Both the position numbers and the translations under genes were made by a program. From Granulicella sp. 5B5 (GTDB taxonomy: Bacteria > Acidobacteriota > Terriglobia > Terriglobales > Acidobacteriaceae), in NCBI RefSeq assembly GCF_014083945.1, contig NZ_CP046444.1:3038001-3102000 (forward strand): a DNA stretch of 64,000 nucleotides, given 5' to 3'. Under the pieces are notes generated by a model. The model searched no databases. It was given only the letters and a program-made list of their open reading frames with translations, and had not been told where the DNA came from. Of this stretch, positions 1 through 64,000 are shown in pieces. Position 1 is the first letter of the stretch; each line of letters begins with the position of its first letter.

Positions 1-48
1 CCAACCCGCACCGGCACTACACTACTATCTCAACCGCAGGAACCGCCC

Positions 49-2013
49 ATGGCCACCCCTGAAGATCTCGAGAGCATCGCCCGGCAGGAGAAGCTCTCTA
101 CCGTCAAGCTGCACGCCTCGCAGTACATCGTTGCGCTTGTCCTCTTCATCCTTGGTGCCGGCCTCTGGCGGTTGCAGATCCTCGGCGCCAACAGCTACCG
201 CGTCCTGGCCGAGCAGAACCGCATCCGCAAGGTCCCCGTGCTCGCCCCACGCGGCCGCATCTTCGACCGCGAAGGCCGCATCATCGTCGACAACTACCCA
301 TCCGTCAGCTGCTATCTCCTCCGCGAGCAGCAGAAGAGCCTCGACGCCGATCTCCCGCTCATCTCCGCCGGCCTGCACATCCCTATCGAGCAGATCCAGG
401 CCACCATCCGTCACTACCAGTACGCGCCCAAGTATCAGCCCATCCCGCTCAAGCAGGACATCACCCCCGACGAGCAGGCCTTCATCGAGGCCCACCGCAG
501 TGAGCTCCCCGAGCTCGAAACCCTCGAAGAGCAGCGCCGCCTCTATCCGCGCGACGGCTTCATGGCGCACCTCATCGGCTACGTCGGCGAGGTCTCCGAG
601 AACGACCTCAACCAGTCCAGGTTCGCCTTCTACGCTCCCGGCGACGTCGTCGGAAAGTCCGGCATCGAAGAGGCCTACGACGAAATCCTTCGCGGCACTG
701 ACGGCTCCCGCGACGTCATCGTCAACTCCCATGGCAAAGAGCTCGGCGTCATGGGCCAGGAGCTCGCCACACCCGGCAAGGACATCCGCCTCACCATCGA
801 CCTCGACGTCCAGATGGCCGCCGAAAAGGCCCTCGAAGGCAAGACCGGCGCCATCGTCGCCATGGACCCCCACACCGGCGAGATCCTCGCCATGGCCTCG
901 CGGCCCACCTTCGATCCCAATGAGTTCGCCGTCCGCCTCTCCAGCGCCTACTGGCAGACCATCCGCGACAACCCCGACCACCCCATGATGAACAAGGCCA
1001 TCCAGGCGCAGCTCGCGCCCGGCTCTACCTTCAAGATCATCATGACCCTCGCTGGCCTGCAGGAGGGCGTCGCCCAGAACATGCACGTCAACTGTGCCGG
1101 TGGCGGCACTTTCTACGGACACTTCTTCGCCTGCGACCGCCACCACGGCGCGGTCGACATCCACAACGCCATCCCCTACTCCTGCGACACCTTCTACTAC
1201 ACCCTCGCTGAAAAACTCGGCATCGACACCATCGCCAAGTACGGCTCCGAGGTCGGCATAGGGGAGAAGACCGGCATCGACCTTCCCGACGAGGCCGAAG
1301 GCGTCATGCCCAGCGAACGCTGGAAGCTCAAGACCCTGCATGACAAGTGGTACGCCGGTGAGACCATCTCGGTCGGCATCGGCCAGGGCGCGCTTGAGGT
1401 CACCCCGCTGCAGCTCGCCCGCGCCCTCGGCGGCATCGCCTCCGGCGGCCATCTCGTGCGCCCCCACGTCGTCTTCCCGGATGAGCTCACCCCCGACGAG
1501 CTCTCCGCCATCCGCAGCACCTACCTTGGCTCCGGCGACAAGACGATCCCCCTCACCCCGGCCAACTGGCAGATCATCACCGACGACATGGCCGCCGTCA
1601 CCGGCCCCACCGGCACCGCCGCCAGCGCGCACCTTGACGGCATCGACTTCGCCGGCAAGACCGGCACCGCCCAGATCATGAGCCACGACGCCCTCGCCCG
1701 CACCAACAAAGGCCACAACACCGAGCCTAATGCCTGGTTCGTCGGCATGGCCCCGCGCCGCAACCCCGACATCGTCGTCGCCGTCCTCTGGGAGCACGGT
1801 GTCTGGGGCCAGTACTCGGCCCGCCTCGCCGCGCAGGTCATCGACGCCTACGTCAACAAGCAGCGCGCCCGCGCCGGCAACGTCATGAAGCTCGCCTCCA
1901 ACACTCCCGCCGCCACCGACGACACCCCCGCTGGCACTGGCGCCTCAGTCCCATATACTCCACAACCCGCCGATGACCGCAAGGCCACCACATCTCCCGG
2001 CGGCGGCCGGTAA
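49..2013 (+). CDS. mrdA: Penicillin-binding protein 2 (elongasome transpeptidase)
   Basis: A 654-residue class B penicillin-binding protein that cross-links peptidoglycan during cell elongation. An N-terminal membrane anchor (about residues 25-45) is followed by the dimerisation domain and the transpeptidase domain. The SxxK motif is STFK at about 326, the second motif reads SCD near 378 where SxN is usual, and KTGT is at about 537. AGGAA lies 7 bases before the ATG. The Pro/Thr-rich tail after about 610 looks disordered. rodA follows on the same strand, the usual partner in mre/mrd loci, so mreC and mreD are probably just upstream of the window. Family assignment is secure. Confidence 0.95.
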   Translation: MATPEDLESIARQEKLSTVKLHASQYIVALVLFILGAGLWRLQILGANSYRVLAEQNRIRKVPVLAPRGRIFDREGRIIVDNYPSVSCYLLREQQKSLDADLPLISAGLHIPIEQIQATIRHYQYAPKYQPIPLKQDITPDEQAFIEAHRSELPELETLEEQRRLYPRDGFMAHLIGYVGEVSENDLNQSRFAFYAPGDVVGKSGIEEAYDEILRGTDGSRDVIVNSHGKELGVMGQELATPGKDIRLTIDLDVQMAAEKALEGKTGAIVAMDPHTGEILAMASRPTFDPNEFAVRLSSAYWQTIRDNPDHPMMNKAIQAQLAPGSTFKIIMTLAGLQEGVAQNMHVNCAGGGTFYGHFFACDRHHGAVDIHNAIPYSCDTFYYTLAEKLGIDTIAKYGSEVGIGEKTGIDLPDEAEGVMPSERWKLKTLHDKWYAGETISVGIGQGALEVTPLQLARALGGIASGGHLVRPHVVFPDELTPDELSAIRSTYLGSGDKTIPLTPANWQIITDDMAAVTGPTGTAASAHLDGIDFAGKTGTAQIMSHDALARTNKGHNTEPNAWFVGMAPRRNPDIVVAVLWEHGVWGQYSARLAAQVIDAYVNKQRARAGNVMKLASNTPAATDDTPAGTGASVPYTPQPADDRKATTSPGGGR

Positions 2014-2069
2014 ACATCGTCAATGCTCAACCCCTGCCGTCCTCTCTTTAAACCACACAAACTAAACCT

Positions 2070-2350
2070 CTTACACCGCAAAACCAAAAACAACTTAATT
2101 TCCCCGAACTTCTATACTGGAAGTAGGGAGAAAAACTGGTAACTGGCAACTGAAAGCCGCAAACCCGAACCCGGTTAGGAACATGCTCATAGGTGCGGTT
2201 CACTGTCCTCTATCCTCTACACTATCCCCTTTATTTCCCATATCATACCCGTAACCATATACAGAATCAGTCGCTTACCCCCGGGATCACCCCGTAAGTC
2301 GCTGATTTTACAGATCAGGCCATCTACATAGGGGAGGGGGCACCCCCCCG
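2070..2350 (+). repeat. Dispersed repeat A, copy 1 (about 280 bp)
   Basis: Fills most of the mrdA-rodA gap. The same succession of blocks occurs in reverse complement at 13270-13545: an AC-rich start, 'ctatactg-aagtaggga', 'aactggcaactgaa-gc-gcaaac', 'ctctatcctctac', a long near-identical core at about 2221-2306 and a C/G-rich end. The core holds an imperfect inverted repeat (2264-2277 against 2294-2307) able to form a hairpin. No open frame is evident inside it. Confidence 0.85.
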
Positions 2351-2389
2351 ATCACCCCGCTCCACCAATCACCGCTACACTACGTTCAG

Positions 2390-3487
2390 ATGGTTCGATT
2401 TCGCGACTTCGACTGGGTTCTTCTTGGGTTCGTTCTGGTGCTCTCCGTCATCAGCGTGCTGGAGATCCGTTCCGCCACCGAGATGACCAAGTTCCACGGC
2501 TTCCAGCAGAAGCAGATGCTCTTCATTGGTGTCGGCCTCGTGCTCATGTTCGCCGTCTCCCTCATCGACTACCATCGCCTGCTCGGCATCGTCTGGTGGG
2601 CCTACGGTATCGGCGTCGGCTGCCTCGTCGCGGTCAAGCTCGTCGGCCAGAAGGTCCTCGGTGCGCGCCGCTGGATCAACCTCGGCGGCGGCATCCACTT
2701 CCAGCCCTCCGAGTGGGTCAAGCTCATCCTCATCATCGCCGCCGCCCGCTTCTTCTGGGAGATCGTCTCCAACGGCCGCGACATGGGTTGGTGGGACATC
2801 ACCAAGTCCTTCGCGCTCGTTGGCCTGCCCATGCTGCTGGTCCTCGCGCAGCCCGACCTGGGAACATCGTTGACCTATCTGCCAATTCTCGTCGTCGGCC
2901 TCTTCATGGGCGGCCTGCGCCTGCGCCACGCCATCATCCTGTTGGTGGCCTTCGGTATCCTCACAGCTGTCGTCTGGCGCAGTGGGAAGATCCTCAAGCC
3001 CTACCAGAAGGCCCGTCTCACCTCCTTCACCAATCCGGAGAACGACCCCAAGGGCACCGGTTACCAGATCGAGCAGTCCATGATCGCCGTCGGCTCCGGC
3101 GGCCTCTGGGGCAAGGGCACCAACAAGGGCACCCAGACCCAGGGCGACTTCCTGCCCATTCCGTATACCGACTTCATCTTCGCGGCCTTCTGCGAGGAGC
3201 ACGGCTTCATAGGTGCCGTCGGCGTCCTGCTGCTCTACTTCCTTATTCTCGTCCGGCTCATCCAGAACGCCCAGACCGCCGCCGATCCACCCGGCGCCCT
3301 CATCATCATGGGCGTCATGGCTATCCTGCTCTTCCAGGTGGCTATTAACATCGGCATGTGTGTGGATCTCATGCCGGTTACCGGCATCCCACTCCCGCTC
3401 ATGAGTTATGGCGGCTCCTCGGTCATCTTCACGTTCCTGTCGTTCGGCATCGTCATGAACATCAGGATGCGACGGTTTGTGAACTAA
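2390..3487 (+). CDS. rodA: Rod shape-determining protein RodA (SEDS glycosyltransferase)
   Basis: A 365-residue polytopic membrane protein of the FtsW/RodA/SpoVE family, which polymerises lipid II into glycan strands together with PBP2. About ten hydrophobic segments are visible, with the family's conserved C-terminal region (GIPLPLMSYGGSS, about residues 334-346). The length matches typical RodA. It follows mrdA but is separated from it by about 375 bp holding repeat A, so the two may not share a simple transcript. The ATG at 2390 has no obvious Shine-Dalgarno sequence, so the exact start is less sure than the identity. Confidence 0.95.
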   Translation: MVRFRDFDWVLLGFVLVLSVISVLEIRSATEMTKFHGFQQKQMLFIGVGLVLMFAVSLIDYHRLLGIVWWAYGIGVGCLVAVKLVGQKVLGARRWINLGGGIHFQPSEWVKLILIIAAARFFWEIVSNGRDMGWWDITKSFALVGLPMLLVLAQPDLGTSLTYLPILVVGLFMGGLRLRHAIILLVAFGILTAVVWRSGKILKPYQKARLTSFTNPENDPKGTGYQIEQSMIAVGSGGLWGKGTNKGTQTQGDFLPIPYTDFIFAAFCEEHGFIGAVGVLLLYFLILVRLIQNAQTAADPPGALIIMGVMAILLFQVAINIGMCVDLMPVTGIPLPLMSYGGSSVIFTFLSFGIVMNIRMRRFVN

Positions 3488-4044
3488 GGGGTCGTCCCCT
3501 CCACGCTTCCCAACTTTGGTGCATACTATAGTGAGACGTCCGGCCCATGGCTGGACGGGTACGAAACCTCGCTCCGGCGGATGCCATCTTCATTCCCGCC
3601 GCAGCGGAACGAAAAGTTCTTTTATTACAAGAAGGCCGACCAGGCACGGATCAACTTCCGATGGGTCGGACAGGTTCTGAGTATGAATGCAAACGGACGG
3701 TTAACGGCCCCGCCTCTTGTTGAGGTCGCGCTGGTCACAAACTCCGTTTGCGGTAAGGTGTTGGCGAGCAGCTATTTATGGCTCTCAGCACGCGGTATCG
3801 CACTGGAAATATCCTCACTCGGCCCTGAAGCTCCGCCTCGCGCGGGCTCTCAGGTGCGTTCGCGCTCCGGCGCAGACTCACGATGCTGGACCGCTCTCCA
3901 AGCCACCGCAACTCATCTCCTGTCCCGTCCTCTGGAGGTGGCTGCCTGAGGCGAACGCCCTGAAGCGTCCCCCTCAGCAGCAGGATCTCTGCCTGTTCTG
4001 CCAGCACCCTCTTCGCCATGCGTGGACGTGCAGAAAGCAGAGCA
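3488..4044 (+). other. Long gap and probable leader ahead of the RNase E/G gene
   Basis: No convincing gene in 557 bp. A short hairpin (AGGGG-TCGT-CCCCT, 3487-3500) follows rodA, and a near-palindrome lies at 3539-3557. An open frame at 3581-3949 would encode 122 residues but has no clear ribosome site or recognisable domain. In enterobacteria rne has a long structured leader used for autoregulation; a similar role here is only an inference. Confidence 0.4.
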
Positions 4045-7000
4045 ATGTCGAAAGAAATCTATATTTCAAGTACGCCGCACGAAACGCGGCTTGCCATCGT
4101 CGAAAAGGACGAACTCACTGAGATCTACTACGAGCGTGAGAACGAATACACCCTCGCCGGCTCCATCTACAACGGTCGCGTCACCCGCGTGCTTCCCGGC
4201 ATGCAGTCCAGCTTCGTAGACATCGGTCTCGAGCGCGACGCGTTCCTCTACATCACAGACTTCATGGAAGAGGCTGGTGACTCAGCCGACTTCGAATCCA
4301 GCAACGGTTCCAGCGCACCACGCTCCGGCGAGCGCCGCGAGCGTAGTAGTGACCGTGGCCGTCGCGACGATCGTGACCGCACCCGCGCGCCGCAGCTTGA
4401 GGTCCCCGTCGCCGACAATCCTCCCACCGAGGACGATCTCCTCACCGTCGACCGGGATGCCACTTCCGAGGAGATCGGTGAAGGCGCTCCCGGTGCCGAT
4501 GGCAGCCGTCGCTGGCGCGGCCGCCGTGGCCGCCGCCGTGGCCGCGGTTCCAACGGTGAAGGATCGAGCGAGACAGTCTTTGCAGCGCCTCAGAGCGAGG
4601 AGGCTGTCGTCGATGAACAGCCCGCTCCGGAGATCGAGCGTAGTGACCGCGAAGACCGCAGTGATCGCAACTCCCGCCGCCGTGGCGGCCGTGATCGCCG
4701 CCGTGACGACATCCGTGAGCGTTTCACCCCACGCGGCCTGCGCAACGATGCGACCGACGAACCCGTCTCGCTCGATGCCACCGCTGCTCCCGAACCCCTG
4801 ATCCTACCTGGCGAATCGCTCTCCAAGTATCGTGGCGGCTCTGAGCCCACCGCGGCTGCATCGGCCCCGGTCGCCGTATCCGACAACATGATCCGTCCTA
4901 AGCCCTCTACCGAAGTTGACCTTTCGCTCGGCTGGGATGGTGGAGCCGTTCTCCCGGGCGAGTCGCTCTCGCGACGCCGTGAGTCCGCTGCCAGCGCCGA
5001 AGGCGAGTCCGATTCCTCTCCGCGCGGCCGTGACCGCCGCCGCGAGCGTGACGAGCGCCGTGGCCGTGGAGACAACGGCAACAAGCAGTCTGAGTCCACG
5101 TCACACACCGAAAGCTTTGCTCCAGAGTCCGTCGCAGGTCTCGAACCCTCCGAGGCCGTTCAGCCGGCTGTGACCTCCCAGCATGAGGTGGAAGACACCG
5201 TTCTCCCGCTCGGCTTCGAGCTGCACCAGGACGGCGAGACCATCGAAGAGGCTCCCGAGCCCATTGCGGAGTTTCAGGAGACCATCACCGAGTACGAGCC
5301 CGAAGAAGACGCCTCGGCCTCCTACCGTGTCGATCCGGTCAGCCCCCGTGAACTCCGCCAGGGCGCCCCAGTAGAGGAGCTGCATGCCGTCGCAGAGCCG
5401 ATCGTCGAGCCAGTCGACACGCGCTCCGAAACCGTTCTTTCGCACGAAGCCGTTGAGGCCGCGGAGCCCGCCTTCGAAGAGCCCGCGGAGATCGGCGCGC
5501 CCGAACAGCCGCTCCACTTCTCTCCCGGCGACGGTGTGCTCGAAGAGGAGATCCTCGACGACGATGATTTTGCCACTCCGCACTTCCACGCCAGTGCGAT
5601 ACAGGACGAGACGGAGGAGGAGACCCTTGAGCACGCCGCCGACCTTGGCAGCATGATCCGCGACATGTCCATCGACGAGATCACGGGCTCGCAGCCTGTT
5701 GAGCTCGATGAAGATGAGGATGACTTCGACATTGACGAAGAAGACCTCGAAGAGGACCAGTTCGAAAGCGCTGGAGACGAAGAGGGTGACGAACTCTCCG
5801 GCAGTGAAGTGAGCGAGGCCGAAGAGGACGAGTTCGCCGAGGCAGGCTCTATCGAGATCAACGATAATGGCAACGGCACCCCCGACACCGAGCGCGCCCC
5901 ACGCGAAGGCGGCCGTCGTGGCCGTAGGGATGGCCGCCGTGGTGGACGTGACCGCGATCGTGGAGACCGTGGTGATCGTGGCTCGCGCGACCGTCGTGGC
6001 ATGGCTAACTCGCGCTCTGGCGAGCGCCGTGGCCGTCCTTCCGTTCAGGCAAGCGACTTGCCCGCAATCAGCGATCTGCTGAAACCCGGCCAGGAAGTGC
6101 TCGTTCAGATCGCCAAGGAGCCCATTGCCAAGAAGGGCGCACGCATCACCAGCCACATCGCGCTTCCTGGCCGCTTCCTGGTCTTCATGCCGACAGTCAG
6201 CCACGTCGGCGTCAGCCGCAAGATCGAGTCCGATAGCGAGCGTCGCCGCCTCAAGGAGATTCTTCTCTCTGAGAAGGGCGACGCCAGCGGCGGCTTCATT
6301 GTGCGCACCGCGGCCTCCGGGGCCAGCGAGGACGAGCTGCGCAGCGACCTGCGCTTCCTGCTCAATCTCTGGGCCGACATTAAGACGCGTTCGGAGAGCT
6401 CGAAGTCGCCCGCGCTCATCTACCATGACCTCAACCTCATCGAGCGCATCTTGCGCGACCAGGTCACTGACAACTTCTCTGCCATCTGGGTCGACACCGA
6501 AACTGAGTACGAACGCGTGCTGCGTTTCCTGCAACGCTTCCAGCCCTCACTCATCCGCCGTGTCAAGCTCTACACCAAGGACACTCCGCTCTTCGAGCAG
6601 TTCGGCATCAACGAGGAGATCAACAAGGCATTGCGTTCCAAGGTGTGGCTCAAGTCCGGCGGCTCCATCGTCATCAACCAGACCGAAGCTCTCGTGGCCA
6701 TCGACATCAACACCGGCAAGTACGTCGGCAAGACAGCGCGCCTCGAAGACACCATCGTTAAGACGAACCTCGATGCGATCCCCGAGATCGTCCGCCAGAT
6801 CCGTCTGCGCGACCTCGGCGGCATCATCATCATCGACTTCATCGACATGGATGAGCGCAAGAACCGCAACCGCGTGATGGCTGCTCTCGAAGAGGAGCTC
6901 AAGAACGATCGAGCTCCTTCGAAGGTTCTCCAGTTCAATGACTTCGGTCTTGTTGCAATCACCCGCAAGCGCGTAAAGCAGTCGCTGGAACGCACACTGT

Positions 7001-7260
7001 CGACGACCTGCAACATCTGCCAGGGAACCGGCATGACCAAGTCTCCCATCACGGTGTGTAACGACATCTATATCGAGATGCGTAAGATGCACAAGCACAT
7101 CGAGAAAGGTGACATCATGCTGCGTGTCCACCCCGAGGTCGTCAAGCAGCTCAAGTCCAACGGTGGCAAGTGGCTGCAGGAGATGGAGGACCTCTCTCGC
7201 AAGACCATCCTCGTCAAGAGCGACCCCAGCCTTCACCCCGAGCAGTTCGACATTCACTAA
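4045..7260 (+). CDS. rne: Ribonuclease E/G with a giant insertion in the S1 domain
   Basis: Endoribonuclease for RNA processing and decay, 1071 residues from the ATG at 4045 (an ATG at 4018 would add nine). The N-terminus matches RNase E/G up to the S1 strand ending 'FLYITDF' (about 66-73). Family similarity resumes only near residue 671 with 'LLKPGQEVLVQI'. The roughly 590 residues between are low-complexity: Arg/Gly-rich blocks (about 150-170 and 620-660), an acidic block (about 560-600) and two copies of LPGESLS (254 and 303). The catalytic aspartates sit in 'AIDINTG' and 'IIIDFIDMD', and the zinc-link is CNIC. The tail of E. coli RNase E is absent, so the insertion may serve as the scaffold. 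rne is used for the E/G family; the gene could equally be called rng. Confidence 0.93.
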   Translation: MSKEIYISSTPHETRLAIVEKDELTEIYYERENEYTLAGSIYNGRVTRVLPGMQSSFVDIGLERDAFLYITDFMEEAGDSADFESSNGSSAPRSGERRERSSDRGRRDDRDRTRAPQLEVPVADNPPTEDDLLTVDRDATSEEIGEGAPGADGSRRWRGRRGRRRGRGSNGEGSSETVFAAPQSEEAVVDEQPAPEIERSDREDRSDRNSRRRGGRDRRRDDIRERFTPRGLRNDATDEPVSLDATAAPEPLILPGESLSKYRGGSEPTAAASAPVAVSDNMIRPKPSTEVDLSLGWDGGAVLPGESLSRRRESAASAEGESDSSPRGRDRRRERDERRGRGDNGNKQSESTSHTESFAPESVAGLEPSEAVQPAVTSQHEVEDTVLPLGFELHQDGETIEEAPEPIAEFQETITEYEPEEDASASYRVDPVSPRELRQGAPVEELHAVAEPIVEPVDTRSETVLSHEAVEAAEPAFEEPAEIGAPEQPLHFSPGDGVLEEEILDDDDFATPHFHASAIQDETEEETLEHAADLGSMIRDMSIDEITGSQPVELDEDEDDFDIDEEDLEEDQFESAGDEEGDELSGSEVSEAEEDEFAEAGSIEINDNGNGTPDTERAPREGGRRGRRDGRRGGRDRDRGDRGDRGSRDRRGMANSRSGERRGRPSVQASDLPAISDLLKPGQEVLVQIAKEPIAKKGARITSHIALPGRFLVFMPTVSHVGVSRKIESDSERRRLKEILLSEKGDASGGFIVRTAASGASEDELRSDLRFLLNLWADIKTRSESSKSPALIYHDLNLIERILRDQVTDNFSAIWVDTETEYERVLRFLQRFQPSLIRRVKLYTKDTPLFEQFGINEEINKALRSKVWLKSGGSIVINQTEALVAIDINTGKYVGKTARLEDTIVKTNLDAIPEIVRQIRLRDLGGIIIIDFIDMDERKNRNRVMAALEEELKNDRAPSKVLQFNDFGLVAITRKRVKQSLERTLSTTCNICQGTGMTKSPITVCNDIYIEMRKMHKHIEKGDIMLRVHPEVVKQLKSNGGKWLQEMEDLSRKTILVKSDPSLHPEQFDIH

Positions 7261-7276
7261 GACTGGAGCAATCCCC

Positions 7277-7313
7277 AGTAACAAAGGCCACCCTCGCGGT
7301 GGCCTTTGTTACT
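7277..7313 (+). terminator. Terminator hairpin after the RNase E/G gene
   Basis: A perfect 16-bp stem (agtaacaaaggccacc and its complement) with a 5-base loop, starting 17 bases after the stop codon. There is no strong T-run after the stem, though the right arm itself contains TTTGTT. Confidence 0.8.
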
Positions 7314-7333
7314 GAGCAGATGCGGCGCTGGTA

Positions 7334-7780
7334 ATGCGATTTGATTCTCGATATGCTGTTAGGAGTATGTCTTTAGAAACGACTTCCTCTACCGCAACCA
7401 CCTGGCCTGACCGCGCCGGGATATGGGCGTCAGCACTCTGTGTGGTGCACTGTCTGCTGACTCCGATCCTGTTCTCCCTGTCCGCTGTCTTCGTCCACTT
7501 TCTGCCGTCGGACGAAAAAGTGCATCGGTTCCTCGCGCTTGCTATTGCGCTGCTCGGAGCGCTCGCTCTGGTGCGAGGATTTCGGAAGCATCGGCGCGTA
7601 CGCGTGGTTTGTACGATGACCGGTGGGCTGGCTTGTATTTTCCTGGCAGCTTTTACAGGAGATCGCTTGCCAGGTCACTGGGCGGAGGTGGGCATCACGT
7701 TTGTCGGCAGCGTTCTCATGATCTCCGCACACCGCATGAACCACACTTTCTGTAAGGACTGTTCCTGCTCCAGTCGATGA
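7334..7780 (+). CDS. MerC-domain membrane protein
   Basis: A 148-residue membrane protein with four hydrophobic segments. The pattern 'D-x-x-G-x-x-x-S-x-x-C-x-x-H-C' near the N-terminus and the Cys-rich end (HTFCKDCSC) match the MerC family, whose characterised members move Hg(II) across the inner membrane. No merR, merA or merT is nearby, so a mercury role is unproven and a general metal or thiol role is possible. The start is uncertain: the ATG at 7334 has no clear ribosome site, and the one at 7367 has AGGAG only one base away. Confidence 0.75.
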   Translation: MRFDSRYAVRSMSLETTSSTATTWPDRAGIWASALCVVHCLLTPILFSLSAVFVHFLPSDEKVHRFLALAIALLGALALVRGFRKHRRVRVVCTMTGGLACIFLAAFTGDRLPGHWAEVGITFVGSVLMISAHRMNHTFCKDCSCSSR

Positions 7781-7793
7781 GGGAGCACAGCGG

Positions 7794-8798
7794 CTAACGA
7801 GTGACGCCGCTCGATGCCGCGTCGTGTGCCGCCTGCACTGCGACCTTTCGGTCATGCTTGTGGATGTAGTATGCGGCGATATCGGGATAGAACTCGCGGA
7901 TGGACGAGAACGCGACATCACGCATCACGGAGTACCCAAACTTGGCGAAGAGTACTCCGAAGCCCTCCGAGCTGGTGGGGTAGTAGAAGCGCGAAATGTA
8001 TTGAGTGAGCGCTTTACCGCCCAGCGTGGCGAAGGCCGGGGTGTCATGCCCATCATAGGTCTTGGAGACAGCCTGGCGGCTGATGACATACAACGCGCGC
8101 ACGGCCACAGGATGCCCACTGCCCATCGGATAGTAGCGCGTATCTTCGTGCAGGGCGCTTGCCAGCAGCCAGGCAGAGAGGTACGTGCCGTCGGTCTTGT
8201 CCAGGAAGCCGCGCCAGGTATACGCCCAGTACCCGTCCGCTCCCTTGCCCAGCGATGGGTGAGAGTTCTGGGCTTCGGCTGTGAGCGAGGTCAGGCCAAG
8301 AAAGACAAAGGTGGAGTAGTCCGTGGCCTGGTGGGTGGCAACAGTGAAGTTGTACTTCCAGCCCGGAGGATGTACAGCAGCACCAGCCGAGACCGTGCGG
8401 AAGTTCGGCATAAAGCCAAGGATGCGTTTTGGTTGCTGGCGCTCTAGAGGGATAGGGTTGCCATTGGCATCGGTATTGTCACCGAGCAGGCTGCTGCGCT
8501 TATGCTTGGTCGCATCCTCCGGTTCAGGATGCCCTTGTGGCGTCTGCTGCTGCCCATCGTCGAGTGAACTGGAAGACGTCGCAGCCAGAGCTGGGGCAGG
8601 ATCGAGGCTGAGCGTCGGCTCAGTTGCCACCTCAGCCACCTGTCGCGGAGCATCGTCCATGGGACGTGGTGCGACGGCTGTAGTTGGGCTCGGCGCGTCG
8701 GGCAGCGAGACAACGGCAGCCTGCTGGGCATGCAGTCCGGGAGCGAGAACCGTGGTCAGGAAGAACACGCCGGCGAAGGCGATGATTGAGGCGCGCAA
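7794..8798 (-). CDS. Secreted protein of unknown function
   Basis: I do not recognise a characterised family. From a TTG at 8798 the protein is 334 residues and opens with a clean signal peptide (ending 'PGLHA', then 'QQ'). Next comes a Pro/Ala-rich linker with 'LPDAPSP', a stretch I recall from many acidobacterial secreted proteins, then a globular region rich in Tyr and aromatic residues (about 125-330). The frame stays open upstream to 9086, inside trxB, and an ATG at 8981 would overlap the trxB stop. I prefer 8798 because it places the signal sequence at the N-terminus. The gene lies 169 bp downstream of trxB on the same strand. Confidence 0.7.
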   Translation of the reverse strand: MRASIIAFAGVFFLTTVLAPGLHAQQAAVVSLPDAPSPTTAVAPRPMDDAPRQVAEVATEPTLSLDPAPALAATSSSSLDDGQQQTPQGHPEPEDATKHKRSSLLGDNTDANGNPIPLERQQPKRILGFMPNFRTVSAGAAVHPPGWKYNFTVATHQATDYSTFVFLGLTSLTAEAQNSHPSLGKGADGYWAYTWRGFLDKTDGTYLSAWLLASALHEDTRYYPMGSGHPVAVRALYVISRQAVSKTYDGHDTPAFATLGGKALTQYISRFYYPTSSEGFGVLFAKFGYSVMRDVAFSSIREFYPDIAAYYIHKHDRKVAVQAAHDAASSGVTR

Positions 8799-8967
8799 GA
8801 GGCTGCTTTCTAAAGAAAAACCGCGAGAGCTGGACGCGGTGCATGGGGTTCGGCGATCACTCAGATTAGACGGTTTAGTGCGCACAGAGTTGCGTACGAT
8901 GTATGCCGTACAGCGCAAACGCGACCGGGCGGCGAAACGAAACCCGCCCGTCAAATTATTCGCAAGA

Positions 8968-9924
8968 TCAGCGACCATGCTCCTCAAGGAACTTCTCCAC
9001 TTCGAGCGCTGCCATGCAACCGGAGCCTGCTGCGGTGATCGCCTGCCGATACCGACGGTCCTGCACATCTCCGCAGGCATAGACACCCGGAATCCGCTCG
9101 CCCATCAGTGTCACGAAGACGTTGTCTTCGGTCTTGATGTAGTCGTCGGCATCCAGGTCGATCTGTCCCTTGAACGCTGCGGCGTTCGGTGTATGGCCGA
9201 TGCCCAGGAACATAAAGCTGACGGGCAGCGTCCAGCGCTCGCCGGTCTTCTTGTTGAAGAGCTTCAATCCCTTGAGATCCTTCTCCTCAACGCCCAGGCA
9301 CTCTTCAACCAAGGTGTTATGCACGAACTCGATCTGCGGATGCGCAATTGCGCGTTCCAGCATGATCTTCGATGCGCGGAAGTTCTCGGTGCGGTTGATG
9401 ATCGTGACTTTGGTCGCGAAGCGCGTCAAAAACAGCGCTTCTTCCATCGCGGAGTCGCCGCCGCCGATCACGGCAATCTCTTTGCCGGAGGCAAAGAAGC
9501 CGTCGCACGTCGCGCACGAACTCACGCCGAAACCGATCAGCGCTTGCTCGCTTGGCAGCCCCAGCCAGCGTGCGCTCGCACCCGACGCGATGATGATCGT
9601 GCGAGAGAGCACAGTCTCCTTGCCGATCGTCAGTTCAAATGGCGACTTCGAAAGGTCCGCCGAGCTCAGGTGCGCCATCTTCAGCTCCGCGCCAAAACGT
9701 GTTGCCTGCTTCTTCATGTTTTCAATCAGCTCGGGGCCCTGCACTCCCTCCGGCCAGCCGGGGAAGTTCTCCACCAGAGTGGTGATGGAGAGTTGCCCGC
9801 CGGGCTCATGGCCCTCAAGCACGAGCGGCTTCAGGTTGGCGCGGCCAGTGTAGATGGCGGCGGTAAGTCCGGCGCAGCCGGAGCCCAGGATGACGGTGTC
9901 GCGTACGGTGGTTTGGTCGGACAT
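8968..9924 (-). CDS. trxB: Thioredoxin-disulfide reductase
   Basis: A 318-residue flavoprotein that reduces thioredoxin with NADPH. It shows the FAD-binding GSGCAGL motif (14-20), the redox-active CATC at 137-140, the NADPH-binding GGGDSA at 154-159 and the C-terminal FAD motif 'YACGDVQDRRYRQ'. The length is typical. It is transcribed away from the small gene at 10045. Identification is firm. Confidence 0.96.
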   Translation of the reverse strand: MSDQTTVRDTVILGSGCAGLTAAIYTGRANLKPLVLEGHEPGGQLSITTLVENFPGWPEGVQGPELIENMKKQATRFGAELKMAHLSSADLSKSPFELTIGKETVLSRTIIIASGASARWLGLPSEQALIGFGVSSCATCDGFFASGKEIAVIGGGDSAMEEALFLTRFATKVTIINRTENFRASKIMLERAIAHPQIEFVHNTLVEECLGVEEKDLKGLKLFNKKTGERWTLPVSFMFLGIGHTPNAAAFKGQIDLDADDYIKTEDNVFVTLMGERIPGVYACGDVQDRRYRQAITAAGSGCMAALEVEKFLEEHGR

Positions 9925-10044
9925 AGGTTGATTAGATTGTATCGGGTCAGCAACGATGCGAGGGTCTCGACACGAGATGCGGGTTCAGGACGTAAAATTG
10001 CTCCCTCTCGCATCGAGCTTCCCGTCTTTCGCATCTGCTCCTAT

Positions 10045-10245
10045 ATGGCTGATCTAGTGTTGGTATACGGAATGAGGTTGCTGCCGGCGGATGAAGTGGC
10101 AGCGGTGAAGGCGGCTCCTGTCGCCCTGAAGAACGGTAACGAGGCGCAGGTGACCATGCACATCCTCGAGGGCAGCCGTGAGCAGATTGAGTCTCAGCTG
10201 CGACACAGTATTGAGGCTTTCTTCGACTTCTACCCTGAAATTTAG
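10045..10245 (+). CDS. Small protein of unknown function (66 aa)
   Basis: A short frame between trxB and the next operon, with plausible protein composition and an amphipathic, Glu-rich C-terminal half ending 'AFFDFYPEI'. There is no signal peptide or recognised domain. No strong ribosome site precedes the ATG at 10045; an internal ATG at 10072 is an alternative. It is the natural occupant of a gap otherwise lacking a gene, but coding status rests on composition alone. Confidence 0.45.
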   Translation: MADLVLVYGMRLLPADEVAAVKAAPVALKNGNEAQVTMHILEGSREQIESQLRHSIEAFFDFYPEI

Positions 10246-10337
10246 GTGTGTTGTAATTTTCAGCCGTGATCTGGATTGGGACACGGCCAGCGACAGGCCC
10301 TCATCGCGACGAAGAACGCGGTGGAGGGCCTTTTGCG

Positions 10338-10982
10338 ATGGCACATGGCGCTGCGGTGGTGGTCTTTGGTATGTGGCTGGGCATCTCCTGTCCGGCGCAG
10401 CGGTTGCAGCCCCCGATCGCGCGCCCGGTGGCCGTCAGTGCCCCGCATGTCGATGCAGGCATTGGGGATGCGGTACGCAGCCTGACAGCGCGCGCGGGCC
10501 TCATCTTCGTGGGGCAGGTCATGGCTGTCCAACCTAACGGCGGCGTGGTCAACGTAGTGTTCCAGGTCGACCAGGTGCTGCAGGGCTCAGCCGGAGCCAC
10601 CTATACTCTGCACGAGTGGGCCGGTCTCTGGTCCGGAGGCCGGCAGCGCTATGTCCCCGGCCAGCGCGCCATGCTCTTCCTCCAGCCTCCCAACGCCGCC
10701 GGGTTGAGCTCCCCGGTAGATGATATGGAGGGCGTCGTACCTGTGGTGCCCATGGGTGCAGGCGCGTCCCCGTTGCTGGACGTCCGGAGGTTGGCAACCC
10801 GTGTGCAGCGAGCAGCCGGCTCGCCCATGTCTGGCGAGGCCGTCGCGTTGTCCGATGTCATATTGGGGATGCGGAACACAGCCGAGCCTCCCTTACGCAG
10901 CCTGCCTACCGGCTGGCTTCCGGCCCCGGTCCACAGACCGGTACCGATCATCACGCTAGGAGCAACGGATGTTGCGCGCTAG
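10338..10982 (+). CDS. Exported protein of unknown function (214 aa)
   Basis: Start chosen at 10338 because GGAGGG (10323-10328) lies nine bases upstream. A hydrophobic N-terminal segment (about residues 4-20) suggests export. The next ~90 residues have a beta-rich pattern ('LIFVGQV', 'VVNVVFQVDQVLQG', 'GQRAMLFL') loosely like netrin/TIMP-type OB folds; this resemblance is weak. The C-terminal part is Pro-rich. The gene overlaps the start of the 10969 gene by 14 bases, so the two are co-transcribed and probably act together at the cell surface. Confidence 0.7.
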   Translation: MAHGAAVVVFGMWLGISCPAQRLQPPIARPVAVSAPHVDAGIGDAVRSLTARAGLIFVGQVMAVQPNGGVVNVVFQVDQVLQGSAGATYTLHEWAGLWSGGRQRYVPGQRAMLFLQPPNAAGLSSPVDDMEGVVPVVPMGAGASPLLDVRRLATRVQRAAGSPMSGEAVALSDVILGMRNTAEPPLRSLPTGWLPAPVHRPVPIITLGATDVAR

Positions 10983-13269
10983 CCGCTTGCTTGCGTCCCT
11001 CGCATGGATGCTGCTGGTTACAACGGCGTGGGCCGGTGGACCGCGCTTCGTCACTGGCACTCAATATCCGATCGCTGGGCTCTTTATGGCCTTCTATACC
11101 CCGCAGGTCACGTACTCCACCGATGCCGGCACCTTGAGCTCGACCCTCACCCACGCGCAGTCCGATGCGATGGTCACCGCAGCCGCTCAGGTGTGGAACG
11201 TACCCACGGCGAGCCTCACTCTGTCGCAGAGCGGCGAACTCACCGAACACGTAAGCAGCGCCAATGCCTACTTTGATGGCACCAACATCGTCTTTCCCGC
11301 CGACGTGCAGGCAACCAACTATCTCCAGGTTCCCATTGCGGTCATCTATGACACCGATGGCAGCGTGACGGATCTACTTCTGGGTTCGGGTGCAAGCGAC
11401 CCCAGCGGCTGCCGCCAGAACGGCGTCACGGAGAGCGTTGATGGCTTCGGCGCAACCGGAACGATACAGCACGCTCTGCTGGTGCTGAACGGGCGCTGCA
11501 TCACCAGCGCGCCACAGTCGCTTACGCAGATGCAGTACCAGCTCATGCGAGCCTTCGGGCGCGTGCTGGGGCTGGCGTGGTCGCAGGTGAACGACAACGT
11601 GTTTACCGGCAGCTCGCAGCCGACAGCTATGCAGATGCAGAACTGGCCGGTGATGCACCCGATCGACGTGGTGTGTGGGCTTTATACCTACCAGTGCATG
11701 CAGAACCCATTTACTCTGCGGCCGGATGACCTGTCGGCGTTGGCGCTGCTGTATCCGGTGACAGCGACAAACTTGACGGCGGGCAAGACGATTAGCACGA
11801 CGAATGGAGCGTATGTCGAGGGCTGGACGTCGTTCCCGACGGAACAGGGCATGGACCTGCTGAATATGACCGTGACGCTGACCGAGGCCAGCGGGACGAT
11901 GTGGGAGAGCTGGCAGACGGTGTCGGGTATCAGTGGTGTAGCGTTCCAGGCCAATGGTGGCAATCCCGTGAGCGGTGCTGCGCCAGAGACCCAGAACAGC
12001 GGCGTGGTCTGGACAGAGCAAGAGGCGCAGTACGAGATGGGCGATGTCCCTGTACCTACCTCATGGGAAGGGATGCTGGTGCAGCCGGAGGCGATCAACC
12101 CGCTGTATACAGGCGAGTATTCGCTGGGGCCTTATGTTCGGACGCCGATGTCGATGGCTGGCGGCGCACCGAACTCGATCTCGCCGTTCGCGAATCCGGG
12201 TGTTCTGCAGGGGTTCTGGATCACGATGACGAACGAGCCTGCGAGCTGTTCCCCTGGCGATGATGGAACCGAGGCGAGTCCCGTAGCCGTCGATCCCAGC
12301 GGGTGGTGGAGCGGGTTGCTGTGCGGGCCGGGGCATAGCTCGTGGTGGAGCATGAGGGTGCAGGCGAACCGGACCTGGACGATCGAGACGACTGCACTGG
12401 ACGAGGACGGCGCGGCGACGGTGCGGAAGGCGCAGCCGGTGATCGGCGTGTGGAACAGCTCCGATCCGACGGGTACGTTGCCGACGGTGGCGAGCCAGGC
12501 AACGGCGATGAATGCCATGTCACTGGGTGTGACGCAACTGCGGATGCCGGCAACGGCGGTCGCCAGCAGCTATCGGTTTGTGGTGGCGGACCAGTTTGGG
12601 GGCGGCAGGCCGGACTTTGCCTATCAGGCTCGGGTTTTGTATGCCGATAGCGTATCGCCCGCAACTGTGGGGCTGAGCGGTGGGACGATCACTATCACCG
12701 GGGTCGGCTTTCGGCAGGGAAATGAGGTGCTGGTGAATGGTGTGCGTGCGCAGGTGGTGAGTTGGAGCGCGACGCAGATTGTGGCCACGGCGCCGTCGCA
12801 GAGCAGTGCAGGAGCGGGTGTGCAACCGGTGGATGTGGAGGTGCTCGATGCCAGCACTGGTGGCTCGACGGATATCTCGGGGGTGTTCACTTATGCGTCA
12901 GCTGTGGTGGTGGTGGCGGGGCTACCGGCGGAGATCACTGCCGTCAGTGGCGCGGGGCAGAGCGTGTATGTCGGCACGGCGCTGAACCCGGTGGTGCTGC
13001 AGGTGAGCGACAGCAACGGCAACCCGGTGAGCGGCGCGACTGTGAATGTGTACCAGACGGTGTATGCCTGGGAGGGCACGTGCGCGGCTAAGGGGCCTTG
13101 CGCTTCTGCCCCGGTGCTGAAGACCCAGAAGGCTACGATGACGTCCGATGCCAATGGGCATGTGTCTGTGACGCCGCTGACGGTTTCCGGGCAGCCGCAG
13201 GTGGTGGAGATGGCGGTGAGCTCGGGAGCTACTGGATTTGTGAGTTTATCGCTGGTGATTGCGCCTTAG
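10969..13269 (+). CDS. Secreted matrixin-like pseudo-protease with IPT/TIG and Ig-like domains
   Basis: A 766-residue exported protein with AGGAG at 10958-10962 and a signal peptide ending about residue 23. Residues ~40-260 have matrixin (M10) layout: an inhibitor-like N-part, 'QVWNVPTASLTL', and the metal-site region 'RAFGRVLGLAWS' at 194. In active enzymes this reads HExxHxxGxxH; here Arg194, Ala195, Arg198 and Trp204 replace all ligands and the catalytic Glu, so it should not be a zinc protease. An IPT/TIG domain follows (about 560-645, 'GGTITITGVGFRQGNEVLVNG'), then an Ig-like Big_1-type domain to the end. It is probably a cell-surface adhesin or binding protein. Confidence 0.8.
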   Translation: MLRASRLLASLAWMLLVTTAWAGGPRFVTGTQYPIAGLFMAFYTPQVTYSTDAGTLSSTLTHAQSDAMVTAAAQVWNVPTASLTLSQSGELTEHVSSANAYFDGTNIVFPADVQATNYLQVPIAVIYDTDGSVTDLLLGSGASDPSGCRQNGVTESVDGFGATGTIQHALLVLNGRCITSAPQSLTQMQYQLMRAFGRVLGLAWSQVNDNVFTGSSQPTAMQMQNWPVMHPIDVVCGLYTYQCMQNPFTLRPDDLSALALLYPVTATNLTAGKTISTTNGAYVEGWTSFPTEQGMDLLNMTVTLTEASGTMWESWQTVSGISGVAFQANGGNPVSGAAPETQNSGVVWTEQEAQYEMGDVPVPTSWEGMLVQPEAINPLYTGEYSLGPYVRTPMSMAGGAPNSISPFANPGVLQGFWITMTNEPASCSPGDDGTEASPVAVDPSGWWSGLLCGPGHSSWWSMRVQANRTWTIETTALDEDGAATVRKAQPVIGVWNSSDPTGTLPTVASQATAMNAMSLGVTQLRMPATAVASSYRFVVADQFGGGRPDFAYQARVLYADSVSPATVGLSGGTITITGVGFRQGNEVLVNGVRAQVVSWSATQIVATAPSQSSAGAGVQPVDVEVLDASTGGSTDISGVFTYASAVVVVAGLPAEITAVSGAGQSVYVGTALNPVVLQVSDSNGNPVSGATVNVYQTVYAWEGTCAAKGPCASAPVLKTQKATMTSDANGHVSVTPLTVSGQPQVVEMAVSSGATGFVSLSLVIAP

Positions 13270-13545
13270 GGATACCCCTCCCCCCTCCCTATGTAGCGGA
13301 GGTATCTAGCAGAATCAGCGACTTACGGGGTGATCCCGAGGGTAAGTGGCTGATTCTGTATATGGTTACGGGTATGATATGGGAAATAAAGGGGATAGTG
13401 GGTAGAGGATAGAGCGAGCTGGGGCGGGTTTGCTGCTTCAGTTGCCAGTTTGCCAGTTACCCAGTGAACCAGTTCTTTCCCTAGTTTCAGTATAGAAGGT
13501 GGAGATGGGGAAAGTGTTTTTGGTTTGTGGGTGTAAGTGGATTGG
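13270..13545 (-). repeat. Dispersed repeat A, copy 2 (inverted)
   Basis: Reverse-complement counterpart of 2070-2350, starting right after the stop codon of the matrixin-like gene. The core holds a nearly perfect hairpin (13311-13326 against 13342-13357, one mismatch). The order of blocks is the same as in copy 1, with small insertions and deletions. Confidence 0.85.
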
Positions 13546-13591
13546 ATTGTTCGGTTTGCATGGTGGAGGCAGGGTTGGGTGGTTGACAGCA

Positions 13592-13632
13592 AAAAAGGCG
13601 ACGGCAGCCGGGTGGGCTGCCGTCGCCTTTTT
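13592..13632. terminator. Bidirectional terminator between convergent genes
   Basis: A perfect 18-bp stem (aaaaaggcgacggcagcc and its complement) with a 5-base loop, flanked by A-run and T-run, so it can end transcripts on either strand. It lies between the matrixin-like gene with repeat A and the convergent sugar transporter gene, whose stop is at 13650. Confidence 0.93.
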
Positions 13633-13649
13633 ATCAGGATTGAAGTTGG

Positions 13650-15005
13650 TTAGTAAGGCTCGACGGGGAGGAGGGAGTCGCGGGCCGGAGGGCGCTTGAT
13701 GGATGCGATGCCGTAGGAGGCGATGTAGACATAGCAGAGGGCCGGGATGACGAAGGCGTGGTGGAGACCGATCTTGTCGGCGAGGAAACCGGTGAGCTCG
13801 GGGATGATCGCTCCGCCGAGGATGGCGGCGATGAGCAGGCTGGAGCCCTTGCTGGTGAGCGGGCCGAGGTCCTGGATGCCGAGCGTGAAGATGGACGGGA
13901 ACATGATGGAGTTGCAGAAGCCGACGAAGAGCAGAGCGAACATCGCAACATGGCCGAAGGTGAGGATGGAGGTGACCGTCAGCAGGAAGGCGCAGATGGC
14001 AGCGGTGCCAAGCACGGGGCCGGTGCGGACCTTCTGGAGGACGCCGGAGCCGATGAAGCGGCCGGTCATCGCGCCACCCCAGTAGACCATGAGGTAGTTG
14101 GCGGCGACCTTTTCAGGCAGAGCGCCGATGTTGGAGAGGCCCATGTAGTTGACGAGGAGGCTGCCGATGGCGACCTCCGCACCGACGTAGGTGAAGATGC
14201 CGAGGGCGCCGAAGAGGAGCCAGGGGTGGCGCCAGATGGTGTCGGGCTTGGAGAGAGCTTCGGCGAAGGCGCCGGGGCGGAAGTCCTGGGTGAGATCGGT
14301 CTGGCCGGTCTGCGGCTTGAGCTTGATGACGGCCAGCGCGATGGCGAGCAGGACGAGCGTGACCGTGATGACGATGTAAGGCAGCGTGACGGTGTGGGCC
14401 TGGACCTGGCGGTACTCCTGCAACGCGGCGGCGGAGAGGGAGTGCATCTTGTCGGGCGAGAGCTGGGTGGCTCCGCCGAGGATGAGGAGGCCGCCGATGA
14501 ACGGCGCGATGAAGGTGCCGAAGGAGTTGAAGGCCTGCGCGAGGTTGAGGCGGCTGGCCGCGCCCGCTGCTGGACCGATGACGGTAACGTAGGGGTTCAC
14601 GGCGACCTGGACGATGGTCATTCCGGCGGCGAGGACGATGAGCGCGCCGAGGAAGACAGGGAAGAGCGCGAGATAGGCCGCGGGCAGGAAGCCGCAGGCC
14701 CCGGCTGCCATGACGAGCAGGCCGATGACCATGGCCTTCTTGTAACCGACCTTCTCCACGAGCTTGCCACCGGGGTAGCTGAAGATGAAGTAGGAGGAGA
14801 AGAAGGCAAACTGCACGAGAAGCACTTCGGCGTAGTTGAGCTCGAAGATGGACTTGAGGTGCGGGATGACGATGTCGTTGAGGCAGGTGAGGAAGCCGAC
14901 CATGAAGAAGAGCGCGGTGGCTACGGACATCGCGCGGGTGTCGGTCTTGATGGTCGAGTCGGCCATGTAGCCGGGGGCGCTTACGTTGCGAACGGGAACG
15001 GCCAA
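13650..15005 (-). CDS. FucP/GluP-type sugar:H+ symporter (MFS)
   Basis: A 451-residue major facilitator protein with about twelve hydrophobic segments. The N-terminal region (FFMVGFLTCLNDIVIPHLK, about 33-51) and 'VNPYVTVIGP' with 'LNLAQAFNSFGTFIAP' are typical of the FucP/GluP/HexT group, which imports fucose, glucose or galactose with protons. The substrate cannot be read from the sequence. No fucose catabolic gene is adjacent; the gal operon is 13 kb away. Upstream on the same strand is a truncated secreted protein. Confidence 0.88.
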   Translation of the reverse strand: MAVPVRNVSAPGYMADSTIKTDTRAMSVATALFFMVGFLTCLNDIVIPHLKSIFELNYAEVLLVQFAFFSSYFIFSYPGGKLVEKVGYKKAMVIGLLVMAAGACGFLPAAYLALFPVFLGALIVLAAGMTIVQVAVNPYVTVIGPAAGAASRLNLAQAFNSFGTFIAPFIGGLLILGGATQLSPDKMHSLSAAALQEYRQVQAHTVTLPYIVITVTLVLLAIALAVIKLKPQTGQTDLTQDFRPGAFAEALSKPDTIWRHPWLLFGALGIFTYVGAEVAIGSLLVNYMGLSNIGALPEKVAANYLMVYWGGAMTGRFIGSGVLQKVRTGPVLGTAAICAFLLTVTSILTFGHVAMFALLFVGFCNSIMFPSIFTLGIQDLGPLTSKGSSLLIAAILGGAIIPELTGFLADKIGLHHAFVIPALCYVYIASYGIASIKRPPARDSLLPVEPY

Positions 15006-15095
15006 GTGATGCTCCTTCGGAAAAAGCCTACGGTATCAGAATACGTGTTGTTTTGGCGTGGAGCGAGTGGCGGGTTTCAATGGGGGATTGGGGGG

Positions 15096-15476
15096 CTAAA
15101 GTGCTGCTGTGCTGGAACGTCCGGGGTACGCTCGCGCCTTTGGCGCATCGCTGCGGCAGACGCAGGTCTCTCCACTACGGCGCAAACGCGCGCCTCCGGT
15201 CGAGATGACACATCTGAGGGAGTACAAAGCGTTGTCGAGAGGATGGTTGCCGCTGGTGGCATGGGGGAACTCGAGGACGGCGTAGGGCTGGCCGCCAGCG
15301 TAGGAGGCGCGCGTCATGACGTCGAGACGGAGGGCGTCGATGCGGAGAGTGAGCTGCGGGCTGGTGAGTTGGATTCCGCTGGAGGTGTGAGCGTTGGCGG
15401 GGAGTTGTGCGGCTAAGGGAAGAGCGGCGGCGAGGACAAACGTTTGTAGCGAGAGGCGGAGCGAACGATGTGACAT
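15096..15476 (-). CDS. Truncated secreted protein ending in a dispersed repeat
   Basis: A 126-residue frame with a good signal peptide (ending 'QLPANA') and about 60 residues of ordinary-looking sequence. The last ~38 residues are translated from repeat B (15123-15216), as seen from the Arg/Ser/Cys-rich end 'CVCRSDAPKARAYPG'. It is therefore probably the N-terminal stump of a longer exported protein, perhaps a glycoside hydrolase given the sugar transporter beside it, but the family is not recognisable. Whether it is still expressed is unknown. Confidence 0.5.
   Translation of the reverse strand: MSHRSLRLSLQTFVLAAALPLAAQLPANAHTSSGIQLTSPQLTLRIDALRLDVMTRASYAGGQPYAVLEFPHATSGNHPLDNALYSLRCVISTGGARLRRSGETCVCRSDAPKARAYPGRSSTAAL
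15123..15216 (-). repeat. Dispersed repeat B
   Basis: The reverse complement reads 'cagatgtgtcatctcgaccg', then 'ggagagacctgcgtctgccg', then 'gcgccaaaggcgcgagcgta'. The same succession occurs on the plus strand at 59537-59640, and its last module recurs at 27340-27375 (minus) and 61813-61845 (plus). Confidence 0.85.
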
Positions 15477-15541
15477 AGCCCCATCATGGTATCTCGCGTT
15501 TGACTCGTTGTGCGCGGCACCTCATTCATTGTGGACGCAGA

Positions 15542-16531
15542 CTATTTGAGGAACTGGGTGGTATAGCCAAGTGTGGGGTCGATGGGTTGTTTGATGACGC
15601 CGAGGGAGTAGAGCTGGTCGGCGGTGGTCTTCCAGCGAGCTGGATCGAACTGGCCGATATGCGCGCCCGTGGTGTCGTCGCCGGTGACGAAGTTTCCGGA
15701 CTTGAGGGTCTTGTAGCTGTACTCGGCCCAATCGGGGCTCATGGCGGGGTTGAGCTTTTCGATGAGGGCGTTAGCGGGGCCGGGGTCGCGCATGTACTCC
15801 TGCCAGCCGTGGATGGAGGCGCGGACGAACCTGGCGACGATGTCAGGGTGTTGTTTTGCGTAGTCCGCGGAGGTGAAGAAGACGCGGTAGGGGTCGTAGC
15901 CAGCGTCGCGATTGAGCAGCATGCGTGCGGGGGCGCCACCCTTGTTGGCGAAGTAGGGCTCGGAGGTGAGGAAGCCCTGCTGGATGTAGTTGGGGTCCTG
16001 AATGAAGCTGGCTACGGAGAAGGTTGCGGGGACCTCGTGGACGTTATTGAGGTGGTACTTGTGCACGAGGAACTCCCACCAGGTTGAGCCGGGTTTTACG
16101 GCGATGGTATGGCCGTTGAGATCGGTCCAGGTGTGCACGGGTGAGTTCTGGTGGAGGAGTATTCCCTGGGGGTCGTGCTGCATGGTGGCGCCAATCGCGA
16201 TGATGGGCTCGTGTGAGTTGGCGATCGCTTCGAGGATGTGGTCGGATGATTGCATTCCGAACTGGATCTTGCCGCTGGCGATCAGGGCGTCGGTGGAGGT
16301 GTATGGCCCGCCGGGGAGGATGGTGACGTCGAGGCCTTCGGCTTTGTAGTAGCCCTTGACCAGCGCCGTGTAGAAGCCGCCGTGCTCAGGCTGAGGATAC
16401 CAGTCGGTCTGGAAGGCGACGGGAGTGAGGCCGGAGATGTCAGTTTGTTTGTGGCAGCCGGCAAGGCAGAATGCGAGAAACGCGAAGAGGGCGAGCCTGG
16501 TTCCGTAGCGGTGTGCAGGGTGGGAGCTCAT
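15542..16531 (-). CDS. ABC transporter substrate-binding lipoprotein (NMT1/THI5-like)
   Basis: A 329-residue periplasmic binding protein with a lipobox (CLAGC, lipidated Cys26). The segment 'TDWYPQPEHGGFYTA' (about 42-56) and 'KGYYKAEGLDVTI' match the NMT1/THI5-like group, whose members bind pyrimidines, riboflavin, taurine, sulfonates or nitrate. No other binding protein is in the cluster, so it most likely feeds the ATPase and permease at 22383-23941, although it lies on the other strand. It is 30 bp downstream of the amidase and probably co-transcribed with it. Confidence 0.88.
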   Translation of the reverse strand: MSSHPAHRYGTRLALFAFLAFCLAGCHKQTDISGLTPVAFQTDWYPQPEHGGFYTALVKGYYKAEGLDVTILPGGPYTSTDALIASGKIQFGMQSSDHILEAIANSHEPIIAIGATMQHDPQGILLHQNSPVHTWTDLNGHTIAVKPGSTWWEFLVHKYHLNNVHEVPATFSVASFIQDPNYIQQGFLTSEPYFANKGGAPARMLLNRDAGYDPYRVFFTSADYAKQHPDIVARFVRASIHGWQEYMRDPGPANALIEKLNPAMSPDWAEYSYKTLKSGNFVTGDDTTGAHIGQFDPARWKTTADQLYSLGVIKQPIDPTLGYTTQFLK

Positions 16532-16561
16532 GCTTGCAGCGTAGCAAACTTTTTGCGTGGC

Positions 16562-17836
16562 CTAGAGAGCGAAGGCCGGTAGATTCGCGCTGAGGGCGAG
16601 GAGTTCTGCATCGTGGCCTATGGGAGCGACGAGCTGCATGCCGCCGGGAAGCGTGACTACGGGCAGGCCGCAGAGGCTGATGGGGACGGTGTAGCGGAGG
16701 ATGCGGGTGCGGGTTTGAGTGTGGTCGTCTGCTGCGAGCAAGGCTTGCATGGGCGCACAGGGTAGCAGCAGGTAATCAAAATGTTTGAAGAGAGCGTTGG
16801 CCGTGGCGCGGAAGAGTTGCAGGCGTGCGCGAAGGGATGCGATTTCATCGTTCGATATGGATGCACCCCAGGTAAGGCGCTCGGCGATCATGGGTTCGAA
16901 GTGAAGGAAGTAGCCGCGGTGCAGAGCTGCGGCTTCGCTGGCCTGGATGGGGGCGAAGATATCGATGGCGTCGTGCCAGGGTGCCGCGTCAAAGCGTTCG
17001 AGTGTGGTCCCTTGTTGGGCGAGCAGCGATTGCCAGCGATCGAGTCCGGCGAGGATGGCTGGCTCAGCGTCGTGGAGGAAAGCCTCGCCGGGTATGCCGA
17101 TGCGCAGTGATGCGAGTGACGGCGCTGTGGCAAAAGGGAGATCGAAGAGAGCGTTGCCGAGGAGTGGGCCGTCGGAGAGATTGCGGTAGAGCCAGCCGAG
17201 GGTATCAAAGGAGGCGGCGAGGTGTGCGCCTCCGCGCCACAGAGCCGCAGTGTTGAGCGAGAGCGACGAGCGGTAGCCGCAGAGTCCACAGAGAGCGGCT
17301 GGAACCCTGATGGAGCCGCCGGTGTCGGTGCCGATGGCGGCGAGTGCGGAGCCTTCCTGCACGCTGGCTGCGGCTCCGCTGGAAGAGCCACCGGTGAGGC
17401 GTGCGGGGTCGTCTGGTTGGAGGCAATCGCCGAAGTCGCGGCTCTGGCCGGTGATGCCGTAGGCAAGTTGGTGCAGGTGTGTCTTGCCGGTGATGATCGC
17501 TCCGGCAGAACGGAGCCTTGCCGCGACAGCAGAATCAGTCGGAGCGATGCCGTGGTGTTCGCGGTAGAAGAGCGAGCCGCATGAGGTTGGAAAGCCGGCC
17601 AGGTCGAAGCAGTCTTTTAGCGAGATGGGGATGCCCCAGAGTGGTTGGGTGTCGATGTCTTCGTGGCGGAGATTTGCGGCCTGCTCGCGCGACCATGCGG
17701 CGTTCTGCGCGAGGTAGACGTTGTGGCCTGCGTTGCTGTTGGCATGTTGGAGCACGCGCCCGAGCTCAGTGATGGGATCGGTAGTGTTGTTGCGGTAATG
17801 CTCGCGAAGCGAAGTGATGCTAATGCCGGAAGACAT
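16562..17836 (-). CDS. Amidase (amidase-signature family, AtzE-like)
   Basis: A 424-residue amide hydrolase of the Ser-cisSer-Lys class. The Lys is in 'ISLKDCF' (Lys74), the cis-Ser in 'GGSSSG' (149-154) and the nucleophile in 'DTGGSIRVPA' (Ser175). The length and N-terminal layout fit the AtzE/1-carboxybiuret-hydrolase and oxalurate-type group better than GatA, and the AtzH-like gene at 24775 supports that. No AtzG-like small subunit was found. It is divergent from the deaminase at 17861 with only 24 bp between them. The substrate is unknown. Confidence 0.85.
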   Translation of the reverse strand: MSSGISITSLREHYRNNTTDPITELGRVLQHANSNAGHNVYLAQNAAWSREQAANLRHEDIDTQPLWGIPISLKDCFDLAGFPTSCGSLFYREHHGIAPTDSAVAARLRSAGAIITGKTHLHQLAYGITGQSRDFGDCLQPDDPARLTGGSSSGAAASVQEGSALAAIGTDTGGSIRVPAALCGLCGYRSSLSLNTAALWRGGAHLAASFDTLGWLYRNLSDGPLLGNALFDLPFATAPSLASLRIGIPGEAFLHDAEPAILAGLDRWQSLLAQQGTTLERFDAAPWHDAIDIFAPIQASEAAALHRGYFLHFEPMIAERLTWGASISNDEIASLRARLQLFRATANALFKHFDYLLLPCAPMQALLAADDHTQTRTRILRYTVPISLCGLPVVTLPGGMQLVAPIGHDAELLALSANLPAFAL

Positions 17837-17860
17837 GCGGCGATTGTAACGGTGGTGCCG

Positions 17861-18448
17861 ATGAGTTCGCGAGAGGAAGCTTATTTGGAAAACGCTCGCA
17901 ACGTGCTAACGTCGAGTATGGCTCTGAAAGCACCTAAACCCTTGCGTGGAGCCGCCCTGGATGCAGAGCGGATGCGTGGGCTTGTGGCATGGACCGCACG
18001 CACTCTGGAGACGGAAAATCCTGTGCCGTTTGGTGCTGAGATTGTGCACACGAAGACAGGCGAGCGGTTGATGCGTGCGACGAATGCCGTGCGCCAGGAG
18101 AATGACCCAAGCTCACACGCGGAGTTGCGCACGGTGCGGCTGGCATGCAAAAAGCTGAAGGGGTTTTCTCTGAAGGGACACACCATGTATACGACGTGCG
18201 AGCCTTGCCCGATGTGCATGGCCAACGCGTTGTGGGCCGGGTTGGATCGCGTGGTCTATGGGACAACGATTGCCGATGCGAACTGCTTCTGCAACCAGAT
18301 TCAGATACCGGCGACCGAGGTTGCACAACGCAGCGATATGAAGTGCGAGGTGGTTGGACCGGTGGAGCAGGGGCTGTGTCTTACACTGTTCACACATCCC
18401 AATATGCAACGTGCGTTCCGGACATGGAGCAGCCGCAAGAGGAAGTAG
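17861..18448 (+). CDS. Nucleobase/nucleoside deaminase (CDA superfamily)
   Basis: A 195-residue zinc hydrolase from the ATG at 17861; a start at 17918 (176 aa) is possible. The zinc and catalytic motifs are 'SSHAE' (His86, Glu88) and 'TTCEPCPMC' (Cys116, Cys119), as in guanine deaminase GuaD and tRNA adenosine deaminase TadA. The long N-terminus and the catabolic neighbours argue for a free base or related aminated heterocycle rather than tRNA. It opens the plus-strand operon running to 24785. The exact substrate is inferred only. Confidence 0.82.
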   Translation: MSSREEAYLENARNVLTSSMALKAPKPLRGAALDAERMRGLVAWTARTLETENPVPFGAEIVHTKTGERLMRATNAVRQENDPSSHAELRTVRLACKKLKGFSLKGHTMYTTCEPCPMCMANALWAGLDRVVYGTTIADANCFCNQIQIPATEVAQRSDMKCEVVGPVEQGLCLTLFTHPNMQRAFRTWSSRKRK

Positions 18449-18497
18449 AAACAGCGCAGAGGGTAATGCGCGGCGCAGCATAAGACAGGAGCCTTCG

Positions 18498-19868
18498 ATG
18501 AGTGATCTCGCCGCAGGAATGGAACAGGTCTTAGGCGATGGGTCGCGGGTGCTTACGCAGCCCCAGATGGTGGAGCGGCTGTCGAAGGATTTTTACTGGT
18601 ACTCACCTGTACTGAAGGCGATGCTGGATAACAAGCGCGCGGATGTGGTGGTGCAGCCGGTGAACGTGGAGGAGATCCGTGCGGTGTTGCAGTACTGCCA
18701 TGCGCATGAGGTGCCGGTGACGGTGCGCGGTGCGGGCACGGGGAACTATGGGCAGGCGATTCCGTTGAACGGTGGCGTTGTGCTTGACCTTCAGCGGATG
18801 GACAAGATTGAGGCGATTGGTGAGGACGGTGTCGCGGTATGCGAACCGGGCGTACGGCTTGGAGTGCTAGAGACGAGCGCGCGAGAAGTGGGGTGGGAGC
18901 TGCGGTGTTATCCCTCGACCGTAGCGAAGGCATCGCTGGGTGGGTTCCTGGGTGGAGGTTCCGGGGGCGTCGGTTCAGTGAAACATGGCGGGTTGCGCGA
19001 CTTCGAGACCGTGCGCGCGATTGAAGTTGTGACGATGGAGTCTGAGCCGCGTGTTGTGAAGCATGAGGGGCAGGCTGTGCATGAGATTCTGCACGCATGG
19101 GGCACCAATGGCGTCATCACCAGGATTTGGTTTGCGCTGGCGCCGGCGGTGGCGTGGTCGCAGGTGGTGCTCACATTTAAGAGCTTCGATGAGGCGTTTA
19201 ATTTTAGTGAGCGCATTGCGACCGATGCGACCTGGGATAAGCGGTTGATTACGGTTTTCGAGTGGCCGTTGCCGTCGTATTTCGGCCCAGTGAAGCAGCT
19301 TGTTCGTGAGGGTGAGGCCTCGGTGTTTTTTCTGATTGCAGATGCGCAGATGGACACCTTGCGGGAGGTTGCAGATGAAGCTGGTGCTGCAGTGATGCTG
19401 GCCCAACCGTATGCGGGGCTGCGGTCGCAGCCACTGCTTTCGGACTACACGTGGAACCACACGACGCTGTGGGCGATGAAGGCCGATCCGACGTACACGT
19501 ATCTGCAGTGCGGCTTCAGTCCTGAACGCGCGCGGGAGCAGTTTGCACTACTGAAGAGCAGATATGGCGAGGATTTCCTGCTGCATATCGAGTGGATGAA
19601 GAATGGCCAGGGTGTCATGATTCCGGGGGCGATACCGGTGGTGCGCTTCAGTACGGAGGAGCGATTGAACGAGATGATCGACTACTGTCGCGAGATTGGT
19701 GTATTCGTCGCAAACCCACATGTGAACCATGTGGAAGGCGGTGGGCGATATCGCGAGGACAATGTGCAGTTACAGGCGAAGTACAAATATGACGCAAAGG
19801 GATTGATGAACCCTGGGAAGATGGCGAGCTTTGCGCGGCGGCAAGCCCTTGAGGAGCAGCCGGCATGA
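18498..19868 (+). CDS. FAD-binding oxidoreductase (PCMH-type, GlcD-like)
   Basis: A 456-residue flavoprotein with AGGAG seven bases before the ATG at 18498. The FAD-binding loop 'VRGAGTGNYGQ' (76-86) and 'GGGSGGVGS' belong to the PCMH FAD-binding fold (FAD_binding_4). The C-terminal part ends 'KGLMNPGKM', a usual signature of glycolate/lactate-type and related oxidases. It probably oxidises the ring or a hydroxy-acid intermediate of the cluster pathway. Its end overlaps the creatininase-family start by 4 bases, so translation is coupled. Confidence 0.85.
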   Translation: MSDLAAGMEQVLGDGSRVLTQPQMVERLSKDFYWYSPVLKAMLDNKRADVVVQPVNVEEIRAVLQYCHAHEVPVTVRGAGTGNYGQAIPLNGGVVLDLQRMDKIEAIGEDGVAVCEPGVRLGVLETSAREVGWELRCYPSTVAKASLGGFLGGGSGGVGSVKHGGLRDFETVRAIEVVTMESEPRVVKHEGQAVHEILHAWGTNGVITRIWFALAPAVAWSQVVLTFKSFDEAFNFSERIATDATWDKRLITVFEWPLPSYFGPVKQLVREGEASVFFLIADAQMDTLREVADEAGAAVMLAQPYAGLRSQPLLSDYTWNHTTLWAMKADPTYTYLQCGFSPERAREQFALLKSRYGEDFLLHIEWMKNGQGVMIPGAIPVVRFSTEERLNEMIDYCREIGVFVANPHVNHVEGGGRYREDNVQLQAKYKYDAKGLMNPGKMASFARRQALEEQPA

Positions 19869-20659
19869 AGACGTGGATTCCCGATGCACGCAAGTTCGCG
19901 TATCTGACCTGGAAGCAAGTGGAGGCTCTACCGAAGGACAAGACGCTGCTGGTGCTGCCGACTGGTGCGATCGAGCAGCACGGGCATCATCTGCCTTTGG
20001 CGACAGATACCTTGACAAGCAATCTGTTGCTGGGGCGTGCGCTGCAGTTGTTGCCGGCGGACGCTCCTATCTATGCCCTGGAGACGATCTGCTATGGGAA
20101 GAGCAATGAGCACATCGGGTTTCCGGGTACGATGACTCTCTCTGCAGCGACATACATGGCGGTGCTGCGAGATATTGGGGCGAGCGTGGCGGCGGCAGGA
20201 ATCAAGAAGCTGCTGCTGTTCAATACGCATGGAGGGAACTCCTCGCTGAATGATGTGATGGCGCGCGATCTGCGTGCGGAGTTTGGATTGCGGACGTTCC
20301 ATATGAGCGGTGGCGCTGGCGCTAAAGCGGAGGGGTTGAGTCCGCAAGAGGCCAAGTATGGGTTCCATGCGGGTGAGGTGGAGACCGCGTGGTTGCTGGC
20401 GGCGACTCCGGAGCTCGTGAAGACGGATGCGTATACGACGAACTACATTGCGCGGATCGAAGAGAACAATGTGCTGTCGCCTGAGAACGGCGCGGTGAAC
20501 TTTGCATGGCTTACGCGAGACATCTCGCCGAGCGGTGTGCTGGGTGATCCGCGGCCGGCGACGGCTGAGAATGGCGAGCGCTGGATTGCAGCCTGCGCAG
20601 AGAAGGCTGCAGCCGCGTTGATGGCCGCCTATGAATATGAGAACCACTACAAGCCTTAA
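19865..20659 (+). CDS. Creatininase-family amidohydrolase
   Basis: A 264-residue metal-dependent cyclic-amide hydrolase. The metal-ligand motifs are 'PTGAIEQHGHHLP' (Glu37, His39, with Asp48 following), 'NTHGGN' (120-125) and 'HAGEVETA' (168-175), all intact. Family members open creatinine, cleave formamidopyrimidines in deazaflavin and riboflavin synthesis, or process mycofactocin. Beside a deaminase and an amidase, ring opening of an N-heterocycle is the likeliest role. Its ATG overlaps the previous stop. Confidence 0.9.
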   Translation: MKTWIPDARKFAYLTWKQVEALPKDKTLLVLPTGAIEQHGHHLPLATDTLTSNLLLGRALQLLPADAPIYALETICYGKSNEHIGFPGTMTLSAATYMAVLRDIGASVAAAGIKKLLLFNTHGGNSSLNDVMARDLRAEFGLRTFHMSGGAGAKAEGLSPQEAKYGFHAGEVETAWLLAATPELVKTDAYTTNYIARIEENNVLSPENGAVNFAWLTRDISPSGVLGDPRPATAENGERWIAACAEKAAAALMAAYEYENHYKP

Positions 20660-20673
20660 CGACGTATGAGGAT

Positions 20674-22386
20674 TTGAGCGAATTGGCGGGAACGAATCTA
20701 TTGGTGGACTGCGGCGATGGCGTGATGCTGGAGCGAGGCGTCGCGTGCCGCTTGCAGGACGGCACTGTCCTGCGCTCAGACCATTACTATCCGCCAGGCG
20801 GAGGGAAGCAGCCGACGCTGTTGATGCGGCAACCGTATGGGCGGGATATTGCGTCAACGGTGGTGTACGCTCACCCGATCTGGTTCGCGCGTCGAGGATA
20901 TAACGTCGTGATTCAGGATGTTCGTGGGCGCGGTGGGTCGGAGGGGGAGTTCTATCCGTTTCGCAATGAGGGGCGTGATGGCGCAGAGACCATTGCGTGG
21001 CTGCGTATGCGGCCTGAGTGCAATGGGCGTGTGGGGATGTATGGCTTCTCGTACCAAGGGATGACGCAACTGCTAGCTGCCGCAGAGCAGCCGGAGGGGT
21101 TGGAGTGCATTGCGCCAGCGATGACTGCGTGCGATCTCTATGCGGGGTGGTTCTATCACAATGGGGCGCTGCGGTTGGCGTCTTCGCTGGGGTGGGGCGT
21201 GCAGATGCTGAAGGAAGATGCTGTGCGGCGCGGGTTGCACGAAGGACGGGCGAAGCTCGAAGCAGCGTGGACGAACCTGCGTGCTCAAACATGGTTCATG
21301 CCGTATGGTGAGCATCCTGTGATTACAGATCCGGAGCTGCCGTCGTATGTGCGCGACTGGTTCGAACACGATGTGCCGGGAGAGTACTGGAGCTCGATGG
21401 ATGTGAGTGCGCGCGCAAGTGACATCCGCGTGCCTGCATTGCATGTTTCGGGTTGGTATGACACGTATCTGCAGGGCAGCGTGCTTGGATTTGAACTGCT
21501 GCGGACTCAGGCAGGCTCGAACCATGCGCGGGACAACCAATACCTGCTGGCGGGGCCGTGGGTGCATATTCCGTGGGGTGACCGTGTAGGGGAGTGTGAT
21601 CTTGGTGCTGAGGCGCGGTTGGATACGGACGAGTTGCTGCTGCGCTGGTTCGACCATTGGCTGAAAGACGCAGATACGTTTGCGAACGAGCCGAAGGTGC
21701 GCCACTTTGCGATGGGGGTGAACCGGTGGCTCGCGGCTGACGATTGGCGTGGAGATGCGACGATGAGCTTATATCTGCACAGTGGTGGGCGAGCCGAGTC
21801 GCGAAAGGGAGACGGTGGGCTTTCGACGGTGAAGGCTGCGGATGAGCCTTCTGACATTTTCGTGTATGACCCGGAGGTGCCGGTGATGTCTCCGGGAGGC
21901 GCGCAGGGTGTGAGCGGGCCAACAGATCAGGCCGTGCTGGAGATGGGAAACAATCTGCTGGTTTATACGGGGGAACCGCTTGGAGACGCGCTGCATGTTT
22001 TCGGCGCGCCGAAGGTGACGCTGTATGCTGCGACGTCGGCGAGCCATGCGGATTTTGTTGCCAAGCTGGTGCGCGTGCTGCCGGGTGGACGTGCGGAGTT
22101 TGTCTGCATGGGCATTGCACGTTCCAGCGCGTTGTTTGGGGATGAGTATCAAGCCGATTCGGTGCATGTGTGGGAGTTTGAGCTTGAGCCTACCTCAACG
22201 GTGTTTGCCGTGGGAGAACGGGTGCGACTTGAAATCGCCGGTTGTGCATTTCCGCTTTACGATCGCAGTTCTTCCAACGAGACTAAGCCGAGGGACATGA
22301 CTCCATTTAATTGGGGGCGGTCGACGCATTGTGTATTTCACGACGAGGCGCGGCCTTCGAGGCTTTCATTGCAGGTGATTGCATGA
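20674..22386 (+). CDS. CocE/NonD-family hydrolase (peptidase S15 fold)
   Basis: A 570-residue alpha/beta hydrolase with a TTG start at 20674 and GAGGA just upstream. The nucleophile elbow is 'GFSYQG' (Ser126), preceded by 'DVRGRGGSEG'. Asp in 'SGWYDTY' and His in 'GPWVHIPWG' complete the triad. The C-terminal third is the jelly-roll domain of X-Pro dipeptidyl peptidase and cocaine esterase. It should cleave an ester or amide of the imported compound. It overlaps the ABC ATPase start by 4 bases. Confidence 0.88.
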   Translation: MSELAGTNLLVDCGDGVMLERGVACRLQDGTVLRSDHYYPPGGGKQPTLLMRQPYGRDIASTVVYAHPIWFARRGYNVVIQDVRGRGGSEGEFYPFRNEGRDGAETIAWLRMRPECNGRVGMYGFSYQGMTQLLAAAEQPEGLECIAPAMTACDLYAGWFYHNGALRLASSLGWGVQMLKEDAVRRGLHEGRAKLEAAWTNLRAQTWFMPYGEHPVITDPELPSYVRDWFEHDVPGEYWSSMDVSARASDIRVPALHVSGWYDTYLQGSVLGFELLRTQAGSNHARDNQYLLAGPWVHIPWGDRVGECDLGAEARLDTDELLLRWFDHWLKDADTFANEPKVRHFAMGVNRWLAADDWRGDATMSLYLHSGGRAESRKGDGGLSTVKAADEPSDIFVYDPEVPVMSPGGAQGVSGPTDQAVLEMGNNLLVYTGEPLGDALHVFGAPKVTLYAATSASHADFVAKLVRVLPGGRAEFVCMGIARSSALFGDEYQADSVHVWEFELEPTSTVFAVGERVRLEIAGCAFPLYDRSSSNETKPRDMTPFNWGRSTHCVFHDEARPSRLSLQVIA

Positions 22387-23150
22387 CCACTGTGCCTGAG
22401 ATTTTGTTTCGCGGTGTGGGGAAGCGGTTCGCGGCCAAGACGGCACCGGTGCTCGAGGGTATCGACCTTTCGATTGAACGGGGAGAGTTTGTGTCGATTG
22501 TCGGTCCTTCGGGTTGCGGGAAGTCGACGCTGTTGAAGATGGTCGCCGGATTGACATCGTGTACGACTGGGCAGATCGAGATCAACGGGATGGAGCCTAA
22601 GAACGCGCGCGAGATTGTTTCGTTCGTGTTTCAGGATGCGACGCTGCTGCCGTGGCGGACGGTGGAGCGCAATGTTGCGTTATCGCTGGAGCTGGAAGGA
22701 CGTACGAGGGATGAGACGTCGGCGACGGTGGCACAGCTGCTGGAACTGGTGGGGCTATCTGAGGTGGGCAAGAGTTACCCTCGGGAGCTCTCGGGTGGTA
22801 TGAAGATGCGGGTGTCGATTGCGCGTGCGTTGGCAACGCAGCCGCGTGTGCTGTTGATGGATGAGCCCTTCGCCGCGCTGGATGAGATGACTCGCGACCG
22901 AATGAATGAAGAGCTGTTGCGGTTGCGCGAAGAGAAGAACTGGACGGTGTTGTTTGTCACGCACTCGGTTGCGGAGGCTGTGTTTCTGTCGTCGCGGGTG
23001 ATTGTGCTGGCGCCTTATCCGGGCCGTGTAGCAAACGAAGTCGCGATTGATTTGCCGTATCCGCGCACGGCAGAGACGCGCGAGAGCGCGGATTTCGATA
23101 CCCTGGTAAACAGGACTTCGAAGCTGTTGCGGGAGGTCCACCGGGGATGA
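22383..23150 (+). CDS. ABC transporter ATP-binding protein (SsuB/TauB/ThiZ type)
   Basis: A 255-residue ATPase starting at the ATG overlapping the previous stop (ATGA). Walker A is 'GPSGCGKST' (41-49), the signature is 'LSGGMKMRVSIARA' and Walker B is 'VLLMDEPFAALD'. The group energises import of nitrate, taurine, sulfonates or pyrimidines. It is paired with the permease at 23147 and probably with the binding protein at 15542. Confidence 0.94.
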   Translation: MTTVPEILFRGVGKRFAAKTAPVLEGIDLSIERGEFVSIVGPSGCGKSTLLKMVAGLTSCTTGQIEINGMEPKNAREIVSFVFQDATLLPWRTVERNVALSLELEGRTRDETSATVAQLLELVGLSEVGKSYPRELSGGMKMRVSIARALATQPRVLLMDEPFAALDEMTRDRMNEELLRLREEKNWTVLFVTHSVAEAVFLSSRVIVLAPYPGRVANEVAIDLPYPRTAETRESADFDTLVNRTSKLLREVHRG

Positions 23151-23941
23151 AGAACAAGCTGAAGCTGCTTATGAACAGCGTAGCCGTCTTCGGGGCGTTG
23201 CTTCTGCTATGGCAGAGCGTTATCTGGATATTCAGCGTGCCGAGTTATATGCTGCCTACGCCGTGGAAGGTGGCGCAGGTGTTTGCGGCACGGCTGCCAG
23301 ATCTGTGGGCGTCGACACTTCTCTCGGCGGAGGCGGCTGTTGGAGGTTTGCTGGCTAGTATTGCTGTAGGAGTGCTGGTGGCATTGATCTTTGCACGCTC
23401 GCGGTCGATACGAACGCTGCTTTATCCGTACACAATTTTGCTACAGACGGTGCCGATCGTCGCAATCGCACCGCTGATTCTGATGTGGGTGGGGCAAGGG
23501 TTGCTTTCGGTGGGAGTGGTGACGTTCATCATCTGCCTGGCGCCTATCATTGCGAATACGACGCAGGGGCTTATCAGTGTTGACGACAACCTTGTGCAGC
23601 TGTTTTTGATGCACAATGCTACGCAAGGCCAGATTTTGCGTAAGCTGCGATTGCCACATGCGTTGCCCTATTTGTTTGTGGGGGTAAGAATCTCAAGTGG
23701 CATTGCTGTGATCGGAGCGATTACAGGTGAACTGTTTGCTGGATCGGGCCAGGTAGGGCGGGGTGGGATTGGCTATTCGATCCTGTATGCGCAGACCCAG
23801 GTCCAGACTGACTACCTATTTGCGCTGGTGATCGCTGCTACGTTGCTAGGCTTCTCGTTGTTTTTTGCCGTCATGTTTTTTGAGTGGTTGGCGCTGCACA
23901 AGTGGCATGAGTCGGCGCTGGAAAGCCGCGCTGAAGCTTAG
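23147..23941 (+). CDS. ABC transporter permease (SsuC/TauC/ThiX type)
   Basis: A 264-residue inner-membrane subunit with about six hydrophobic segments of the BPD_transp_1 family. The coupling loop includes 'NATQGQILRKLRLPHALPYLF' (about residues 150-170), the usual EAA-type contact with the ATPase. It overlaps the ATPase gene by 4 bases. DUF3891 follows 22 bases later. Confidence 0.93.
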   Translation: MKNKLKLLMNSVAVFGALLLLWQSVIWIFSVPSYMLPTPWKVAQVFAARLPDLWASTLLSAEAAVGGLLASIAVGVLVALIFARSRSIRTLLYPYTILLQTVPIVAIAPLILMWVGQGLLSVGVVTFIICLAPIIANTTQGLISVDDNLVQLFLMHNATQGQILRKLRLPHALPYLFVGVRISSGIAVIGAITGELFAGSGQVGRGGIGYSILYAQTQVQTDYLFALVIAATLLGFSLFFAVMFFEWLALHKWHESALESRAEA

Positions 23942-23963
23942 TGCGGGAAGAAAGGGAAGTTAC

Positions 23964-24785
23964 GTGCTTCGGCTTGAGACTGACAAAGGATGGTTGTTGG
24001 TAACGCACCCTGATCACGCGCACCTTGCGGGTGAGTTTGCGTCGCAATGGGGCAATGAGATGTTTGCTCCTCCGGAGCCGCGGGAGCACGTGCTGCGCGG
24101 GGTTTATCGGCATGACGATGGCTGGCGAGGGCGCGATATTCAGCCGGCGGTGACACAGCAGGGCAAACCGGCAGCTTTCTCGGCTGAACTTGTGGGGGCT
24201 TATTCTGCCTTTGAGGAGATCGATCTTGCGGCGTATCTAGCGGTGCGGCGCGAAGCCGTGCAACTGATCGCACAGGAAGACGCCTATGCCGCGATTTTGA
24301 TTTCGATGCACACACACGATTTGCTTTCGGAACGGGCTGACCGCAGCACGATTCGGCCGGAGCAGTTGCCGTGGCTGGATGCGTTTCTAGTGGAGCAGAT
24401 GTCGTTGCAACGTGCTTTGCTGGAGCAGCTTCAAGAGGCTGGGACGATTGCGGCGGAGGCATTTACTGCGGAGACGTTCCAGCGGAACTTTCAACTGCTG
24501 CAGGCTTGTGACAATCTCTCGCTGCTGAGTTGCGTAGACTTTGGCGGTGAAGCGACGTTACTGCACCCGCTGGCGTTGCGTAACGGTGGCACCAGTGAAG
24601 TGCGCGTTGAGCGCACCGGAGAGCGCGCTTTTCGGTTGACGCCGTACCCGCTGGCCTCTTCTAAGCTGGTGTTTGGGTTGAAGGCCCGGTTTGTCGAAGG
24701 CAAGAGGTTTGCCGATGCCGCGCAGTTGAAGTCGCTGCTGGATGAGGCGCCGTTTCAGCAGCTGGATGTGACGATTACAGCTTAG
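23964..24785 (+). CDS. DUF3891 family protein
   Basis: A 273-residue soluble protein. The GTG at 23964 is chosen because AGGGAAG precedes it by a few bases and the N-terminus 'MLRLETDKGWLLVTHPDHA' then aligns with the usual start of the family. Conserved His and Asp residues ('HPDHAHLAGEFA', 'YRHDDGW', 'HTHDLL') suggest a metal-dependent or HD-like helical fold; the function is unknown. It is last in the plus-strand catabolic operon, and its stop overlaps the convergent AtzH-like gene by 11 bases. Confidence 0.82.
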   Translation: MLRLETDKGWLLVTHPDHAHLAGEFASQWGNEMFAPPEPREHVLRGVYRHDDGWRGRDIQPAVTQQGKPAAFSAELVGAYSAFEEIDLAAYLAVRREAVQLIAQEDAYAAILISMHTHDLLSERADRSTIRPEQLPWLDAFLVEQMSLQRALLEQLQEAGTIAAEAFTAETFQRNFQLLQACDNLSLLSCVDFGGEATLLHPLALRNGGTSEVRVERTGERAFRLTPYPLASSKLVFGLKARFVEGKRFADAAQLKSLLDEAPFQQLDVTITA

Positions 24786-25167
24786 ACATCGGCAGCGTCG
24801 AGACGTGTGCGGAGACGATGCGCCATCCTTCTGGCATACGCACCCAGACCTGGCTCTGCCGGCCACGGACCTTGCCGGCAGCGGTATCGCGTTCGAATTC
24901 GAGGGTGATGCTGCCGAAGTCGGTGCCAAAGGACGTTATCTCAAGCCTGATTGTGCGGCGTTCAAGGTTCACGGCTGGACGCGATTTGCGAAAGGCCTCG
25001 ATCTCGTCTGTGCCATAGAGGTTCTCGCCTGCGCCGAAACGAATGGCGTGTGGCGAGTCCCAGAACATCGCGGTGAGTGTTGCGACGTCGTTGTGGATGA
25101 GCGCGTTTTCGTAGCGAGGATAGAGGTCTCGGAGTTCCGCAATGATAGCTGGGTCGTTGATCTTCAT
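24775..25167 (-). CDS. AtzH/HpxZ-like protein (DUF3225, NTF2 fold)
   Basis: A 130-residue small protein starting at the ATG at 25167. AGGAG overlaps the stop codon of the formamidase gene just upstream, so translation is probably coupled. The pattern 'FWDSPHAIRFGAGENLYG' and 'GRQSQVWVRMPEGWRIVSAHVS' is typical of DUF3225. Known members AtzH and HpxZ accompany AtzE-type amidases in cyanurate and oxalurate breakdown. Here the candidate amidase partner is at 16562. Confidence 0.82.
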   Translation of the reverse strand: MKINDPAIIAELRDLYPRYENALIHNDVATLTAMFWDSPHAIRFGAGENLYGTDEIEAFRKSRPAVNLERRTIRLEITSFGTDFGSITLEFERDTAAGKVRGRQSQVWVRMPEGWRIVSAHVSTLPMSKL

Positions 25168-25174
25168 GCGGCTC

Positions 25175-26112
25175 CTAGTGGATGGGGAAGAGTTTGCGTG
25201 GCGGCAGGATGGACTTGGCAATCGCCGCGGAGACGGTGATCATGGGTTCGTTGACGACCTGGCTGATTTGAAGCTTCATGGCGACGCTGCAGAGCAGGTA
25301 GGCATGGACCGGGTCGAAGGACCAGCGAGAGGCGAGCAGGTCGACCATGCGATCGGTGGCGTTGAGGGCTGCGGTGAGCGCGTCGGGGTGGGATTCGACG
25401 ACGAGCCAGGAGTGGCCGTGCTCGTCGGAGGGAGCGGATTCGATGAGCGGCGCGGAGAGTGACTGATTCTTGTGCAGCGTAAAGCGGAGGGTGGCGTCGG
25501 CAGGGCACTCGATGCCGTTGATGCAGACCTCGCCGTCGCCTTGCGCGGCGTGGGCGTCGCCGCAGGAGAATAAAGCGCCGGGTTGCTGGACGGGCAGGTA
25601 GAGTGTGGCGCCGGTAGCGAGTTCGCGGACATCCATGTTGCCGCCGAAGATGCCGGGAGGGCGGGTTCGGAACTCACCGGGTTCGGCTGGAGCGACGCCC
25701 ATGACTCCGCAGAAGGGACGTAAAGGTACGATCGCGGGTTCGAGGGAGTGCGTGGTCGCGTGGTCGAGATGCCAGTGGAAGAGGAATGGTTCGGAGAAGC
25801 GCTGTTTGAGAAAGCCGAGGCCAGGGATGACGCTGGACCAGCCCCAACCCTTATGTTTCACCTCAAGAACATCAATCTGGAGAACGTCTCCGGGGCGGCG
25901 CCCTGGATGGCGACGGGGCCGGTGAGCGCGTGGATGAGGGTGCGGTCGATGTTCTGGAAACCTTCGGCGGTCATGCCGGGGTGGACCTGCGCACCGCTGG
26001 CGTCGACGCATTCAAAGTGGACGGTGTCGCCGGGAGAGATGGTGAGGCGCGGAGGCAGGGCGGCGTTCCAGCGGGAGTGCGTGGGAGTGGCAGAGAGGTT
26101 ATGTTCGGCCAT
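25175..26112 (-). pseudogene. Acetamidase/formamidase, interrupted by one frameshift
   Basis: Family FmdA/AmdA. The first ~75 codons run from the ATG at 26112 in one frame ('HSRWNAALPPRLTISPGDTV', 'GPVAIQGAAP'). The rest, from 'GDVLQIDVLEVKHKGWGW' to the stop at 25175, is in another frame. The two join smoothly if one base is added at the run of four G (plus strand) at 25892-25895, giving about 312 residues, the normal family length. The rest of the frame is intact, so this may be a sequencing error in a homopolymer or a recent mutation. The enzyme would release ammonia from formamide or acetamide. It lies 2 bp after the RidA gene. Confidence 0.85.
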
Positions 26113-26114
26113 GG

Positions 26115-26576
26115 TCAGATCTCCACCGTCATCTGGAGTTCGACGAGAGCATGGCGCGGTAGACCGCTTACGCCGATGGCTGCGCGGACGTGTCGGCCGG
26201 GTTCACCGAAGATCGCGAGGAAGAGGTCGGAGGCGCCGTTGATTACTTTAGGTGAGTCCGCGAATCCAGGCACCGAGTTTACATAACCGTTGACGGTGAT
26301 GATGCCGCGGATCTTTTCGAGCGAACCGAGGTGGGATTCAAGGACGGCGAGCTGGAGTAACGCGCAGCTGCGGGCGGCGGCGTAGCCTTCCTCGATGTTG
26401 CGGTCGAGGCCCAGGGTGCCGGTGATGATGCCGTCGGGTGTCTGCGAGATGACTCCGGCGAGATACACAATGTTACCCGCGGTCTTCGCGGACATGTAGT
26501 TGCCGCCGGGTGCGGGTGGCGGAGGGAGTGTAAGGCCAAGGTGTTCGAGTGCTGTGCGCGGGTTCGTCGGTGGCAT
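26115..26576 (-). CDS. RidA/YjgF/YER057c-family protein
   Basis: A 153-residue protein of the Rid superfamily. The trimer-forming fold is recognisable from 'NIVYLAGVISQTPDG', 'NIEEGYAAARSCALLQLAVL' and the C-terminal 'VRAAIGVSGLPRHALVELQM', where the Arg corresponds to the ligand-binding residue of RidA. Rid proteins hydrolyse reactive enamines and imines; RutC does so in pyrimidine breakdown. It is the first gene of the ridA-formamidase-atzH-like operon and is divergent from the DUF2165 gene. Confidence 0.88.
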   Translation of the reverse strand: MPPTNPRTALEHLGLTLPPPPAPGGNYMSAKTAGNIVYLAGVISQTPDGIITGTLGLDRNIEEGYAAARSCALLQLAVLESHLGSLEKIRGIITVNGYVNSVPGFADSPKVINGASDLFLAIFGEPGRHVRAAIGVSGLPRHALVELQMTVEI

Positions 26577-26659
26577 CGGAATGGTGATACTGTAGCACGG
26601 TCTTTCCGGTACAGAGCCGTTGCGGTAGCATCGAGGTCACACTCAGGAGGAAGCAATCC

Positions 26660-27151
26660 ATGAATATGGCGCGGCTCGCCAAGGTGCTGCTGCTGGCGGC
26701 AATGGCGTTCTTCTTTACGCTGGTTGTGCTGAACAACACGACGGACTTCGACTCGAACTATCAGTTTGTGCGCCATGTGCTGATGATGGATTCGACGTTT
26801 CCGGGCAACCATGGGATGTGGCGGGCGGTGTCGGCGCCCTGGGTGCACCTGGCGTTTTATTGCAGCATCATCGCGTGGGAGACGCTGAATGCGGTGCTGT
26901 GCTGGTGGGGAGCGGTCTCGCTACTGCGTGCGTTGCGTGCGCCGGTGGTGGAGTTTCAACGGGCGAAGAGAGTCGGCATCGCTGCGCTGACGGCGGGGAT
27001 GCTGCTGTGGTTTGTGGCCTTCCTTTCGGTGGGCGCGGAGTGGTTTCTGATGTGGCAGTCGAAGCTGTGGAATGGGCAGGATGCGGCGTTTCGCATGTTT
27101 GCCTGCGAAGGCATCGTGCTGGTGATTCTGTTGCTGGGTGAGGCGGACTAG
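26660..27151 (+). CDS. DUF2165 small integral membrane protein
   Basis: A 163-residue protein with four hydrophobic segments. AGGAGG lies nine bases before the ATG. The conserved 'NNTTDFDSNYQFVRHVLMMD' (about 25-44) and the Trp-rich second half match the DUF2165 family of unknown function. Standing alone between the catabolic cluster and the gal operon, it gives no clue to its role. Confidence 0.88.
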   Translation: MNMARLAKVLLLAAMAFFFTLVVLNNTTDFDSNYQFVRHVLMMDSTFPGNHGMWRAVSAPWVHLAFYCSIIAWETLNAVLCWWGAVSLLRALRAPVVEFQRAKRVGIAALTAGMLLWFVAFLSVGAEWFLMWQSKLWNGQDAAFRMFACEGIVLVILLLGEAD

Positions 27152-27283
27152 CAGCATTTTTCCAGTTTGCGGGGCTGCACCCTCCCCCCTTTTGCTCGCA
27201 AGATCCGGAGCGGATTGAGGTTAGGCTCGTAACCAGTTTGGTGGTTACTTTGTGGGCTGATTGACAAAGAGCGTGAGACGACA

Positions 27284-27305
27284 AAACCCGGCCTTGGCCG
27301 GGTTT
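27284..27305 (+). terminator. Terminator hairpin after DUF2165
   Basis: A perfect 10-bp stem (aaacccggcc and its complement) with a 2-base loop, ending in GGGTTT. It lies 130 bp after the DUF2165 stop. Confidence 0.75.
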
Positions 27306-27339
27306 CTGCTTCAGTTCTATTGTATCCGGGCTGTCAAGT

Positions 27340-27490
27340 GGTTATGCTCGCGCCTTTGGCGCATCGCTGCGGCAAAGGCGCTCACGCAAAGTACGCGAAG
27401 TGAGCAGAGTTGCGCGACGGCGGTTGGGGTGAGGCCTTGCGGTGTTGTGGTGACTCCGAAACGCGGATTCCCTTCGGGAATGACAAGCCT
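27340..27490 (-). repeat. Composite of dispersed repeat modules B, D and C
   Basis: Occupies most of the 27152-27546 gap, which has no gene. Read on the minus strand it gives module C ('gtcattcccgaagggaatcc'), module D ('cgcgtactttgcgtgagcgc') and the tail of repeat B ('gcgccaaaggcgcgagcata'). The same modules appear in other orders at 50213, 53585, 59537 and 61690. Upstream, 27229-27248 holds another short inverted repeat (gtaacca/tggttac). Confidence 0.75.
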
Positions 27491-27546
27491 AAAGACGGGA
27501 TGGGAATGGCCAGTGCAATGAACACCCTGCCTGAGAGGGAGATGCC

Positions 27547-28521
27547 CTATGCTTTGGGGTGCAGTTGCTGGTGCCAGGCCCAGGCGCTGGCGATGATGTC
27601 GTCGAGTTCGGGGTGCTTCGGGTTCCAGCCGAGGTTCTGCTTGGCCTGCTCGGAGCTGGCGACGAGGCGCGCCGGATCGCCGGGGCGGCGGTCCTTGATC
27701 TCGACGGGGATGGGGTGGCCGGTGACGCGGCGCGCGGATTCGACAACCTGCTTGACGGAGAAGCCGCTGCCGTTGCCGAGGTTGTAGATCATCTTGTCCT
27801 GGTGCTCGAGGGCCCGCAGGGCGAGGATGTGGGCGTCGGCGAGGTCGGCGACGTGGATGTAGTCGCGGATGCAGGTGCCGTCGGGCGTGTCGTAGTCGTC
27901 GCCGAAGATGAAGATCTTTTCGCGGCGGCCGAGGGCGACATCGAGGATGAGCGGGATGATGTGGGACTCGGGCTCGTGCGCTTCACCGCGATGAGGAAGA
28001 GCACCGGCGACGTTGAAATAGCGCAGGGCCGCGTAACGCAGACCATGGAGCTGGTTGAACCAGCGAAGCATGTGCTCGACGAGGAGCTTGGATTCTCCGT
28101 AGGGGTTGGTGGGAGCGAGGTCGGCGGTTTCGAGGATAGGTGTGGACTTGGGCTCGCCGTAGACGGCGGCGGTGGAAGAGAAGACGATCCTGTTGGTGCC
28201 GGTGGCTAACATGGCTTCCAGCAATGCGAGCGTGGAGGCGGTGTTGTTGCGGAAGTAGACCTCGGGGACCCGCATGGAGTCGCCAGCTTCGATGAGCGCG
28301 GCGAAGTGCAGGACGCCGTCGGGCTTGAGGTCGCGCAGGAGGGACTCGACGCGGGGGCGGTCCGCGATGTCGGCTTCGACGAAGTCGGCGCCAGCGGGGA
28401 CCTCATGGCGTTTGGCGTGGCAGAGGTTGTCGAGGATGGTGACCTTGTGGCCAGCCTGCATGAGGATGGTGGACACGGTGCCGCCGACGTAGCCGGCGCC
28501 TCCGGTTACAAGAACGTTCAT
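27547..28521 (-). CDS. galE: UDP-glucose 4-epimerase
   Basis: A 324-residue short-chain dehydrogenase-type epimerase interconverting UDP-galactose and UDP-glucose. The NAD-binding motif 'TGGAGYVGG' is at 6-14, the catalytic Ser/Thr region is 'SSTAAVYGEP' and the YxxxK is 'YGESK'. 'GTCIRDYIHVADLADAH' is typical of GalE. It is third in galK-galT-galE, three bases after the galT stop. Confidence 0.96.
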   Translation of the reverse strand: MNVLVTGGAGYVGGTVSTILMQAGHKVTILDNLCHAKRHEVPAGADFVEADIADRPRVESLLRDLKPDGVLHFAALIEAGDSMRVPEVYFRNNTASTLALLEAMLATGTNRIVFSSTAAVYGEPKSTPILETADLAPTNPYGESKLLVEHMLRWFNQLHGLRYAALRYFNVAGALPHRGEAHEPESHIIPLILDVALGRREKIFIFGDDYDTPDGTCIRDYIHVADLADAHILALRALEHQDKMIYNLGNGSGFSVKQVVESARRVTGHPIPVEIKDRRPGDPARLVASSEQAKQNLGWNPKHPELDDIIASAWAWHQQLHPKA

Positions 28522-28524
28522 GAG

Positions 28525-29571
28525 TTACTCCTTGCTGGAAGAGACTGCAGTTCGAAGTGTAGCTGCCGCGGATTCAGGCGTGATGTCGCGTTGGGGTGAG
28601 CCCAGCAACTCAAAGCCGACCATAAATTTGCGGACCGTCGCAGAGCGGAGGAGTGGTGGGTAGAAGTGCAGGTGCATAAGCCACTCCGGATGCGGTTCTC
28701 CGTCGCAGGGTGCGGAGTGGAGGCCCATGGAGTACGGGAAGGGCGTATCGAAGACGCGGTTATAGCCGGCAGTGACCTGCTTGAGGATCGCGGCGAGGCC
28801 GTCGCGCTGGGCGGGGCTGAGGGTGTCGACGGAGGCTGCGTACTGCTTTGGCAGCAGCATGAGCTCAAAGGGCCAGACGGCCCAGAAGGGCACGAGCGCG
28901 ACCCAGGTGTCGTTTTCGACGACGATGCGCTCGGCCTGCTTGAGTTCGAGCGCGAGGTAGTCGGCGAGCAGCGGCTTGTTGTGCGCGGCGAAGTACTCCT
29001 GTTGAGACAAGAGTTCGAGGGCAGGCTCGTTGGGGATGTGTTCGGTTGCCCAGATCTGTCCGTGCGGGTGCGGGTTGCTTGCTCCCATCATGGCGCCACG
29101 GTTCTCAAAGATCTGGACGTAGCGGATGGCGGGGTCGGCACCGAGTTCTGCGGCCTGTTCTGCCCACATCTCGATGACGCGGCGCACTGCCGGCAGCTCC
29201 ATGGTGGCGAGGGTGAGGTCGTGGCGGGGATCGAAGCAGAGGACACGACAGATGCCGCGTTCGGTTTGTGCCTTGAGCAGGCCTGCGTTATCGGTGTCGA
29301 GTGAGGCGCTGACGACGTCGGGTTTGAGTGCGGCGAAGTCGTTTTCGAAGACGAAGGTGCCGGTGTATTGCGGGGTGTGATGTCCGCCTGCACGCGTGTT
29401 GCCGGGACAGAGATAGCAGGTTGGGTCGTAAGCCAGGGCGGCGGGTTTGACTGTGTCTTCGGTCTGTCCCTGCCAAGGGCGCTGCGTGCGGTGCGGTGAG
29501 ACGAGCACCCACTCGCGTTTGAGGGCGTTCCAGCGGCGATGAGGGGACTGGAGAAAAGCGTTGTCCATCAT
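28525..29571 (-). CDS. galT: Galactose-1-phosphate uridylyltransferase
   Basis: A 348-residue HIT-superfamily enzyme exchanging UMP between UDP-glucose and galactose-1-phosphate. The active-site motif is '[11 protein letters not shown]', where the second His of HPH is the nucleophile. A 'CYLCPG' pair and the family N-terminus '[16 protein letters not shown]' are present. The start overlaps the galK stop (ATGA). Confidence 0.96.
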
Positions 29572-30746
29572 GCGTGAAGTCCCCCGGTGTTGCGGAGTGC
29601 GGCACCGTCGACTGGCTCGCAGATGTAGATCTCGGCGTCGATCGAAAAAGCTTTTTTGTACGCGTCGGAGAGCGCCTTAGAGAACGGTGCGCTCTGGGCA
29701 CGATCTACGAGGTTGACGGTACATCCGCCAAATCCGCCGCCGGTGAGACGGGAGCCGTAGCAGCCGGGGAGCGCTGCGGCGGTGTCGACGAGGAAGTCGA
29801 TCTCTTCGCAACTGCATGCGAAGTCGTCGCGTTCGCTGGAGTGGCCCTGAAGCATCAGTTCGCCGAGAGCGCGGGGGTCACCGGCGAACATGGCTTCCCT
29901 TGCCTGCAGCACGCGATGGTTGTCACTGATGATGTGGCGGCAGCGAAGGAAGGACTCTGGGGGCATATCGGCACGAGCTGCTTCGAGTTGACCGAGAGTG
30001 GCATCGCCGAGGTCGCGCAGCGTGGGGAATTTCTTGAGGAGCGCCTCCTGGCCTTCCATCACCTCGCGGTGACGCACGCCGTACTCTCCGGAAGCTACTG
30101 AGTGCTTGACCATGGAGTTACAGACGACGATGTAGGTGCCGGAGAGATCGCCCTGGTTCATGGGGAGATGGTCGTACTCGAGAGTGCGGGTGTTGAGCAA
30201 CAGGGCATGGCCTGCTTTGGCAGCCGCGATCGCAAACTGGTCCATGATGCCGCAAGGGGAGCCGACGTATTCGTTTTCGGCGGCGCGGCAGAGGACAGAA
30301 ACCTCTTCGAGAGGCAAGGAGGCGTTTGCGGTTGCCAGCAGTGCATAGGCGGTCGCGACCTCAACCGAGGCGGATGAACTGAGACCCGCGGCGAAGGGGA
30401 CGTTGCCGCTAAGGTGCAGGTCGAAGGCTGAAGGCCGGATGCCTCGCATCTGAAGCTGGTGGAGGACGCCAACCGGGTAGTCGCTCCAGTCGTCGATGCG
30501 AGGGGATTGGTCGGATAGGGATATTTCGCGGGTAGCGGCCGGGTATATTTCGCTGCTGAAGCGGTAGCCGCCGGTGGTTGCGGGGGTAATCCGGGCCTGG
30601 GTGTAAAAGGGAATCGCCATAGGTAGGACGAGGCCGCCCGTGTAGTCCGTGTGCTCGCCCAGTAGATTGACGCGGGCGGGCGCAATGTACGCGTTTGCAC
30701 GCACAGTGTTGGGAGGGGCAGAAACGGATGGGTGGATGTTGGCCAT
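29568..30746 (-). CDS. galK: Galactokinase
   Basis: A 392-residue GHMP kinase that phosphorylates galactose at C1. The sugar-recognition motif '[14 protein letters not shown]' (about 27-40), the ATP loop '[13 protein letters not shown]' and the C-terminal '[17 protein letters not shown]' are intact. It leads the operon with overlapping galT. The 62-bp gap to the outer-membrane efflux gene suggests the operon promoter is close to its start. Confidence 0.96.
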
Positions 30747-30808
30747 GAGCTCTAGCGTCTTCCATCCATCATACGGCAGCGGGTGCTACTGTCCACAATC
30801 TGGGAGTT

Positions 30809-32167
30809 TTAAGGGACGAGTTCGGTCGCCGAAGCGGCTGAGAGCTGGTGAATGGCCAGCCACGTCTGCTGATAGGCGCTGATGGCTGCGGCGTCGGTGG
30901 TCCGGGTGTCGCGGACCGCGTCGAGGTAGTCGATCAGGGCGATGCCGCCGTGCTCGAAGGCGAACTGGGCGATGCTCAGGACGTCCGTTGTTTCGTCGAG
31001 ATAGTGTTGCGTGTAGCGGTCGGAGAGGCGCTTGGACTGGGCGTAGTTGACCCAGGCCTGATCGACGTCGGAGATGACCTGGTTGTGGGCGGCGGCGGCG
31101 GTGAACTTGGAGGCCTCGGTCTGAAACACGGCGGTCTTCTTGTTGCCCTGGTTGTGATCGAAGATGCGGAGCGGGATGTTCACTGAAAAGCCCGCGGTGT
31201 TTTCCGTGCCGGCGCGGTCGTACTCTGCTTCGAGGGTGGGGTCAGTGGTGCCGTTGGCGTAGGCGAGCTTCTGATTCGCTTCCGCGACGGATATGGCAAA
31301 TTTGGCTGCGGCGAAGTCGGGCCGCTTGTCGAGGGCGTCCTGGGTGAGTTCGGCCTGAGTCTGTGTGACGACGGGTGGGACGACTTCACCGGTGATATCG
31401 AAGTCGGCTGTGGGTATGTCGATGCCGATGAGTGTCTGGAGCTGGTCGCTTGCCTGGCGCAGGTTGACGAGGCCCGTTGCTTCGTCGGACTCGAAGCTGG
31501 CGAGTTGCAGGTCGAGGCGCTCGAAGTCGATCTTGCTGAGATCGCCAGCCTGATAGCGGTCGTGCGAGATGTCGACTTCATGCTGGAATTCGCTGAGGCT
31601 GTCGGTTGCGAGCTGTAAGGAGGCCTTTGCCATCAGCATCTGGGTGAAGGCAGTTTTTACGCTGAGGATGGTCTGGCGCGTGGTGTCCTGCAATTGAGCT
31701 TCGGTCTGGGCTGTGGTGGCCCGGGCGCTATCGAGACGCCACTCACGCTTGTTGCCGCGCTCAAAGAGGCGGGAGATCTGTACGGAGTAGTTGTAGGGGT
31801 TGTTCGCCGAATCCGGTTCGGTGACGTCTGTTCCGGCTACTCCCAGGTTGGGGTTCTGGCGAACGCCGGCCTGGATCTCCTGGGCGCGCACGGCCTGCAG
31901 ATTGCGTTGCGCGGCGAGCAGGGTCAGGTTCTTGGTCCGAGCCATGTCGATGACCTGTGCGAGTGTGTAGGCCCCGAGTTTTGCCGGAACAGGCTTGCGC
32001 GGATCGGGTACGTGAATTGAGTTGGCGTAACCCAACGGGGGCTGCTGCGTGGTATCGCTGGAGCTCTGAGGCTGAACCTGCGCGGAGAGTGGCGCGATGG
32101 CGGCGAACGAGAGCACAAGTGCGAGGCCAGCGAGTTGTTTGGGGCGGAGGTTGATGATGGATGTCAT
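30809..32167 (-). CDS. TolC/CzcC-like outer-membrane efflux protein
   Basis: A 452-residue outer-membrane factor from the ATG at 32167. A signal peptide ends about 'APLSA'. Two repeats of the OEP family with long helical regions follow ('YTLAQVIDMARTKNLTLLAA', 'RLSDRYTQHYLDETTDVLS'). It forms the exit duct for the RND pump at 32179, 11 bp upstream. The metal specificity usual for CzcC is assumed from the pump type. Confidence 0.88.
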   Translation of the reverse strand: MTSIINLRPKQLAGLALVLSFAAIAPLSAQVQPQSSSDTTQQPPLGYANSIHVPDPRKPVPAKLGAYTLAQVIDMARTKNLTLLAAQRNLQAVRAQEIQAGVRQNPNLGVAGTDVTEPDSANNPYNYSVQISRLFERGNKREWRLDSARATTAQTEAQLQDTTRQTILSVKTAFTQMLMAKASLQLATDSLSEFQHEVDISHDRYQAGDLSKIDFERLDLQLASFESDEATGLVNLRQASDQLQTLIGIDIPTADFDITGEVVPPVVTQTQAELTQDALDKRPDFAAAKFAISVAEANQKLAYANGTTDPTLEAEYDRAGTENTAGFSVNIPLRIFDHNQGNKKTAVFQTEASKFTAAAAHNQVISDVDQAWVNYAQSKRLSDRYTQHYLDETTDVLSIAQFAFEHGGIALIDYLDAVRDTRTTDAAAISAYQQTWLAIHQLSAASATELVP

Positions 32168-32178
32168 GGTTCCTGGCC

Positions 32179-35100
32179 TCAGCTTTCGAACTCGGCGTCG
32201 GGTTGCGGGAGAACGTCCGTGCTGCGTGCGGCCCACACATACAGGGTAGGAAGCAAGAAGACTCCTATGAGCAAGGCCCCCATCAGGCCGCCGACGATGA
32301 CGATGGCGAAGGGACGTTGCGAATCTGAACCGATGCCGTGAGAGGTAGCCGCGGGCAAGAGCCCGAGTGTTGCGACGAGCATCGTCATCATGATGGGGCG
32401 AAGTCTGAGAACGGCGCCTTCAACGGCGGCGTCCCTGACGGAGTGACCGTTTACGCGCATCTGATTGATGTATTCGAGCATGATGATGCCGGTTTGCACG
32501 GACACACCGAAGAGGGCGAGGAAGCCGACGCCTGAAGAGACACTGAAGTGAGTTCCGGAGAAGAGTAAGGCCAACAGACCGCCGATCGGCGCGATGATGA
32601 CGTTGCACAAGATCAGCACAGCCCACTTGAAGGAACTGAACATGGCATAAAGGATAAGAAAGATGATGAGGATGGTGATTGGAAGCACCAGCATCAGGCG
32701 GCGTGAGCTTCGTTTCTGGCTTTCGTACTCTCCGGCCCAATCAAGATGATAACCCGTGGGCAGAGACACGTCCTTGTTCACTTTGGCGATGGCCTCTTCG
32801 ACGGTGCTGCCGAGGTCGCGATCGCGGACGCTGTACTTGATTGCGATGTAACGGCTGCTGCCTTCACGGTAGATTTCTTCGGCGCCATCAGTGACTTTGA
32901 CGTGGGTAAGCTGTGCGAGAGATACACGCTCGCCGGATGGTGCTAGCAGGCGGATATTGCCGATCTCTTCGGGCGTGGTGCGGTACTTCGGGTTGTAGCG
33001 CACCATGACGTCATAGCGTGCCTCGCCATCGAGGACTTGAGTTACGGGAGCGCCGCTGATGGTGCCTCCAACGGCACCTTCAATCGCATTCTGGATGTCG
33101 GCGACGTTGATGCCGTAGCGCGCTGCCGCTTCGCGGTCTACAACAAAATCGAGATTAGGTTGGCCGATGATATGGAAGAGACCAAGATCAGCGATGCCGC
33201 GTATGCCGCTCATCACTTGAACGATTTGATCGCCCTTTGCCTCAAGGACCTTGAGGTCCGAACCATAAAGTTTGACGGCCAGTTCGCCTTTGACGCCGCT
33301 GACAGCCTCCTCGACGTTGTCAGAGATAGGCTGCGAAAAATTCCAGACCACGCCTGGTGTCTTTTCGAGTTCGCGGTCCATGGCTGCGATCAGCTCATCT
33401 TTGTTCTCGTGAAAGACGGGGCGCCACTCTTTTTTGGGTTTCAGATCGACGAAGTACTCTGTGTTGAAGAAGCCGGTGGTATCGGTGCCGTCGTCGGGCC
33501 GCCCTATCTGGCTGACGACCTGAGTGACTTCGGGGAAGCTTGCCAGGGTAATGCGTGTCTTGTTGGCGATGGCGAGGCTTGCCGTGGGGCCTTCGCTGGG
33601 GGCCAGAGAGCCTCGTACCCAGATTGCGCCCTCGTCGAGGTGTGGGAGGAACTCAGAGCCAATGGCGCCGCCGAATGCGAGGTAAGCTGCCAGTGCAAGC
33701 AAGAAAACTGCGATACCGATGGGGACGAATTTGTGGTCGATCGCCCAGAGAGCGGCGCTCCGGTATCGCGTGGTGATCCAGTGCAGCACGGGGTTTTCCC
33801 ACTCGGAAGTTCCCTTTGCAAAGAGGAAGCTCGCGAGGACGGGTGCTACGAGCATGGAGAAGATGAGCGCGCCCAGCAGGGCGAACGCTACGGTCCAGGC
33901 CATGGGCTTGAAGAGGCGGCCTTCGACGGACTGTAGTGTGAAGATGGGGAGATAAGTCGTGATGATAATCGCGATGGCGTAGAAGACGGGGCGTTGCACT
34001 TCGTGCGCGGACTCGCGAATCTGCTCCAGGACCGTCCGTTCGAGCTCACGCTTGTGGCTTAGGTGGCGAACGATGTTCTCGACCATTACGACAGCGCCGT
34101 CTACGACCATGCCGAAGTCCAACGCGCCCAGGGAGAGTAGATTCGCCGGGATATGGCGAAGGTCGAGACAGATGGAGGCGAAGAGGAGTGAGAAGGGAAT
34201 GGTAATGGCGACGATGAGAGCGCCGCGGGCGTTACCCAGGAATGCGAACAGAATAATAGCAACGAGCACGATGCCGATGGTGAGGTTCTCGAGCACCGTG
34301 TGGGTGGTGAGCTTCAGGAGGTCGCTGCGGTCGAGGAACGGCACGATCGTGACGCCCTTGGGCAGGAAGTGTTCGTTGAGCTCCTTGACCTTGGCGTGGA
34401 TGCCATCGAGGACTGCATCCGAGTTGTCGCCCTTCTGCAGCAGGAGAACGCCTTCGACAACATCGTCATCGTCGACGAGCTTGCCGTCGTCGTGAAGGAT
34501 TGGCTTCGAATCTGAGACGCGATCTCCGCACGTGCTGTCCGCTGGCTTGCAGGTTTTGCCGATCTGGCCGAGGCGGATTTTGGGTCCTTGCTGCACGGTG
34601 GCGATGTCGCTGACGCGCAGCGCGGTACCGTTGGAGGCTTTGAGGACGGTCTGTTCAATATCGTGGACATTGGTGAAGAGTCCGATTTCCTGCACGTTGA
34701 TCTGCTGCTGGCCCTGCTCGATGAAGCTGCCGCCGGCGTTGACGTTGTTGGCGGCGAGTTGTTGTTGCACCTGCTGAAGGGTGAGGCCGTAGGAGATCAG
34801 CTTATTGGGGTCGACGATGACCTGATACTCGCGCGTGATGCCGCCGAAGCTGGAGACGTCGACGACGCCGGGGACACTGCGGAAGGCCTTTTCGAGCTGC
34901 CAGTCCTCAATGCTCTTGAGGGCCATGGTGTCGTATTCGGGATTGGTACTCTTTAATGTGTACCAATAGATCTGGCCGACGGGGCTCCAGTCTGTGCCGA
35001 TCTGCGGCTGCAGGCCCGCGGGCAGAGAGACCTGGCTGAGGCGCTCAAGGACTTTTTCGCGGTTCCAGTCGTCGACACTGTCGTCGTCGAAGATCATGGT

Positions 35101-35379
35101 GACGCTGGAGAGGCCGGCGAGCGTGGTGGAGCGCAGATGGCTCATGTGCGGGATGCCCGCCATTGCGATTTCCATTGGCACGGTGACCTGTTGCTCCACA
35201 TCTTCGGCGGAGCGGCCGGGCCACTGAGTGATGATGCTGACGTAGTTGTTCGCGACGTCGGGATAGGCTTCGACGGGAAGATTGTGGAAGGATATGGCCC
35301 CCCAGACGAAGAGCATTAACGCGCCAAGCAGGATGATGAAGCGATTGTTGAGCGAAAAATCGACGATCTTCCGGATCAT
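32179..35379 (-). CDS. CzcA/CusA-type heavy-metal RND efflux pump
   Basis: A 1066-residue proton-driven inner-membrane pump of the HME-RND family. The N-terminal start 'IVDFSLNNRFIILL', the transmembrane-4 motif 'DFGMVVDGAVVMVEN' and 'GRSAEDVEQQVTVPMEIAM' are characteristic. An unusual segment in the porter domain (about 34484-34567) carries two Cys and acidic residues just before 'DDVVEGVLLLQKG'. The exported metal cannot be decided. Its ATG overlaps the adaptor stop. Confidence 0.92.
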   Translation of the reverse strand: MIRKIVDFSLNNRFIILLGALMLFVWGAISFHNLPVEAYPDVANNYVSIITQWPGRSAEDVEQQVTVPMEIAMAGIPHMSHLRSTTLAGLSSVTMIFDDDSVDDWNREKVLERLSQVSLPAGLQPQIGTDWSPVGQIYWYTLKSTNPEYDTMALKSIEDWQLEKAFRSVPGVVDVSSFGGITREYQVIVDPNKLISYGLTLQQVQQQLAANNVNAGGSFIEQGQQQINVQEIGLFTNVHDIEQTVLKASNGTALRVSDIATVQQGPKIRLGQIGKTCKPADSTCGDRVSDSKPILHDDGKLVDDDDVVEGVLLLQKGDNSDAVLDGIHAKVKELNEHFLPKGVTIVPFLDRSDLLKLTTHTVLENLTIGIVLVAIILFAFLGNARGALIVAITIPFSLLFASICLDLRHIPANLLSLGALDFGMVVDGAVVMVENIVRHLSHKRELERTVLEQIRESAHEVQRPVFYAIAIIITTYLPIFTLQSVEGRLFKPMAWTVAFALLGALIFSMLVAPVLASFLFAKGTSEWENPVLHWITTRYRSAALWAIDHKFVPIGIAVFLLALAAYLAFGGAIGSEFLPHLDEGAIWVRGSLAPSEGPTASLAIANKTRITLASFPEVTQVVSQIGRPDDGTDTTGFFNTEYFVDLKPKKEWRPVFHENKDELIAAMDRELEKTPGVVWNFSQPISDNVEEAVSGVKGELAVKLYGSDLKVLEAKGDQIVQVMSGIRGIADLGLFHIIGQPNLDFVVDREAAARYGINVADIQNAIEGAVGGTISGAPVTQVLDGEARYDVMVRYNPKYRTTPEEIGNIRLLAPSGERVSLAQLTHVKVTDGAEEIYREGSSRYIAIKYSVRDRDLGSTVEEAIAKVNKDVSLPTGYHLDWAGEYESQKRSSRRLMLVLPITILIIFLILYAMFSSFKWAVLILCNVIIAPIGGLLALLFSGTHFSVSSGVGFLALFGVSVQTGIIMLEYINQMRVNGHSVRDAAVEGAVLRLRPIMMTMLVATLGLLPAATSHGIGSDSQRPFAIVIVGGLMGALLIGVFLLPTLYVWAARSTDVLPQPDAEFES

Positions 35380-36566
35380 TCCTGGTCCGCCGTGTTCTGC
35401 AGGTCGAGAGCGTTTGATACTACCTGCTGCCCAACGGTCAGGCCCGATGTCACCTCCACAAGGTTATTGCTCAGGGGTCTGCCAGTTTGTATCTGCACGC
35501 GTTTGAACGTGCCACTGATGGCTGTCGGCATGAAAACGTAGCTGCGATCATGCAGTTGGAGAATTGCGCTTGCCGGTATAACAGTCGCCTGCTCCGGCTT
35601 GGAGGCCATGAGCGTGCCAGTTGCGAACATGCCAAGACGAAGTTCGCCATTTGGGTTCGACACCTGAATCCTCACCTTTGCTGTGCGAAGGTTGGGGTCA
35701 AGTTGAGCACCAATATCGGAGATAGTGCCGGAGAAGGTCTTGCCGGGGTAAGCGGTGAGATGAATATCTGCGTGCTGACCCAGGTGGACGTCACGCAGGT
35801 CATTCTCGTAGACGTCCACAATGATCCATACATGTGAGAGATCGGCGATCGTGAGCGAACCGGTCGATCCAGCGTACGTTATGCCCGCCGCGCCTGCGTT
35901 GGTGACGTTTTGGCCGATGATGACGCCGGAAGCGGGAGCGTACACCTTAACCGTGTCACCCGGGTGTGCCTTGTCAACGCCGTAGATTCTAAGCTGTTGT
36001 TGTGCCGCCGTAAGGTCGGCGCGAGCGTCATCCTCACTGTCCTGAGCGGCTTCCATTTGGGACTTCGGGATCGCGCCTTTGTCGTAGAGCAGCTTATCGC
36101 GGTCGAGAGTGACGCTGGTCAAATGCTCGTCGTTCACGGCCTTGAGATACGCGTCGAAGGCGGTTGTCACATCCGGGCTTTGGACCTCCATCACAAGCTG
36201 GCCCTTGCGGACGTTATCTCCGAGGCCGACGTGGAGACCGACGACGCGCCCGTTGGCAAGCGACAAGACCGGAATCTCGCGGGAGACATCGGGATTTACC
36301 GTTCCTGTTACGTCAATGGTGCGGACGATCGGCTGGCTTGTGGGCGTGACCAAGGCAAAGCGCCCAGGGTTCTTGACCGTGACCGAGTTGCTTCCGCCAG
36401 TCTCAACCACCTGTGGGCTCGCGGGACCCTCGGCATCCGGGCCAGGTGCTTTACCTTTGCATGCAGTGAGGCCTAACGATAGCAAGATGCTGGTTGTCGC
36501 CACGCAGCAGAGGGTGGCGCCGCGAAAGCAGGGAGTGTTCCGACTGGGGCGTTGACTAGGCGTCAT
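35376..36566 (-). CDS. CzcB/CusB-like periplasmic adaptor lipoprotein
   Basis: A 396-residue membrane-fusion protein from the ATG at 36566 (a GTG at 36602 would extend it by 12). The lipobox is 'GLTAC'. Barrel-sandwich (lipoyl-like) halves flank a helical hairpin ('LDRDKLLYDKGAIPKSQ', about 155-215), followed by a beta-barrel ('VWIIVDVYENDLRDVHLG'). It links the RND pump to the outer-membrane duct. First gene of the czcBAC-like operon, divergent from the two-component system at 36781. Confidence 0.9.
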   Translation of the reverse strand: MTPSQRPSRNTPCFRGATLCCVATTSILLSLGLTACKGKAPGPDAEGPASPQVVETGGSNSVTVKNPGRFALVTPTSQPIVRTIDVTGTVNPDVSREIPVLSLANGRVVGLHVGLGDNVRKGQLVMEVQSPDVTTAFDAYLKAVNDEHLTSVTLDRDKLLYDKGAIPKSQMEAAQDSEDDARADLTAAQQQLRIYGVDKAHPGDTVKVYAPASGVIIGQNVTNAGAAGITYAGSTGSLTIADLSHVWIIVDVYENDLRDVHLGQHADIHLTAYPGKTFSGTISDIGAQLDPNLRTAKVRIQVSNPNGELRLGMFATGTLMASKPEQATVIPASAILQLHDRSYVFMPTAISGTFKRVQIQTGRPLSNNLVEVTSGLTVGQQVVSNALDLQNTADQE

Positions 36567-36780
36567 TTTGTTTGCATTAGAAAACGAAATTGTTTGAGCC
36601 ACTTGTTGGGATGAAAGTTCGTATCCACTAATAATTTGAGGGTAGCGCAGCGCAGCCTTGACGCGGTATGCGATGCGGTAATCTTATGACTAGCGTGGCT
36701 CTATCTTCCGATATGAGACGCTAATAAAGCGTAAAGACTGGACAAGTTTTGAAACTTTATACAGATTCGCACTGCATATC

Positions 36781-38160
36781 ATGAGTCGTACTTCACGAAT
36801 AGCGCTGGGGATGGCGGGGATTGTCCTTATCGCCTATGCAGACCGCTCTCTGAGCGACGCCATACCGCTGGGATTGCTCTATCTCCTGCCTGTAACGTTG
36901 ATTTCTACAGCGCTTCGCCGCTGGCAGATACCCCTGTTAGGGATTATCTGTGCCTGCATTGCGGAGTACGCGGACAGCTATCCATGGAGCGTGCGACAGG
37001 GAGTTCCTCGCGATTCGCTTTATTTCTTTGCCTACACGGCTGCTGGCCTTTACGTGTATGAAGTGCTGTCGCGACGGCAATCTGAGCGCCTGCAAACCCT
37101 TGATCTGGAGGTGGAGATTGAGGCGCGGCGCAGAGTGGAGGAGCAACTTCGGCTGGTGGTGACAAACTCATCCATAGCGATTGTTACGGCAGATGAGGCG
37201 GGCCTCATCCTGCAAGCCAATGATGCGGCTGAACGGTTGTTTGCGGGCGAGATGACGGCATCGGGGCAAAGCGTGAAAGGTCAGCAACTCGATGCTTTTC
37301 TGCCATCACTTGCGAGAGTGCGTATCGGGGGCAGCGGCTGGGAGCATCTTAGAACGATGATGCAGTGCCAAGGAGTGCGGACCGACCAGGAGCCGTTTCT
37401 CGCAGATGTGTGGATGTCGTCCTACGGCACTTCGAGCGGCGGCCGGTTGACCGCTATGATCGTCGACTCCTCGACGGACGTCAGAGAGCGCGAAGAGGCC
37501 AGCCTGCAGCAGGTTCTGGTTGGGTCAAAGCTCGCAATAGGAGCGATGTCGCATGAGATCCGGAACATCTGCGCCGCTATATCCGTTGTTCAGCAAAATC
37601 TGCGTGCGCTGGAGCCCCACGGGCATGGGCAGGAAGACTTTGAAGCCCTGAGTCAATTGGTCCGCGCCCTGGAGCGCATTGCATCCATCGAGCTATCGAT
37701 GGTGAAGCGGCACCAGACACGTTTGAATCTTGGAGCTTTTCTGCGGGAGCTGCGAATTATCTTCGCGTCGTCTCTTCGCGAGCTCAATATTCATCTGGAT
37801 TGGCAGGTGCAATCCGATCTGCCGGAGGTATGGGCAGACTCGCAGAGCCTCCTGCAGGTGTTCCTGAATCTGCTTAGGAATTCCGAAACCGCTCTTAGCG
37901 AGGTGCAGGACCCGTGGCTGTCTGTTGAAACTTGTGTTACCCGAGATATGCTCGTTGTGCGTGTTTGCGACAATGGGCCAGGGGTAAAACAACCGAAGCA
38001 TCTGTTTAGCCCATTTGGCGCGGGTTCTACTGTCTCAGGGCTGGGCTTGTATCTTTCGCGAGCGATGATGCGTGGCTATCACGGTGAACTCCACTACGAC
38101 GCGAGCGGCCCTGGAGCAGTATTTCTGGTGCAGCTCGAGATCGCTAAGGTCAATGTATGA
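36781..38160 (+). CDS. PAS-domain sensor histidine kinase
   Basis: A 459-residue kinase. About three hydrophobic segments lie within residues 8-95, then a short coiled coil (97-125), a PAS domain (125-235), a dimerisation region with the phosphorylated His in 'SHEIRN' (His258), and an ATPase domain with 'NLLRNSETA' (N-box), 'VCDNGPGV' and 'GLGLYLSRAMM'. No metal-binding periplasmic loop is evident. Divergent from the efflux operon and translationally coupled to the regulator that follows, it may control that operon. Confidence 0.9.
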   Translation: MSRTSRIALGMAGIVLIAYADRSLSDAIPLGLLYLLPVTLISTALRRWQIPLLGIICACIAEYADSYPWSVRQGVPRDSLYFFAYTAAGLYVYEVLSRRQSERLQTLDLEVEIEARRRVEEQLRLVVTNSSIAIVTADEAGLILQANDAAERLFAGEMTASGQSVKGQQLDAFLPSLARVRIGGSGWEHLRTMMQCQGVRTDQEPFLADVWMSSYGTSSGGRLTAMIVDSSTDVREREEASLQQVLVGSKLAIGAMSHEIRNICAAISVVQQNLRALEPHGHGQEDFEALSQLVRALERIASIELSMVKRHQTRLNLGAFLRELRIIFASSLRELNIHLDWQVQSDLPEVWADSQSLLQVFLNLLRNSETALSEVQDPWLSVETCVTRDMLVVRVCDNGPGVKQPKHLFSPFGAGSTVSGLGLYLSRAMMRGYHGELHYDASGPGAVFLVQLEIAKVNV

Positions 38161-38837
38161 TTCCAGCGCCATCGCAGTCCATAAGACTTCTGTTGGTCGA
38201 TGACCACATGCTTTTTCGCGAGAGCCTTCGACGGCTTCTCGACGGAGAGACGGGCATCCACGTGGTGGGCGACTATTCGTCATCGGAGAATGTTCTTCAA
38301 GCCTTGCGCCGCGGGCTCAGGTTTGATGTGGCGCTTCTCGACTATGACCTTGGACCGCCGGAGAGGAATGGTTCGAGTGGGCTCGATCTTGCGCGTCAGA
38401 TTCGCGCGGTGTCACCGGATGCGGGCATTCTGATGGTGACTGCGGGTATGGATACCACTCTTTTACGGCAGGCAATCAAACAACTGGGCGTTGGCGTTTT
38501 TCTGAAGACGGAACCTACAGGAGAGCTATTGCTCGCGATTCAGAAGACGATGCGAGGCGAACAGTGGATTTCGTCGCGCGCGTCTCTGGCGCTGCTGTCC
38601 GAGCAGGTGGGGCAAAAGTCGGACTCTGAGGAACGAGGGGACTTCAATGAACGTGAATCGCGTGTGCTGCAGGCGGTGCTGGAAGGGAAGACCAATAAGG
38701 AGATCGGAGCCCAGATCGGGCTGAGCGAGAGTGCGGTGAAGGCGGTACTGCAAAGGTTGTTTGAGAAGACCGGTGTGCGGAGCCGCTCGCAGCTTGTGCG
38801 CTATGCGATCGAATCGAGAGGCGCGCGGCGGGAGTGA
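38157..38837 (+). CDS. NarL/LuxR-type response regulator
   Basis: A 226-residue regulator with a receiver domain (phosphoryl acceptor Asp62 in 'ALLDYD', acidic pair in 'VDDHMLF', Lys in 'FLKTE') and a C-terminal LuxR helix-turn-helix ('NERESRVLQAVLEGKTNKEI'). The start overlaps the kinase stop by 4 bases, so the two form a cognate pair. A likely target is the divergent efflux operon, but no operator was identified. Confidence 0.92.
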   Translation: MIPAPSQSIRLLLVDDHMLFRESLRRLLDGETGIHVVGDYSSSENVLQALRRGLRFDVALLDYDLGPPERNGSSGLDLARQIRAVSPDAGILMVTAGMDTTLLRQAIKQLGVGVFLKTEPTGELLLAIQKTMRGEQWISSRASLALLSEQVGQKSDSEERGDFNERESRVLQAVLEGKTNKEIGAQIGLSESAVKAVLQRLFEKTGVRSRSQLVRYAIESRGARRE

Positions 38838-38877
38838 AGTTTTCCTCCGGAAAACTGCGATATAGTAGTAAGAACAG

Positions 38878-39957
38878 GTGCTCTCGCGAATGCTCTCTGA
38901 GCCGTTTTACGACCCGGCGCGGTCGTATCAGGACAACTTCGAGCACGGCCCGTTCGGCCTCTTTGCCGACACACGACGCATTCCTCCCCCAGATGAGATA
39001 AGCCACAGCTTTCTTGGGTTGCCGGTGGCGACTCCTTTCGGTATTCCTGCGGGTCCACTGCTGAATGGGAAGTTTGTGAAGGCCGCGCTGGATAAGGGTT
39101 TCGATCTGCCGGTCTACAAGACTGTTCGGACGAGCAGATATCCATGTCATCCGTGGCCGAATGTGCTCGCGGTGAAGGTGGATGGGAACCTCGATACGGG
39201 GCGCACGCTTGTGGCCAGTGAGGACTATGGCGAACCACTCTCTATTACGAATTCGTTTGGGGTGCCCTCGTATGATCCTGAGTTCTGGCAGCCTGATATG
39301 GCGGATGCTGTGCGGCATGCCGGGCCGGGGCAGGTGGTGATTGGAAGCTTTCAAGGGACGAAGTCCGAGAATGGCAGCGTCGAAGCGTATATTGCAGACT
39401 TTGTGACTGGTGCGCGGCTGGTGAAGCAGACCGGCGTGAAGATCGTTGAGGTGAACCTGAGCTGTCCGAATGAGGGGCCGGCGAACCTGCTGTGCTTCGA
39501 TATTCCGCGCGCGAGAGCCGTGGTGGAAGCGATCAAGAATGAGCTGGGCGAGACTCCACTGTTAGCGAAGATGGCCTACTTTGGAGACGACGAACGGCTG
39601 ACAGAGTTCCTGCGTGAAGTAGGTAGCGTTGTGGATGGCCTCTGTGCGATCAATACGGTGTCGGCGACGATTGTGGATGCGCATGGACAGCAGGCGCTGC
39701 CCGGCGAAGGGCGGTTGAACAGCGGTGTTTGTGGAGCGGCGATCCAGTGGGCGGGGCTCGCGATGGTGCAACGGCTGGCGCGGCTGCGTGAGTCGCTGGG
39801 GTTGAAGTACGAGATTGTGGGTGTCGGTGGCGTGGGAGATGCCGCGGCGTTTGACAGCTATCGGCGGGCTGGTGCGGATGTTGTGATGTCTGCGACTGGA
39901 GCGATGTGGAACCCGCGCCTGGCACAACAGATCAAGGAGCAGGCCCATGAGTTGTAA
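38878..39957 (+). CDS. pyrD: Dihydroorotate dehydrogenase (class 1-like)
   Basis: A 359-residue TIM-barrel flavoenzyme oxidising dihydroorotate. The catalytic region 'EVNLSCPNEG' carries the Cys typical of class 1, and the FMN-binding end 'VGVGGVGDAAAFDSYRRAGA' is present. The N-terminal ~60 residues differ from common PyrD forms. No pyrK is adjacent, so the electron acceptor is unclear. The start is a GTG at 38878; an ATG at 38890 is possible. It leads the pyrD-E-F-C-B operon. Confidence 0.87.
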   Translation: MLSRMLSEPFYDPARSYQDNFEHGPFGLFADTRRIPPPDEISHSFLGLPVATPFGIPAGPLLNGKFVKAALDKGFDLPVYKTVRTSRYPCHPWPNVLAVKVDGNLDTGRTLVASEDYGEPLSITNSFGVPSYDPEFWQPDMADAVRHAGPGQVVIGSFQGTKSENGSVEAYIADFVTGARLVKQTGVKIVEVNLSCPNEGPANLLCFDIPRARAVVEAIKNELGETPLLAKMAYFGDDERLTEFLREVGSVVDGLCAINTVSATIVDAHGQQALPGEGRLNSGVCGAAIQWAGLAMVQRLARLRESLGLKYEIVGVGGVGDAAAFDSYRRAGADVVMSATGAMWNPRLAQQIKEQAHEL

Positions 39958-40591
39958 GCGCGAGGTTGCTGAGGCGCTGGTGGAGATTGGCGGTGTGGGC
40001 TTTCGGCCAAAGGACCCGATTACGTTCAAGTCGGGGATTCAGTCGCCTGTGTACTGCGACAATCGCCGTTTCCCGTTCCATCCGGCGCAGTGGAGCAAGG
40101 TCATTCGTGGTTTTGAGGCAATGATTGCTGAGGACAAGATCGCGGTGGATGTTGTCGGCGGGGTTGAGGCCGCGGGGATTCCGCATAGCGCTGCACTGGG
40201 TTTCCATATGCAGAAGCCTTCCGTGTTTATTCGCAAGGAAGCCAAGGGGCACGGCACAAAGAAGCGCGTAGAAGGCGGCGATGTGAAGGGTCTGCGGGTG
40301 GTGCTGGTTGAGGACCTAGTGACGACCGGCATGAGCAGTCTTGCTGCGATTGAGGCGCTGCGCGGGGAAGGCGCGGTCGTTGAGGATTGCATGGCGATCA
40401 TCAGCTACGGGTTTGCGGAAGCTGTTGAGGCGTTTGCGAGGGCTGGGGTTCGGTTGCACGCGGCGACGGATTTTGATGCGGTGCTCTCAGTTGCGGAAGA
40501 GCGTGGAGTTGTGGATGCTGCCGGCGTTGCGGTGGTTCGGGACTGGCTTCGCGAGCCGCATGGATGGGCGAAACGGCAGGGGTTCGAATAG
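39947..40591 (+). CDS. pyrE: Orotate phosphoribosyltransferase
   Basis: A 214-residue enzyme joining orotate to PRPP. The PRPP-binding motif is 'VVLVEDLVTTGMSS', and the substrate loop holds 'FIRKEAKGHGTKK'. AAGGAG precedes the ATG and the first 11 bases overlap pyrD. The order before pyrF is normal for UMP synthesis. Confidence 0.95.
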   Translation: MSCKREVAEALVEIGGVGFRPKDPITFKSGIQSPVYCDNRRFPFHPAQWSKVIRGFEAMIAEDKIAVDVVGGVEAAGIPHSAALGFHMQKPSVFIRKEAKGHGTKKRVEGGDVKGLRVVLVEDLVTTGMSSLAAIEALRGEGAVVEDCMAIISYGFAEAVEAFARAGVRLHAATDFDAVLSVAEERGVVDAAGVAVVRDWLREPHGWAKRQGFE

Positions 40592-40594
40592 AGC

Positions 40595-41416
40595 ATGAGT
40601 GACGTGATCTCCAAGTTCGAGAGGCGAGCTGAGGCTGTGACCTCGCTAGTTTGTGTTGGCCTCGATCCTGAGATCGAGCGGATTCCTGAACGATTTCTGG
40701 GTGACGCGCTGCCGTTGTTTGCGTTCTGCCGCTGGATTATCGAGCAGACTCATTCGTATGCAGTTGCGTATAAGCCGAATATGGCGTTCTTTGAGGCACG
40801 CGGAGCGTTAGGGTTTGAGGAGCTGGCGCGCACAGCAGAATATCTGCGCAATGAGCATCCTGAGATCGTGACCGTTTGCGATGCGAAGCGCGCGGACATT
40901 GGCAATACCAATCGCGGGTATGTGACGTCGATCTTTGATGCGATGGGTTTCGATGCGGTGACGCTGCATCCGTATCTGGGACGTGAGGCGCTGGCGCCAT
41001 TTCTCGAACGGAAAGACAAAGCCTCTATCATTCTGTGTCGCACGTCGAATACGGGTGCGGGTGAGTTTCAGGACCTGGTCTGTGAGGGCAAGCCGCTGTG
41101 GGAACGCGTTGCTGCGCGTGTGAGCGCAGAGTGGAATGCGAATGGCAACTGCATGTTGGTAGTTGGTGCGACGTATCCGAGCGAGATGCGCAGGATTCGT
41201 GAGGTTGCGCCGAGGATGCCGTTTCTTGTGCCGGGTGTGGGTGCGCAGGGTGGCGATGTCGCTGCGGTGGTTACTGCCGGGCTGGATGCGAAGGGCAAAG
41301 GACTGTTGATCAGCAGCTCGCGCGGGATACTGTTTGCCGATGATCCGGCTGCGGCTGCGCGGCTGTTGCGGGATGAGATCAACGTTGCGCGGGAGACTGT
41401 TCATGCTGCGCGTTGA
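40595..41416 (+). CDS. pyrF: Orotidine 5'-phosphate decarboxylase (class 2)
   Basis: A 273-residue TIM-barrel enzyme making UMP. The catalytic segment is 'VCDAKRADIGNT' (DxKxxD, about 93-104). The length and N-terminus 'LVCVGLDPEIERIP' mark the longer class 2 (PyrF type 2) form. The gene begins 3 bases after pyrE and overlaps pyrC by 14. Confidence 0.95.
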   Translation: MSDVISKFERRAEAVTSLVCVGLDPEIERIPERFLGDALPLFAFCRWIIEQTHSYAVAYKPNMAFFEARGALGFEELARTAEYLRNEHPEIVTVCDAKRADIGNTNRGYVTSIFDAMGFDAVTLHPYLGREALAPFLERKDKASIILCRTSNTGAGEFQDLVCEGKPLWERVAARVSAEWNANGNCMLVVGATYPSEMRRIREVAPRMPFLVPGVGAQGGDVAAVVTAGLDAKGKGLLISSSRGILFADDPAAAARLLRDEINVARETVHAAR

Positions 41417-42641
41417 GGGCACGATCGCCAATCATGACCGGGTGTTTGAAGGTGCGATCGAGATTGATACCGATTCAGGATTAATTATTTCGGTGGGGCC
41501 TAAGACTGGGAAGAGCGATCTTGACGTTGGCGATGCGGTGATCTTTCCTGGGTTTGGGGACATCCACATTCATGCCCGTGAAGATGCCAGCGGGACGCAG
41601 ATGTACAAGGAAGATTTTGTGACGGCGTCGGATGCTGCTCTCCATGGCGGCGTGGTGCATGTGGCGGACATGCCGAACAATCCAGTGGCTCCGGTGGACG
41701 ATGCTCGGTATGCGGAGAAGGAGAGGCTGACGGCGAAGTCTGTGGTGCATGTGACGCTGTATGCGGGCATTGGGCCGGAGACCGAGCCGCTGCATCGGCA
41801 TGTACCGTACAAGGCGTTTATGGGGCCTTCGGTGGGTGATCTGTTCTTTGCCTCGCAAGAGCAGCTTGAAGGCGTGATTGCGAAGTATCGCGGACGCAAT
41901 GTGAGCTTTCACTGTGAAGACCCTGTGATTCTGCAGGAGAGCAAGGGCGCAGCGACGCATGAGGCACGAAGGCCGGCGCGAGCGGAGATTACGGCGACCG
42001 AGTTTGCGCTGTACCTGATCGAGAGGTACGAACTGCAAGGGAAGTTGTGTCACTACTCGACTGAAGGCGGGCTGCCGAAGATTGCGGCAGCGAAAGCCAA
42101 AGGCGTGCGCGTGACGGCTGAGGTGACGCCGCATCACCTGTTCTTTGATGAGACGATGCTGACGGATGAGAACCGGATGGCGTTGCAGATGAATCCTCCG
42201 TTGCGCGGGAGTGCCGACCGGCTGGCGCTGATTGAAGCTCTACGGAGTGGACTGCTGGATTACGTTGCGACCGATCATGCTCCGCATACGCTGGAAGAGA
42301 AGGCTCATGGTGTGAGCGGCGTTCCGCTGCTGGATACTTACGGTGCGTTTGCTACGTGGTTGATGCGTGAGCATCGGTTTACGGCGCAGGAGATTGCGCG
42401 GGTGTGTGCGTACAATCCGGGACGGTTTGTGAAGGAGTTTCTGCCACAGAGTTTTGGTGAGGGTTATGGGGTGGTGGCCCCGGGATTTGTGGGGTCGTTG
42501 ACGGTGCTGGATCTGAACTCGCCGTGGATGGTGCGGCGCGAAGAGATGCGGACGAAGTGTGCGTGGTCGCCGTTTGAGGGGTTCACGTTTCCGGGCCGGG
42601 TGAAGGCGACGGTTGTTCATGGAAAGGTGTACCAGAGCTGA
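41403..42641 (+). CDS. pyrC: Dihydroorotase
   Basis: A 412-residue amidohydrolase from the ATG at 41403. The metal-binding HxH is in 'FGDIHIHARED' (His55, His57), and the catalytic Asp region is 'ATDHAPHTLEEK'. 'MNPPLRGSADR' is usual in dihydroorotase. The residue after HIH is Ala where Leu or Val is frequent. Its place in the pyr operon supports the assignment over other amidohydrolases. Confidence 0.9.
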   Translation: MLRVEGTIANHDRVFEGAIEIDTDSGLIISVGPKTGKSDLDVGDAVIFPGFGDIHIHAREDASGTQMYKEDFVTASDAALHGGVVHVADMPNNPVAPVDDARYAEKERLTAKSVVHVTLYAGIGPETEPLHRHVPYKAFMGPSVGDLFFASQEQLEGVIAKYRGRNVSFHCEDPVILQESKGAATHEARRPARAEITATEFALYLIERYELQGKLCHYSTEGGLPKIAAAKAKGVRVTAEVTPHHLFFDETMLTDENRMALQMNPPLRGSADRLALIEALRSGLLDYVATDHAPHTLEEKAHGVSGVPLLDTYGAFATWLMREHRFTAQEIARVCAYNPGRFVKEFLPQSFGEGYGVVAPGFVGSLTVLDLNSPWMVRREEMRTKCAWSPFEGFTFPGRVKATVVHGKVYQS

Positions 42642-42643
42642 GT

Positions 42644-43570
42644 ATGGAGAAGCTACGACATGTGATCAGCGCGCGGCAGTTCGACGATCCGGAGTATCTG
42701 AACGGATTGTTCGATGTTGCCAACCAGATGGAGCGGGACGATGTGTTCCGTGCGCTGACGGACCCGCTGCGTGGGCGCATCCTGGCGACGTTGTTCTATG
42801 AGCCGAGTACGCGGACGCGGTTCAGCTTTGAGGCTGCGATGCAGAAGCTGGGCGGCGGCGTGCTGACGGCGGAGAACATGCGCGAGAGCAGCTCGGCGAC
42901 CAAGGGCGAGACGATCGAAGACACGATCCGGATCGTGAGCGGCTATGCGGATGCGATTGCGATTCGGCACTACGAGCAGGGGACTGCTGAGGCTGCGGCG
43001 CGGATCTCGCCGGTGCCGGTGATCAATGCCGGCGATGGCGTGGGTGAGCATCCGACGCAGGCGCTGACGGATGTGTATACGATCCGCAAGGAGCTGGGGC
43101 GGTTGAGCGGGCTGCGGGTGGTGCTGGTGGGCGACCTGCTGAATGGGCGGACGATCCACTCGCTGCTGCCGCTGCTGGCGTTGTACAAGGATGTGCAGGT
43201 TGACCTGGTTTCTCCATGGCAACTGCGGCTGCCGCTGAAGCACCGCGAGTATCTGCTGGAGAAGCATGTGGCCTTCCATGAGAGTGAGAAGCTGGATGGT
43301 CTGATCGAGCAGGCGGATGTTTTGTACATCACGCGGGTGCAGAAGGAGCGGTTTGCCACCGTGGAGGAGTATGACGCGGTGAAGGACAGCTACATCCTGG
43401 ATGCTCGGATGGCTGACCGGTTGAAGCCGGAGGCGATCATTATGCATGCGCTGCCGCGGGTGAATGAGATCTCGCCGGAGGTGGATGCGAATGCGAGGGC
43501 GGCGTACTTCCGGCAGGCGAAGAATGGTCTGTACATCCGGATGGCGCTGTTGAAGACGCTGCTGGCTTAG
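42644..43570 (+). CDS. pyrB: Aspartate carbamoyltransferase catalytic chain
   Basis: A 308-residue transferase. The carbamoyl-phosphate motif STRTR is at 55-59, and 'HPTQALTDVYTI' and 'HALPRVNEI' are typical. No regulatory pyrI follows, in keeping with the unregulated or differently regulated form common outside enterobacteria. It is last in the operon and starts 2 bases after pyrC. The 153 bp downstream hold a C-rich run and a small hairpin (GGTGG-ATA-CCACC) near 43620. Confidence 0.95.
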   Translation: MEKLRHVISARQFDDPEYLNGLFDVANQMERDDVFRALTDPLRGRILATLFYEPSTRTRFSFEAAMQKLGGGVLTAENMRESSSATKGETIEDTIRIVSGYADAIAIRHYEQGTAEAAARISPVPVINAGDGVGEHPTQALTDVYTIRKELGRLSGLRVVLVGDLLNGRTIHSLLPLLALYKDVQVDLVSPWQLRLPLKHREYLLEKHVAFHESEKLDGLIEQADVLYITRVQKERFATVEEYDAVKDSYILDARMADRLKPEAIIMHALPRVNEISPEVDANARAAYFRQAKNGLYIRMALLKTLLA

Positions 43571-43723
43571 CCCCTCCCCCGCTTTAGGGCTAAAATCCGC
43601 TTGAATATAGGCTTAGCGGTGGATACCACCTGTGCATGAGATTGGCTCCTACTTCTATTTTAGTGGATTGGTAAGACTGATGGTGCGCCCGGGCTTGGGG
43701 CAGGGCAATTCCCAATAACGTCA

Positions 43724-45907
43724 TTACAGTCGATTGCGAAAGAACCGCCACGCCTCCCTGATCCGCTCCGTGTGGGAGAGGATGTAGTCTGCGTTGAGAC
43801 GCTCCCGGTCATAGAAGTACAGGGAGAGGGCCTGGGTCGGCTCTGGTACGGTCGCGAGATTTGGCTCGATGTAGTTGGCGCTTTGAGCTGAAGAAGAAGC
43901 GATACCCGTCTCTTGAGCATAGCTCCAGTCCTCGTTGCCACGTATCTGTATCGGCCGTGCCTTCATATCCCGGCGTGGCGTTAGCGGGAACTCCAACTGA
44001 ATACCTGCCTGCAACCAGCGTTTTGAATCATTCGGCGTTACCGTATCCTTGAAATACAGTGACACCGACGTATCCCCGAAGAACCGCTGCATGCTTACCA
44101 TCGAGCCGGTATCCTGTCCCCAGAAACGTCCCGCTGTTCCCTCAAAGGCCAGATCGTGATGTGCGAGGAAAAACCGGTAGGAACCGAGCAGCACACTGCG
44201 AGTAGCACCACTGTCACGCCCCCATGATTGGAGTACTTTGACGCGGTTCATACCGCCCCCAAGGGTCCAGCTCAGCTCATTGAGCATGCCATTGGTGGTG
44301 GTTAGAATCTTGCCTCCGCCCAGGTTGGCCACCAGCCCCGGAGCCAGTGGCAGCGCCTGAAAGAACATCAGACGATCAAGCTGTGCTGGGGTGTGGTAAG
44401 ACGCATAGACCTGTCCGCTGTCGAGGTTGCCACTCCATGCTACCGGGAGGTCCCAACGGGCCACACCAGTCGCCCCCCGCCAGAGCGGCAACTGCAATTC
44501 CGGTCGGATGGAGAGTTGGTAGTCGAAAACTCCATATTCGGTCCCGACCAAGGTCGTCAAAGACGGATACACCATCACCGAGGGCTTGAGACGTCCCGGG
44601 TTATCATTTCCAGCGACGAAGTTGACCCCATCTTCGCTCGTCAGTTTCTGAGACACAATGAGAGTCGGTGCATTGGTCGGCTCGCTCGCCTCCAGCCAGT
44701 TGCGCAGCGGCAGAAGCTGGGTTTCGATCTGCAGAAGCGCCAGCCCTTTGCGCCTTATCACCAGCCGGAGTTGTTCGGCGTCGTTTACGGCAGTCTGGCT
44801 GACAATCCCGGCAACTACCCCGATTGCATCAAGTTCGCTGTGGTTGTAGCGGATGTTCTCATACTCCACCACAAGCGTCTTCCCCTGTAATCCCACCCGC
44901 ACATTGACAAAGCCAGCCTTGACCAGACGGTCCCGCAGCGCCTCCAGCGATCCCGGTTCTACATTGTTGCTCGGGGAGATTGGTTTCGGAACCGGCATCA
45001 CGGTGCCGGCCTTGACCAGGCTGTCAAGCGGCACCATCACTGGCACCGGTTCCGCATCGTTGCTCTGAGAGCTTGGCATTGGAGCCGGTGGCTGCACTTT
45101 TCTGGCGGTGAGCGCACCCCAGAGAGTTCTTTGCACCGGTGGTTTTCCGGAAGCCATCGTCGACGCGTCACCGTGACGGGTCGATCGTTTGAAGTCAAGC
45201 GGGATGTTCAAACCGCCGCTTATTACCAGCCCTTGCGTATGCTGAACCGGTGTGGAGAAGGTGACCGTCAACCGGGCCGGGATATAGGGAAGTGCCGGAG
45301 CGATCAGACGCACCCCCGCATTCGTGTTGCGGGTATCATAGTCCCCCAACAGGGTCACCCAGTCATATGCCCTGAGTTCCATGCCGCCGAACGCCCCTTT
45401 CATCCGGTCCGGTCCGAGGCCATAGCCTGCAGACACCCGCAACCAGCCAAGAGGATCAACCGAACCAGCTACATACTTCGTCTCGATGAAATGAGTCTGC
45501 CCTCCCACATCCTGCATTCCCACTGCGAGGGCCGGGGAAAAGCGGAAGCGGGAGGTCAGCGGGTCGGTGGACAACTTCCAATTCATGGACAGATGCCGGA
45601 TGGCCGATGCCGGCGGGACGAAGGCGGCATTGGTCAGGCTACCGCCAACCTCGGCAAAGTTGAACAGCCCGACCGAGAAAAGATAGTTGTCCTCCCATTT
45701 GGGGACCCCGACTTTCGGAAATTTGTCCTCCTGGTTGCTGTAGAGGAGGTCGAAGGTCCCCTCCTGTTGAACATGGGCATTGGGGGTATTGAGAATACCG
45801 GAGAATCCCTGCAGGGAAAGAGCCGAATCCTGATTGGCTTGTGCATACAAGCCACGGCCAATAGTGAGGCAGAGCAGTACCAGAATGGCCTGAGCTCTTA
45901 GTTTCAT
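43724..45907 (-). CDS. YjbH-like outer-membrane protein (exopolysaccharide-associated)
   Basis: A 727-residue exported protein from the ATG at 45907, preceded by GAGGTG. The signal peptide ends about 'GLYAQ'. The N-terminus 'LQGFSGILNTPNAHVQQEGT' and the beta-rich repeats match the YjbH/YmcA family (PF06082). In enterobacteria yjbH sits with yjbEFG, which are absent here. Codon use is visibly less GC-biased than in neighbouring genes, so transfer is possible. Confidence 0.85.
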   Translation of the reverse strand: MKLRAQAILVLLCLTIGRGLYAQANQDSALSLQGFSGILNTPNAHVQQEGTFDLLYSNQEDKFPKVGVPKWEDNYLFSVGLFNFAEVGGSLTNAAFVPPASAIRHLSMNWKLSTDPLTSRFRFSPALAVGMQDVGGQTHFIETKYVAGSVDPLGWLRVSAGYGLGPDRMKGAFGGMELRAYDWVTLLGDYDTRNTNAGVRLIAPALPYIPARLTVTFSTPVQHTQGLVISGGLNIPLDFKRSTRHGDASTMASGKPPVQRTLWGALTARKVQPPAPMPSSQSNDAEPVPVMVPLDSLVKAGTVMPVPKPISPSNNVEPGSLEALRDRLVKAGFVNVRVGLQGKTLVVEYENIRYNHSELDAIGVVAGIVSQTAVNDAEQLRLVIRRKGLALLQIETQLLPLRNWLEASEPTNAPTLIVSQKLTSEDGVNFVAGNDNPGRLKPSVMVYPSLTTLVGTEYGVFDYQLSIRPELQLPLWRGATGVARWDLPVAWSGNLDSGQVYASYHTPAQLDRLMFFQALPLAPGLVANLGGGKILTTTNGMLNELSWTLGGGMNRVKVLQSWGRDSGATRSVLLGSYRFFLAHHDLAFEGTAGRFWGQDTGSMVSMQRFFGDTSVSLYFKDTVTPNDSKRWLQAGIQLEFPLTPRRDMKARPIQIRGNEDWSYAQETGIASSSAQSANYIEPNLATVPEPTQALSLYFYDRERLNADYILSHTERIREAWRFFRNRL

Positions 45908-46569
45908 GGCAAATTGCACCTCATGAGGTGGTAGATACATCTCCAGTGGCTCTCATCGTTACTTACCCAGTTTTCGAATTCCGGGACTACGAATCCCGTG
46001 CAAAATCCCCCAGGAGAGCTGATTGAGTGGATAATGGGCAGAAATACTCCCCCAAGTTCGGCGCGGTCTGCCAGATGTTTTATGTCAGGAGCGGAATCAG
46101 TCTAGCACAATGAATTTGCCTCAAAATTTGCCAATCCATATGAGCACGAAAACGCATTCTGAGCGAAGCCGATAGAGGGAAGTGGGCTCCGAAGGAAACC
46201 GGGCGTCCGAGGCCATTTTGGGCAGCGTTATTCATTTTATTGGGTAGCTTCATCTATCTGTGATGAAAGCCTCAGTTGCTCGGCTGGTTCAGAGGCGTAG
46301 GTCGTGGCGCCTATTGGAACACTATGGCGTCACAGTGCACTGATATGGTGCCGGTAAACGGCAGATATGGTATGGTGATCGCAGGTAAAGCATCGTACTC
46401 TAGAGGGGACATTCGCAATCGTGAAGTTGCGGGGAGCACCCGAGGCGCTGTCTACCAACATTGACTTTCAAACCAAGCTTATATTCTGCAGTTGGATTTT
46501 CCGCCGGTCCTGTTCACCTGAGGCTTGATGCTCTTCGGTGTCCGCGCGCAACTCAAAGGAGGATTCACT
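45908..46569. other. Divergent intergenic region, no clear gene
   Basis: A 662-bp space between the YjbH-like gene and the lipoprotein. It holds a short inverted repeat (cggga/tcccg) near 45990 and is less GC-rich than the rest of the window. A 62-codon frame at 46276-46464 has no homology I can recognise. Promoters for both flanking genes should lie here. Confidence 0.4.
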
Positions 46570-48006
46570 GTGCAAATCCACAAGAAGGCTCTCTCTCTCT
46601 CTCCTCTGCTGATTGCTACCTTAGTGGGCTGCGGGAGCACCTCGTTACCGTCATCCCCGCCATCTACCCCCCCCTCGACAGGGCTGGCCGGCAAGGTTGT
46701 TCAGGGGGCGGTCAGCGGTTCTACTGTTTGGGCTGACAGCCTCGCATCGGGTACTCGCTTTGTCATTGACTCTGCTGAGTTGAGCACCCAGACCACGACA
46801 GATTCCACTGGCGCATTTACCATCAAGGCAACACCGACTTACAAGTATGTGATCGTGTCACAAGGTGGTACTGACACCATCACGGGTAAGACAGCCGACA
46901 CCCTGCTTTCCCCTGGTGGTGCACAGACGGTCTCCCCGCTCACGACATTGGTTGCGTTGGATACAAGTGGCAATCTAGCGAGCACCATCAACGCGCTCCT
47001 TCCTGCTGGAACAACATTTGACAGCGACCTCACCGCCACGGGAGGTCTGACTCCGGCCGCGATGGTGCTACTCACTTCGATCACGACAGCCGTTACCTCT
47101 TTTGATGCGACGATTCAGAGCACTGCAAGCAGCAGCAGTGCTACGCTGACCGCGCAGCAGATCAACAACATCAACTTGGCCCTGTACAGCCAAATGGCCA
47201 TTCAATTCGCTACCCTTCCATCGACATCTCTGTCGAATACTGCGACTTTGGCGACCAACATGCAGACTTCTCTGTCTACCGCCATTGCTACGATAGCAAC
47301 CAATAACACCAACATTACTCTGCAAAATCCCAGCACGCTTGCCGCGACGATTGCCAACAACTCTGTCGCCACTGCGGCTAATGTGGTTGGCAATGCAACG
47401 GGAGATACCAATCTACAGGGCGTAACGGCGAGTAACGTACAAACTACAGGAGTGCCTGCAAGTACAAGCAGTGCCGTGACTGAATTGACTGTGATGTCTT
47501 CAGGAAGCAACACGCAAATCGTTAACAGCACCATTACTTCGGTAGTTTCTTCGACTGCGGGCAGCGTCACGGTTACCTCTACTCCGTCATCCTATTCACC
47601 GCCGCCTATTCCCATCGTCAACAACCCGACAGTGATTGGTTACCAACTGGTGGTCGCAGCAAGCGGCAACCAATGGAACGTATCTAGCTTCACGATCACT
47701 TTCAGTGACGATATGATTGCAACGGCTTCTGGCGGCTCGAACTATGCCCACTCCGTATTGAACCCTGCAAATTACCAGTTCTCCCAGCCAGGGTGCACTC
47801 CATCCTCATATGCCTCCAACGTGGTTACTTTCACCTGCAGCAGCCTGCAATCTGGCAATTTCACCGTTACAATTCTCAAATCAAGCAGCAATGGTGGTGT
47901 CTTGGCAGGTTCCACGTCATTAGGCCTGCTGGTTGACAATACAAAGATCTTTACCTTGCCAGCTGCAACCGGCAGCACCGGCGGCAGTAGCCTCAGCCTG
48001 TTTTAG
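46570..48006 (+). CDS. Ser/Thr-rich lipoprotein of unknown function
   Basis: A 478-residue protein from the GTG at 46570; AAAGGAGG (46555-46562) lies seven bases upstream. The lipobox 'TLVGC' is followed by a Ser/Pro linker, then a carboxypeptidase-regulatory-like start ('GKVVQGAVSGSTVWAD'). A long region very rich in Thr, Ser, Ala and Asn continues to about 350, and the end shows beta-type patterns. It is probably a surface lipoprotein. Codon use differs from most neighbours. Not recognised as a named family. Confidence 0.75.
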   Translation: MQIHKKALSLSPLLIATLVGCGSTSLPSSPPSTPPSTGLAGKVVQGAVSGSTVWADSLASGTRFVIDSAELSTQTTTDSTGAFTIKATPTYKYVIVSQGGTDTITGKTADTLLSPGGAQTVSPLTTLVALDTSGNLASTINALLPAGTTFDSDLTATGGLTPAAMVLLTSITTAVTSFDATIQSTASSSSATLTAQQINNINLALYSQMAIQFATLPSTSLSNTATLATNMQTSLSTAIATIATNNTNITLQNPSTLAATIANNSVATAANVVGNATGDTNLQGVTASNVQTTGVPASTSSAVTELTVMSSGSNTQIVNSTITSVVSSTAGSVTVTSTPSSYSPPPIPIVNNPTVIGYQLVVAASGNQWNVSSFTITFSDDMIATASGGSNYAHSVLNPANYQFSQPGCTPSSYASNVVTFTCSSLQSGNFTVTILKSSSNGGVLAGSTSLGLLVDNTKIFTLPAATGSTGGSSLSLF

Positions 48007-48245
48007 CCTGTTCCGCAGAAATGGGAATTTATAACCTACCATTGGGCAGGACGCCACTGAGTCATTTGGAGCAACGGCAGCGCCGCCATTGAGTGTCGTC
48101 TGAGTGGCTGCAATCGGCTGAGTGACGAGTATAGATATGGAGCACGGGAGCTACCCCCGTATAAAGAGGTTAACTCTGGTGGCGTACAAAGTTGGTACGG
48201 TTCGCCTGTACCGCTTGTAAGTGTTTTATTTTGCAAGGAATAAAG

Positions 48246-48320
48246 TGGTGGCCAGAGACGGGATCGAACCGCCGACGCCGGCCTTTTCAGGGCCGCGCTC
48301 TACCACTGAGCTATCTGGCC
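48246..48320 (-). tRNA. tRNA-Phe (GAA)
   Basis: A complete cloverleaf on the minus strand: acceptor GGCCAGA/TCTGGCC, D-stem GCTC/GAGC, anticodon stem CGGCC/GGCCG around loop CTGAAAA (anticodon GAA), T-loop TTCGATC, and encoded CCA. No group I intron or extra arm. Confidence 0.97.
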
Positions 48321-48578
48321 TTGGGAACTGCATGGCTCAGGACGCATCGCCCTTCGCAGCTAAAGCGCGCGGCCAAGTCCGCCCGCTCCAGCTCGTGCGT
48401 TTCGAATCTGTCGCCTGCCTGTCAGGAGGGAACTGGCTACGGCGTCGCGGAACTTCATAGGCGCGCCTGAACGGGAAACCGCTCAGCCATCGAGAACGTC
48501 CCGCTTAGTATACCAACGACTGCGGCTCTCGCCAAACTCGCCTCGCTTTTCTTCATCTTGCCGCCGCAAGGCGGTACG

Positions 48579-50204
48579 ATGAAGTCCATACATTCATCGC
48601 TTCGGAGCTCATTGATGTCGTTCGTCCGCCGTTATCTTCTCGTTGCAGCCGCACTCGGCACGTTCGCACTCACTGCCGTGGCGCAACTCCCCACACCCGC
48701 CGAGCAGCGCACTGCGCGCGCCTTCGACGCTGCCAAGAAGCTTGGCAAGCCCGCGCTCTACGCCTTCCTAGAGCCCATGCCCAAGGGCGCCGACCTTCAC
48801 ATGCACCTCTCCGGCGCCGTCTACGCTGAGACCTTCCTTCGTGAAGCCGTCGTGCAGGGCCTCTGCGTCGACACCGCCACGCTCAGCCTCGCCGCTCCGC
48901 AAGCCAGCAAGTCCTGCGCCAAGCCCGAACTGCCCGCCGCGGACATCCTCAAGGACCAGCATCTTTATGACGCGCTCGTCGATAGCTTCTCCATGCGCGG
49001 CTTCGTCCCCACGCCCGGCGTTACTGGTCACGACCAGTTCTTCGCCACCTTCGCTCGTTTCGGTGCGGCAAAAAATCCTGGCGAGTGGCTCGATGAGGTC
49101 GCCACCCGCGCCGCCACTCAGAACGAGCAGTACCTCGAGATCATGCAGACGCCCAGCTTCGGCCACGCTGCCGTGCTCGGCTACAAGCTCGGCTGGCCGA
49201 CAGATGCCACCGTGCACATCTCTATCAACGAGCTCGTCGCGCTCCGCACTGCTCTCCTCTCGCTCGGCCTCAAAGACGAAGTCACCACCGACATCAAAGA
49301 ACTCTCCGGCGCCCTCGCCGCGCGCGCCGCGATCGAGCACTGCCCCGCGATGCAGAACGTCACGCACTCCCCCTGCAGCGTCGAGATCCACTTCCTCTAC
49401 CAGGTTCTCCGCGCCTTCCCGCCGCAGCAGGTCTTCGCGCAGACGCTTCTCGGCTTTGAGGTTGCAGAGGCCGCGCACAAGGCCAACCCCGCATCTCCGC
49501 TCGTCGTCGGCATCAACTTCGTGCAGCCTGAAGACGACCGCCGCGCCATGGCTGACTATCATCTCCAGATGCAGATGCTCGACTACCTGCACTCCGTCTA
49601 CCCTGACGTAAAGCTCTCACTCCACGCCGGCGAGCTAGCCCTCGGCCTCGTCCCGCCCGAAGGCCTCACCTTCCACATCCACGAAGCCATCGACCTCGGC
49701 CACGCCTCGCGCATCGGCCATGGTGTCGACGTCATGTACGAGCACGACGCCCCCGCGCTCCTCAAGCAGATGGCCGCCCAGCACATCATGGTCGAGATCA
49801 ACCTCACCTCCAACGACGTTATCCTCGGCGTCAAGGGCAACGATCATCCGCTGCACAGCTACATGGCCGCGCACGTTCCCTGGGCGCTCTCCACCGACGA
49901 CGAGGGCGTCAACCGCAGCGACCTCACGCATGAGTACGTGAAAGGCGCCTTCGAGCAGGATCTTAGCTACCTCGACCTCAAGCGCTCCGCTCGCACCTCG
50001 CTTGAGCACGCCTTCCTCGCTGGCAGCAGCCTCTGGGCAAAGCCAGACGACTTCGCTCATCGCATCGACGCATGCGCCGCGCCCATCACCGCGTCCAGCA
50101 AACTAACCTCCACCTGCGAAACCTTCCTCAACTCGAATGAGAAGGCTGCCGCGCAGTACGAACTCGAGCACCGCTTCGTCATTTTCGAAGCAGAGCAGCA
50201 CTAG
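48579..50204 (+). CDS. Secreted adenosine deaminase (ADGF-like)
   Basis: A 541-residue deaminase from the ATG at 48579 (or 48615), with a signal peptide ending 'LTAVAQ'. The zinc motif is 'LHMHLSGA' (His74, His76). 'LHAGE', 'RIGHGVDV' and 'STDDEG' complete the metal-dependent adenosine deaminase site. It is about 200 residues longer than cytoplasmic Add, like eukaryotic-type ADGF enzymes with N-terminal extensions. Export suggests salvage of extracellular adenosine for nitrogen or purines. Confidence 0.88.
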   Translation: MKSIHSSLRSSLMSFVRRYLLVAAALGTFALTAVAQLPTPAEQRTARAFDAAKKLGKPALYAFLEPMPKGADLHMHLSGAVYAETFLREAVVQGLCVDTATLSLAAPQASKSCAKPELPAADILKDQHLYDALVDSFSMRGFVPTPGVTGHDQFFATFARFGAAKNPGEWLDEVATRAATQNEQYLEIMQTPSFGHAAVLGYKLGWPTDATVHISINELVALRTALLSLGLKDEVTTDIKELSGALAARAAIEHCPAMQNVTHSPCSVEIHFLYQVLRAFPPQQVFAQTLLGFEVAEAAHKANPASPLVVGINFVQPEDDRRAMADYHLQMQMLDYLHSVYPDVKLSLHAGELALGLVPPEGLTFHIHEAIDLGHASRIGHGVDVMYEHDAPALLKQMAAQHIMVEINLTSNDVILGVKGNDHPLHSYMAAHVPWALSTDDEGVNRSDLTHEYVKGAFEQDLSYLDLKRSARTSLEHAFLAGSSLWAKPDDFAHRIDACAAPITASSKLTSTCETFLNSNEKAAAQYELEHRFVIFEAEQH

Positions 50205-50212
50205 CTTTTTTG

Positions 50213-50245
50213 TTTGTCATTCCCGCAGGGAATCTGCGTTTCGCT
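50213..50245 (+). repeat. Dispersed repeat module C
   Basis: 'tgtcattcccgcagggaatc' followed by 'tgcgtttcg'. The same module, with small changes, is at 27460-27489 (minus strand) and 53651-53683 (plus strand). Confidence 0.7.
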
Positions 50246-50319
50246 TATGCCAGCAGCGGACTCGTCCCCAGCTCCGCTGCTACACTCAACACCGTCACCA
50301 ATCTGCTCAGGAGACTACC

Positions 50320-50658
50320 GTGCTCAAGCGCATCGTCCTCGCCGCCGTCCAGTTCATCGCCTTCGCCATCCTTCTCGGCATCGGGGGCTACTGGGACATC
50401 GTCCGCCTGGTCCTGCAGCTTCGCCCCGGCCTCAAATGGTTTGCCGACCTCTTCCCGCTCCTCCGCTTTCAGGTCACCGCGAACCACGTTCTCGTCGCTA
50501 ATGGCATCCTCTTCGCTGGCATCCTCTGCGTGCTTATTCTCTTGATTGAGGCGTTGCGCAAGGCATCGCGTTCCACCATGCTCATCACCGTCTCCACCTA
50601 CGTGGTCGCTGTCATACTCAGCCTCGCTCTCAAGATCGGCTTGCCGCCAGCTTCTTAA
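50320..50658 (+). CDS. Small membrane protein of unknown function (112 aa)
   Basis: A GTG start at 50320 with AGGAG at 50309-50313. Three hydrophobic segments (about 4-25, 55-80, 88-108) mark an inner-membrane protein with no recognised family. It stands alone between the secreted deaminase and the glucan phosphorylase. Confidence 0.65.
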   Translation: MLKRIVLAAVQFIAFAILLGIGGYWDIVRLVLQLRPGLKWFADLFPLLRFQVTANHVLVANGILFAGILCVLILLIEALRKASRSTMLITVSTYVVAVILSLALKIGLPPAS

Positions 50659-51210
50659 TGGAGGGAGTAGTTTCACCCACCCAGTACCTTTGTTGTTCCT
50701 CTTTGAAACCATCTCAAGTTCGCTGTACGAACTTTCCTGCATATGCAATTTTTGTCGCGTCTCTGCAAGGCAAGCGCTTGCGCTGTGTCTCAGCAGCATC
50801 AGCGGTCTCCTCATAAACGGCGTCATTGCAGCGGATAGCAAACAATATGCCTGGCTGCTAACGTGTCGTCGGTTCTATTTGTTGTATCTCGTCTCACGCC
50901 GCGCTGATTGAATACGGCAAATCCTCCGGTAATTTCTGCACAACACAGCCATCGCGGGCCTTGCGATTCATCGTCAAATTCGGCACAACGGCTGCGCGAA
51001 CCTTGCTACATTGGTACATATTGATCGTGCAGCCCTTGCGTAGCATCGCACTTTGCGTCTGCGCAACAGCCTCACGATATCGATACCGTACGAAGGGAAA
51101 CAGCTACCCCGTTTGGCGATAGAGCCAAACCTCTGGCGATAAAGCACCTCAGCCATTTGCCCAACACGACGCTGACCTTTCATTGGAATTAAAAGGACCC
51201 TGACCCCCGC
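50659..51210. other. Intergenic region, no clear gene
   Basis: A 552-bp gap with mixed composition. No good terminator or repeat family was found, and the open frames across it look like chance. The promoter of the glucan phosphorylase gene is expected in its right part. Confidence 0.4.
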
Positions 51211-52953
51211 ATGAGCCTTCCCACCTTCGACATCTCTGAACGCAAAATTGCTTATTTCTCCATGGAGATCGCACTCTCCAAGGCTTTGCCCACGTACTCC
51301 GGCGGCCTCGGCATGCTCGCGGGCGACACGCTCCGCTCCGCAGCCGACATGGGCGCGAACCTCGTCGCTGTTTCACTCGTCCATCGCCGCGGCTACTTCC
51401 GCCAGCACCTCGACGCGCAGGGCCAGCAGACCGAGACCGACGTCCCCTGGAACCCTGAAGATCTGCCCTCCGCCGGCCAGACCGTCGTCCTGCGCCTCCA
51501 GAACCGCGACATCACCATCCGCGCCTGGCGCTTCGATGTCGTTGGCGTCACCGGCCACATCATCCCCGTCTTCCTGCTCGACTCCGACATCGAAGGCAAC
51601 GACCCCTGGGACCGCCGCCTCACCGACCACCTCTACGGTGGAGACACCTACTACCGCCTCTGTCAGGAGGCCATCCTCGGCCTCGCCGGCATCCATCTTC
51701 TGCACGCCCTCGGCTGCCAGCCCGAGGTCTGCCACATGAACGAGGGCCACGCCTCGCTGCTGACCATCGGCCTCCTTGAGGCCCGCCTCGCTCCCTCGCC
51801 GCTCAGCGTCGCGACCGACGCCGACGCCGAGGCCATCCGCCAGCAGTGCGTCTTCACCACGCACACTCCCGTCCCCGCCGGGCACGACAAGTTCGGCATC
51901 GACCAGATGGTCAACGTCCTCGGCCATGAGCGCGCCACCTGCATCGACCACTTCGGCTGTCTCCACGACAACCTGCTCAACATGACCTACCTCGCTCTCC
52001 GCTTCGCCCGCTACGTCAACGGCGTTGCCATGCAGCACGGCAAGGTCTCGCAGGCCATGTTCCCCGGTTACGACATCCACGCCATCACCAACGGCGTGCA
52101 CGCGGCCACCTGGCTCTCCGCTGGCTTCCAGCAGCTCTTCGATAAAGAAATCCCCAGCTGGCGCGAGGACAACAACTACCTCCGCTCCGTCTACGGCATC
52201 GAGCCCGCAGTCATTGAGCAGACTCACGCTCTCGGCCAGCAGCGCCTCTTCGCCACTGTCAAGGAGCGCACCGGCGTCGAGCTGGATCCCAACGTCCTCA
52301 CGCTCGGCTTCGCGCGCCGCGTCGCCACCTACAAGCGCGCCACGCTGCTCTTCCACAACCCGGAGCGCCTATTGCAGATCGCCGAAGCCCTCGGCGGCTT
52401 GCAGATCCTCTACGCTGGCAAGGCCCACCCCGCCGACAACGCCGGCAAGGCCCTCATCCGCGACGTCTTCAAGGACGCCGCGCAGCTCAACAACTCCAAG
52501 CTCCGCATCCTCTATCTCGAGAACTACGACTGGGACCTCGGCGAGCAGCTCACCAACGGCGTCGATGTCTGGCTCAACACGCCGCTCCGTCCGTATGAGG
52601 CGTCCGGTACCAGCGGCATGAAGGCCGCCGTCAATGGCGTTCCGTCGCTCTCCGTCCTCGACGGCTGGTGGATCGAAGGCTGCGCCGAAAACTCCACCGG
52701 CTGGGCCATCCCCGACCTCGACAACGAGGCTGCCGAGGCCGACGCGCTCTACGGCAAGCTCGAGCATTCCATCGCTCCGCTCTTCGCCAACAAGCCCGCC
52801 TGGGCAGAGATGCAGCGCCACTGCATCGGCATGAACGGCAGCTTCTTCAACACCCACCGCATGTTGGGCCAGTACATCTCCAACGCATACTTCCCCCCGG
52901 TCACGGTTTCGGCGGCGGTGCCCGCCACCGAACCACAACCTGTCCTGGCCTAA
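51211..52953 (+). CDS. glgP: Alpha-glucan phosphorylase (short GlgP form)
   Basis: A 580-residue glycosyltransferase releasing glucose-1-phosphate from glycogen or maltodextrin. The N-terminus 'IAYFSMEIALSKALPTYSGG' and 'CHMNEGHASLL' match the short, bacterial GlgP group (TIGR02094-like), and the PLP-site lysine lies in 'SGTSGMKAAVNG'. It is shorter than E. coli GlgP (about 800) because that group lacks the N-terminal extension. A UUCG-loop hairpin follows the gene. The symbol follows the family. Confidence 0.9.
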   Translation: MSLPTFDISERKIAYFSMEIALSKALPTYSGGLGMLAGDTLRSAADMGANLVAVSLVHRRGYFRQHLDAQGQQTETDVPWNPEDLPSAGQTVVLRLQNRDITIRAWRFDVVGVTGHIIPVFLLDSDIEGNDPWDRRLTDHLYGGDTYYRLCQEAILGLAGIHLLHALGCQPEVCHMNEGHASLLTIGLLEARLAPSPLSVATDADAEAIRQQCVFTTHTPVPAGHDKFGIDQMVNVLGHERATCIDHFGCLHDNLLNMTYLALRFARYVNGVAMQHGKVSQAMFPGYDIHAITNGVHAATWLSAGFQQLFDKEIPSWREDNNYLRSVYGIEPAVIEQTHALGQQRLFATVKERTGVELDPNVLTLGFARRVATYKRATLLFHNPERLLQIAEALGGLQILYAGKAHPADNAGKALIRDVFKDAAQLNNSKLRILYLENYDWDLGEQLTNGVDVWLNTPLRPYEASGTSGMKAAVNGVPSLSVLDGWWIEGCAENSTGWAIPDLDNEAAEADALYGKLEHSIAPLFANKPAWAEMQRHCIGMNGSFFNTHRMLGQYISNAYFPPVTVSAAVPATEPQPVLA

Positions 52954-52977
52954 CCGGCAGACGGTTCCCAGCACCTC

Positions 52978-53001
52978 GACGCCTTGCTTCGGCAAGGCGT
53001 C
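52978..53001 (+). terminator. UUCG-loop hairpin after glgP
   Basis: A perfect 10-bp stem (gacgccttgc and its complement) closed by TTCG, 25 bp after the stop. No T-run follows, so it may protect the 3' end rather than terminate alone. Confidence 0.6.
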
Positions 53002-53073
53002 GTCGTATCTGGCGCAAATCATCCGCACGGCCATCTCGCTATACTGATCATCGAAACGCATGAAGGAGAACAC

Positions 53074-53532
53074 ATGCAGCCCGGCGACCTCATCGAAGAC
53101 TTCACCCTCCCCGACCAGGACGGCAACCCCGTAACGCTCTCGCAGTTCGCCGGCTCGCCCGTCATCCTCTTCTTCTACCCCCGCGCAGATACCCCCGGCT
53201 GCACCATCGAGGCCTGCGGTTTCCGCGACCACTTCGCCAAGTTGAAGAAGGCCGGCGTCGTCGTCCTCGGCATCTCTCGCGACACCGTCAAGGCGCAGAA
53301 GAAGTTCGCCACCAAGTACGATCTCAACTACCCACTCCTCGCCGACGACCAGATGGTGCTCATCAAGCGCTTCGACCTCTTGAAAAATAAAACAATGTAC
53401 GGCAAACCCGTCACCGGCGTAGCCCGCACCACCTACCTCATCGGCCCCGACCGCAAACTCATCCACATCTTTGAAAACGTCAAACCCGAAGGCCACGCCG
53501 AAGAGGTTTTAGCCTTGCTAAAAAAGAAGTAG
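53074..53532 (+). CDS. bcp: Thiol peroxidase of the Bcp/PrxQ group
   Basis: A 152-residue peroxiredoxin from the ATG at 53074 with AAGGAG eight bases upstream. The peroxidatic Cys43 and resolving Cys48 are in 'DTPGCTIEACGF', the PrxQ arrangement. It reduces hydroperoxides with thioredoxin, which the TrxB at 8968 could recharge. Confidence 0.94.
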   Translation: MQPGDLIEDFTLPDQDGNPVTLSQFAGSPVILFFYPRADTPGCTIEACGFRDHFAKLKKAGVVVLGISRDTVKAQKKFATKYDLNYPLLADDQMVLIKRFDLLKNKTMYGKPVTGVARTTYLIGPDRKLIHIFENVKPEGHAEEVLALLKKK

Positions 53533-53550
53533 CCAAAATGCTGCTTCTTT
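53523..53550 (+). terminator. Terminator overlapping the bcp stop codon
   Basis: An 11-bp stem (aaagaagtagc against gctgcttcttt, one G-T pair) with a 6-base loop and a T-rich right arm. The TAG stop lies within the left arm. Confidence 0.65.
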
Positions 53551-53584
53551 CGATGTAAGCCACAGCGGCTCATCCTGCCGCAAC

Positions 53585-53683
53585 AAAACTCCGCGCAACT
53601 TTGCGTAAACTTCGCGTACTTTGCGGGAGGCAGTTGCTGTTGCTTTTCTAGTTGTCATCCCCAAGGGGAATCCGCTTCTTGCA
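53585..53683 (+). repeat. Composite of dispersed repeat modules D and C
   Basis: Module D ('cttcgcgtactttgcgggag') followed by module C ('gtcatccccaaggggaatcc'). Order and spacing are the reverse complement of the pair at 27375-27489. The start of the deacetylase gene overlaps module C. Confidence 0.7.
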
Positions 53684-54407
53684 CGCACTGCCACTCACAC
53701 TCGCCGGTCTCGCCACCGCTGCCATCGCCACTGGCAGCACGCTCACCTACGCGGCACTCAGCCCCGGCTCGCAACTCTTCGGCCGAACCCTCATCACCGC
53801 GGCCAACCCCAACCAGGCCGCGCTCACCTACGACGACGGCCCCAACGCCGCCGCCACCGAAGCTCTCCTTGACGTCCTCGCCGCGCATAACGCCCGTGCC
53901 ACCTTTTTCATGATCGGCAAGTTCGTCCGTCAGCGCTCCGACCTCGTCCGCCGCGTCCACGCCGCCGGCCACCTCATAGGGAACCACACCGAGAGCCACC
54001 CCTGGCTCCACCGCTGCTCGCCCGCCCAGGTCCGTGATGAGATGACCCGCTGTCAGCATGCGCTTGAGGACGCCATCGGCGCACCGGTCCACTACTTTCG
54101 CCCGCCCCACGGCGCCCGCCGCCCAGCCGTCTTCACCGTCGCCCGCGAGCTCGAACTCAAGGTCGTCCAATGGAACGCCATGGGCTGGGACTGGGAGCCC
54201 ATCAACTCAGACAAGATTCTCAGCAATATAGACCGCGGCCTCACCCGCGCCCGCAACCACGGCGTCGCCGCCAACATTCTGCTGCACGATGGCTGGGACC
54301 AGGCCATGGGCGCCGACCGCTCCGCCACCATCGCCGCCACCAACACGCTGCTGCAGCGCTGGGCGCAGCAAGGCATCCAACCCGTCACCGTAGACGCTTG
54401 GCTCTAG
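53652..54407 (+). CDS. Polysaccharide deacetylase (NodB/CE4 family)
   Basis: A 251-residue carbohydrate esterase. Motifs are intact: 'TYDDGPN' (Asp61, Asp62), 'NHTESHPWL' (His112, His116) and 'RPPHGARRP'. A hydrophobic segment at about 12-35 anchors or exports it. The first ~10 codons, from a TTG at 53652, lie in repeat module C; a TTG at 53679 is the alternative start. The substrate is probably a cell-surface or peptidoglycan N-acetyl sugar. Confidence 0.85.
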   Translation: MSSPRGIRFLHALPLTLAGLATAAIATGSTLTYAALSPGSQLFGRTLITAANPNQAALTYDDGPNAAATEALLDVLAAHNARATFFMIGKFVRQRSDLVRRVHAAGHLIGNHTESHPWLHRCSPAQVRDEMTRCQHALEDAIGAPVHYFRPPHGARRPAVFTVARELELKVVQWNAMGWDWEPINSDKILSNIDRGLTRARNHGVAANILLHDGWDQAMGADRSATIAATNTLLQRWAQQGIQPVTVDAWL

Positions 54408-54428
54408 CTCAATTGAGAAGGGGAAGTA

Positions 54429-54505
54429 TGGTGCACCCGAGAAGATTCGAACTTCTGACCTACAGCTTCGGAGGCTGCCGCTCTATCCAGCTGAGCTACG
54501 GGTGC
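54429..54505 (-). tRNA. tRNA-Arg (CCG)
   Basis: A complete cloverleaf on the minus strand: acceptor GCACCCG/CGGGTGC, D-stem GCTC/GAGC, anticodon stem GCAGC/GCTGT around loop CTCCGAA (anticodon CCG), T-stem AGAAG/CTTCT, and encoded CCA. Confidence 0.97.
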
Positions 54506-54587
54506 CCACCTCTAGCCTAGCAGAAACGTTCCATCCCATAAAACTCATTCACAGCCTCATCACCGCCCCCGGAGTAGCATAGACCCC

Positions 54588-55151
54588 ATGAAGACCCTCG
54601 CTCGCTGTACCCTCCTCGCCCTTGCCTTCGCCACCGCTCTGCCGGCCATCGCGCAGGACGCACCGATGACCGACCACGGCAAATCCGTCAACGGCAAGCC
54701 CCTCGCCTCGCCCGCAGCCACCGCCGAAGCCACCCTCGACGGCAAGACGATCACCATCAAGTACAACTCACCCCGCATGCGCGGTCGCAAGATCATGGGA
54801 GACCTCGTCCCCTACGGCAAGGAGTGGCGCACCGGCGCAAACCCCGCCACCATCCTCATCACCCCCGTCGACCTCAAGATCGGCGACCTCACAGTCCCCG
54901 CCGGCACCTACACGCTCTTCACACTGCCCAGCGCAGGGGAGTGGCAGTTCATCGTCAGCAAAAAGACCGGCGAGTGGGGCATCCCCTACCCTGCAGGCAG
55001 CGACTTCGGCCGCACCCCAATGATGAAGCGCGAACTCTCCTCCCCGCTGGAGGACATGACTATCGCCTTCGAGCACACCGAAGGCAACAAAACTCAGCTC
55101 CACGTCAAGTGGGAGACCACCGACGTCTACGTCCCCGTCGTCGCCCAGTAA
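54588..55151 (+). CDS. DUF2911 exported protein
   Basis: A 187-residue protein with a signal peptide ending 'ALPAIAQ'. The conserved core 'PRMRGRKIMGDLVPYGKEWR' (about 64-83) and 'ADxTILITPVDLKIGD'-like stretch belong to DUF2911, common in Acidobacteriota and Bacteroidota. The fold is beta-rich and the function unknown. It is convergent with the GxxExxY gene across a long inverted repeat. Confidence 0.88.
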   Translation: MKTLARCTLLALAFATALPAIAQDAPMTDHGKSVNGKPLASPAATAEATLDGKTITIKYNSPRMRGRKIMGDLVPYGKEWRTGANPATILITPVDLKIGDLTVPAGTYTLFTLPSAGEWQFIVSKKTGEWGIPYPAGSDFGRTPMMKRELSSPLEDMTIAFEHTEGNKTQLHVKWETTDVYVPVVAQ

Positions 55152-55159
55152 TTACCGCC

Positions 55160-55254
55160 AGACAGACAACGCCAAGACGCAAAGGGCGCCAAGTTAACGC
55201 CACGAATCCCTTGGCGAAAACTTGGCGCCCTTTGCGTCTTGGCGTTGTCTGTCT
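55160..55254. repeat. Perfect 36-bp inverted repeat with a 23-base loop
   Basis: The arms 55160-55195 and 55219-55254 are exact complements and contain 'gacgcaaagggcgccaagtt'. The right arm ends at the last base of the GxxExxY stop codon. It can end transcripts from both convergent genes. The text resembles the 'gcgtctttgcg' class of repeats (module D). Confidence 0.92.
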
Positions 55255-55643
55255 TAGAACTGGTTAGCAATCCGCTTTATCCCATCGCGAAGCTTTACCG
55301 TATTGAAGTTCATCAACAAGCCAAGCCGTTTATCCGCCAATCGAAGATAAGAGAGCAGCTGCGCATGGTGTATTGGGTGTAACGCTTCAACGGATTTGAT
55401 CTCAAGTATGAGTTCGCGTCCGACAAGCAAATCCATGCGGTAACCGACATCGGATATTTTCCTGCCACGATAGATCAAAGGCACCGGAGGCTCGACTTCA
55501 ACGAACAGACCGGCCTCCTCGAGTTCAATCGCAAGACAAGCCTTGTAAGCACTTTCGAGCAAGCCCGGGCCCAGCACATTATGAACACGAAAGGCAGCAT
55601 CGAGCGTTTTCTTCGCGATAAGGTCGAGCGCCTCACGTTCCAA
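55254..55643 (-). CDS. GxxExxY family protein
   Basis: A 129-residue protein from a TTG at 55643. The family motif is 'GLLESAY' (Gly27, Glu30, Tyr33), and 'YRMDLLVGRELILEIKS' has the D...ExK layout of PD-(D/E)XK nucleases. The function is unknown. Its ribosome site (AAGGAG) lies within the last codons of gcvPB, whose stop is 3 bases upstream, so it is read as an appendage of the gcv transcript. The inverted repeat starts at its stop codon, which suggests insertion of gene plus repeat as one unit. Confidence 0.88.
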   Translation of the reverse strand: MEREALDLIAKKTLDAAFRVHNVLGPGLLESAYKACLAIELEEAGLFVEVEPPVPLIYRGRKISDVGYRMDLLVGRELILEIKSVEALHPIHHAQLLSYLRLADKRLGLLMNFNTVKLRDGIKRIANQF

Positions 55644-55646
55644 TCG

Positions 55647-57191
55647 CTACCACTCCTTCGCCGCAGTCCCCACGGTCAAGCCATCTTCCGCCGGCCCCTT
55701 CCAGCGCAGCACTGGTTTCCTCGCTGCCGTCGTCTCATCCAGCCGCTGCAGCCGAGTCGTATGCGGAGCCGTCCGCACTACCTCAGGATTCTCCTCCGCC
55801 TCGCGCGCAATCTGCTTCAGTGCATCGATCAGCAGGTCAAGCTCCTCGCGGCTCTCGCTCTCGGTCGGCTCAATCATCATCGCGCCGCTGACGACAAGCG
55901 GGAAGCTGACGGTGTACGCATGGAAGCCATAGTCAATCAGTCGCTTGCCCATGTCGCCGGTCTTCACGCCGTTCTTCGCCTGTAGCTTATCGCTGAACAC
56001 CACCTCATGCAGCGACGGCGACTTATACGGCAGCTCAAACGTATCCAGCAGCTTCGCGCGAATGTAGTTCGCATTCAGCACGGCATCCTCCGTCGTCTGC
56101 CGCAGACCATCCGGCCCATTCGCCAGGATGTATGCCAGCGCACGGATGAACATCCCAAAGTTGCCATACCACGCACGCACACGGCCCACGCTCTGCGGCC
56201 GGTCGTAGTCGAGACCCAAAGAACCATCCGCCTTGGTCACTACTACAGGCTTCGGCAAAAACGGCTCCAGATGCTTCTTGCAAGCCACCGGCCCGCTGCC
56301 CGGTCCACCACCACCATGCGGAGTAGAAAACGTTTTGTGCAGGTTCAGGTGCATCACATCCACGCCAAAGTCGCCCGGCCGCGTCTTGCCGCACAGCGCA
56401 TTCATGTTTGCGCCGTCCATGTATAGCAGCGCGCCCTTCGCATGAAGAATGTCGGCGATCTTATGGATGTCGCTCTCGAACACGCCAATCGTCGAAGGGT
56501 TCGTCAGCATTAGCGCGGCAGTATCTTCATCCACCATGCGCTCCAGCTCCGCCAGGTCCACCATGCCCAATGCGTTGCTCTTCAGGTTGGCGACCTCATA
56601 CCCGCAGATCGCCGCCGTCGCCGGGTTCGTCCCATGCGCCGAGTCCGGCACAATAATCTTCTTCCGCGGGTTCCCATTCGCCGTGTGATACGCCCGCGCC
56701 AGCAGGATGCCCGTAAACTCACCATGCGCACCTGCTGCCGGTTGTAGCGTAATCGTATCCATGCCGGTGATCTCAATCAGCGCATCACTCAACACTTTCA
56801 TGATTCCCAGCGCGCCCTGGCTCAGCGACTCCGGCTGATAGGGATGCGCCTCTGCCAGTCCCTCGAGCCGTGCGACGGTCTCATTGATGCGCGGGTTGTA
56901 CTTCATCGTGCAGCTGCCCAGCGGATACATGCCAAGGTCGATCGCATAGTTCCATGTCGAGAGCCGCGTGAAGTGCCGAATGATCTCAATCTCACTCAGC
57001 TCCGGCATCGCACCAAGATCATCGGTGCGCGCCACATCACCCAGCAGGGAAGCGGCATCCACCGCCGGCACATCCAGCTCTGCCAGCCTGTAACCCTTCT
57101 TACCCGGCGACGACTTCTCAAAGATCAAATCTTCGTTCTGATTCACGTGCGTCGTCACCTTGCGCGGTGTTCCAACAAACTTATCTGACAT
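55647..57191 (-). CDS. gcvPB: Glycine dehydrogenase (decarboxylating) subunit 2
   Basis: A 514-residue P-protein subunit carrying the PLP-binding lysine in 'HLNLHKTFSTPHGGGGPG' (Lys286). With GcvPA it decarboxylates glycine and passes the aminomethyl group to GcvH. The split P-protein form is usual in Acidobacteriota and Firmicutes. It lies 23 bp after the 114-residue gene. Confidence 0.96.
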   Translation of the reverse strand: MSDKFVGTPRKVTTHVNQNEDLIFEKSSPGKKGYRLAELDVPAVDAASLLGDVARTDDLGAMPELSEIEIIRHFTRLSTWNYAIDLGMYPLGSCTMKYNPRINETVARLEGLAEAHPYQPESLSQGALGIMKVLSDALIEITGMDTITLQPAAGAHGEFTGILLARAYHTANGNPRKKIIVPDSAHGTNPATAAICGYEVANLKSNALGMVDLAELERMVDEDTAALMLTNPSTIGVFESDIHKIADILHAKGALLYMDGANMNALCGKTRPGDFGVDVMHLNLHKTFSTPHGGGGPGSGPVACKKHLEPFLPKPVVVTKADGSLGLDYDRPQSVGRVRAWYGNFGMFIRALAYILANGPDGLRQTTEDAVLNANYIRAKLLDTFELPYKSPSLHEVVFSDKLQAKNGVKTGDMGKRLIDYGFHAYTVSFPLVVSGAMMIEPTESESREELDLLIDALKQIAREAEENPEVVRTAPHTTRLQRLDETTAARKPVLRWKGPAEDGLTVGTAAKEW

Positions 57192-57214
57192 GCCTTACCG
57201 CCTTTACTTGAAAC

Positions 57215-57559
57215 TCAAAACTCTTCTTCATCTAACCCACTACCATCCGCCGAATACCCGCCAGCCACCGGCGCATCCATATCCTCTTCGCGCAGACTCA
57301 GCGCAATCACCGTGCCTGTCTCAAACTCAACAGTCAGCGCTCCAAGCTCTTCGCAAGAAGCCTTCGCCACGACCTCGCCAATCAAAGAACAAATAGCATT
57401 CCGATACTCCGGCTCACCAAACGCAACCGAAAACTCCTCAAACAGCAGATGCGGCCACGCATACAGCGTCAGCATCGGCTCCGCGAAGCGCAGGCGCAGA
57501 TGGTCGCCAACAAACTCCACCGCACTCAGCTCCTGCCCTTCAATCGCGCTAACGTCCAT
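57215..57559 (-). CDS. Acidic protein of unknown function within the gcv operon (114 aa)
   Basis: A small soluble protein, very acidic at the C-terminus ('GSGLDEEEF'). The core ('VEFVGDHLRLRFAEPMLTLY', 'CSLIGEVVAKA') loosely recalls DUF6188-type proteins; this is a weak impression. It lies between gcvPA (57 bp) and gcvPB (23 bp) on the same strand, so co-transcription is likely. A role in glycine cleavage is unsupported beyond position. Confidence 0.65.
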   Translation of the reverse strand: MDVSAIEGQELSAVEFVGDHLRLRFAEPMLTLYAWPHLLFEEFSVAFGEPEYRNAICSLIGEVVAKASCEELGALTVEFETGTVIALSLREEDMDAPVAGGYSADGSGLDEEEF

Positions 57560-57561
57560 CG

Positions 57562-57612
57562 TTCTCCTCTGCGAACCCTCTGCAACCTCTGCCCCTCCGC
57601 GTTTTCTTTCTA
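57562..57612. repeat. CTCTGCG-type short repeat between gcvPA and the 114-residue gene
   Basis: 'ctctgcgaaccctctgcaac' and 'ctctgcccctccgcg' in succession, similar to the 61760-61805 stretch ('ctctgcgccctctgcgcgct'). Its left end lies immediately upstream of the 114-residue gene. Confidence 0.5.
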
Positions 57613-57616
57613 AACG

Positions 57617-58981
57617 CTAGAGCCCAGCCGCCGCGGCATCCATCTGCACCTTCGTCGTCAGCTCGGTCGCGCACCACAACGCCGCGCCCTCACCCAGCTC
57701 GGGATACCACTGCTTCAACCCAACGCCGCCAATAATCTGCTTCTCCAGCAGCTTCGCATTCACGCTGTCAGCAGAGGTGGGAAGCGCCACGGCAAACTCA
57801 TTGAACATCGGCCCGCTAAACAGCGGCTTCGCACCAGCCTTAGCCAGCACATCCTTCAAATACTCCGCCTTCGCCATGTTCTGCTCAGCGAGCTCACGCA
57901 GCCCCTGCTTGCCATACACCGTCAGGTAGATCGTCACCATCATCGCAACGAGCGCCTGGTTCGTGCAGATGTTGCTGGTCGCCTTCTCACGCCGGATATG
58001 CTGCTCGCGCGTCGAAAGCGTCAGCACAAACCCACGCTTGCCGTCTTTGTCCTTCGTCTCGCCGACTAGGCGCCCCGGCATCTGCCGCAGAAACTTCTCC
58101 TTGCACGCAATCACGCCGCAGTACGGCCCGCCAAACCCAACGGCAACGCCATAGCTCTGCGCCTCCAGCGAAACAATGTCCGCTTCAACAGGAGCCTTCA
58201 CCGCCCCCAGCGAAACTGCTTCAGCAATCGAAACGATAAGCAGCGCGCCCTTCTTATGCGCGATCTCAGCGATGGCAGCAACGTCCTCAACCACACCAAA
58301 AAAGTTCGGCGACTGCACAACCACCGCGGCCGTGCCATCCGTAATCGCCGCATCCAGCGCGGCCAAATCCACACGTCCAGTCACCTTGTCGAACCCAAAC
58401 TCCGTAATAGGAATCCCCTGGTGCTGCGTCGCCGTGTGCATCACCTCGCGATACTCCGGATGCACGCTCCGCGCAACGACAGCGCCCTGCCGTCCCGTCA
58501 CGCGACACGCCATCAGCACAGCCTCCGCCGCGCCGGTGCTGCCGTCATACATCGAAGCGTTGGCAATCTCCATGCCCGTCAGCTCGCAGATCATCGTCTG
58601 GAACTCGAACATAGCCATCAGCGTGCCCTGCGAGATCTCGGGCTGATATGGCGTATAGCTCGTCAAAAACTCGCCACGCTGCACCAGCGAATCGATAATC
58701 ACCGGACGATAGTGCCGATACGCACCAGCGCCCAGAAAGCTCGCATACGCCTTCGTCGCTGGCATCGTCGCCAACTCAGCGACATTGCCGCTGGCCACAT
58801 TGCCCGCAAATGCGCGAAACCGGTCCAGTACCTCGCTCTCGCTGTGTTGCCGTGGAATCTTCAGGTCCGCCGTCAGCCGGTACTCCGCCGGAATCGTCTC
58901 AAACAAATCTTCAATCGACCCCACACCGATTTCAGCGAGCATCGCCTCGCGGTCGGCAGGGGACTTCGGTAAATAGCGCAT
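57617..58981 (-). CDS. gcvPA: Glycine dehydrogenase (decarboxylating) subunit 1
   Basis: A 454-residue N-terminal half of the P-protein, from the ATG at 58981 preceded by GAAAGG (a GTG/ATG further up at 59002 is less likely). The start '[19 protein letters not shown]' and '[13 protein letters not shown]' are diagnostic. It forms the heterotetramer with GcvPB and lies 69 bp after gcvH. Confidence 0.96.
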
Positions 58982-59050
58982 AGAACCTTTCTTTTCACCC
59001 ACACACCGGGTGCCCTATGTCTCGCTTTTGAGACATAGGTTCGCAGAACC

Positions 59051-59440
59051 TTAGTGCCCGGTCTCTTCCTTCACGAACGCCTCATACTCGGCAGCGGTCA
59101 TCATCCCGCCCACCTCGTCGGCGCTCTTCACCGCCACCTTGATGATCCAGGTATCGTTGGCAGCCGTGTTGATCGTGTCTGGAGCATCGTTCAATGCCTC
59201 GTTGATCGCGCTCACCTGCCCGGTCACCGGCGAGTACAGATCGCTCACCGCCTTCACCGACTCCACCGAGCCAAACGTCGACCCGACCTCGATATCCTGC
59301 CCCACCTTTGGCAGCTCCACAAACACAATGTCGCCGAGCGAGCTCTGCGCATAGTCCGTAATGCCGACGACAGCCGTGTCGCCCTGCAGGTCAACCCACT
59401 CGTGAGACTTCGCGTAACGGTACTTTTCGGGATAGCTCAT
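59051..59440 (-). CDS. gcvH: Glycine cleavage system H protein
   Basis: A 129-residue lipoyl carrier from the ATG at 59440. The lipoylated Lys63 is in 'GSVESVKAVSDLYSP', and 'SHEWVDLQGDTAVVGITDYA' is the family N-terminus. gcvT, normally adjacent, is 3.7 kb upstream, beyond a plus-strand cluster. Confidence 0.96.
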   Translation of the reverse strand: MSYPEKYRYAKSHEWVDLQGDTAVVGITDYAQSSLGDIVFVELPKVGQDIEVGSTFGSVESVKAVSDLYSPVTGQVSAINEALNDAPDTINTAANDTWIIKVAVKSADEVGGMMTAAEYEAFVKEETGH

Positions 59441-59536
59441 ACCCACAATTGTAGAGCGTCCCCGCCACCTAGTTTTGCTCAACCCAAACCCCGCCGAAAA
59501 CTTAATTTCAGACGAACGCGCCTCTAGCCTCACCCG

Positions 59537-59710
59537 CCACAGATGTGTCATCTCGACCGGAGCAGGGCAGCATCATAGCCCTGCGTAGCGGAGAGACCTG
59601 CATCTGCCTCAGCAAGCGCCGAAGGTGCGAGCATACCCTCGGAGGGAGCAGGGGTCTTCAGGCCCCTGAAATGCATGGAGGGGAAATGGGTTTTAGCCCC
59701 GGAAGGACTC
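59537..59710 (+). repeat. Dispersed repeat B followed by GGGCTTYAGCCC-type hairpins
   Basis: Repeat B (59537-59640) reads as at 15123-15216 in reverse. Then 'ggagggagcaggggtcttca' and 'ggcccctgaaa', and a hairpin of the 'gggttttagcccc' type. 59611-59671 recurs at 61816-61878 in direct orientation (about 61 against 63 bases). This fills the gap between gcvH and the dioxygenase, which has no gene. Confidence 0.85.
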
Positions 59711-59736
59711 GTCATACGCCGCCCTGAATCTTTTAC

Positions 59737-59756
59737 TTCGATATCGAATCATATGA
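59737..59756 (+). promoter_or_regulatory. Candidate MarR/MhqR-type operator
   Basis: A perfect 12-bp palindrome TTCGATATCGAA (59737-59748) is followed directly by TCATATGA. The core CGA-n-TCG resembles the MhqR box of Bacillus. It lies 37-56 bp upstream of the dioxygenase ATG, where a promoter is expected, and a MarR gene is 2.2 kb downstream. No binding data. Confidence 0.45.
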
Positions 59757-59792
59757 CATGAAAGTATTCGGCACCCCGAAAGGAGCCACACC

Positions 59793-60761
59793 ATGACCAC
59801 CACCACCCCGCAGCCGATCGTCGGCCTCCACCACGTCACCGCCATCGCGTCCGACCCCCAGCGCAACCTCGACTTCTACACCGAAGTCCTCGGCCTCCGC
59901 TTTGTCAAGCGCACCGTCAACTTCGACGACCCCGGCACCTACCACTTCTACTTCGGCGACGACGCCGGCACCCCCGGCACCATCCTCACCTTCTTCCCCT
60001 GGCCCCACGCCCGCCGCGGCCACGCCGGCGCAGGCGAGGTCTCGGACACCGCCTTCAGCGTCCCCGTCGGCTCACTCGACTACTGGGAACAGCGCCTCGC
60101 CGCGTTCAGTATCCCGGTCGAGCGCTCTACCCGCTTCAACGAAGAGCTGTTGACCTTCCCCGACCCCGACGGCATGAAGCTCGAAATCGTCGCCCACGCC
60201 GACGCCCCGGCCATAACAGCCCCGCGCTACGCCGACGTCCCCACCGAGCACGCCCTGCGCGGCTTCTTCGGAGTGACGATGCTCGAAACCGATCTCCCTG
60301 CGACCGAAAAGTCGCTCGAACTCCTCGGCTTCAAGAAGGTAGCCGAAGAAAATAACCGCATCCGCTTCGCCTCACCGGCGGGCAGCTCGCTCGGCAACCA
60401 CATCGACGTCGTGGTCGACCCCAAAGCTACCTACGGAAATCCCGGCGCCGGCTCAGTCCACCACATCGCCTTCCGCGCACAGGACGACCCCGCCCAGCTC
60501 GCCTGGCGCGAGGTCATCGCGAAGCACCTCTCGGTCACGCCCGTGCTTGACCGCACGTACTTCCACAGCATCTACTTCCGCGAACCCGGCGGCGTCCTCT
60601 TCGAGCTCGCCACCGACAACCCCGGCTTCGGCATCGACGAGACGCCCGAAACCCTCGGCGAGGCTCTGCGCATCCCCTCCTGGCTGGAGCCGCAGCGCGC
60701 CCTCATCGAAGCCCGCCTCGCCCCCATCGAGCTCCACCAAAGCTCGCAGATGCAGAAGTGA
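59793..60761 (+). CDS. VOC-family ring-cleavage dioxygenase (MhqO-like)
   Basis: A 322-residue protein with AAAGGAG upstream. It contains two vicinal-oxygen-chelate units: the first starts 'GLHHVTAIASD' (His13/14) with 'DGMKLEIVAH', the second has 'SVHHIAFRAQDD' and 'EPGGVLFELATD'. This is the layout of MhqO/MhqE-type extradiol dioxygenases for hydroquinones and catechols. It clusters with an MhqD-like hydrolase and a MarR regulator. The substrate is inferred from context. Confidence 0.85.
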   Translation: MTTTTPQPIVGLHHVTAIASDPQRNLDFYTEVLGLRFVKRTVNFDDPGTYHFYFGDDAGTPGTILTFFPWPHARRGHAGAGEVSDTAFSVPVGSLDYWEQRLAAFSIPVERSTRFNEELLTFPDPDGMKLEIVAHADAPAITAPRYADVPTEHALRGFFGVTMLETDLPATEKSLELLGFKKVAEENNRIRFASPAGSSLGNHIDVVVDPKATYGNPGAGSVHHIAFRAQDDPAQLAWREVIAKHLSVTPVLDRTYFHSIYFREPGGVLFELATDNPGFGIDETPETLGEALRIPSWLEPQRALIEARLAPIELHQSSQMQK

Positions 60762-60788
60762 ATGCAGGAGTAGCCACAGCTCGGTAGC

Positions 60789-60980
60789 CCGGCCCTTCAG
60801 GGCCGGGTCTCACAGGGGCAGTTAGAAATCGGGCTTTAGCCCTGAGGGTTGCCTTCACGCTTTGGAGGGAACGGTCTTCGGCCCTAAGGTTTGTCTTCGT
60901 GCTTTGAAGGGGACGGGCTTCAGCCCGTCCGTAAAAGCACCCATGAAAGAAAGGGGCTTTAGCCTCGGAGGGCACTGCCT
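60789..60980 (+). repeat. Array of GGGCTTYAGCCC-type hairpins
   Basis: At least four short palindromes in succession: 'cccggcccttcagggccggg', 'gggctttagccc', 'gacgggcttcagcccgtc' and 'ggggctttagcctc'. It fills the 244-bp gap between the dioxygenase and the hydrolase. The same unit is at 59650-59705 and 61855-61915. Confidence 0.85.
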
Positions 60981-61005
60981 CAAGCCCTCAAGAAAGGATT
61001 CAACC

Positions 61006-61656
61006 ATGACCACGACCCTCGACCCTCACGCCAACACTCCCGTCCACCACGCCGGCGCCCCACTCGCCTCAGCCGCCGGAGCCATAGTGCTCCTCCACGG
61101 CCGCGGAGCCTCCGCCGATGACATCCTCGCCCTTGGCGACGCCATCCACCAGCCGCGCCTCGCGCTCGTCGCCCCACAGGCTGCCGGACACACCTGGTAC
61201 CCCAACTCGTTCCTCGCCCCACGCGAAGCCAACGAGCCCTACCTCTCTTCAGCACTGAAGAAAATCGCCTCCGTCGTCACCGAGATCGAGTCCGCGGGCA
61301 TCACCCGCGACCGCATCGTCATCGCGGGCTTCTCGCAAGGTGCTTGCCTTTCCACGGAGTTCGTCGCCTCCAACCCTGCCCGTTACGCCGGCCTCATCGC
61401 CTTCACCGGAGGCCTCATCGGCCCACTTGGCACGGACCTCCATCACGAAGGCCAGCTCGCCGGAACGCCCGTGCTTCTGCTCGGCGGAGACCCCGACCCG
61501 CACGTCCCCTGGCAGCGCATCGAGGACTCCGCCCGCGAGCTCAACAACATGGGCGCAGTCGTGCAGGCCATCCGCTACCCCGGCCGCCCACACACCGTCT
61601 CCGCACCGGAGATCGACCAGGCCCGCCAGCTCCTCCAGCAGGCCTTCGCCGCATAA
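61006..61656 (+). CDS. Alpha/beta hydrolase (phospholipase/carboxylesterase, MhqD-like)
   Basis: A 216-residue hydrolase from the ATG at 61006, with AAAGGA upstream. It shows 'LLHGRGASADD', the nucleophile elbow 'GFSQGA', the Asp in 'GGDPDPHVPW' and the His in 'GRPHTVSA'. The family includes MhqD, linked to quinone and diamide resistance in Bacillus. It lies between an MhqO-like dioxygenase and a MarR regulator. Confidence 0.87.
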   Translation: MTTTLDPHANTPVHHAGAPLASAAGAIVLLHGRGASADDILALGDAIHQPRLALVAPQAAGHTWYPNSFLAPREANEPYLSSALKKIASVVTEIESAGITRDRIVIAGFSQGACLSTEFVASNPARYAGLIAFTGGLIGPLGTDLHHEGQLAGTPVLLLGGDPDPHVPWQRIEDSARELNNMGAVVQAIRYPGRPHTVSAPEIDQARQLLQQAFAA

Positions 61657-61689
61657 CGCCGGAGCAGCAAGGTGTCACAAGGGAAGCAG

Positions 61690-61925
61690 GAAACAAAACT
61701 GGCTTACTGGCAACTGATTTACTGGCAACTGAAAGCCGCAAACGTCGTTGCCTGTTTTCCTCTGCGCCCTCTGCGCGCTTCTACACTGCGCCCTCTGCGT
61801 GAACGCTTCTGCCGTAGCAAGCGCCGAGAAGGCGCGAGCGTACCACCGGAGGGAGCAGGGGCCTTCAGGCCCCTGAAACCGTGCTCCCAACAAAGGGGCT
61901 TCAGCCCCGGGCCTTCCTCGGAGGA
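61690..61925 (+). repeat. Composite repeat: core of A, CTCTGCG stretch, tail of B, hairpins
   Basis: 61690-61743 shares 'ctggcaactgaaagccgcaa' with repeat A copy 1 (2144-2163). Then come CTCTGCG units (61760-61805), the tail of repeat B with the 63-bp direct repeat of 59611-59671 (61816-61878), and a GGGCTTCAGCCC hairpin. It fills the gap before the MarR gene, which has no gene. Confidence 0.8.
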
Positions 61926-61930
61926 TTACG

Positions 61931-62407
61931 ATGACACTCATGCCCGACAAACCCGGCGACAAATCCGACACCACCTCCGCCGCCCTCTGGGTCGTGCTCG
62001 CCCGCGCCTACCGCTCCATGCAGACCTTTGTCGAGCACTCCATAGCCGCCCTCGGCATCGGCCTCTCCGACTTCATGATCCTCGAAGCCCTGCTCCACAA
62101 GGGCCCCATGACCATGTCCGCGCTCTGCAATGCCGTGCTCATCACCAACGCCTCCATGACCTCGGCCATCGACCGCCTCGAAGAAAAGCACTACGTCGAG
62201 CGCACCGCGTCCAAAGAAGACCGCCGCATCCGCCTCGCCCAACTCACCCCCGAAGGCGCAACCCTCATCAAGCGCCTCTTCCCCCGCCACCTCAAAGACC
62301 TCGACGAAGTCATGAAAGACATCCCCGCCGCCGAGCGTGCCGAACTCCGCCGCGGCCTCAAAACCATCGGCCTCGCCGCGCAAGCCGCTTCCCGTAACCC
62401 CAAATAG
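61931..62407 (+). CDS. MarR-family transcriptional regulator (MhqR-like)
   Basis: A 158-residue winged-helix regulator. The DNA-binding region is 'MTMSALCNAVLITNASMTSA' (about 60-79) and the wing is 'ERTASKEDRRIRLAQLTPEG'. It is probably a repressor of the dioxygenase and hydrolase genes, released by quinone-like electrophiles. The candidate operator at 59737 supports this weakly. GGAGG lies just upstream of the ATG. Confidence 0.9.
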   Translation: MTLMPDKPGDKSDTTSAALWVVLARAYRSMQTFVEHSIAALGIGLSDFMILEALLHKGPMTMSALCNAVLITNASMTSAIDRLEEKHYVERTASKEDRRIRLAQLTPEGATLIKRLFPRHLKDLDEVMKDIPAAERAELRRGLKTIGLAAQAASRNPK

Positions 62408-62431
62408 CCTCACCGCCACAAGGAGCCATCG

Positions 62432-63142
62432 ATGTCCTTTAAGCAAACGTCATCACAAATCTTCTTAGCCCTCCTGCTCTGCACCGTGTTTTTCCCATCT
62501 GCTTCCGCGCAAAATTCGCAGCCCACACCCGAAGGCACGCGCCTTTCTGTCCCCAGCAACACGCTGCCCGTCGATGTCCTCGTCGAAAGCCCGGCCTTCG
62601 CGCACGGCGACCTCCAGGTCATCTGTCTCTTCCAATCGAAGCCGGAAAACCAGCTCTTAGCCTCGCTCGACGTGATGAATCAGCACCTCGGCGGTCTGCT
62701 CGCGACCATGCGCACCACGCAACTCTTCCGCGGCGATCTCGGCGAAACACTTCTTATCCAGCCCAAACCTGGCGCCATCAAGGCCCGTCGCCTTCTCATC
62801 GTCGGCCTCGGCGACCGTGCCAGCTTCACCCCGCAGCGCGAAGAGATCATCGGAGAGATTGTTTATGCAGAAAGCGAGCGCCTCGGCGCAGCCACGCCGA
62901 CCTTTGCTCCCACAGTGCTTGATGGTGGTGCCACGGGCTTCAGCACTGGCGACGTAGGCAAAGAATTTCTGCGCGGTTTCCTGCGCGGCCGGGCCATCGC
63001 GGCGCAGCTTCACACATCCGGCGCAGGTCCCGTGCCCACTGTCACGAAACTGACATTTTTAGCGGGCACCACTCACGCCGTCGACACGCGCAGCGGGCTC
63101 GCAGCAATACTCAATGGTTCATCTATGACAAAGGTGCCGTAA
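62432..63142 (+). CDS. Exported protein with a leucine aminopeptidase (M17) N-terminal domain only
   Basis: A 236-residue protein with a signal peptide ending 'PSASAQ'. The rest resembles the M17 N-terminal domain ('RRLLIVGLGDRASFTPQREE', 'EFLRGFLRGRAIAAQLHTS'). The metal-dependent catalytic domain is absent, so it cannot be a peptidase by itself. It follows the MarR gene by 24 bp, and its last 20 bases overlap the convergent gcvT. Confidence 0.8.
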   Translation: MSFKQTSSQIFLALLLCTVFFPSASAQNSQPTPEGTRLSVPSNTLPVDVLVESPAFAHGDLQVICLFQSKPENQLLASLDVMNQHLGGLLATMRTTQLFRGDLGETLLIQPKPGAIKARRLLIVGLGDRASFTPQREEIIGEIVYAESERLGAATPTFAPTVLDGGATGFSTGDVGKEFLRGFLRGRAIAAQLHTSGAGPVPTVTKLTFLAGTTHAVDTRSGLAAILNGSSMTKVP

Positions 63143-64000
63143 CCGCCGGCGTTGGTTTCGGCCGCTTGTAGAACGGCGTCGGCACCACCTTCGCCTTCAC
63201 TCCGACTCCGCGCACCTCCACGGCAACCTCGGTCCCGATCTCGGCATACGCCACCGGCACATACGCCAGCGCAATATTCTTCTTCAGGAACGGCGCGGGC
63301 GACCCACTCGTCACCTCACCAATCTTCTCCCCGGCAAGCGACAGCACCGGATACCCATCGCGCCCGATCCCACGATCGACCATCTCCAGCCCGACCAGCT
63401 TCCGCGCCGGGCCACTCTCAGCCTGTACCTTCAGCAACGCCTCGCGGCCCACAAAGTCCGAGCTCTTATCCAGCTTGCAGTACCGCCCCAGCCCGGCCTC
63501 AAACACGTTGATCGAGTCCGAAATCTCGTGCCCATACAACGCCATGGCGCTCTCCAGCCGCAGCGTGTTCCTGGCGCCCAGCCCGCACGGCATAATACCG
63601 AACTCCTCACCCGCGGCTAACACCTCGCCCCAAACCCGCGCGCTGGTCGGCTCATCGCTCGGCACGTAGATCTCGAACCCGTCCTCGCCCGTATAGCCCG
63701 TCCGCGCGATCAGCGTATTATGGCACCCGCACACCGTGCCCCACGTAAACCAGTAGTTCTTGATCGGCGCAAGATCGACGCCCGTCAGCTTCTGCAGCGT
63801 GTCTTTCGCCTTCGGCCCCTGGATCGCGATCTGCGTGTAGTAGTCGCTCACATCCATCACATGCACGCCGCTCATGCTGCCAATCATCTGCCGCACCCAC
63901 TCCACGTCCTTCTCGCGAGTGCCCGCATTGATCACGATCAGGTAGTCATTCTCGCCCAGCTTGTGCAGCACCACGTCATCCACAAACGTGCCATTCGGGT
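63123..64000 (-). CDS. gcvT: Aminomethyltransferase (glycine cleavage T protein), 5' end outside the window
   Basis: The C-terminal ~290 residues of GcvT, which transfers the methylene group to tetrahydrofolate. Motifs include 'LIVINAGTREKDVEWV', 'RTGYTGEDGFEIYVP', 'GLGARNTLRLESAMALYGHE' and 'KIGEVTSGSPAPFLKKNIAL'. The reading frame is open to the window edge, so the first ~80 residues are missing. The whole gene is probably about 370 residues. Confidence 0.94.
   Translation of the reverse strand, partial: PNGTFVDDVVLHKLGENDYLIVINAGTREKDVEWVRQMIGSMSGVHVMDVSDYYTQIAIQGPKAKDTLQKLTGVDLAPIKNYWFTWGTVCGCHNTLIARTGYTGEDGFEIYVPSDEPTSARVWGEVLAAGEEFGIMPCGLGARNTLRLESAMALYGHEISDSINVFEAGLGRYCKLDKSSDFVGREALLKVQAESGPARKLVGLEMVDRGIGRDGYPVLSLAGEKIGEVTSGSPAPFLKKNIALAYVPVAYAEIGTEVAVEVRGVGVKAKVVPTPFYKRPKPTPAVTAPLS

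Follow-up and report, generated by a model that had tools for sequence, protein, structure and literature searches.

A conserved gene cluster with its own importer in Granulicella sp. 5B5 and related Acidobacteria, with a possible role in pteridine uptake and ring breakdown

Nearly all organisms produce pterins and folates and set them free on death. A route from isoxanthopterin via tetraoxopteridine to xanthine-8-carboxylate was described by biochemists in the 1960s; to our knowledge, little has been learnt about the genes for opening the pteridine ring. The PDB title of structure 6v42 describes a flavin oxygenase "involved in folate catabolism", and the link to folate rests on this title. 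Genes similar to 6v42 in Rhizobium, Agrobacterium, Klebsiella and Sulfitobacter adjoin genes for a creatininase, an NMT1-type substrate-binding protein (SBP) with importer, an amidohydrolase deaminase and RidA, and the Rhizobium clusters are in addition adjoined by paoABC/xdhC. In Variovorax sp. F1, folic acid is degraded by carboxypeptidase G and a pterin deaminase resembling Arad3529 of Agrobacterium; the study of this strain ends at deaminopteroate and describes no cleavage of the ring (PMC9513972).

The window analysed here is a stretch of 64,000 nucleotides from the soil Acidobacterium Granulicella sp. 5B5, in which about 13 neighbouring genes form one evolutionary unit. The gene families and positions given in an earlier note on this DNA agreed with the open reading frames and the profile matches. 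The conserved unit reaches beyond the boundary drawn there, up to and including a DUF2165 gene. The features are:

15542-16531, minus strand: NMT1/THI5-type substrate-binding lipoprotein (SBP) of an ABC importer (LAGC lipobox; Pfam NMT1, 123.6 bits)
16562-17836, minus strand: amidase-signature hydrolase (Pfam Amidase, 201.5 bits)
17918-18448, plus strand: cytidine-deaminase (CDA)-fold zinc deaminase, guanine/guanosine-deaminase-like (HAE and PCxxC motifs; ORF opens at 17861)
18501-19868, plus strand: VAO/PCMH-fold flavoenzyme (FAD_binding_4), relative of the 6v42 flavin oxygenase
19865-20659, plus strand: creatininase-family metal hydrolase (Pfam, 235 bits)
20674-22386, plus strand: S15 protein, a CocE/NonD-family serine hydrolase (TIGR00976, 389.9 bits; cut-off 66.3)
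22389-23150, plus strand: ABC importer ATPase of the nitrate/taurine/sulfonate type (profile matches)
23147-23941, plus strand: ABC importer permease (BPD_transp_1)
23964-24785, plus strand: DUF3891 protein (Pfam DUF3891, 149 bits)
24775-25167, minus strand: AtzH/HpxZ-like SnoaL-fold protein (ORF opens at 25221, start likely at 25167; Pfam AtzH-like, 172 bits)
25175-26112, minus strand: acetamidase/formamidase-family gene, frameshifted (FmdA_AmdA; two frames)
26115-26576, minus strand: RidA-superfamily protein, YjgF_endoribonc subgroup (PF14588, 62.8 bits)
26660-27151, plus strand: DUF2165 small membrane protein (PF09933, 204.6 bits)

The divergent centre of 24 bp that had been described is obtained only if the deaminase is read from its most upstream ATG. 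Since alignments with relatives begin at the ATG at 17918, this is probably the start codon, and the spacing between the start codons is then probably about 81 bp. No shared operator box stood out at this centre, where the alignable sequence in the closest relatives was mostly coding. The FucP-like and GalE genes of the window, linked in the nearest relatives only, were left out of the cluster.

Among the GTDB loci containing at least five of the seven core genes, order and strand of the genes for deaminase, FAD enzyme, creatininase, S15 protein, ATPase, permease and DUF3891 were kept in 72 of 72. The SBP gene and the deaminase gene were each present in all 34 Acidobacteriota loci with full flanks, the amidase gene in 23 and the DUF2165 gene in 14 of the 34. 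In relatives the DUF2165 gene is often paired with a gene for a periplasmic cytochrome-like protein (20 loci), a partner absent from the Granulicella window. The cluster is kept across many Acidobacteria and partly kept in Verrucomicrobia, and its distribution is patchy, with 21 positives in a sample of 150 genomes of the order. In this sample the FAD gene and a close DUF3891 gene went together (20/21 versus 3/129 genomes; Fisher 1e-20, kinship ignored), and the genes of the cluster showed correlated divergence. Thus the genes do co-occur in relatives and the idea of a single pathway, put forward in the earlier note, survived this check; the co-occurrence, the fixed order, the correlated divergence and, in several relatives, the adjacency to genes of purine or pyrimidine catabolism give good support to one pathway that has its own importer and acts on an N-heterocycle. 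Genes for a second CDA-type deaminase, MerR, an aldo-keto reductase and TAT-linked XDH-like proteins near a few loci seem to reflect synteny shared among related genomes and were set aside.

6v42 is the sole close solved relative of the FAD enzyme (345.7 bits; next PDB sequence 64.6), with 38% identity over the full length; identity of 38-43% does not fix the substrate. Structure comparison (VIA) of the two gave a Z score of 38.1 over 428 residues, the next best being 30.1, and 69 invariant positions are common to the FAD enzyme family, 6v42 and the proteobacterial proteins. The creatininases of the proteobacterial clusters are 35-41% identical to that of the window, and their NMT1-type SBPs 33-35%. 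For Rhizobium and Klebsiella, the two genera compared in this respect, identity was 45-54% for the ATPase and 35-39% for the permease, Klebsiella having 54% (over 213 aa) and 39%, respectively. In these clusters the functional core is combined with a deaminase that is not homologous to that of the window, as would be the case if deamination were the constant step. The cluster had been called undescribed, which is only partly right: the core (FAD enzyme, creatininase, NMT1-type SBP, ATPase and permease, deaminase and RidA) has a counterpart in Proteobacteria. Judged from these comparisons, the cluster is best read as a new version of a pathway that is known in part, extended by six gene families.

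The HAE and PCxxC motifs of the deaminase are invariant among its relatives. Its closest PDB proteins are guanosine and guanine deaminases with 88-93 bits, although one top entry is named deoxycytidine deaminase; TadA scored 75 bits. By closest relatives and zinc motif, the protein would belong to the CDA-fold guanine-deaminase group, and its family also includes cytosine deaminases. Another GuaD-like gene sits in the purine locus of the same genome. Ten Verrucomicrobia loci carry an extra deaminase gene, added in Verrucomicrobia only, the product of which is closest to 8-oxoguanine deaminase and not to isoxanthopterin deaminase.

The creatininase-family enzyme missed the NCBIfam equivalog cut-offs (TIGR04448, 88 of 235 bits; TIGR03964, 116 of 172 bits; NF041098, 59 of 245 bits), so that creatininase sensu stricto, MftE and IolN were rejected as assignments. 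Its residues E37, H39, D48, H122 and E173 are invariant, proteobacterial homologues included. The S15 protein matches cocaine esterase at 257 bits. With scores far under the AtzE cut-offs (152 of 426 bits and 162 of 461 bits (PRK09201)), the amidase was excluded from the AtzE subfamily, and it was likewise excluded from the allophanate hydrolases. The AtzH/HpxZ-like protein passes the NCBIfam HpxZ cut-off (160.7 bits versus 135). A formamidase gene is present in the convergent unit, as had been noted, but it has a one-base frameshift near 25893-25897 and, on this sequence, the formamidase step is disrupted in Granulicella sp. 5B5. The reading frame of this gene is uninterrupted in L062, L032, L033 and other loci, and in most relatives the protein is intact, with 310-315 aa.

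The predicted structure of the DUF3891 protein is confident (pLDDT 92) and has H18, H50-D51, H116 and D183 as conserved residues. Its best VIA matches were HD domains (Z up to 7.0); because Foldseek gave no match, the protein is only tentatively considered HD-domain-like. We found no literature on DUF3891 or on the whole gene set, and matches for AtzH and creatininase concerned nitrifiers and cyanurate.

The best PDB relatives of the SBP are 4nmy, THI5 and ThiY (3ix1), and the protein belongs to a family binding pyrimidine vitamin precursors. In many relatives a gene for a TonB-dependent receptor lies between those for DUF3891 and AtzH (31 loci); its likely counterpart in this genome is at 826 kb, outside the cluster. 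No Rfam family, riboswitches for TPP or others included, reached its gathering score in 10-32 kb of the window. ThiXYZ/HMP salvage was rejected, as there was no TPP riboswitch there and no TenA or YlmB family among the cluster proteins.

On balance, with somewhat better than even chances, we favour the reading that the cluster serves the uptake of pteridines (pterin/folate) and the breakdown of their ring as a nitrogen source, feeding purine/ureide catabolism. It is based on the folate-catabolism title of the only close solved relative of the FAD enzyme, and on the four proteobacterial genera in which 6v42-like genes carry the same core with a deaminase and RidA. In addition, the deaminase groups with guanine/guanosine deaminases while the purine locus has its own GuaD-like gene, paoABC/xdhC adjoin the Rhizobium clusters, and the SBP is of a family that binds pyrimidine vitamin precursors. 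Finally, XDH/uricase/allantoate genes adjoin the cluster in L072, L075, L086 and Terracidiphilus gabretensis, and uricase is commoner in cluster-positive genomes (16/21 versus 37/129, p 5e-5, kinship ignored). The unknown heterocycle of the earlier note was only partly right, since the nearest solved FAD relative is named for folate catabolism.

In the proposed pathway, the compound would enter through a TonB receptor, the gene of which lies outside the cluster in this genome, and through the NMT1-type ABC importer. Pterin and guanine have the same 2-amino-4-oxopyrimidine ring, and the guanine-deaminase-like enzyme would take the 2-amino group off the pterin ring. The 6v42-type flavin oxygenase would oxidise the deaminated ring, after which the creatininase-family enzyme may hydrolyse a ring amide. 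The S15 protein, amidase, AtzH/HpxZ-like protein and RidA (and formamidase in relatives) are candidates for acting on side chains and on acyclic imine, amide and carboxy-urea products; the acyclic products would enter purine/ureide catabolism. A complete pteridine-ring pathway in Acidobacteria and Verrucomicrobia, its product entering the uricase/ureide route and its CDA-fold pterin deaminase class and DUF3891 enzyme being new, is possible but doubtful.

Several observations run against the pteridine reading. Across genomes it is purine genes with which the cluster is strongly associated, and among the loci no gene specific for folate (carboxypeptidase G, pABA-glutamate hydrolase) was a constant partner; M20 peptidases occurred in only 6. 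The folate label comes from a PDB title, at an identity that leaves the substrate unfixed. The extra Verrucomicrobia deaminase is 8-oxoguanine-deaminase-like, and locus L152 has the TonB receptor, DUF3891 and amidase genes beside XDH and uricase without the FAD/creatininase core. Breakdown of a purine in oxidised or otherwise modified form (8-oxoguanine, methylated guanine, xanthine), with ring opening by the flavin oxygenase in parallel to uricase, would agree with the linkage to XDH, uricase and ureide genes, the uricase enrichment, both types of deaminase, and the adenosine deaminase, PNP and NupC genes that L075 and L077 have next to the cluster. However, the uricase route is already present in this genome, with its own GuaD-like gene, and in most relatives, 5 of the 21 cluster-positive genomes are without uricase, and the nearest named FAD relative is annotated for folate; we consider the purine reading rather unlikely.

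PreT/PreA and dihydropyrimidinase genes adjoin the cluster in L076, L098 and L106. Together with the THI5/ThiY-like SBP and the cytosine deaminases in the family of the deaminase, they point to a pyrimidine-type substrate (a thiamine/HMP breakdown product or a cytosine/uracil derivative). The adjacency is limited to these three similar loci, though, the deaminase is nearer to guanine/guanosine deaminases, the 10-32 kb region gave no riboswitch, and TenA, YlmB and Rut families are absent among the cluster proteins, making this substrate very unlikely. Slimmer still is the chance that the cluster detoxifies or salvages a larger N-heterocyclic secondary metabolite (a plant or microbial alkaloid, or an antibiotic) instead of consuming a nutrient: the TonB-dependent receptor, the relationship of the CocE/NonD hydrolase to cocaine esterase and the patchy distribution would suit it, but consumption is the better fit for a dedicated high-affinity importer and many C-N hydrolases, and the neighbours are nucleobase catabolic genes.

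If the complete pteridine-ring pathway is real, the cluster would provide candidate genes for the ring breakdown described in the 1960s. As a conserved set of about 13 genes occurs in Acidobacteria that are abundant in soil and peat, and its core has homologues in rhizobia and Klebsiella, the opening of the ring can be addressed with purified enzymes and in genetically tractable hosts. The pteridine reading further suggests roles for DUF3891, for an AtzH/HpxZ paralogue and for a class of TonB receptors of Acidobacteria, and it would connect the turnover of vitamins with the scavenging of purine nitrogen as nutrients.

Compared with known systems, the uricase-ureide pathway of Acidobacteria, which adjoins the cluster in several relatives and lies elsewhere in this genome, is a separate gene set that the cluster does not require. 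The Rut pathway was rejected, as no cluster protein matched the RutA or RutB families. The hpx/oxalurate and atz cyanurate operons have an AtzH/HpxZ-family protein and an amidase in common with the cluster; unlike them, it is without HpxW, HpxX, AtzD, AtzF and AtzG. Since the amidase falls outside the AtzE/HpxY subfamily and the scan of the cluster proteins gave no further hpx/atz enzyme family, these pathways were rejected as well. Variovorax sp. F1 would share pterin deamination, by a deaminase that is not of the CDA fold. The 6v42/6v43-type clusters have an amidohydrolase-superfamily deaminase where the window has a CDA-fold one, a different subgroup of RidA, and in some cases an NAD(P)H oxidoreductase, LysR and 2OG oxygenase, which the window is without; the S15, amidase, DUF3891, AtzH/HpxZ, formamidase and DUF2165 genes are found in the window beyond these clusters. 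Common to both are a homologous FAD enzyme, creatininase and NMT1-type ABC importer, together with a deaminase and RidA.

Relatives of the cluster were found by searching 150 genomes of the order for DUF3891, after which the surroundings were inspected. The same gene set was present in 19 relatives, all of which had the FAD enzyme and creatininase genes; one (L034) was without S15, ATPase and permease. Scanning GTDB with the FAD enzyme yielded 80 loci, all from Acidobacteriota and Verrucomicrobiota bar a contig labelled Rhodanobacteraceae (L070, CAJCHN010000108.1), probably misbinned, whose cluster was approximately 60-69% identical to the acidobacterial one. Order and strand were kept in 72 of the 72 loci with five or more of the seven core genes (deaminase, FAD enzyme, creatininase, S15, ATPase, permease and DUF3891), showing the co-occurrence in relatives on which the earlier note had made its single pathway depend. 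The NMT1 binding protein, deaminase, FAD enzyme, creatininase and DUF3891 were each present in all 34 Acidobacteriota loci with full flanks, and S15, ATPase and permease in 33. Amidase (23), AtzH (27), formamidase (26), RidA (16) and DUF2165 (14) were found less often, some of these counts being constrained by how much flanking sequence was available.

Of the 150 genomes, 21 carried the FAD gene; 20 of these also had a close DUF3891 gene, as did only 3 of the 129 genomes without it. In the sole exception (G130) the FAD gene lies less than 700 bases from the start of the contig coordinates. Pairwise divergence of the cluster proteins correlated with that of the FAD enzyme (r = 0.66-0.85), which is partly due to genome relatedness and is not proof of co-function. 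As judged from gene order and co-occurrence, the cluster is a real, conserved and coherent unit.

The window genome is a single contig of 3.93 Mb, with Granulicella and other Acidobacteriaceae as its nearest named relatives. Family matches to the window ORFs bore out the gene families named in the earlier note. Its 24-bp divergent centre is the distance from the opening of the deaminase ORF to the amidase start codon; the sequence shared with relatives starts close to the ATG at 17918, which makes a centre of approximately 81 bp more likely. The formamidase gene lies in two frames owing to a one-base frameshift near 25893-25897, where the closest relatives are uninterrupted, and in the window genome the route may be incomplete at this step. 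An independent formamidase frameshift was seen in L043 (genome G143). The conserved neighbourhood includes the DUF2165 membrane-protein gene (26660-27151, forward strand). In L073 (11855-12748) and 19 other loci DUF2165 is paired with a periplasmic protein (approximately 300 aa) that weakly matches cytochrome c; this partner was absent beside DUF2165 in the window. The Leloir pathway genes GalE, GalT and GalK follow at 27547-30746, the GalE linkage being confined to the nearest relatives.

The predicted DUF3891 model was confident (pLDDT 92). VIA-align ranked HD-domain proteins highest (Z up to 7.0, where values below 8 can reflect a common arrangement), and a Foldseek search gave no match. 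The conserved residues H18, H50-D51, H116 and D183 would suit an HD metal site. DUF3891 is tentatively HD-domain-like and probably an enzymatic component.

Guanine and guanosine deaminases were the nearest relatives of the window deaminase, which keeps the zinc motif. Because another GuaD-like gene lies in the purine locus of the genome (1235 kb), the cluster deaminase probably has a different, guanine-like substrate. Pterins, which share the 2-amino-4-oxopyrimidine ring of guanine, fit; 8-oxoguanine also fits. That the cluster breaks down a (modified) purine and not a pteridine is a rather unlikely alternative. The FAD enzyme points to pteridines. Among solved-structure sequences it matched the flavin oxygenase 6v42/6v43 with 346 bits (next 65 bits), and structurally 6v42 with Z 38.1 over 428 residues at 36% identity (next D-lactate dehydrogenase, Z 30). 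The entry is named 'flavin oxygenase ... involved in folate catabolism'; the folate link is taken from this title, which is the main weakness of the pteridine model. The single N-heterocycle pathway proposed earlier was right in outline, while its 'unknown heterocycle' now has pteridine as leading candidate.

Purine or pyrimidine genes, annotated partly from family matches and partly by inspection of translations, adjoin the cluster in several relatives. XDH, uricase, allantoate amidohydrolase, ureidoglycine aminohydrolase and ureidoglycolate amidohydrolase lie directly upstream in L072, L075 and L086; downstream of the cluster in Terracidiphilus gabretensis (L151) are uricase, the same ureide enzymes, allantoinase and a gene resembling guanine deaminase. 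In L076, L098 and L106 the cluster is preceded by reductive pyrimidine genes. Uricase was present in 16 of the 21 cluster-positive versus 37 of the 129 cluster-negative genomes, counts that ignore phylogeny. In classical biochemistry isoxanthopterin is broken down to tetraoxopteridine and xanthine-8-carboxylate, and hence to xanthine and urate, a route that would explain the purine neighbours. In L152 (genome G142, 4760-19901) an XDH-uricase cluster is joined by genes for a TonB receptor, DUF3891, amidase and DUF2165 while the FAD/creatininase core is absent, apparently a separate purine-linked use of these genes.

A TonB receptor lies inside the cluster in 31 loci. Its sole strong counterpart in the window genome (62% identical; G000:C1:826318-830250, L157 7681-11754) is 2.2 Mb from the cluster and adjoins a LysR-type regulator gene. 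Verrucomicrobia loci additionally carry another TonB receptor (12 loci) and an 8-oxoguanine-deaminase-like amidohydrolase (10 loci). Downstream of DUF3891, the Verrucomicrobia loci L140, L124, L129, L137 and L123 have a further NMT1 binding protein and a 261-aa protein which had no Pfam or NCBIfam match and resembles an NAD(P)H/flavodoxin-type oxidoreductase. L140 also encodes a two-domain protein resembling GTP cyclohydrolase II and a SIS-like protein that matched no family.

Under the pteridine model, each step of which is inferred from homology, linkage and neighbourhood, a pterin would be imported by the TonB receptor and ABC transporter. The ring would be deaminated and then flavin-oxygenated, and the creatininase-type enzyme would hydrolyse a ring amide. 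S15, amidase, AtzH/HpxZ-like protein, RidA and formamidase would dispose of side chains and of small acyclic products, the latter passing to the ureide pathway.

Genes like 6v42 (approximately 67% protein identity in Rhizobium) occur on plasmids of Rhizobium, Agrobacterium, Klebsiella and Sulfitobacter, clustered with a creatininase-family gene, an NMT1-type ABC importer, an amidohydrolase deaminase, RidA and, frequently, an NAD(P)H oxidoreductase. Such a cluster on the clinical Klebsiella pneumoniae plasmid p2B17602 (L144, 841-12347) contains two amidohydrolases, two NMT1 binding proteins, creatininase, RidA and a 2OG-Fe(II) oxygenase. Identities between the window and the four proteobacterial clusters were 35-41% for creatininase, 38-43% for the FAD enzyme and 33-35% for the binding protein; for ATPase and permease, compared with Rhizobium and Klebsiella only, they were 45-54% and 35-39%. 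Across window-type and proteobacterial proteins 69 FAD-enzyme positions and the creatininase metal-site residues were invariant. Since homologous FAD, creatininase and importer genes occur in another phylum, the pathway core is common to both, with the amidohydrolase deaminase of the proteobacterial clusters replaced in the window by a non-homologous one. This shared core with a swapped deaminase argues most strongly that one kind of substrate is deaminated, flavin-oxygenated and hydrolysed by the creatininase-type enzyme in successive steps. The cluster is most likely pteridine-catabolic and a novel version of a pathway that is already known in part.
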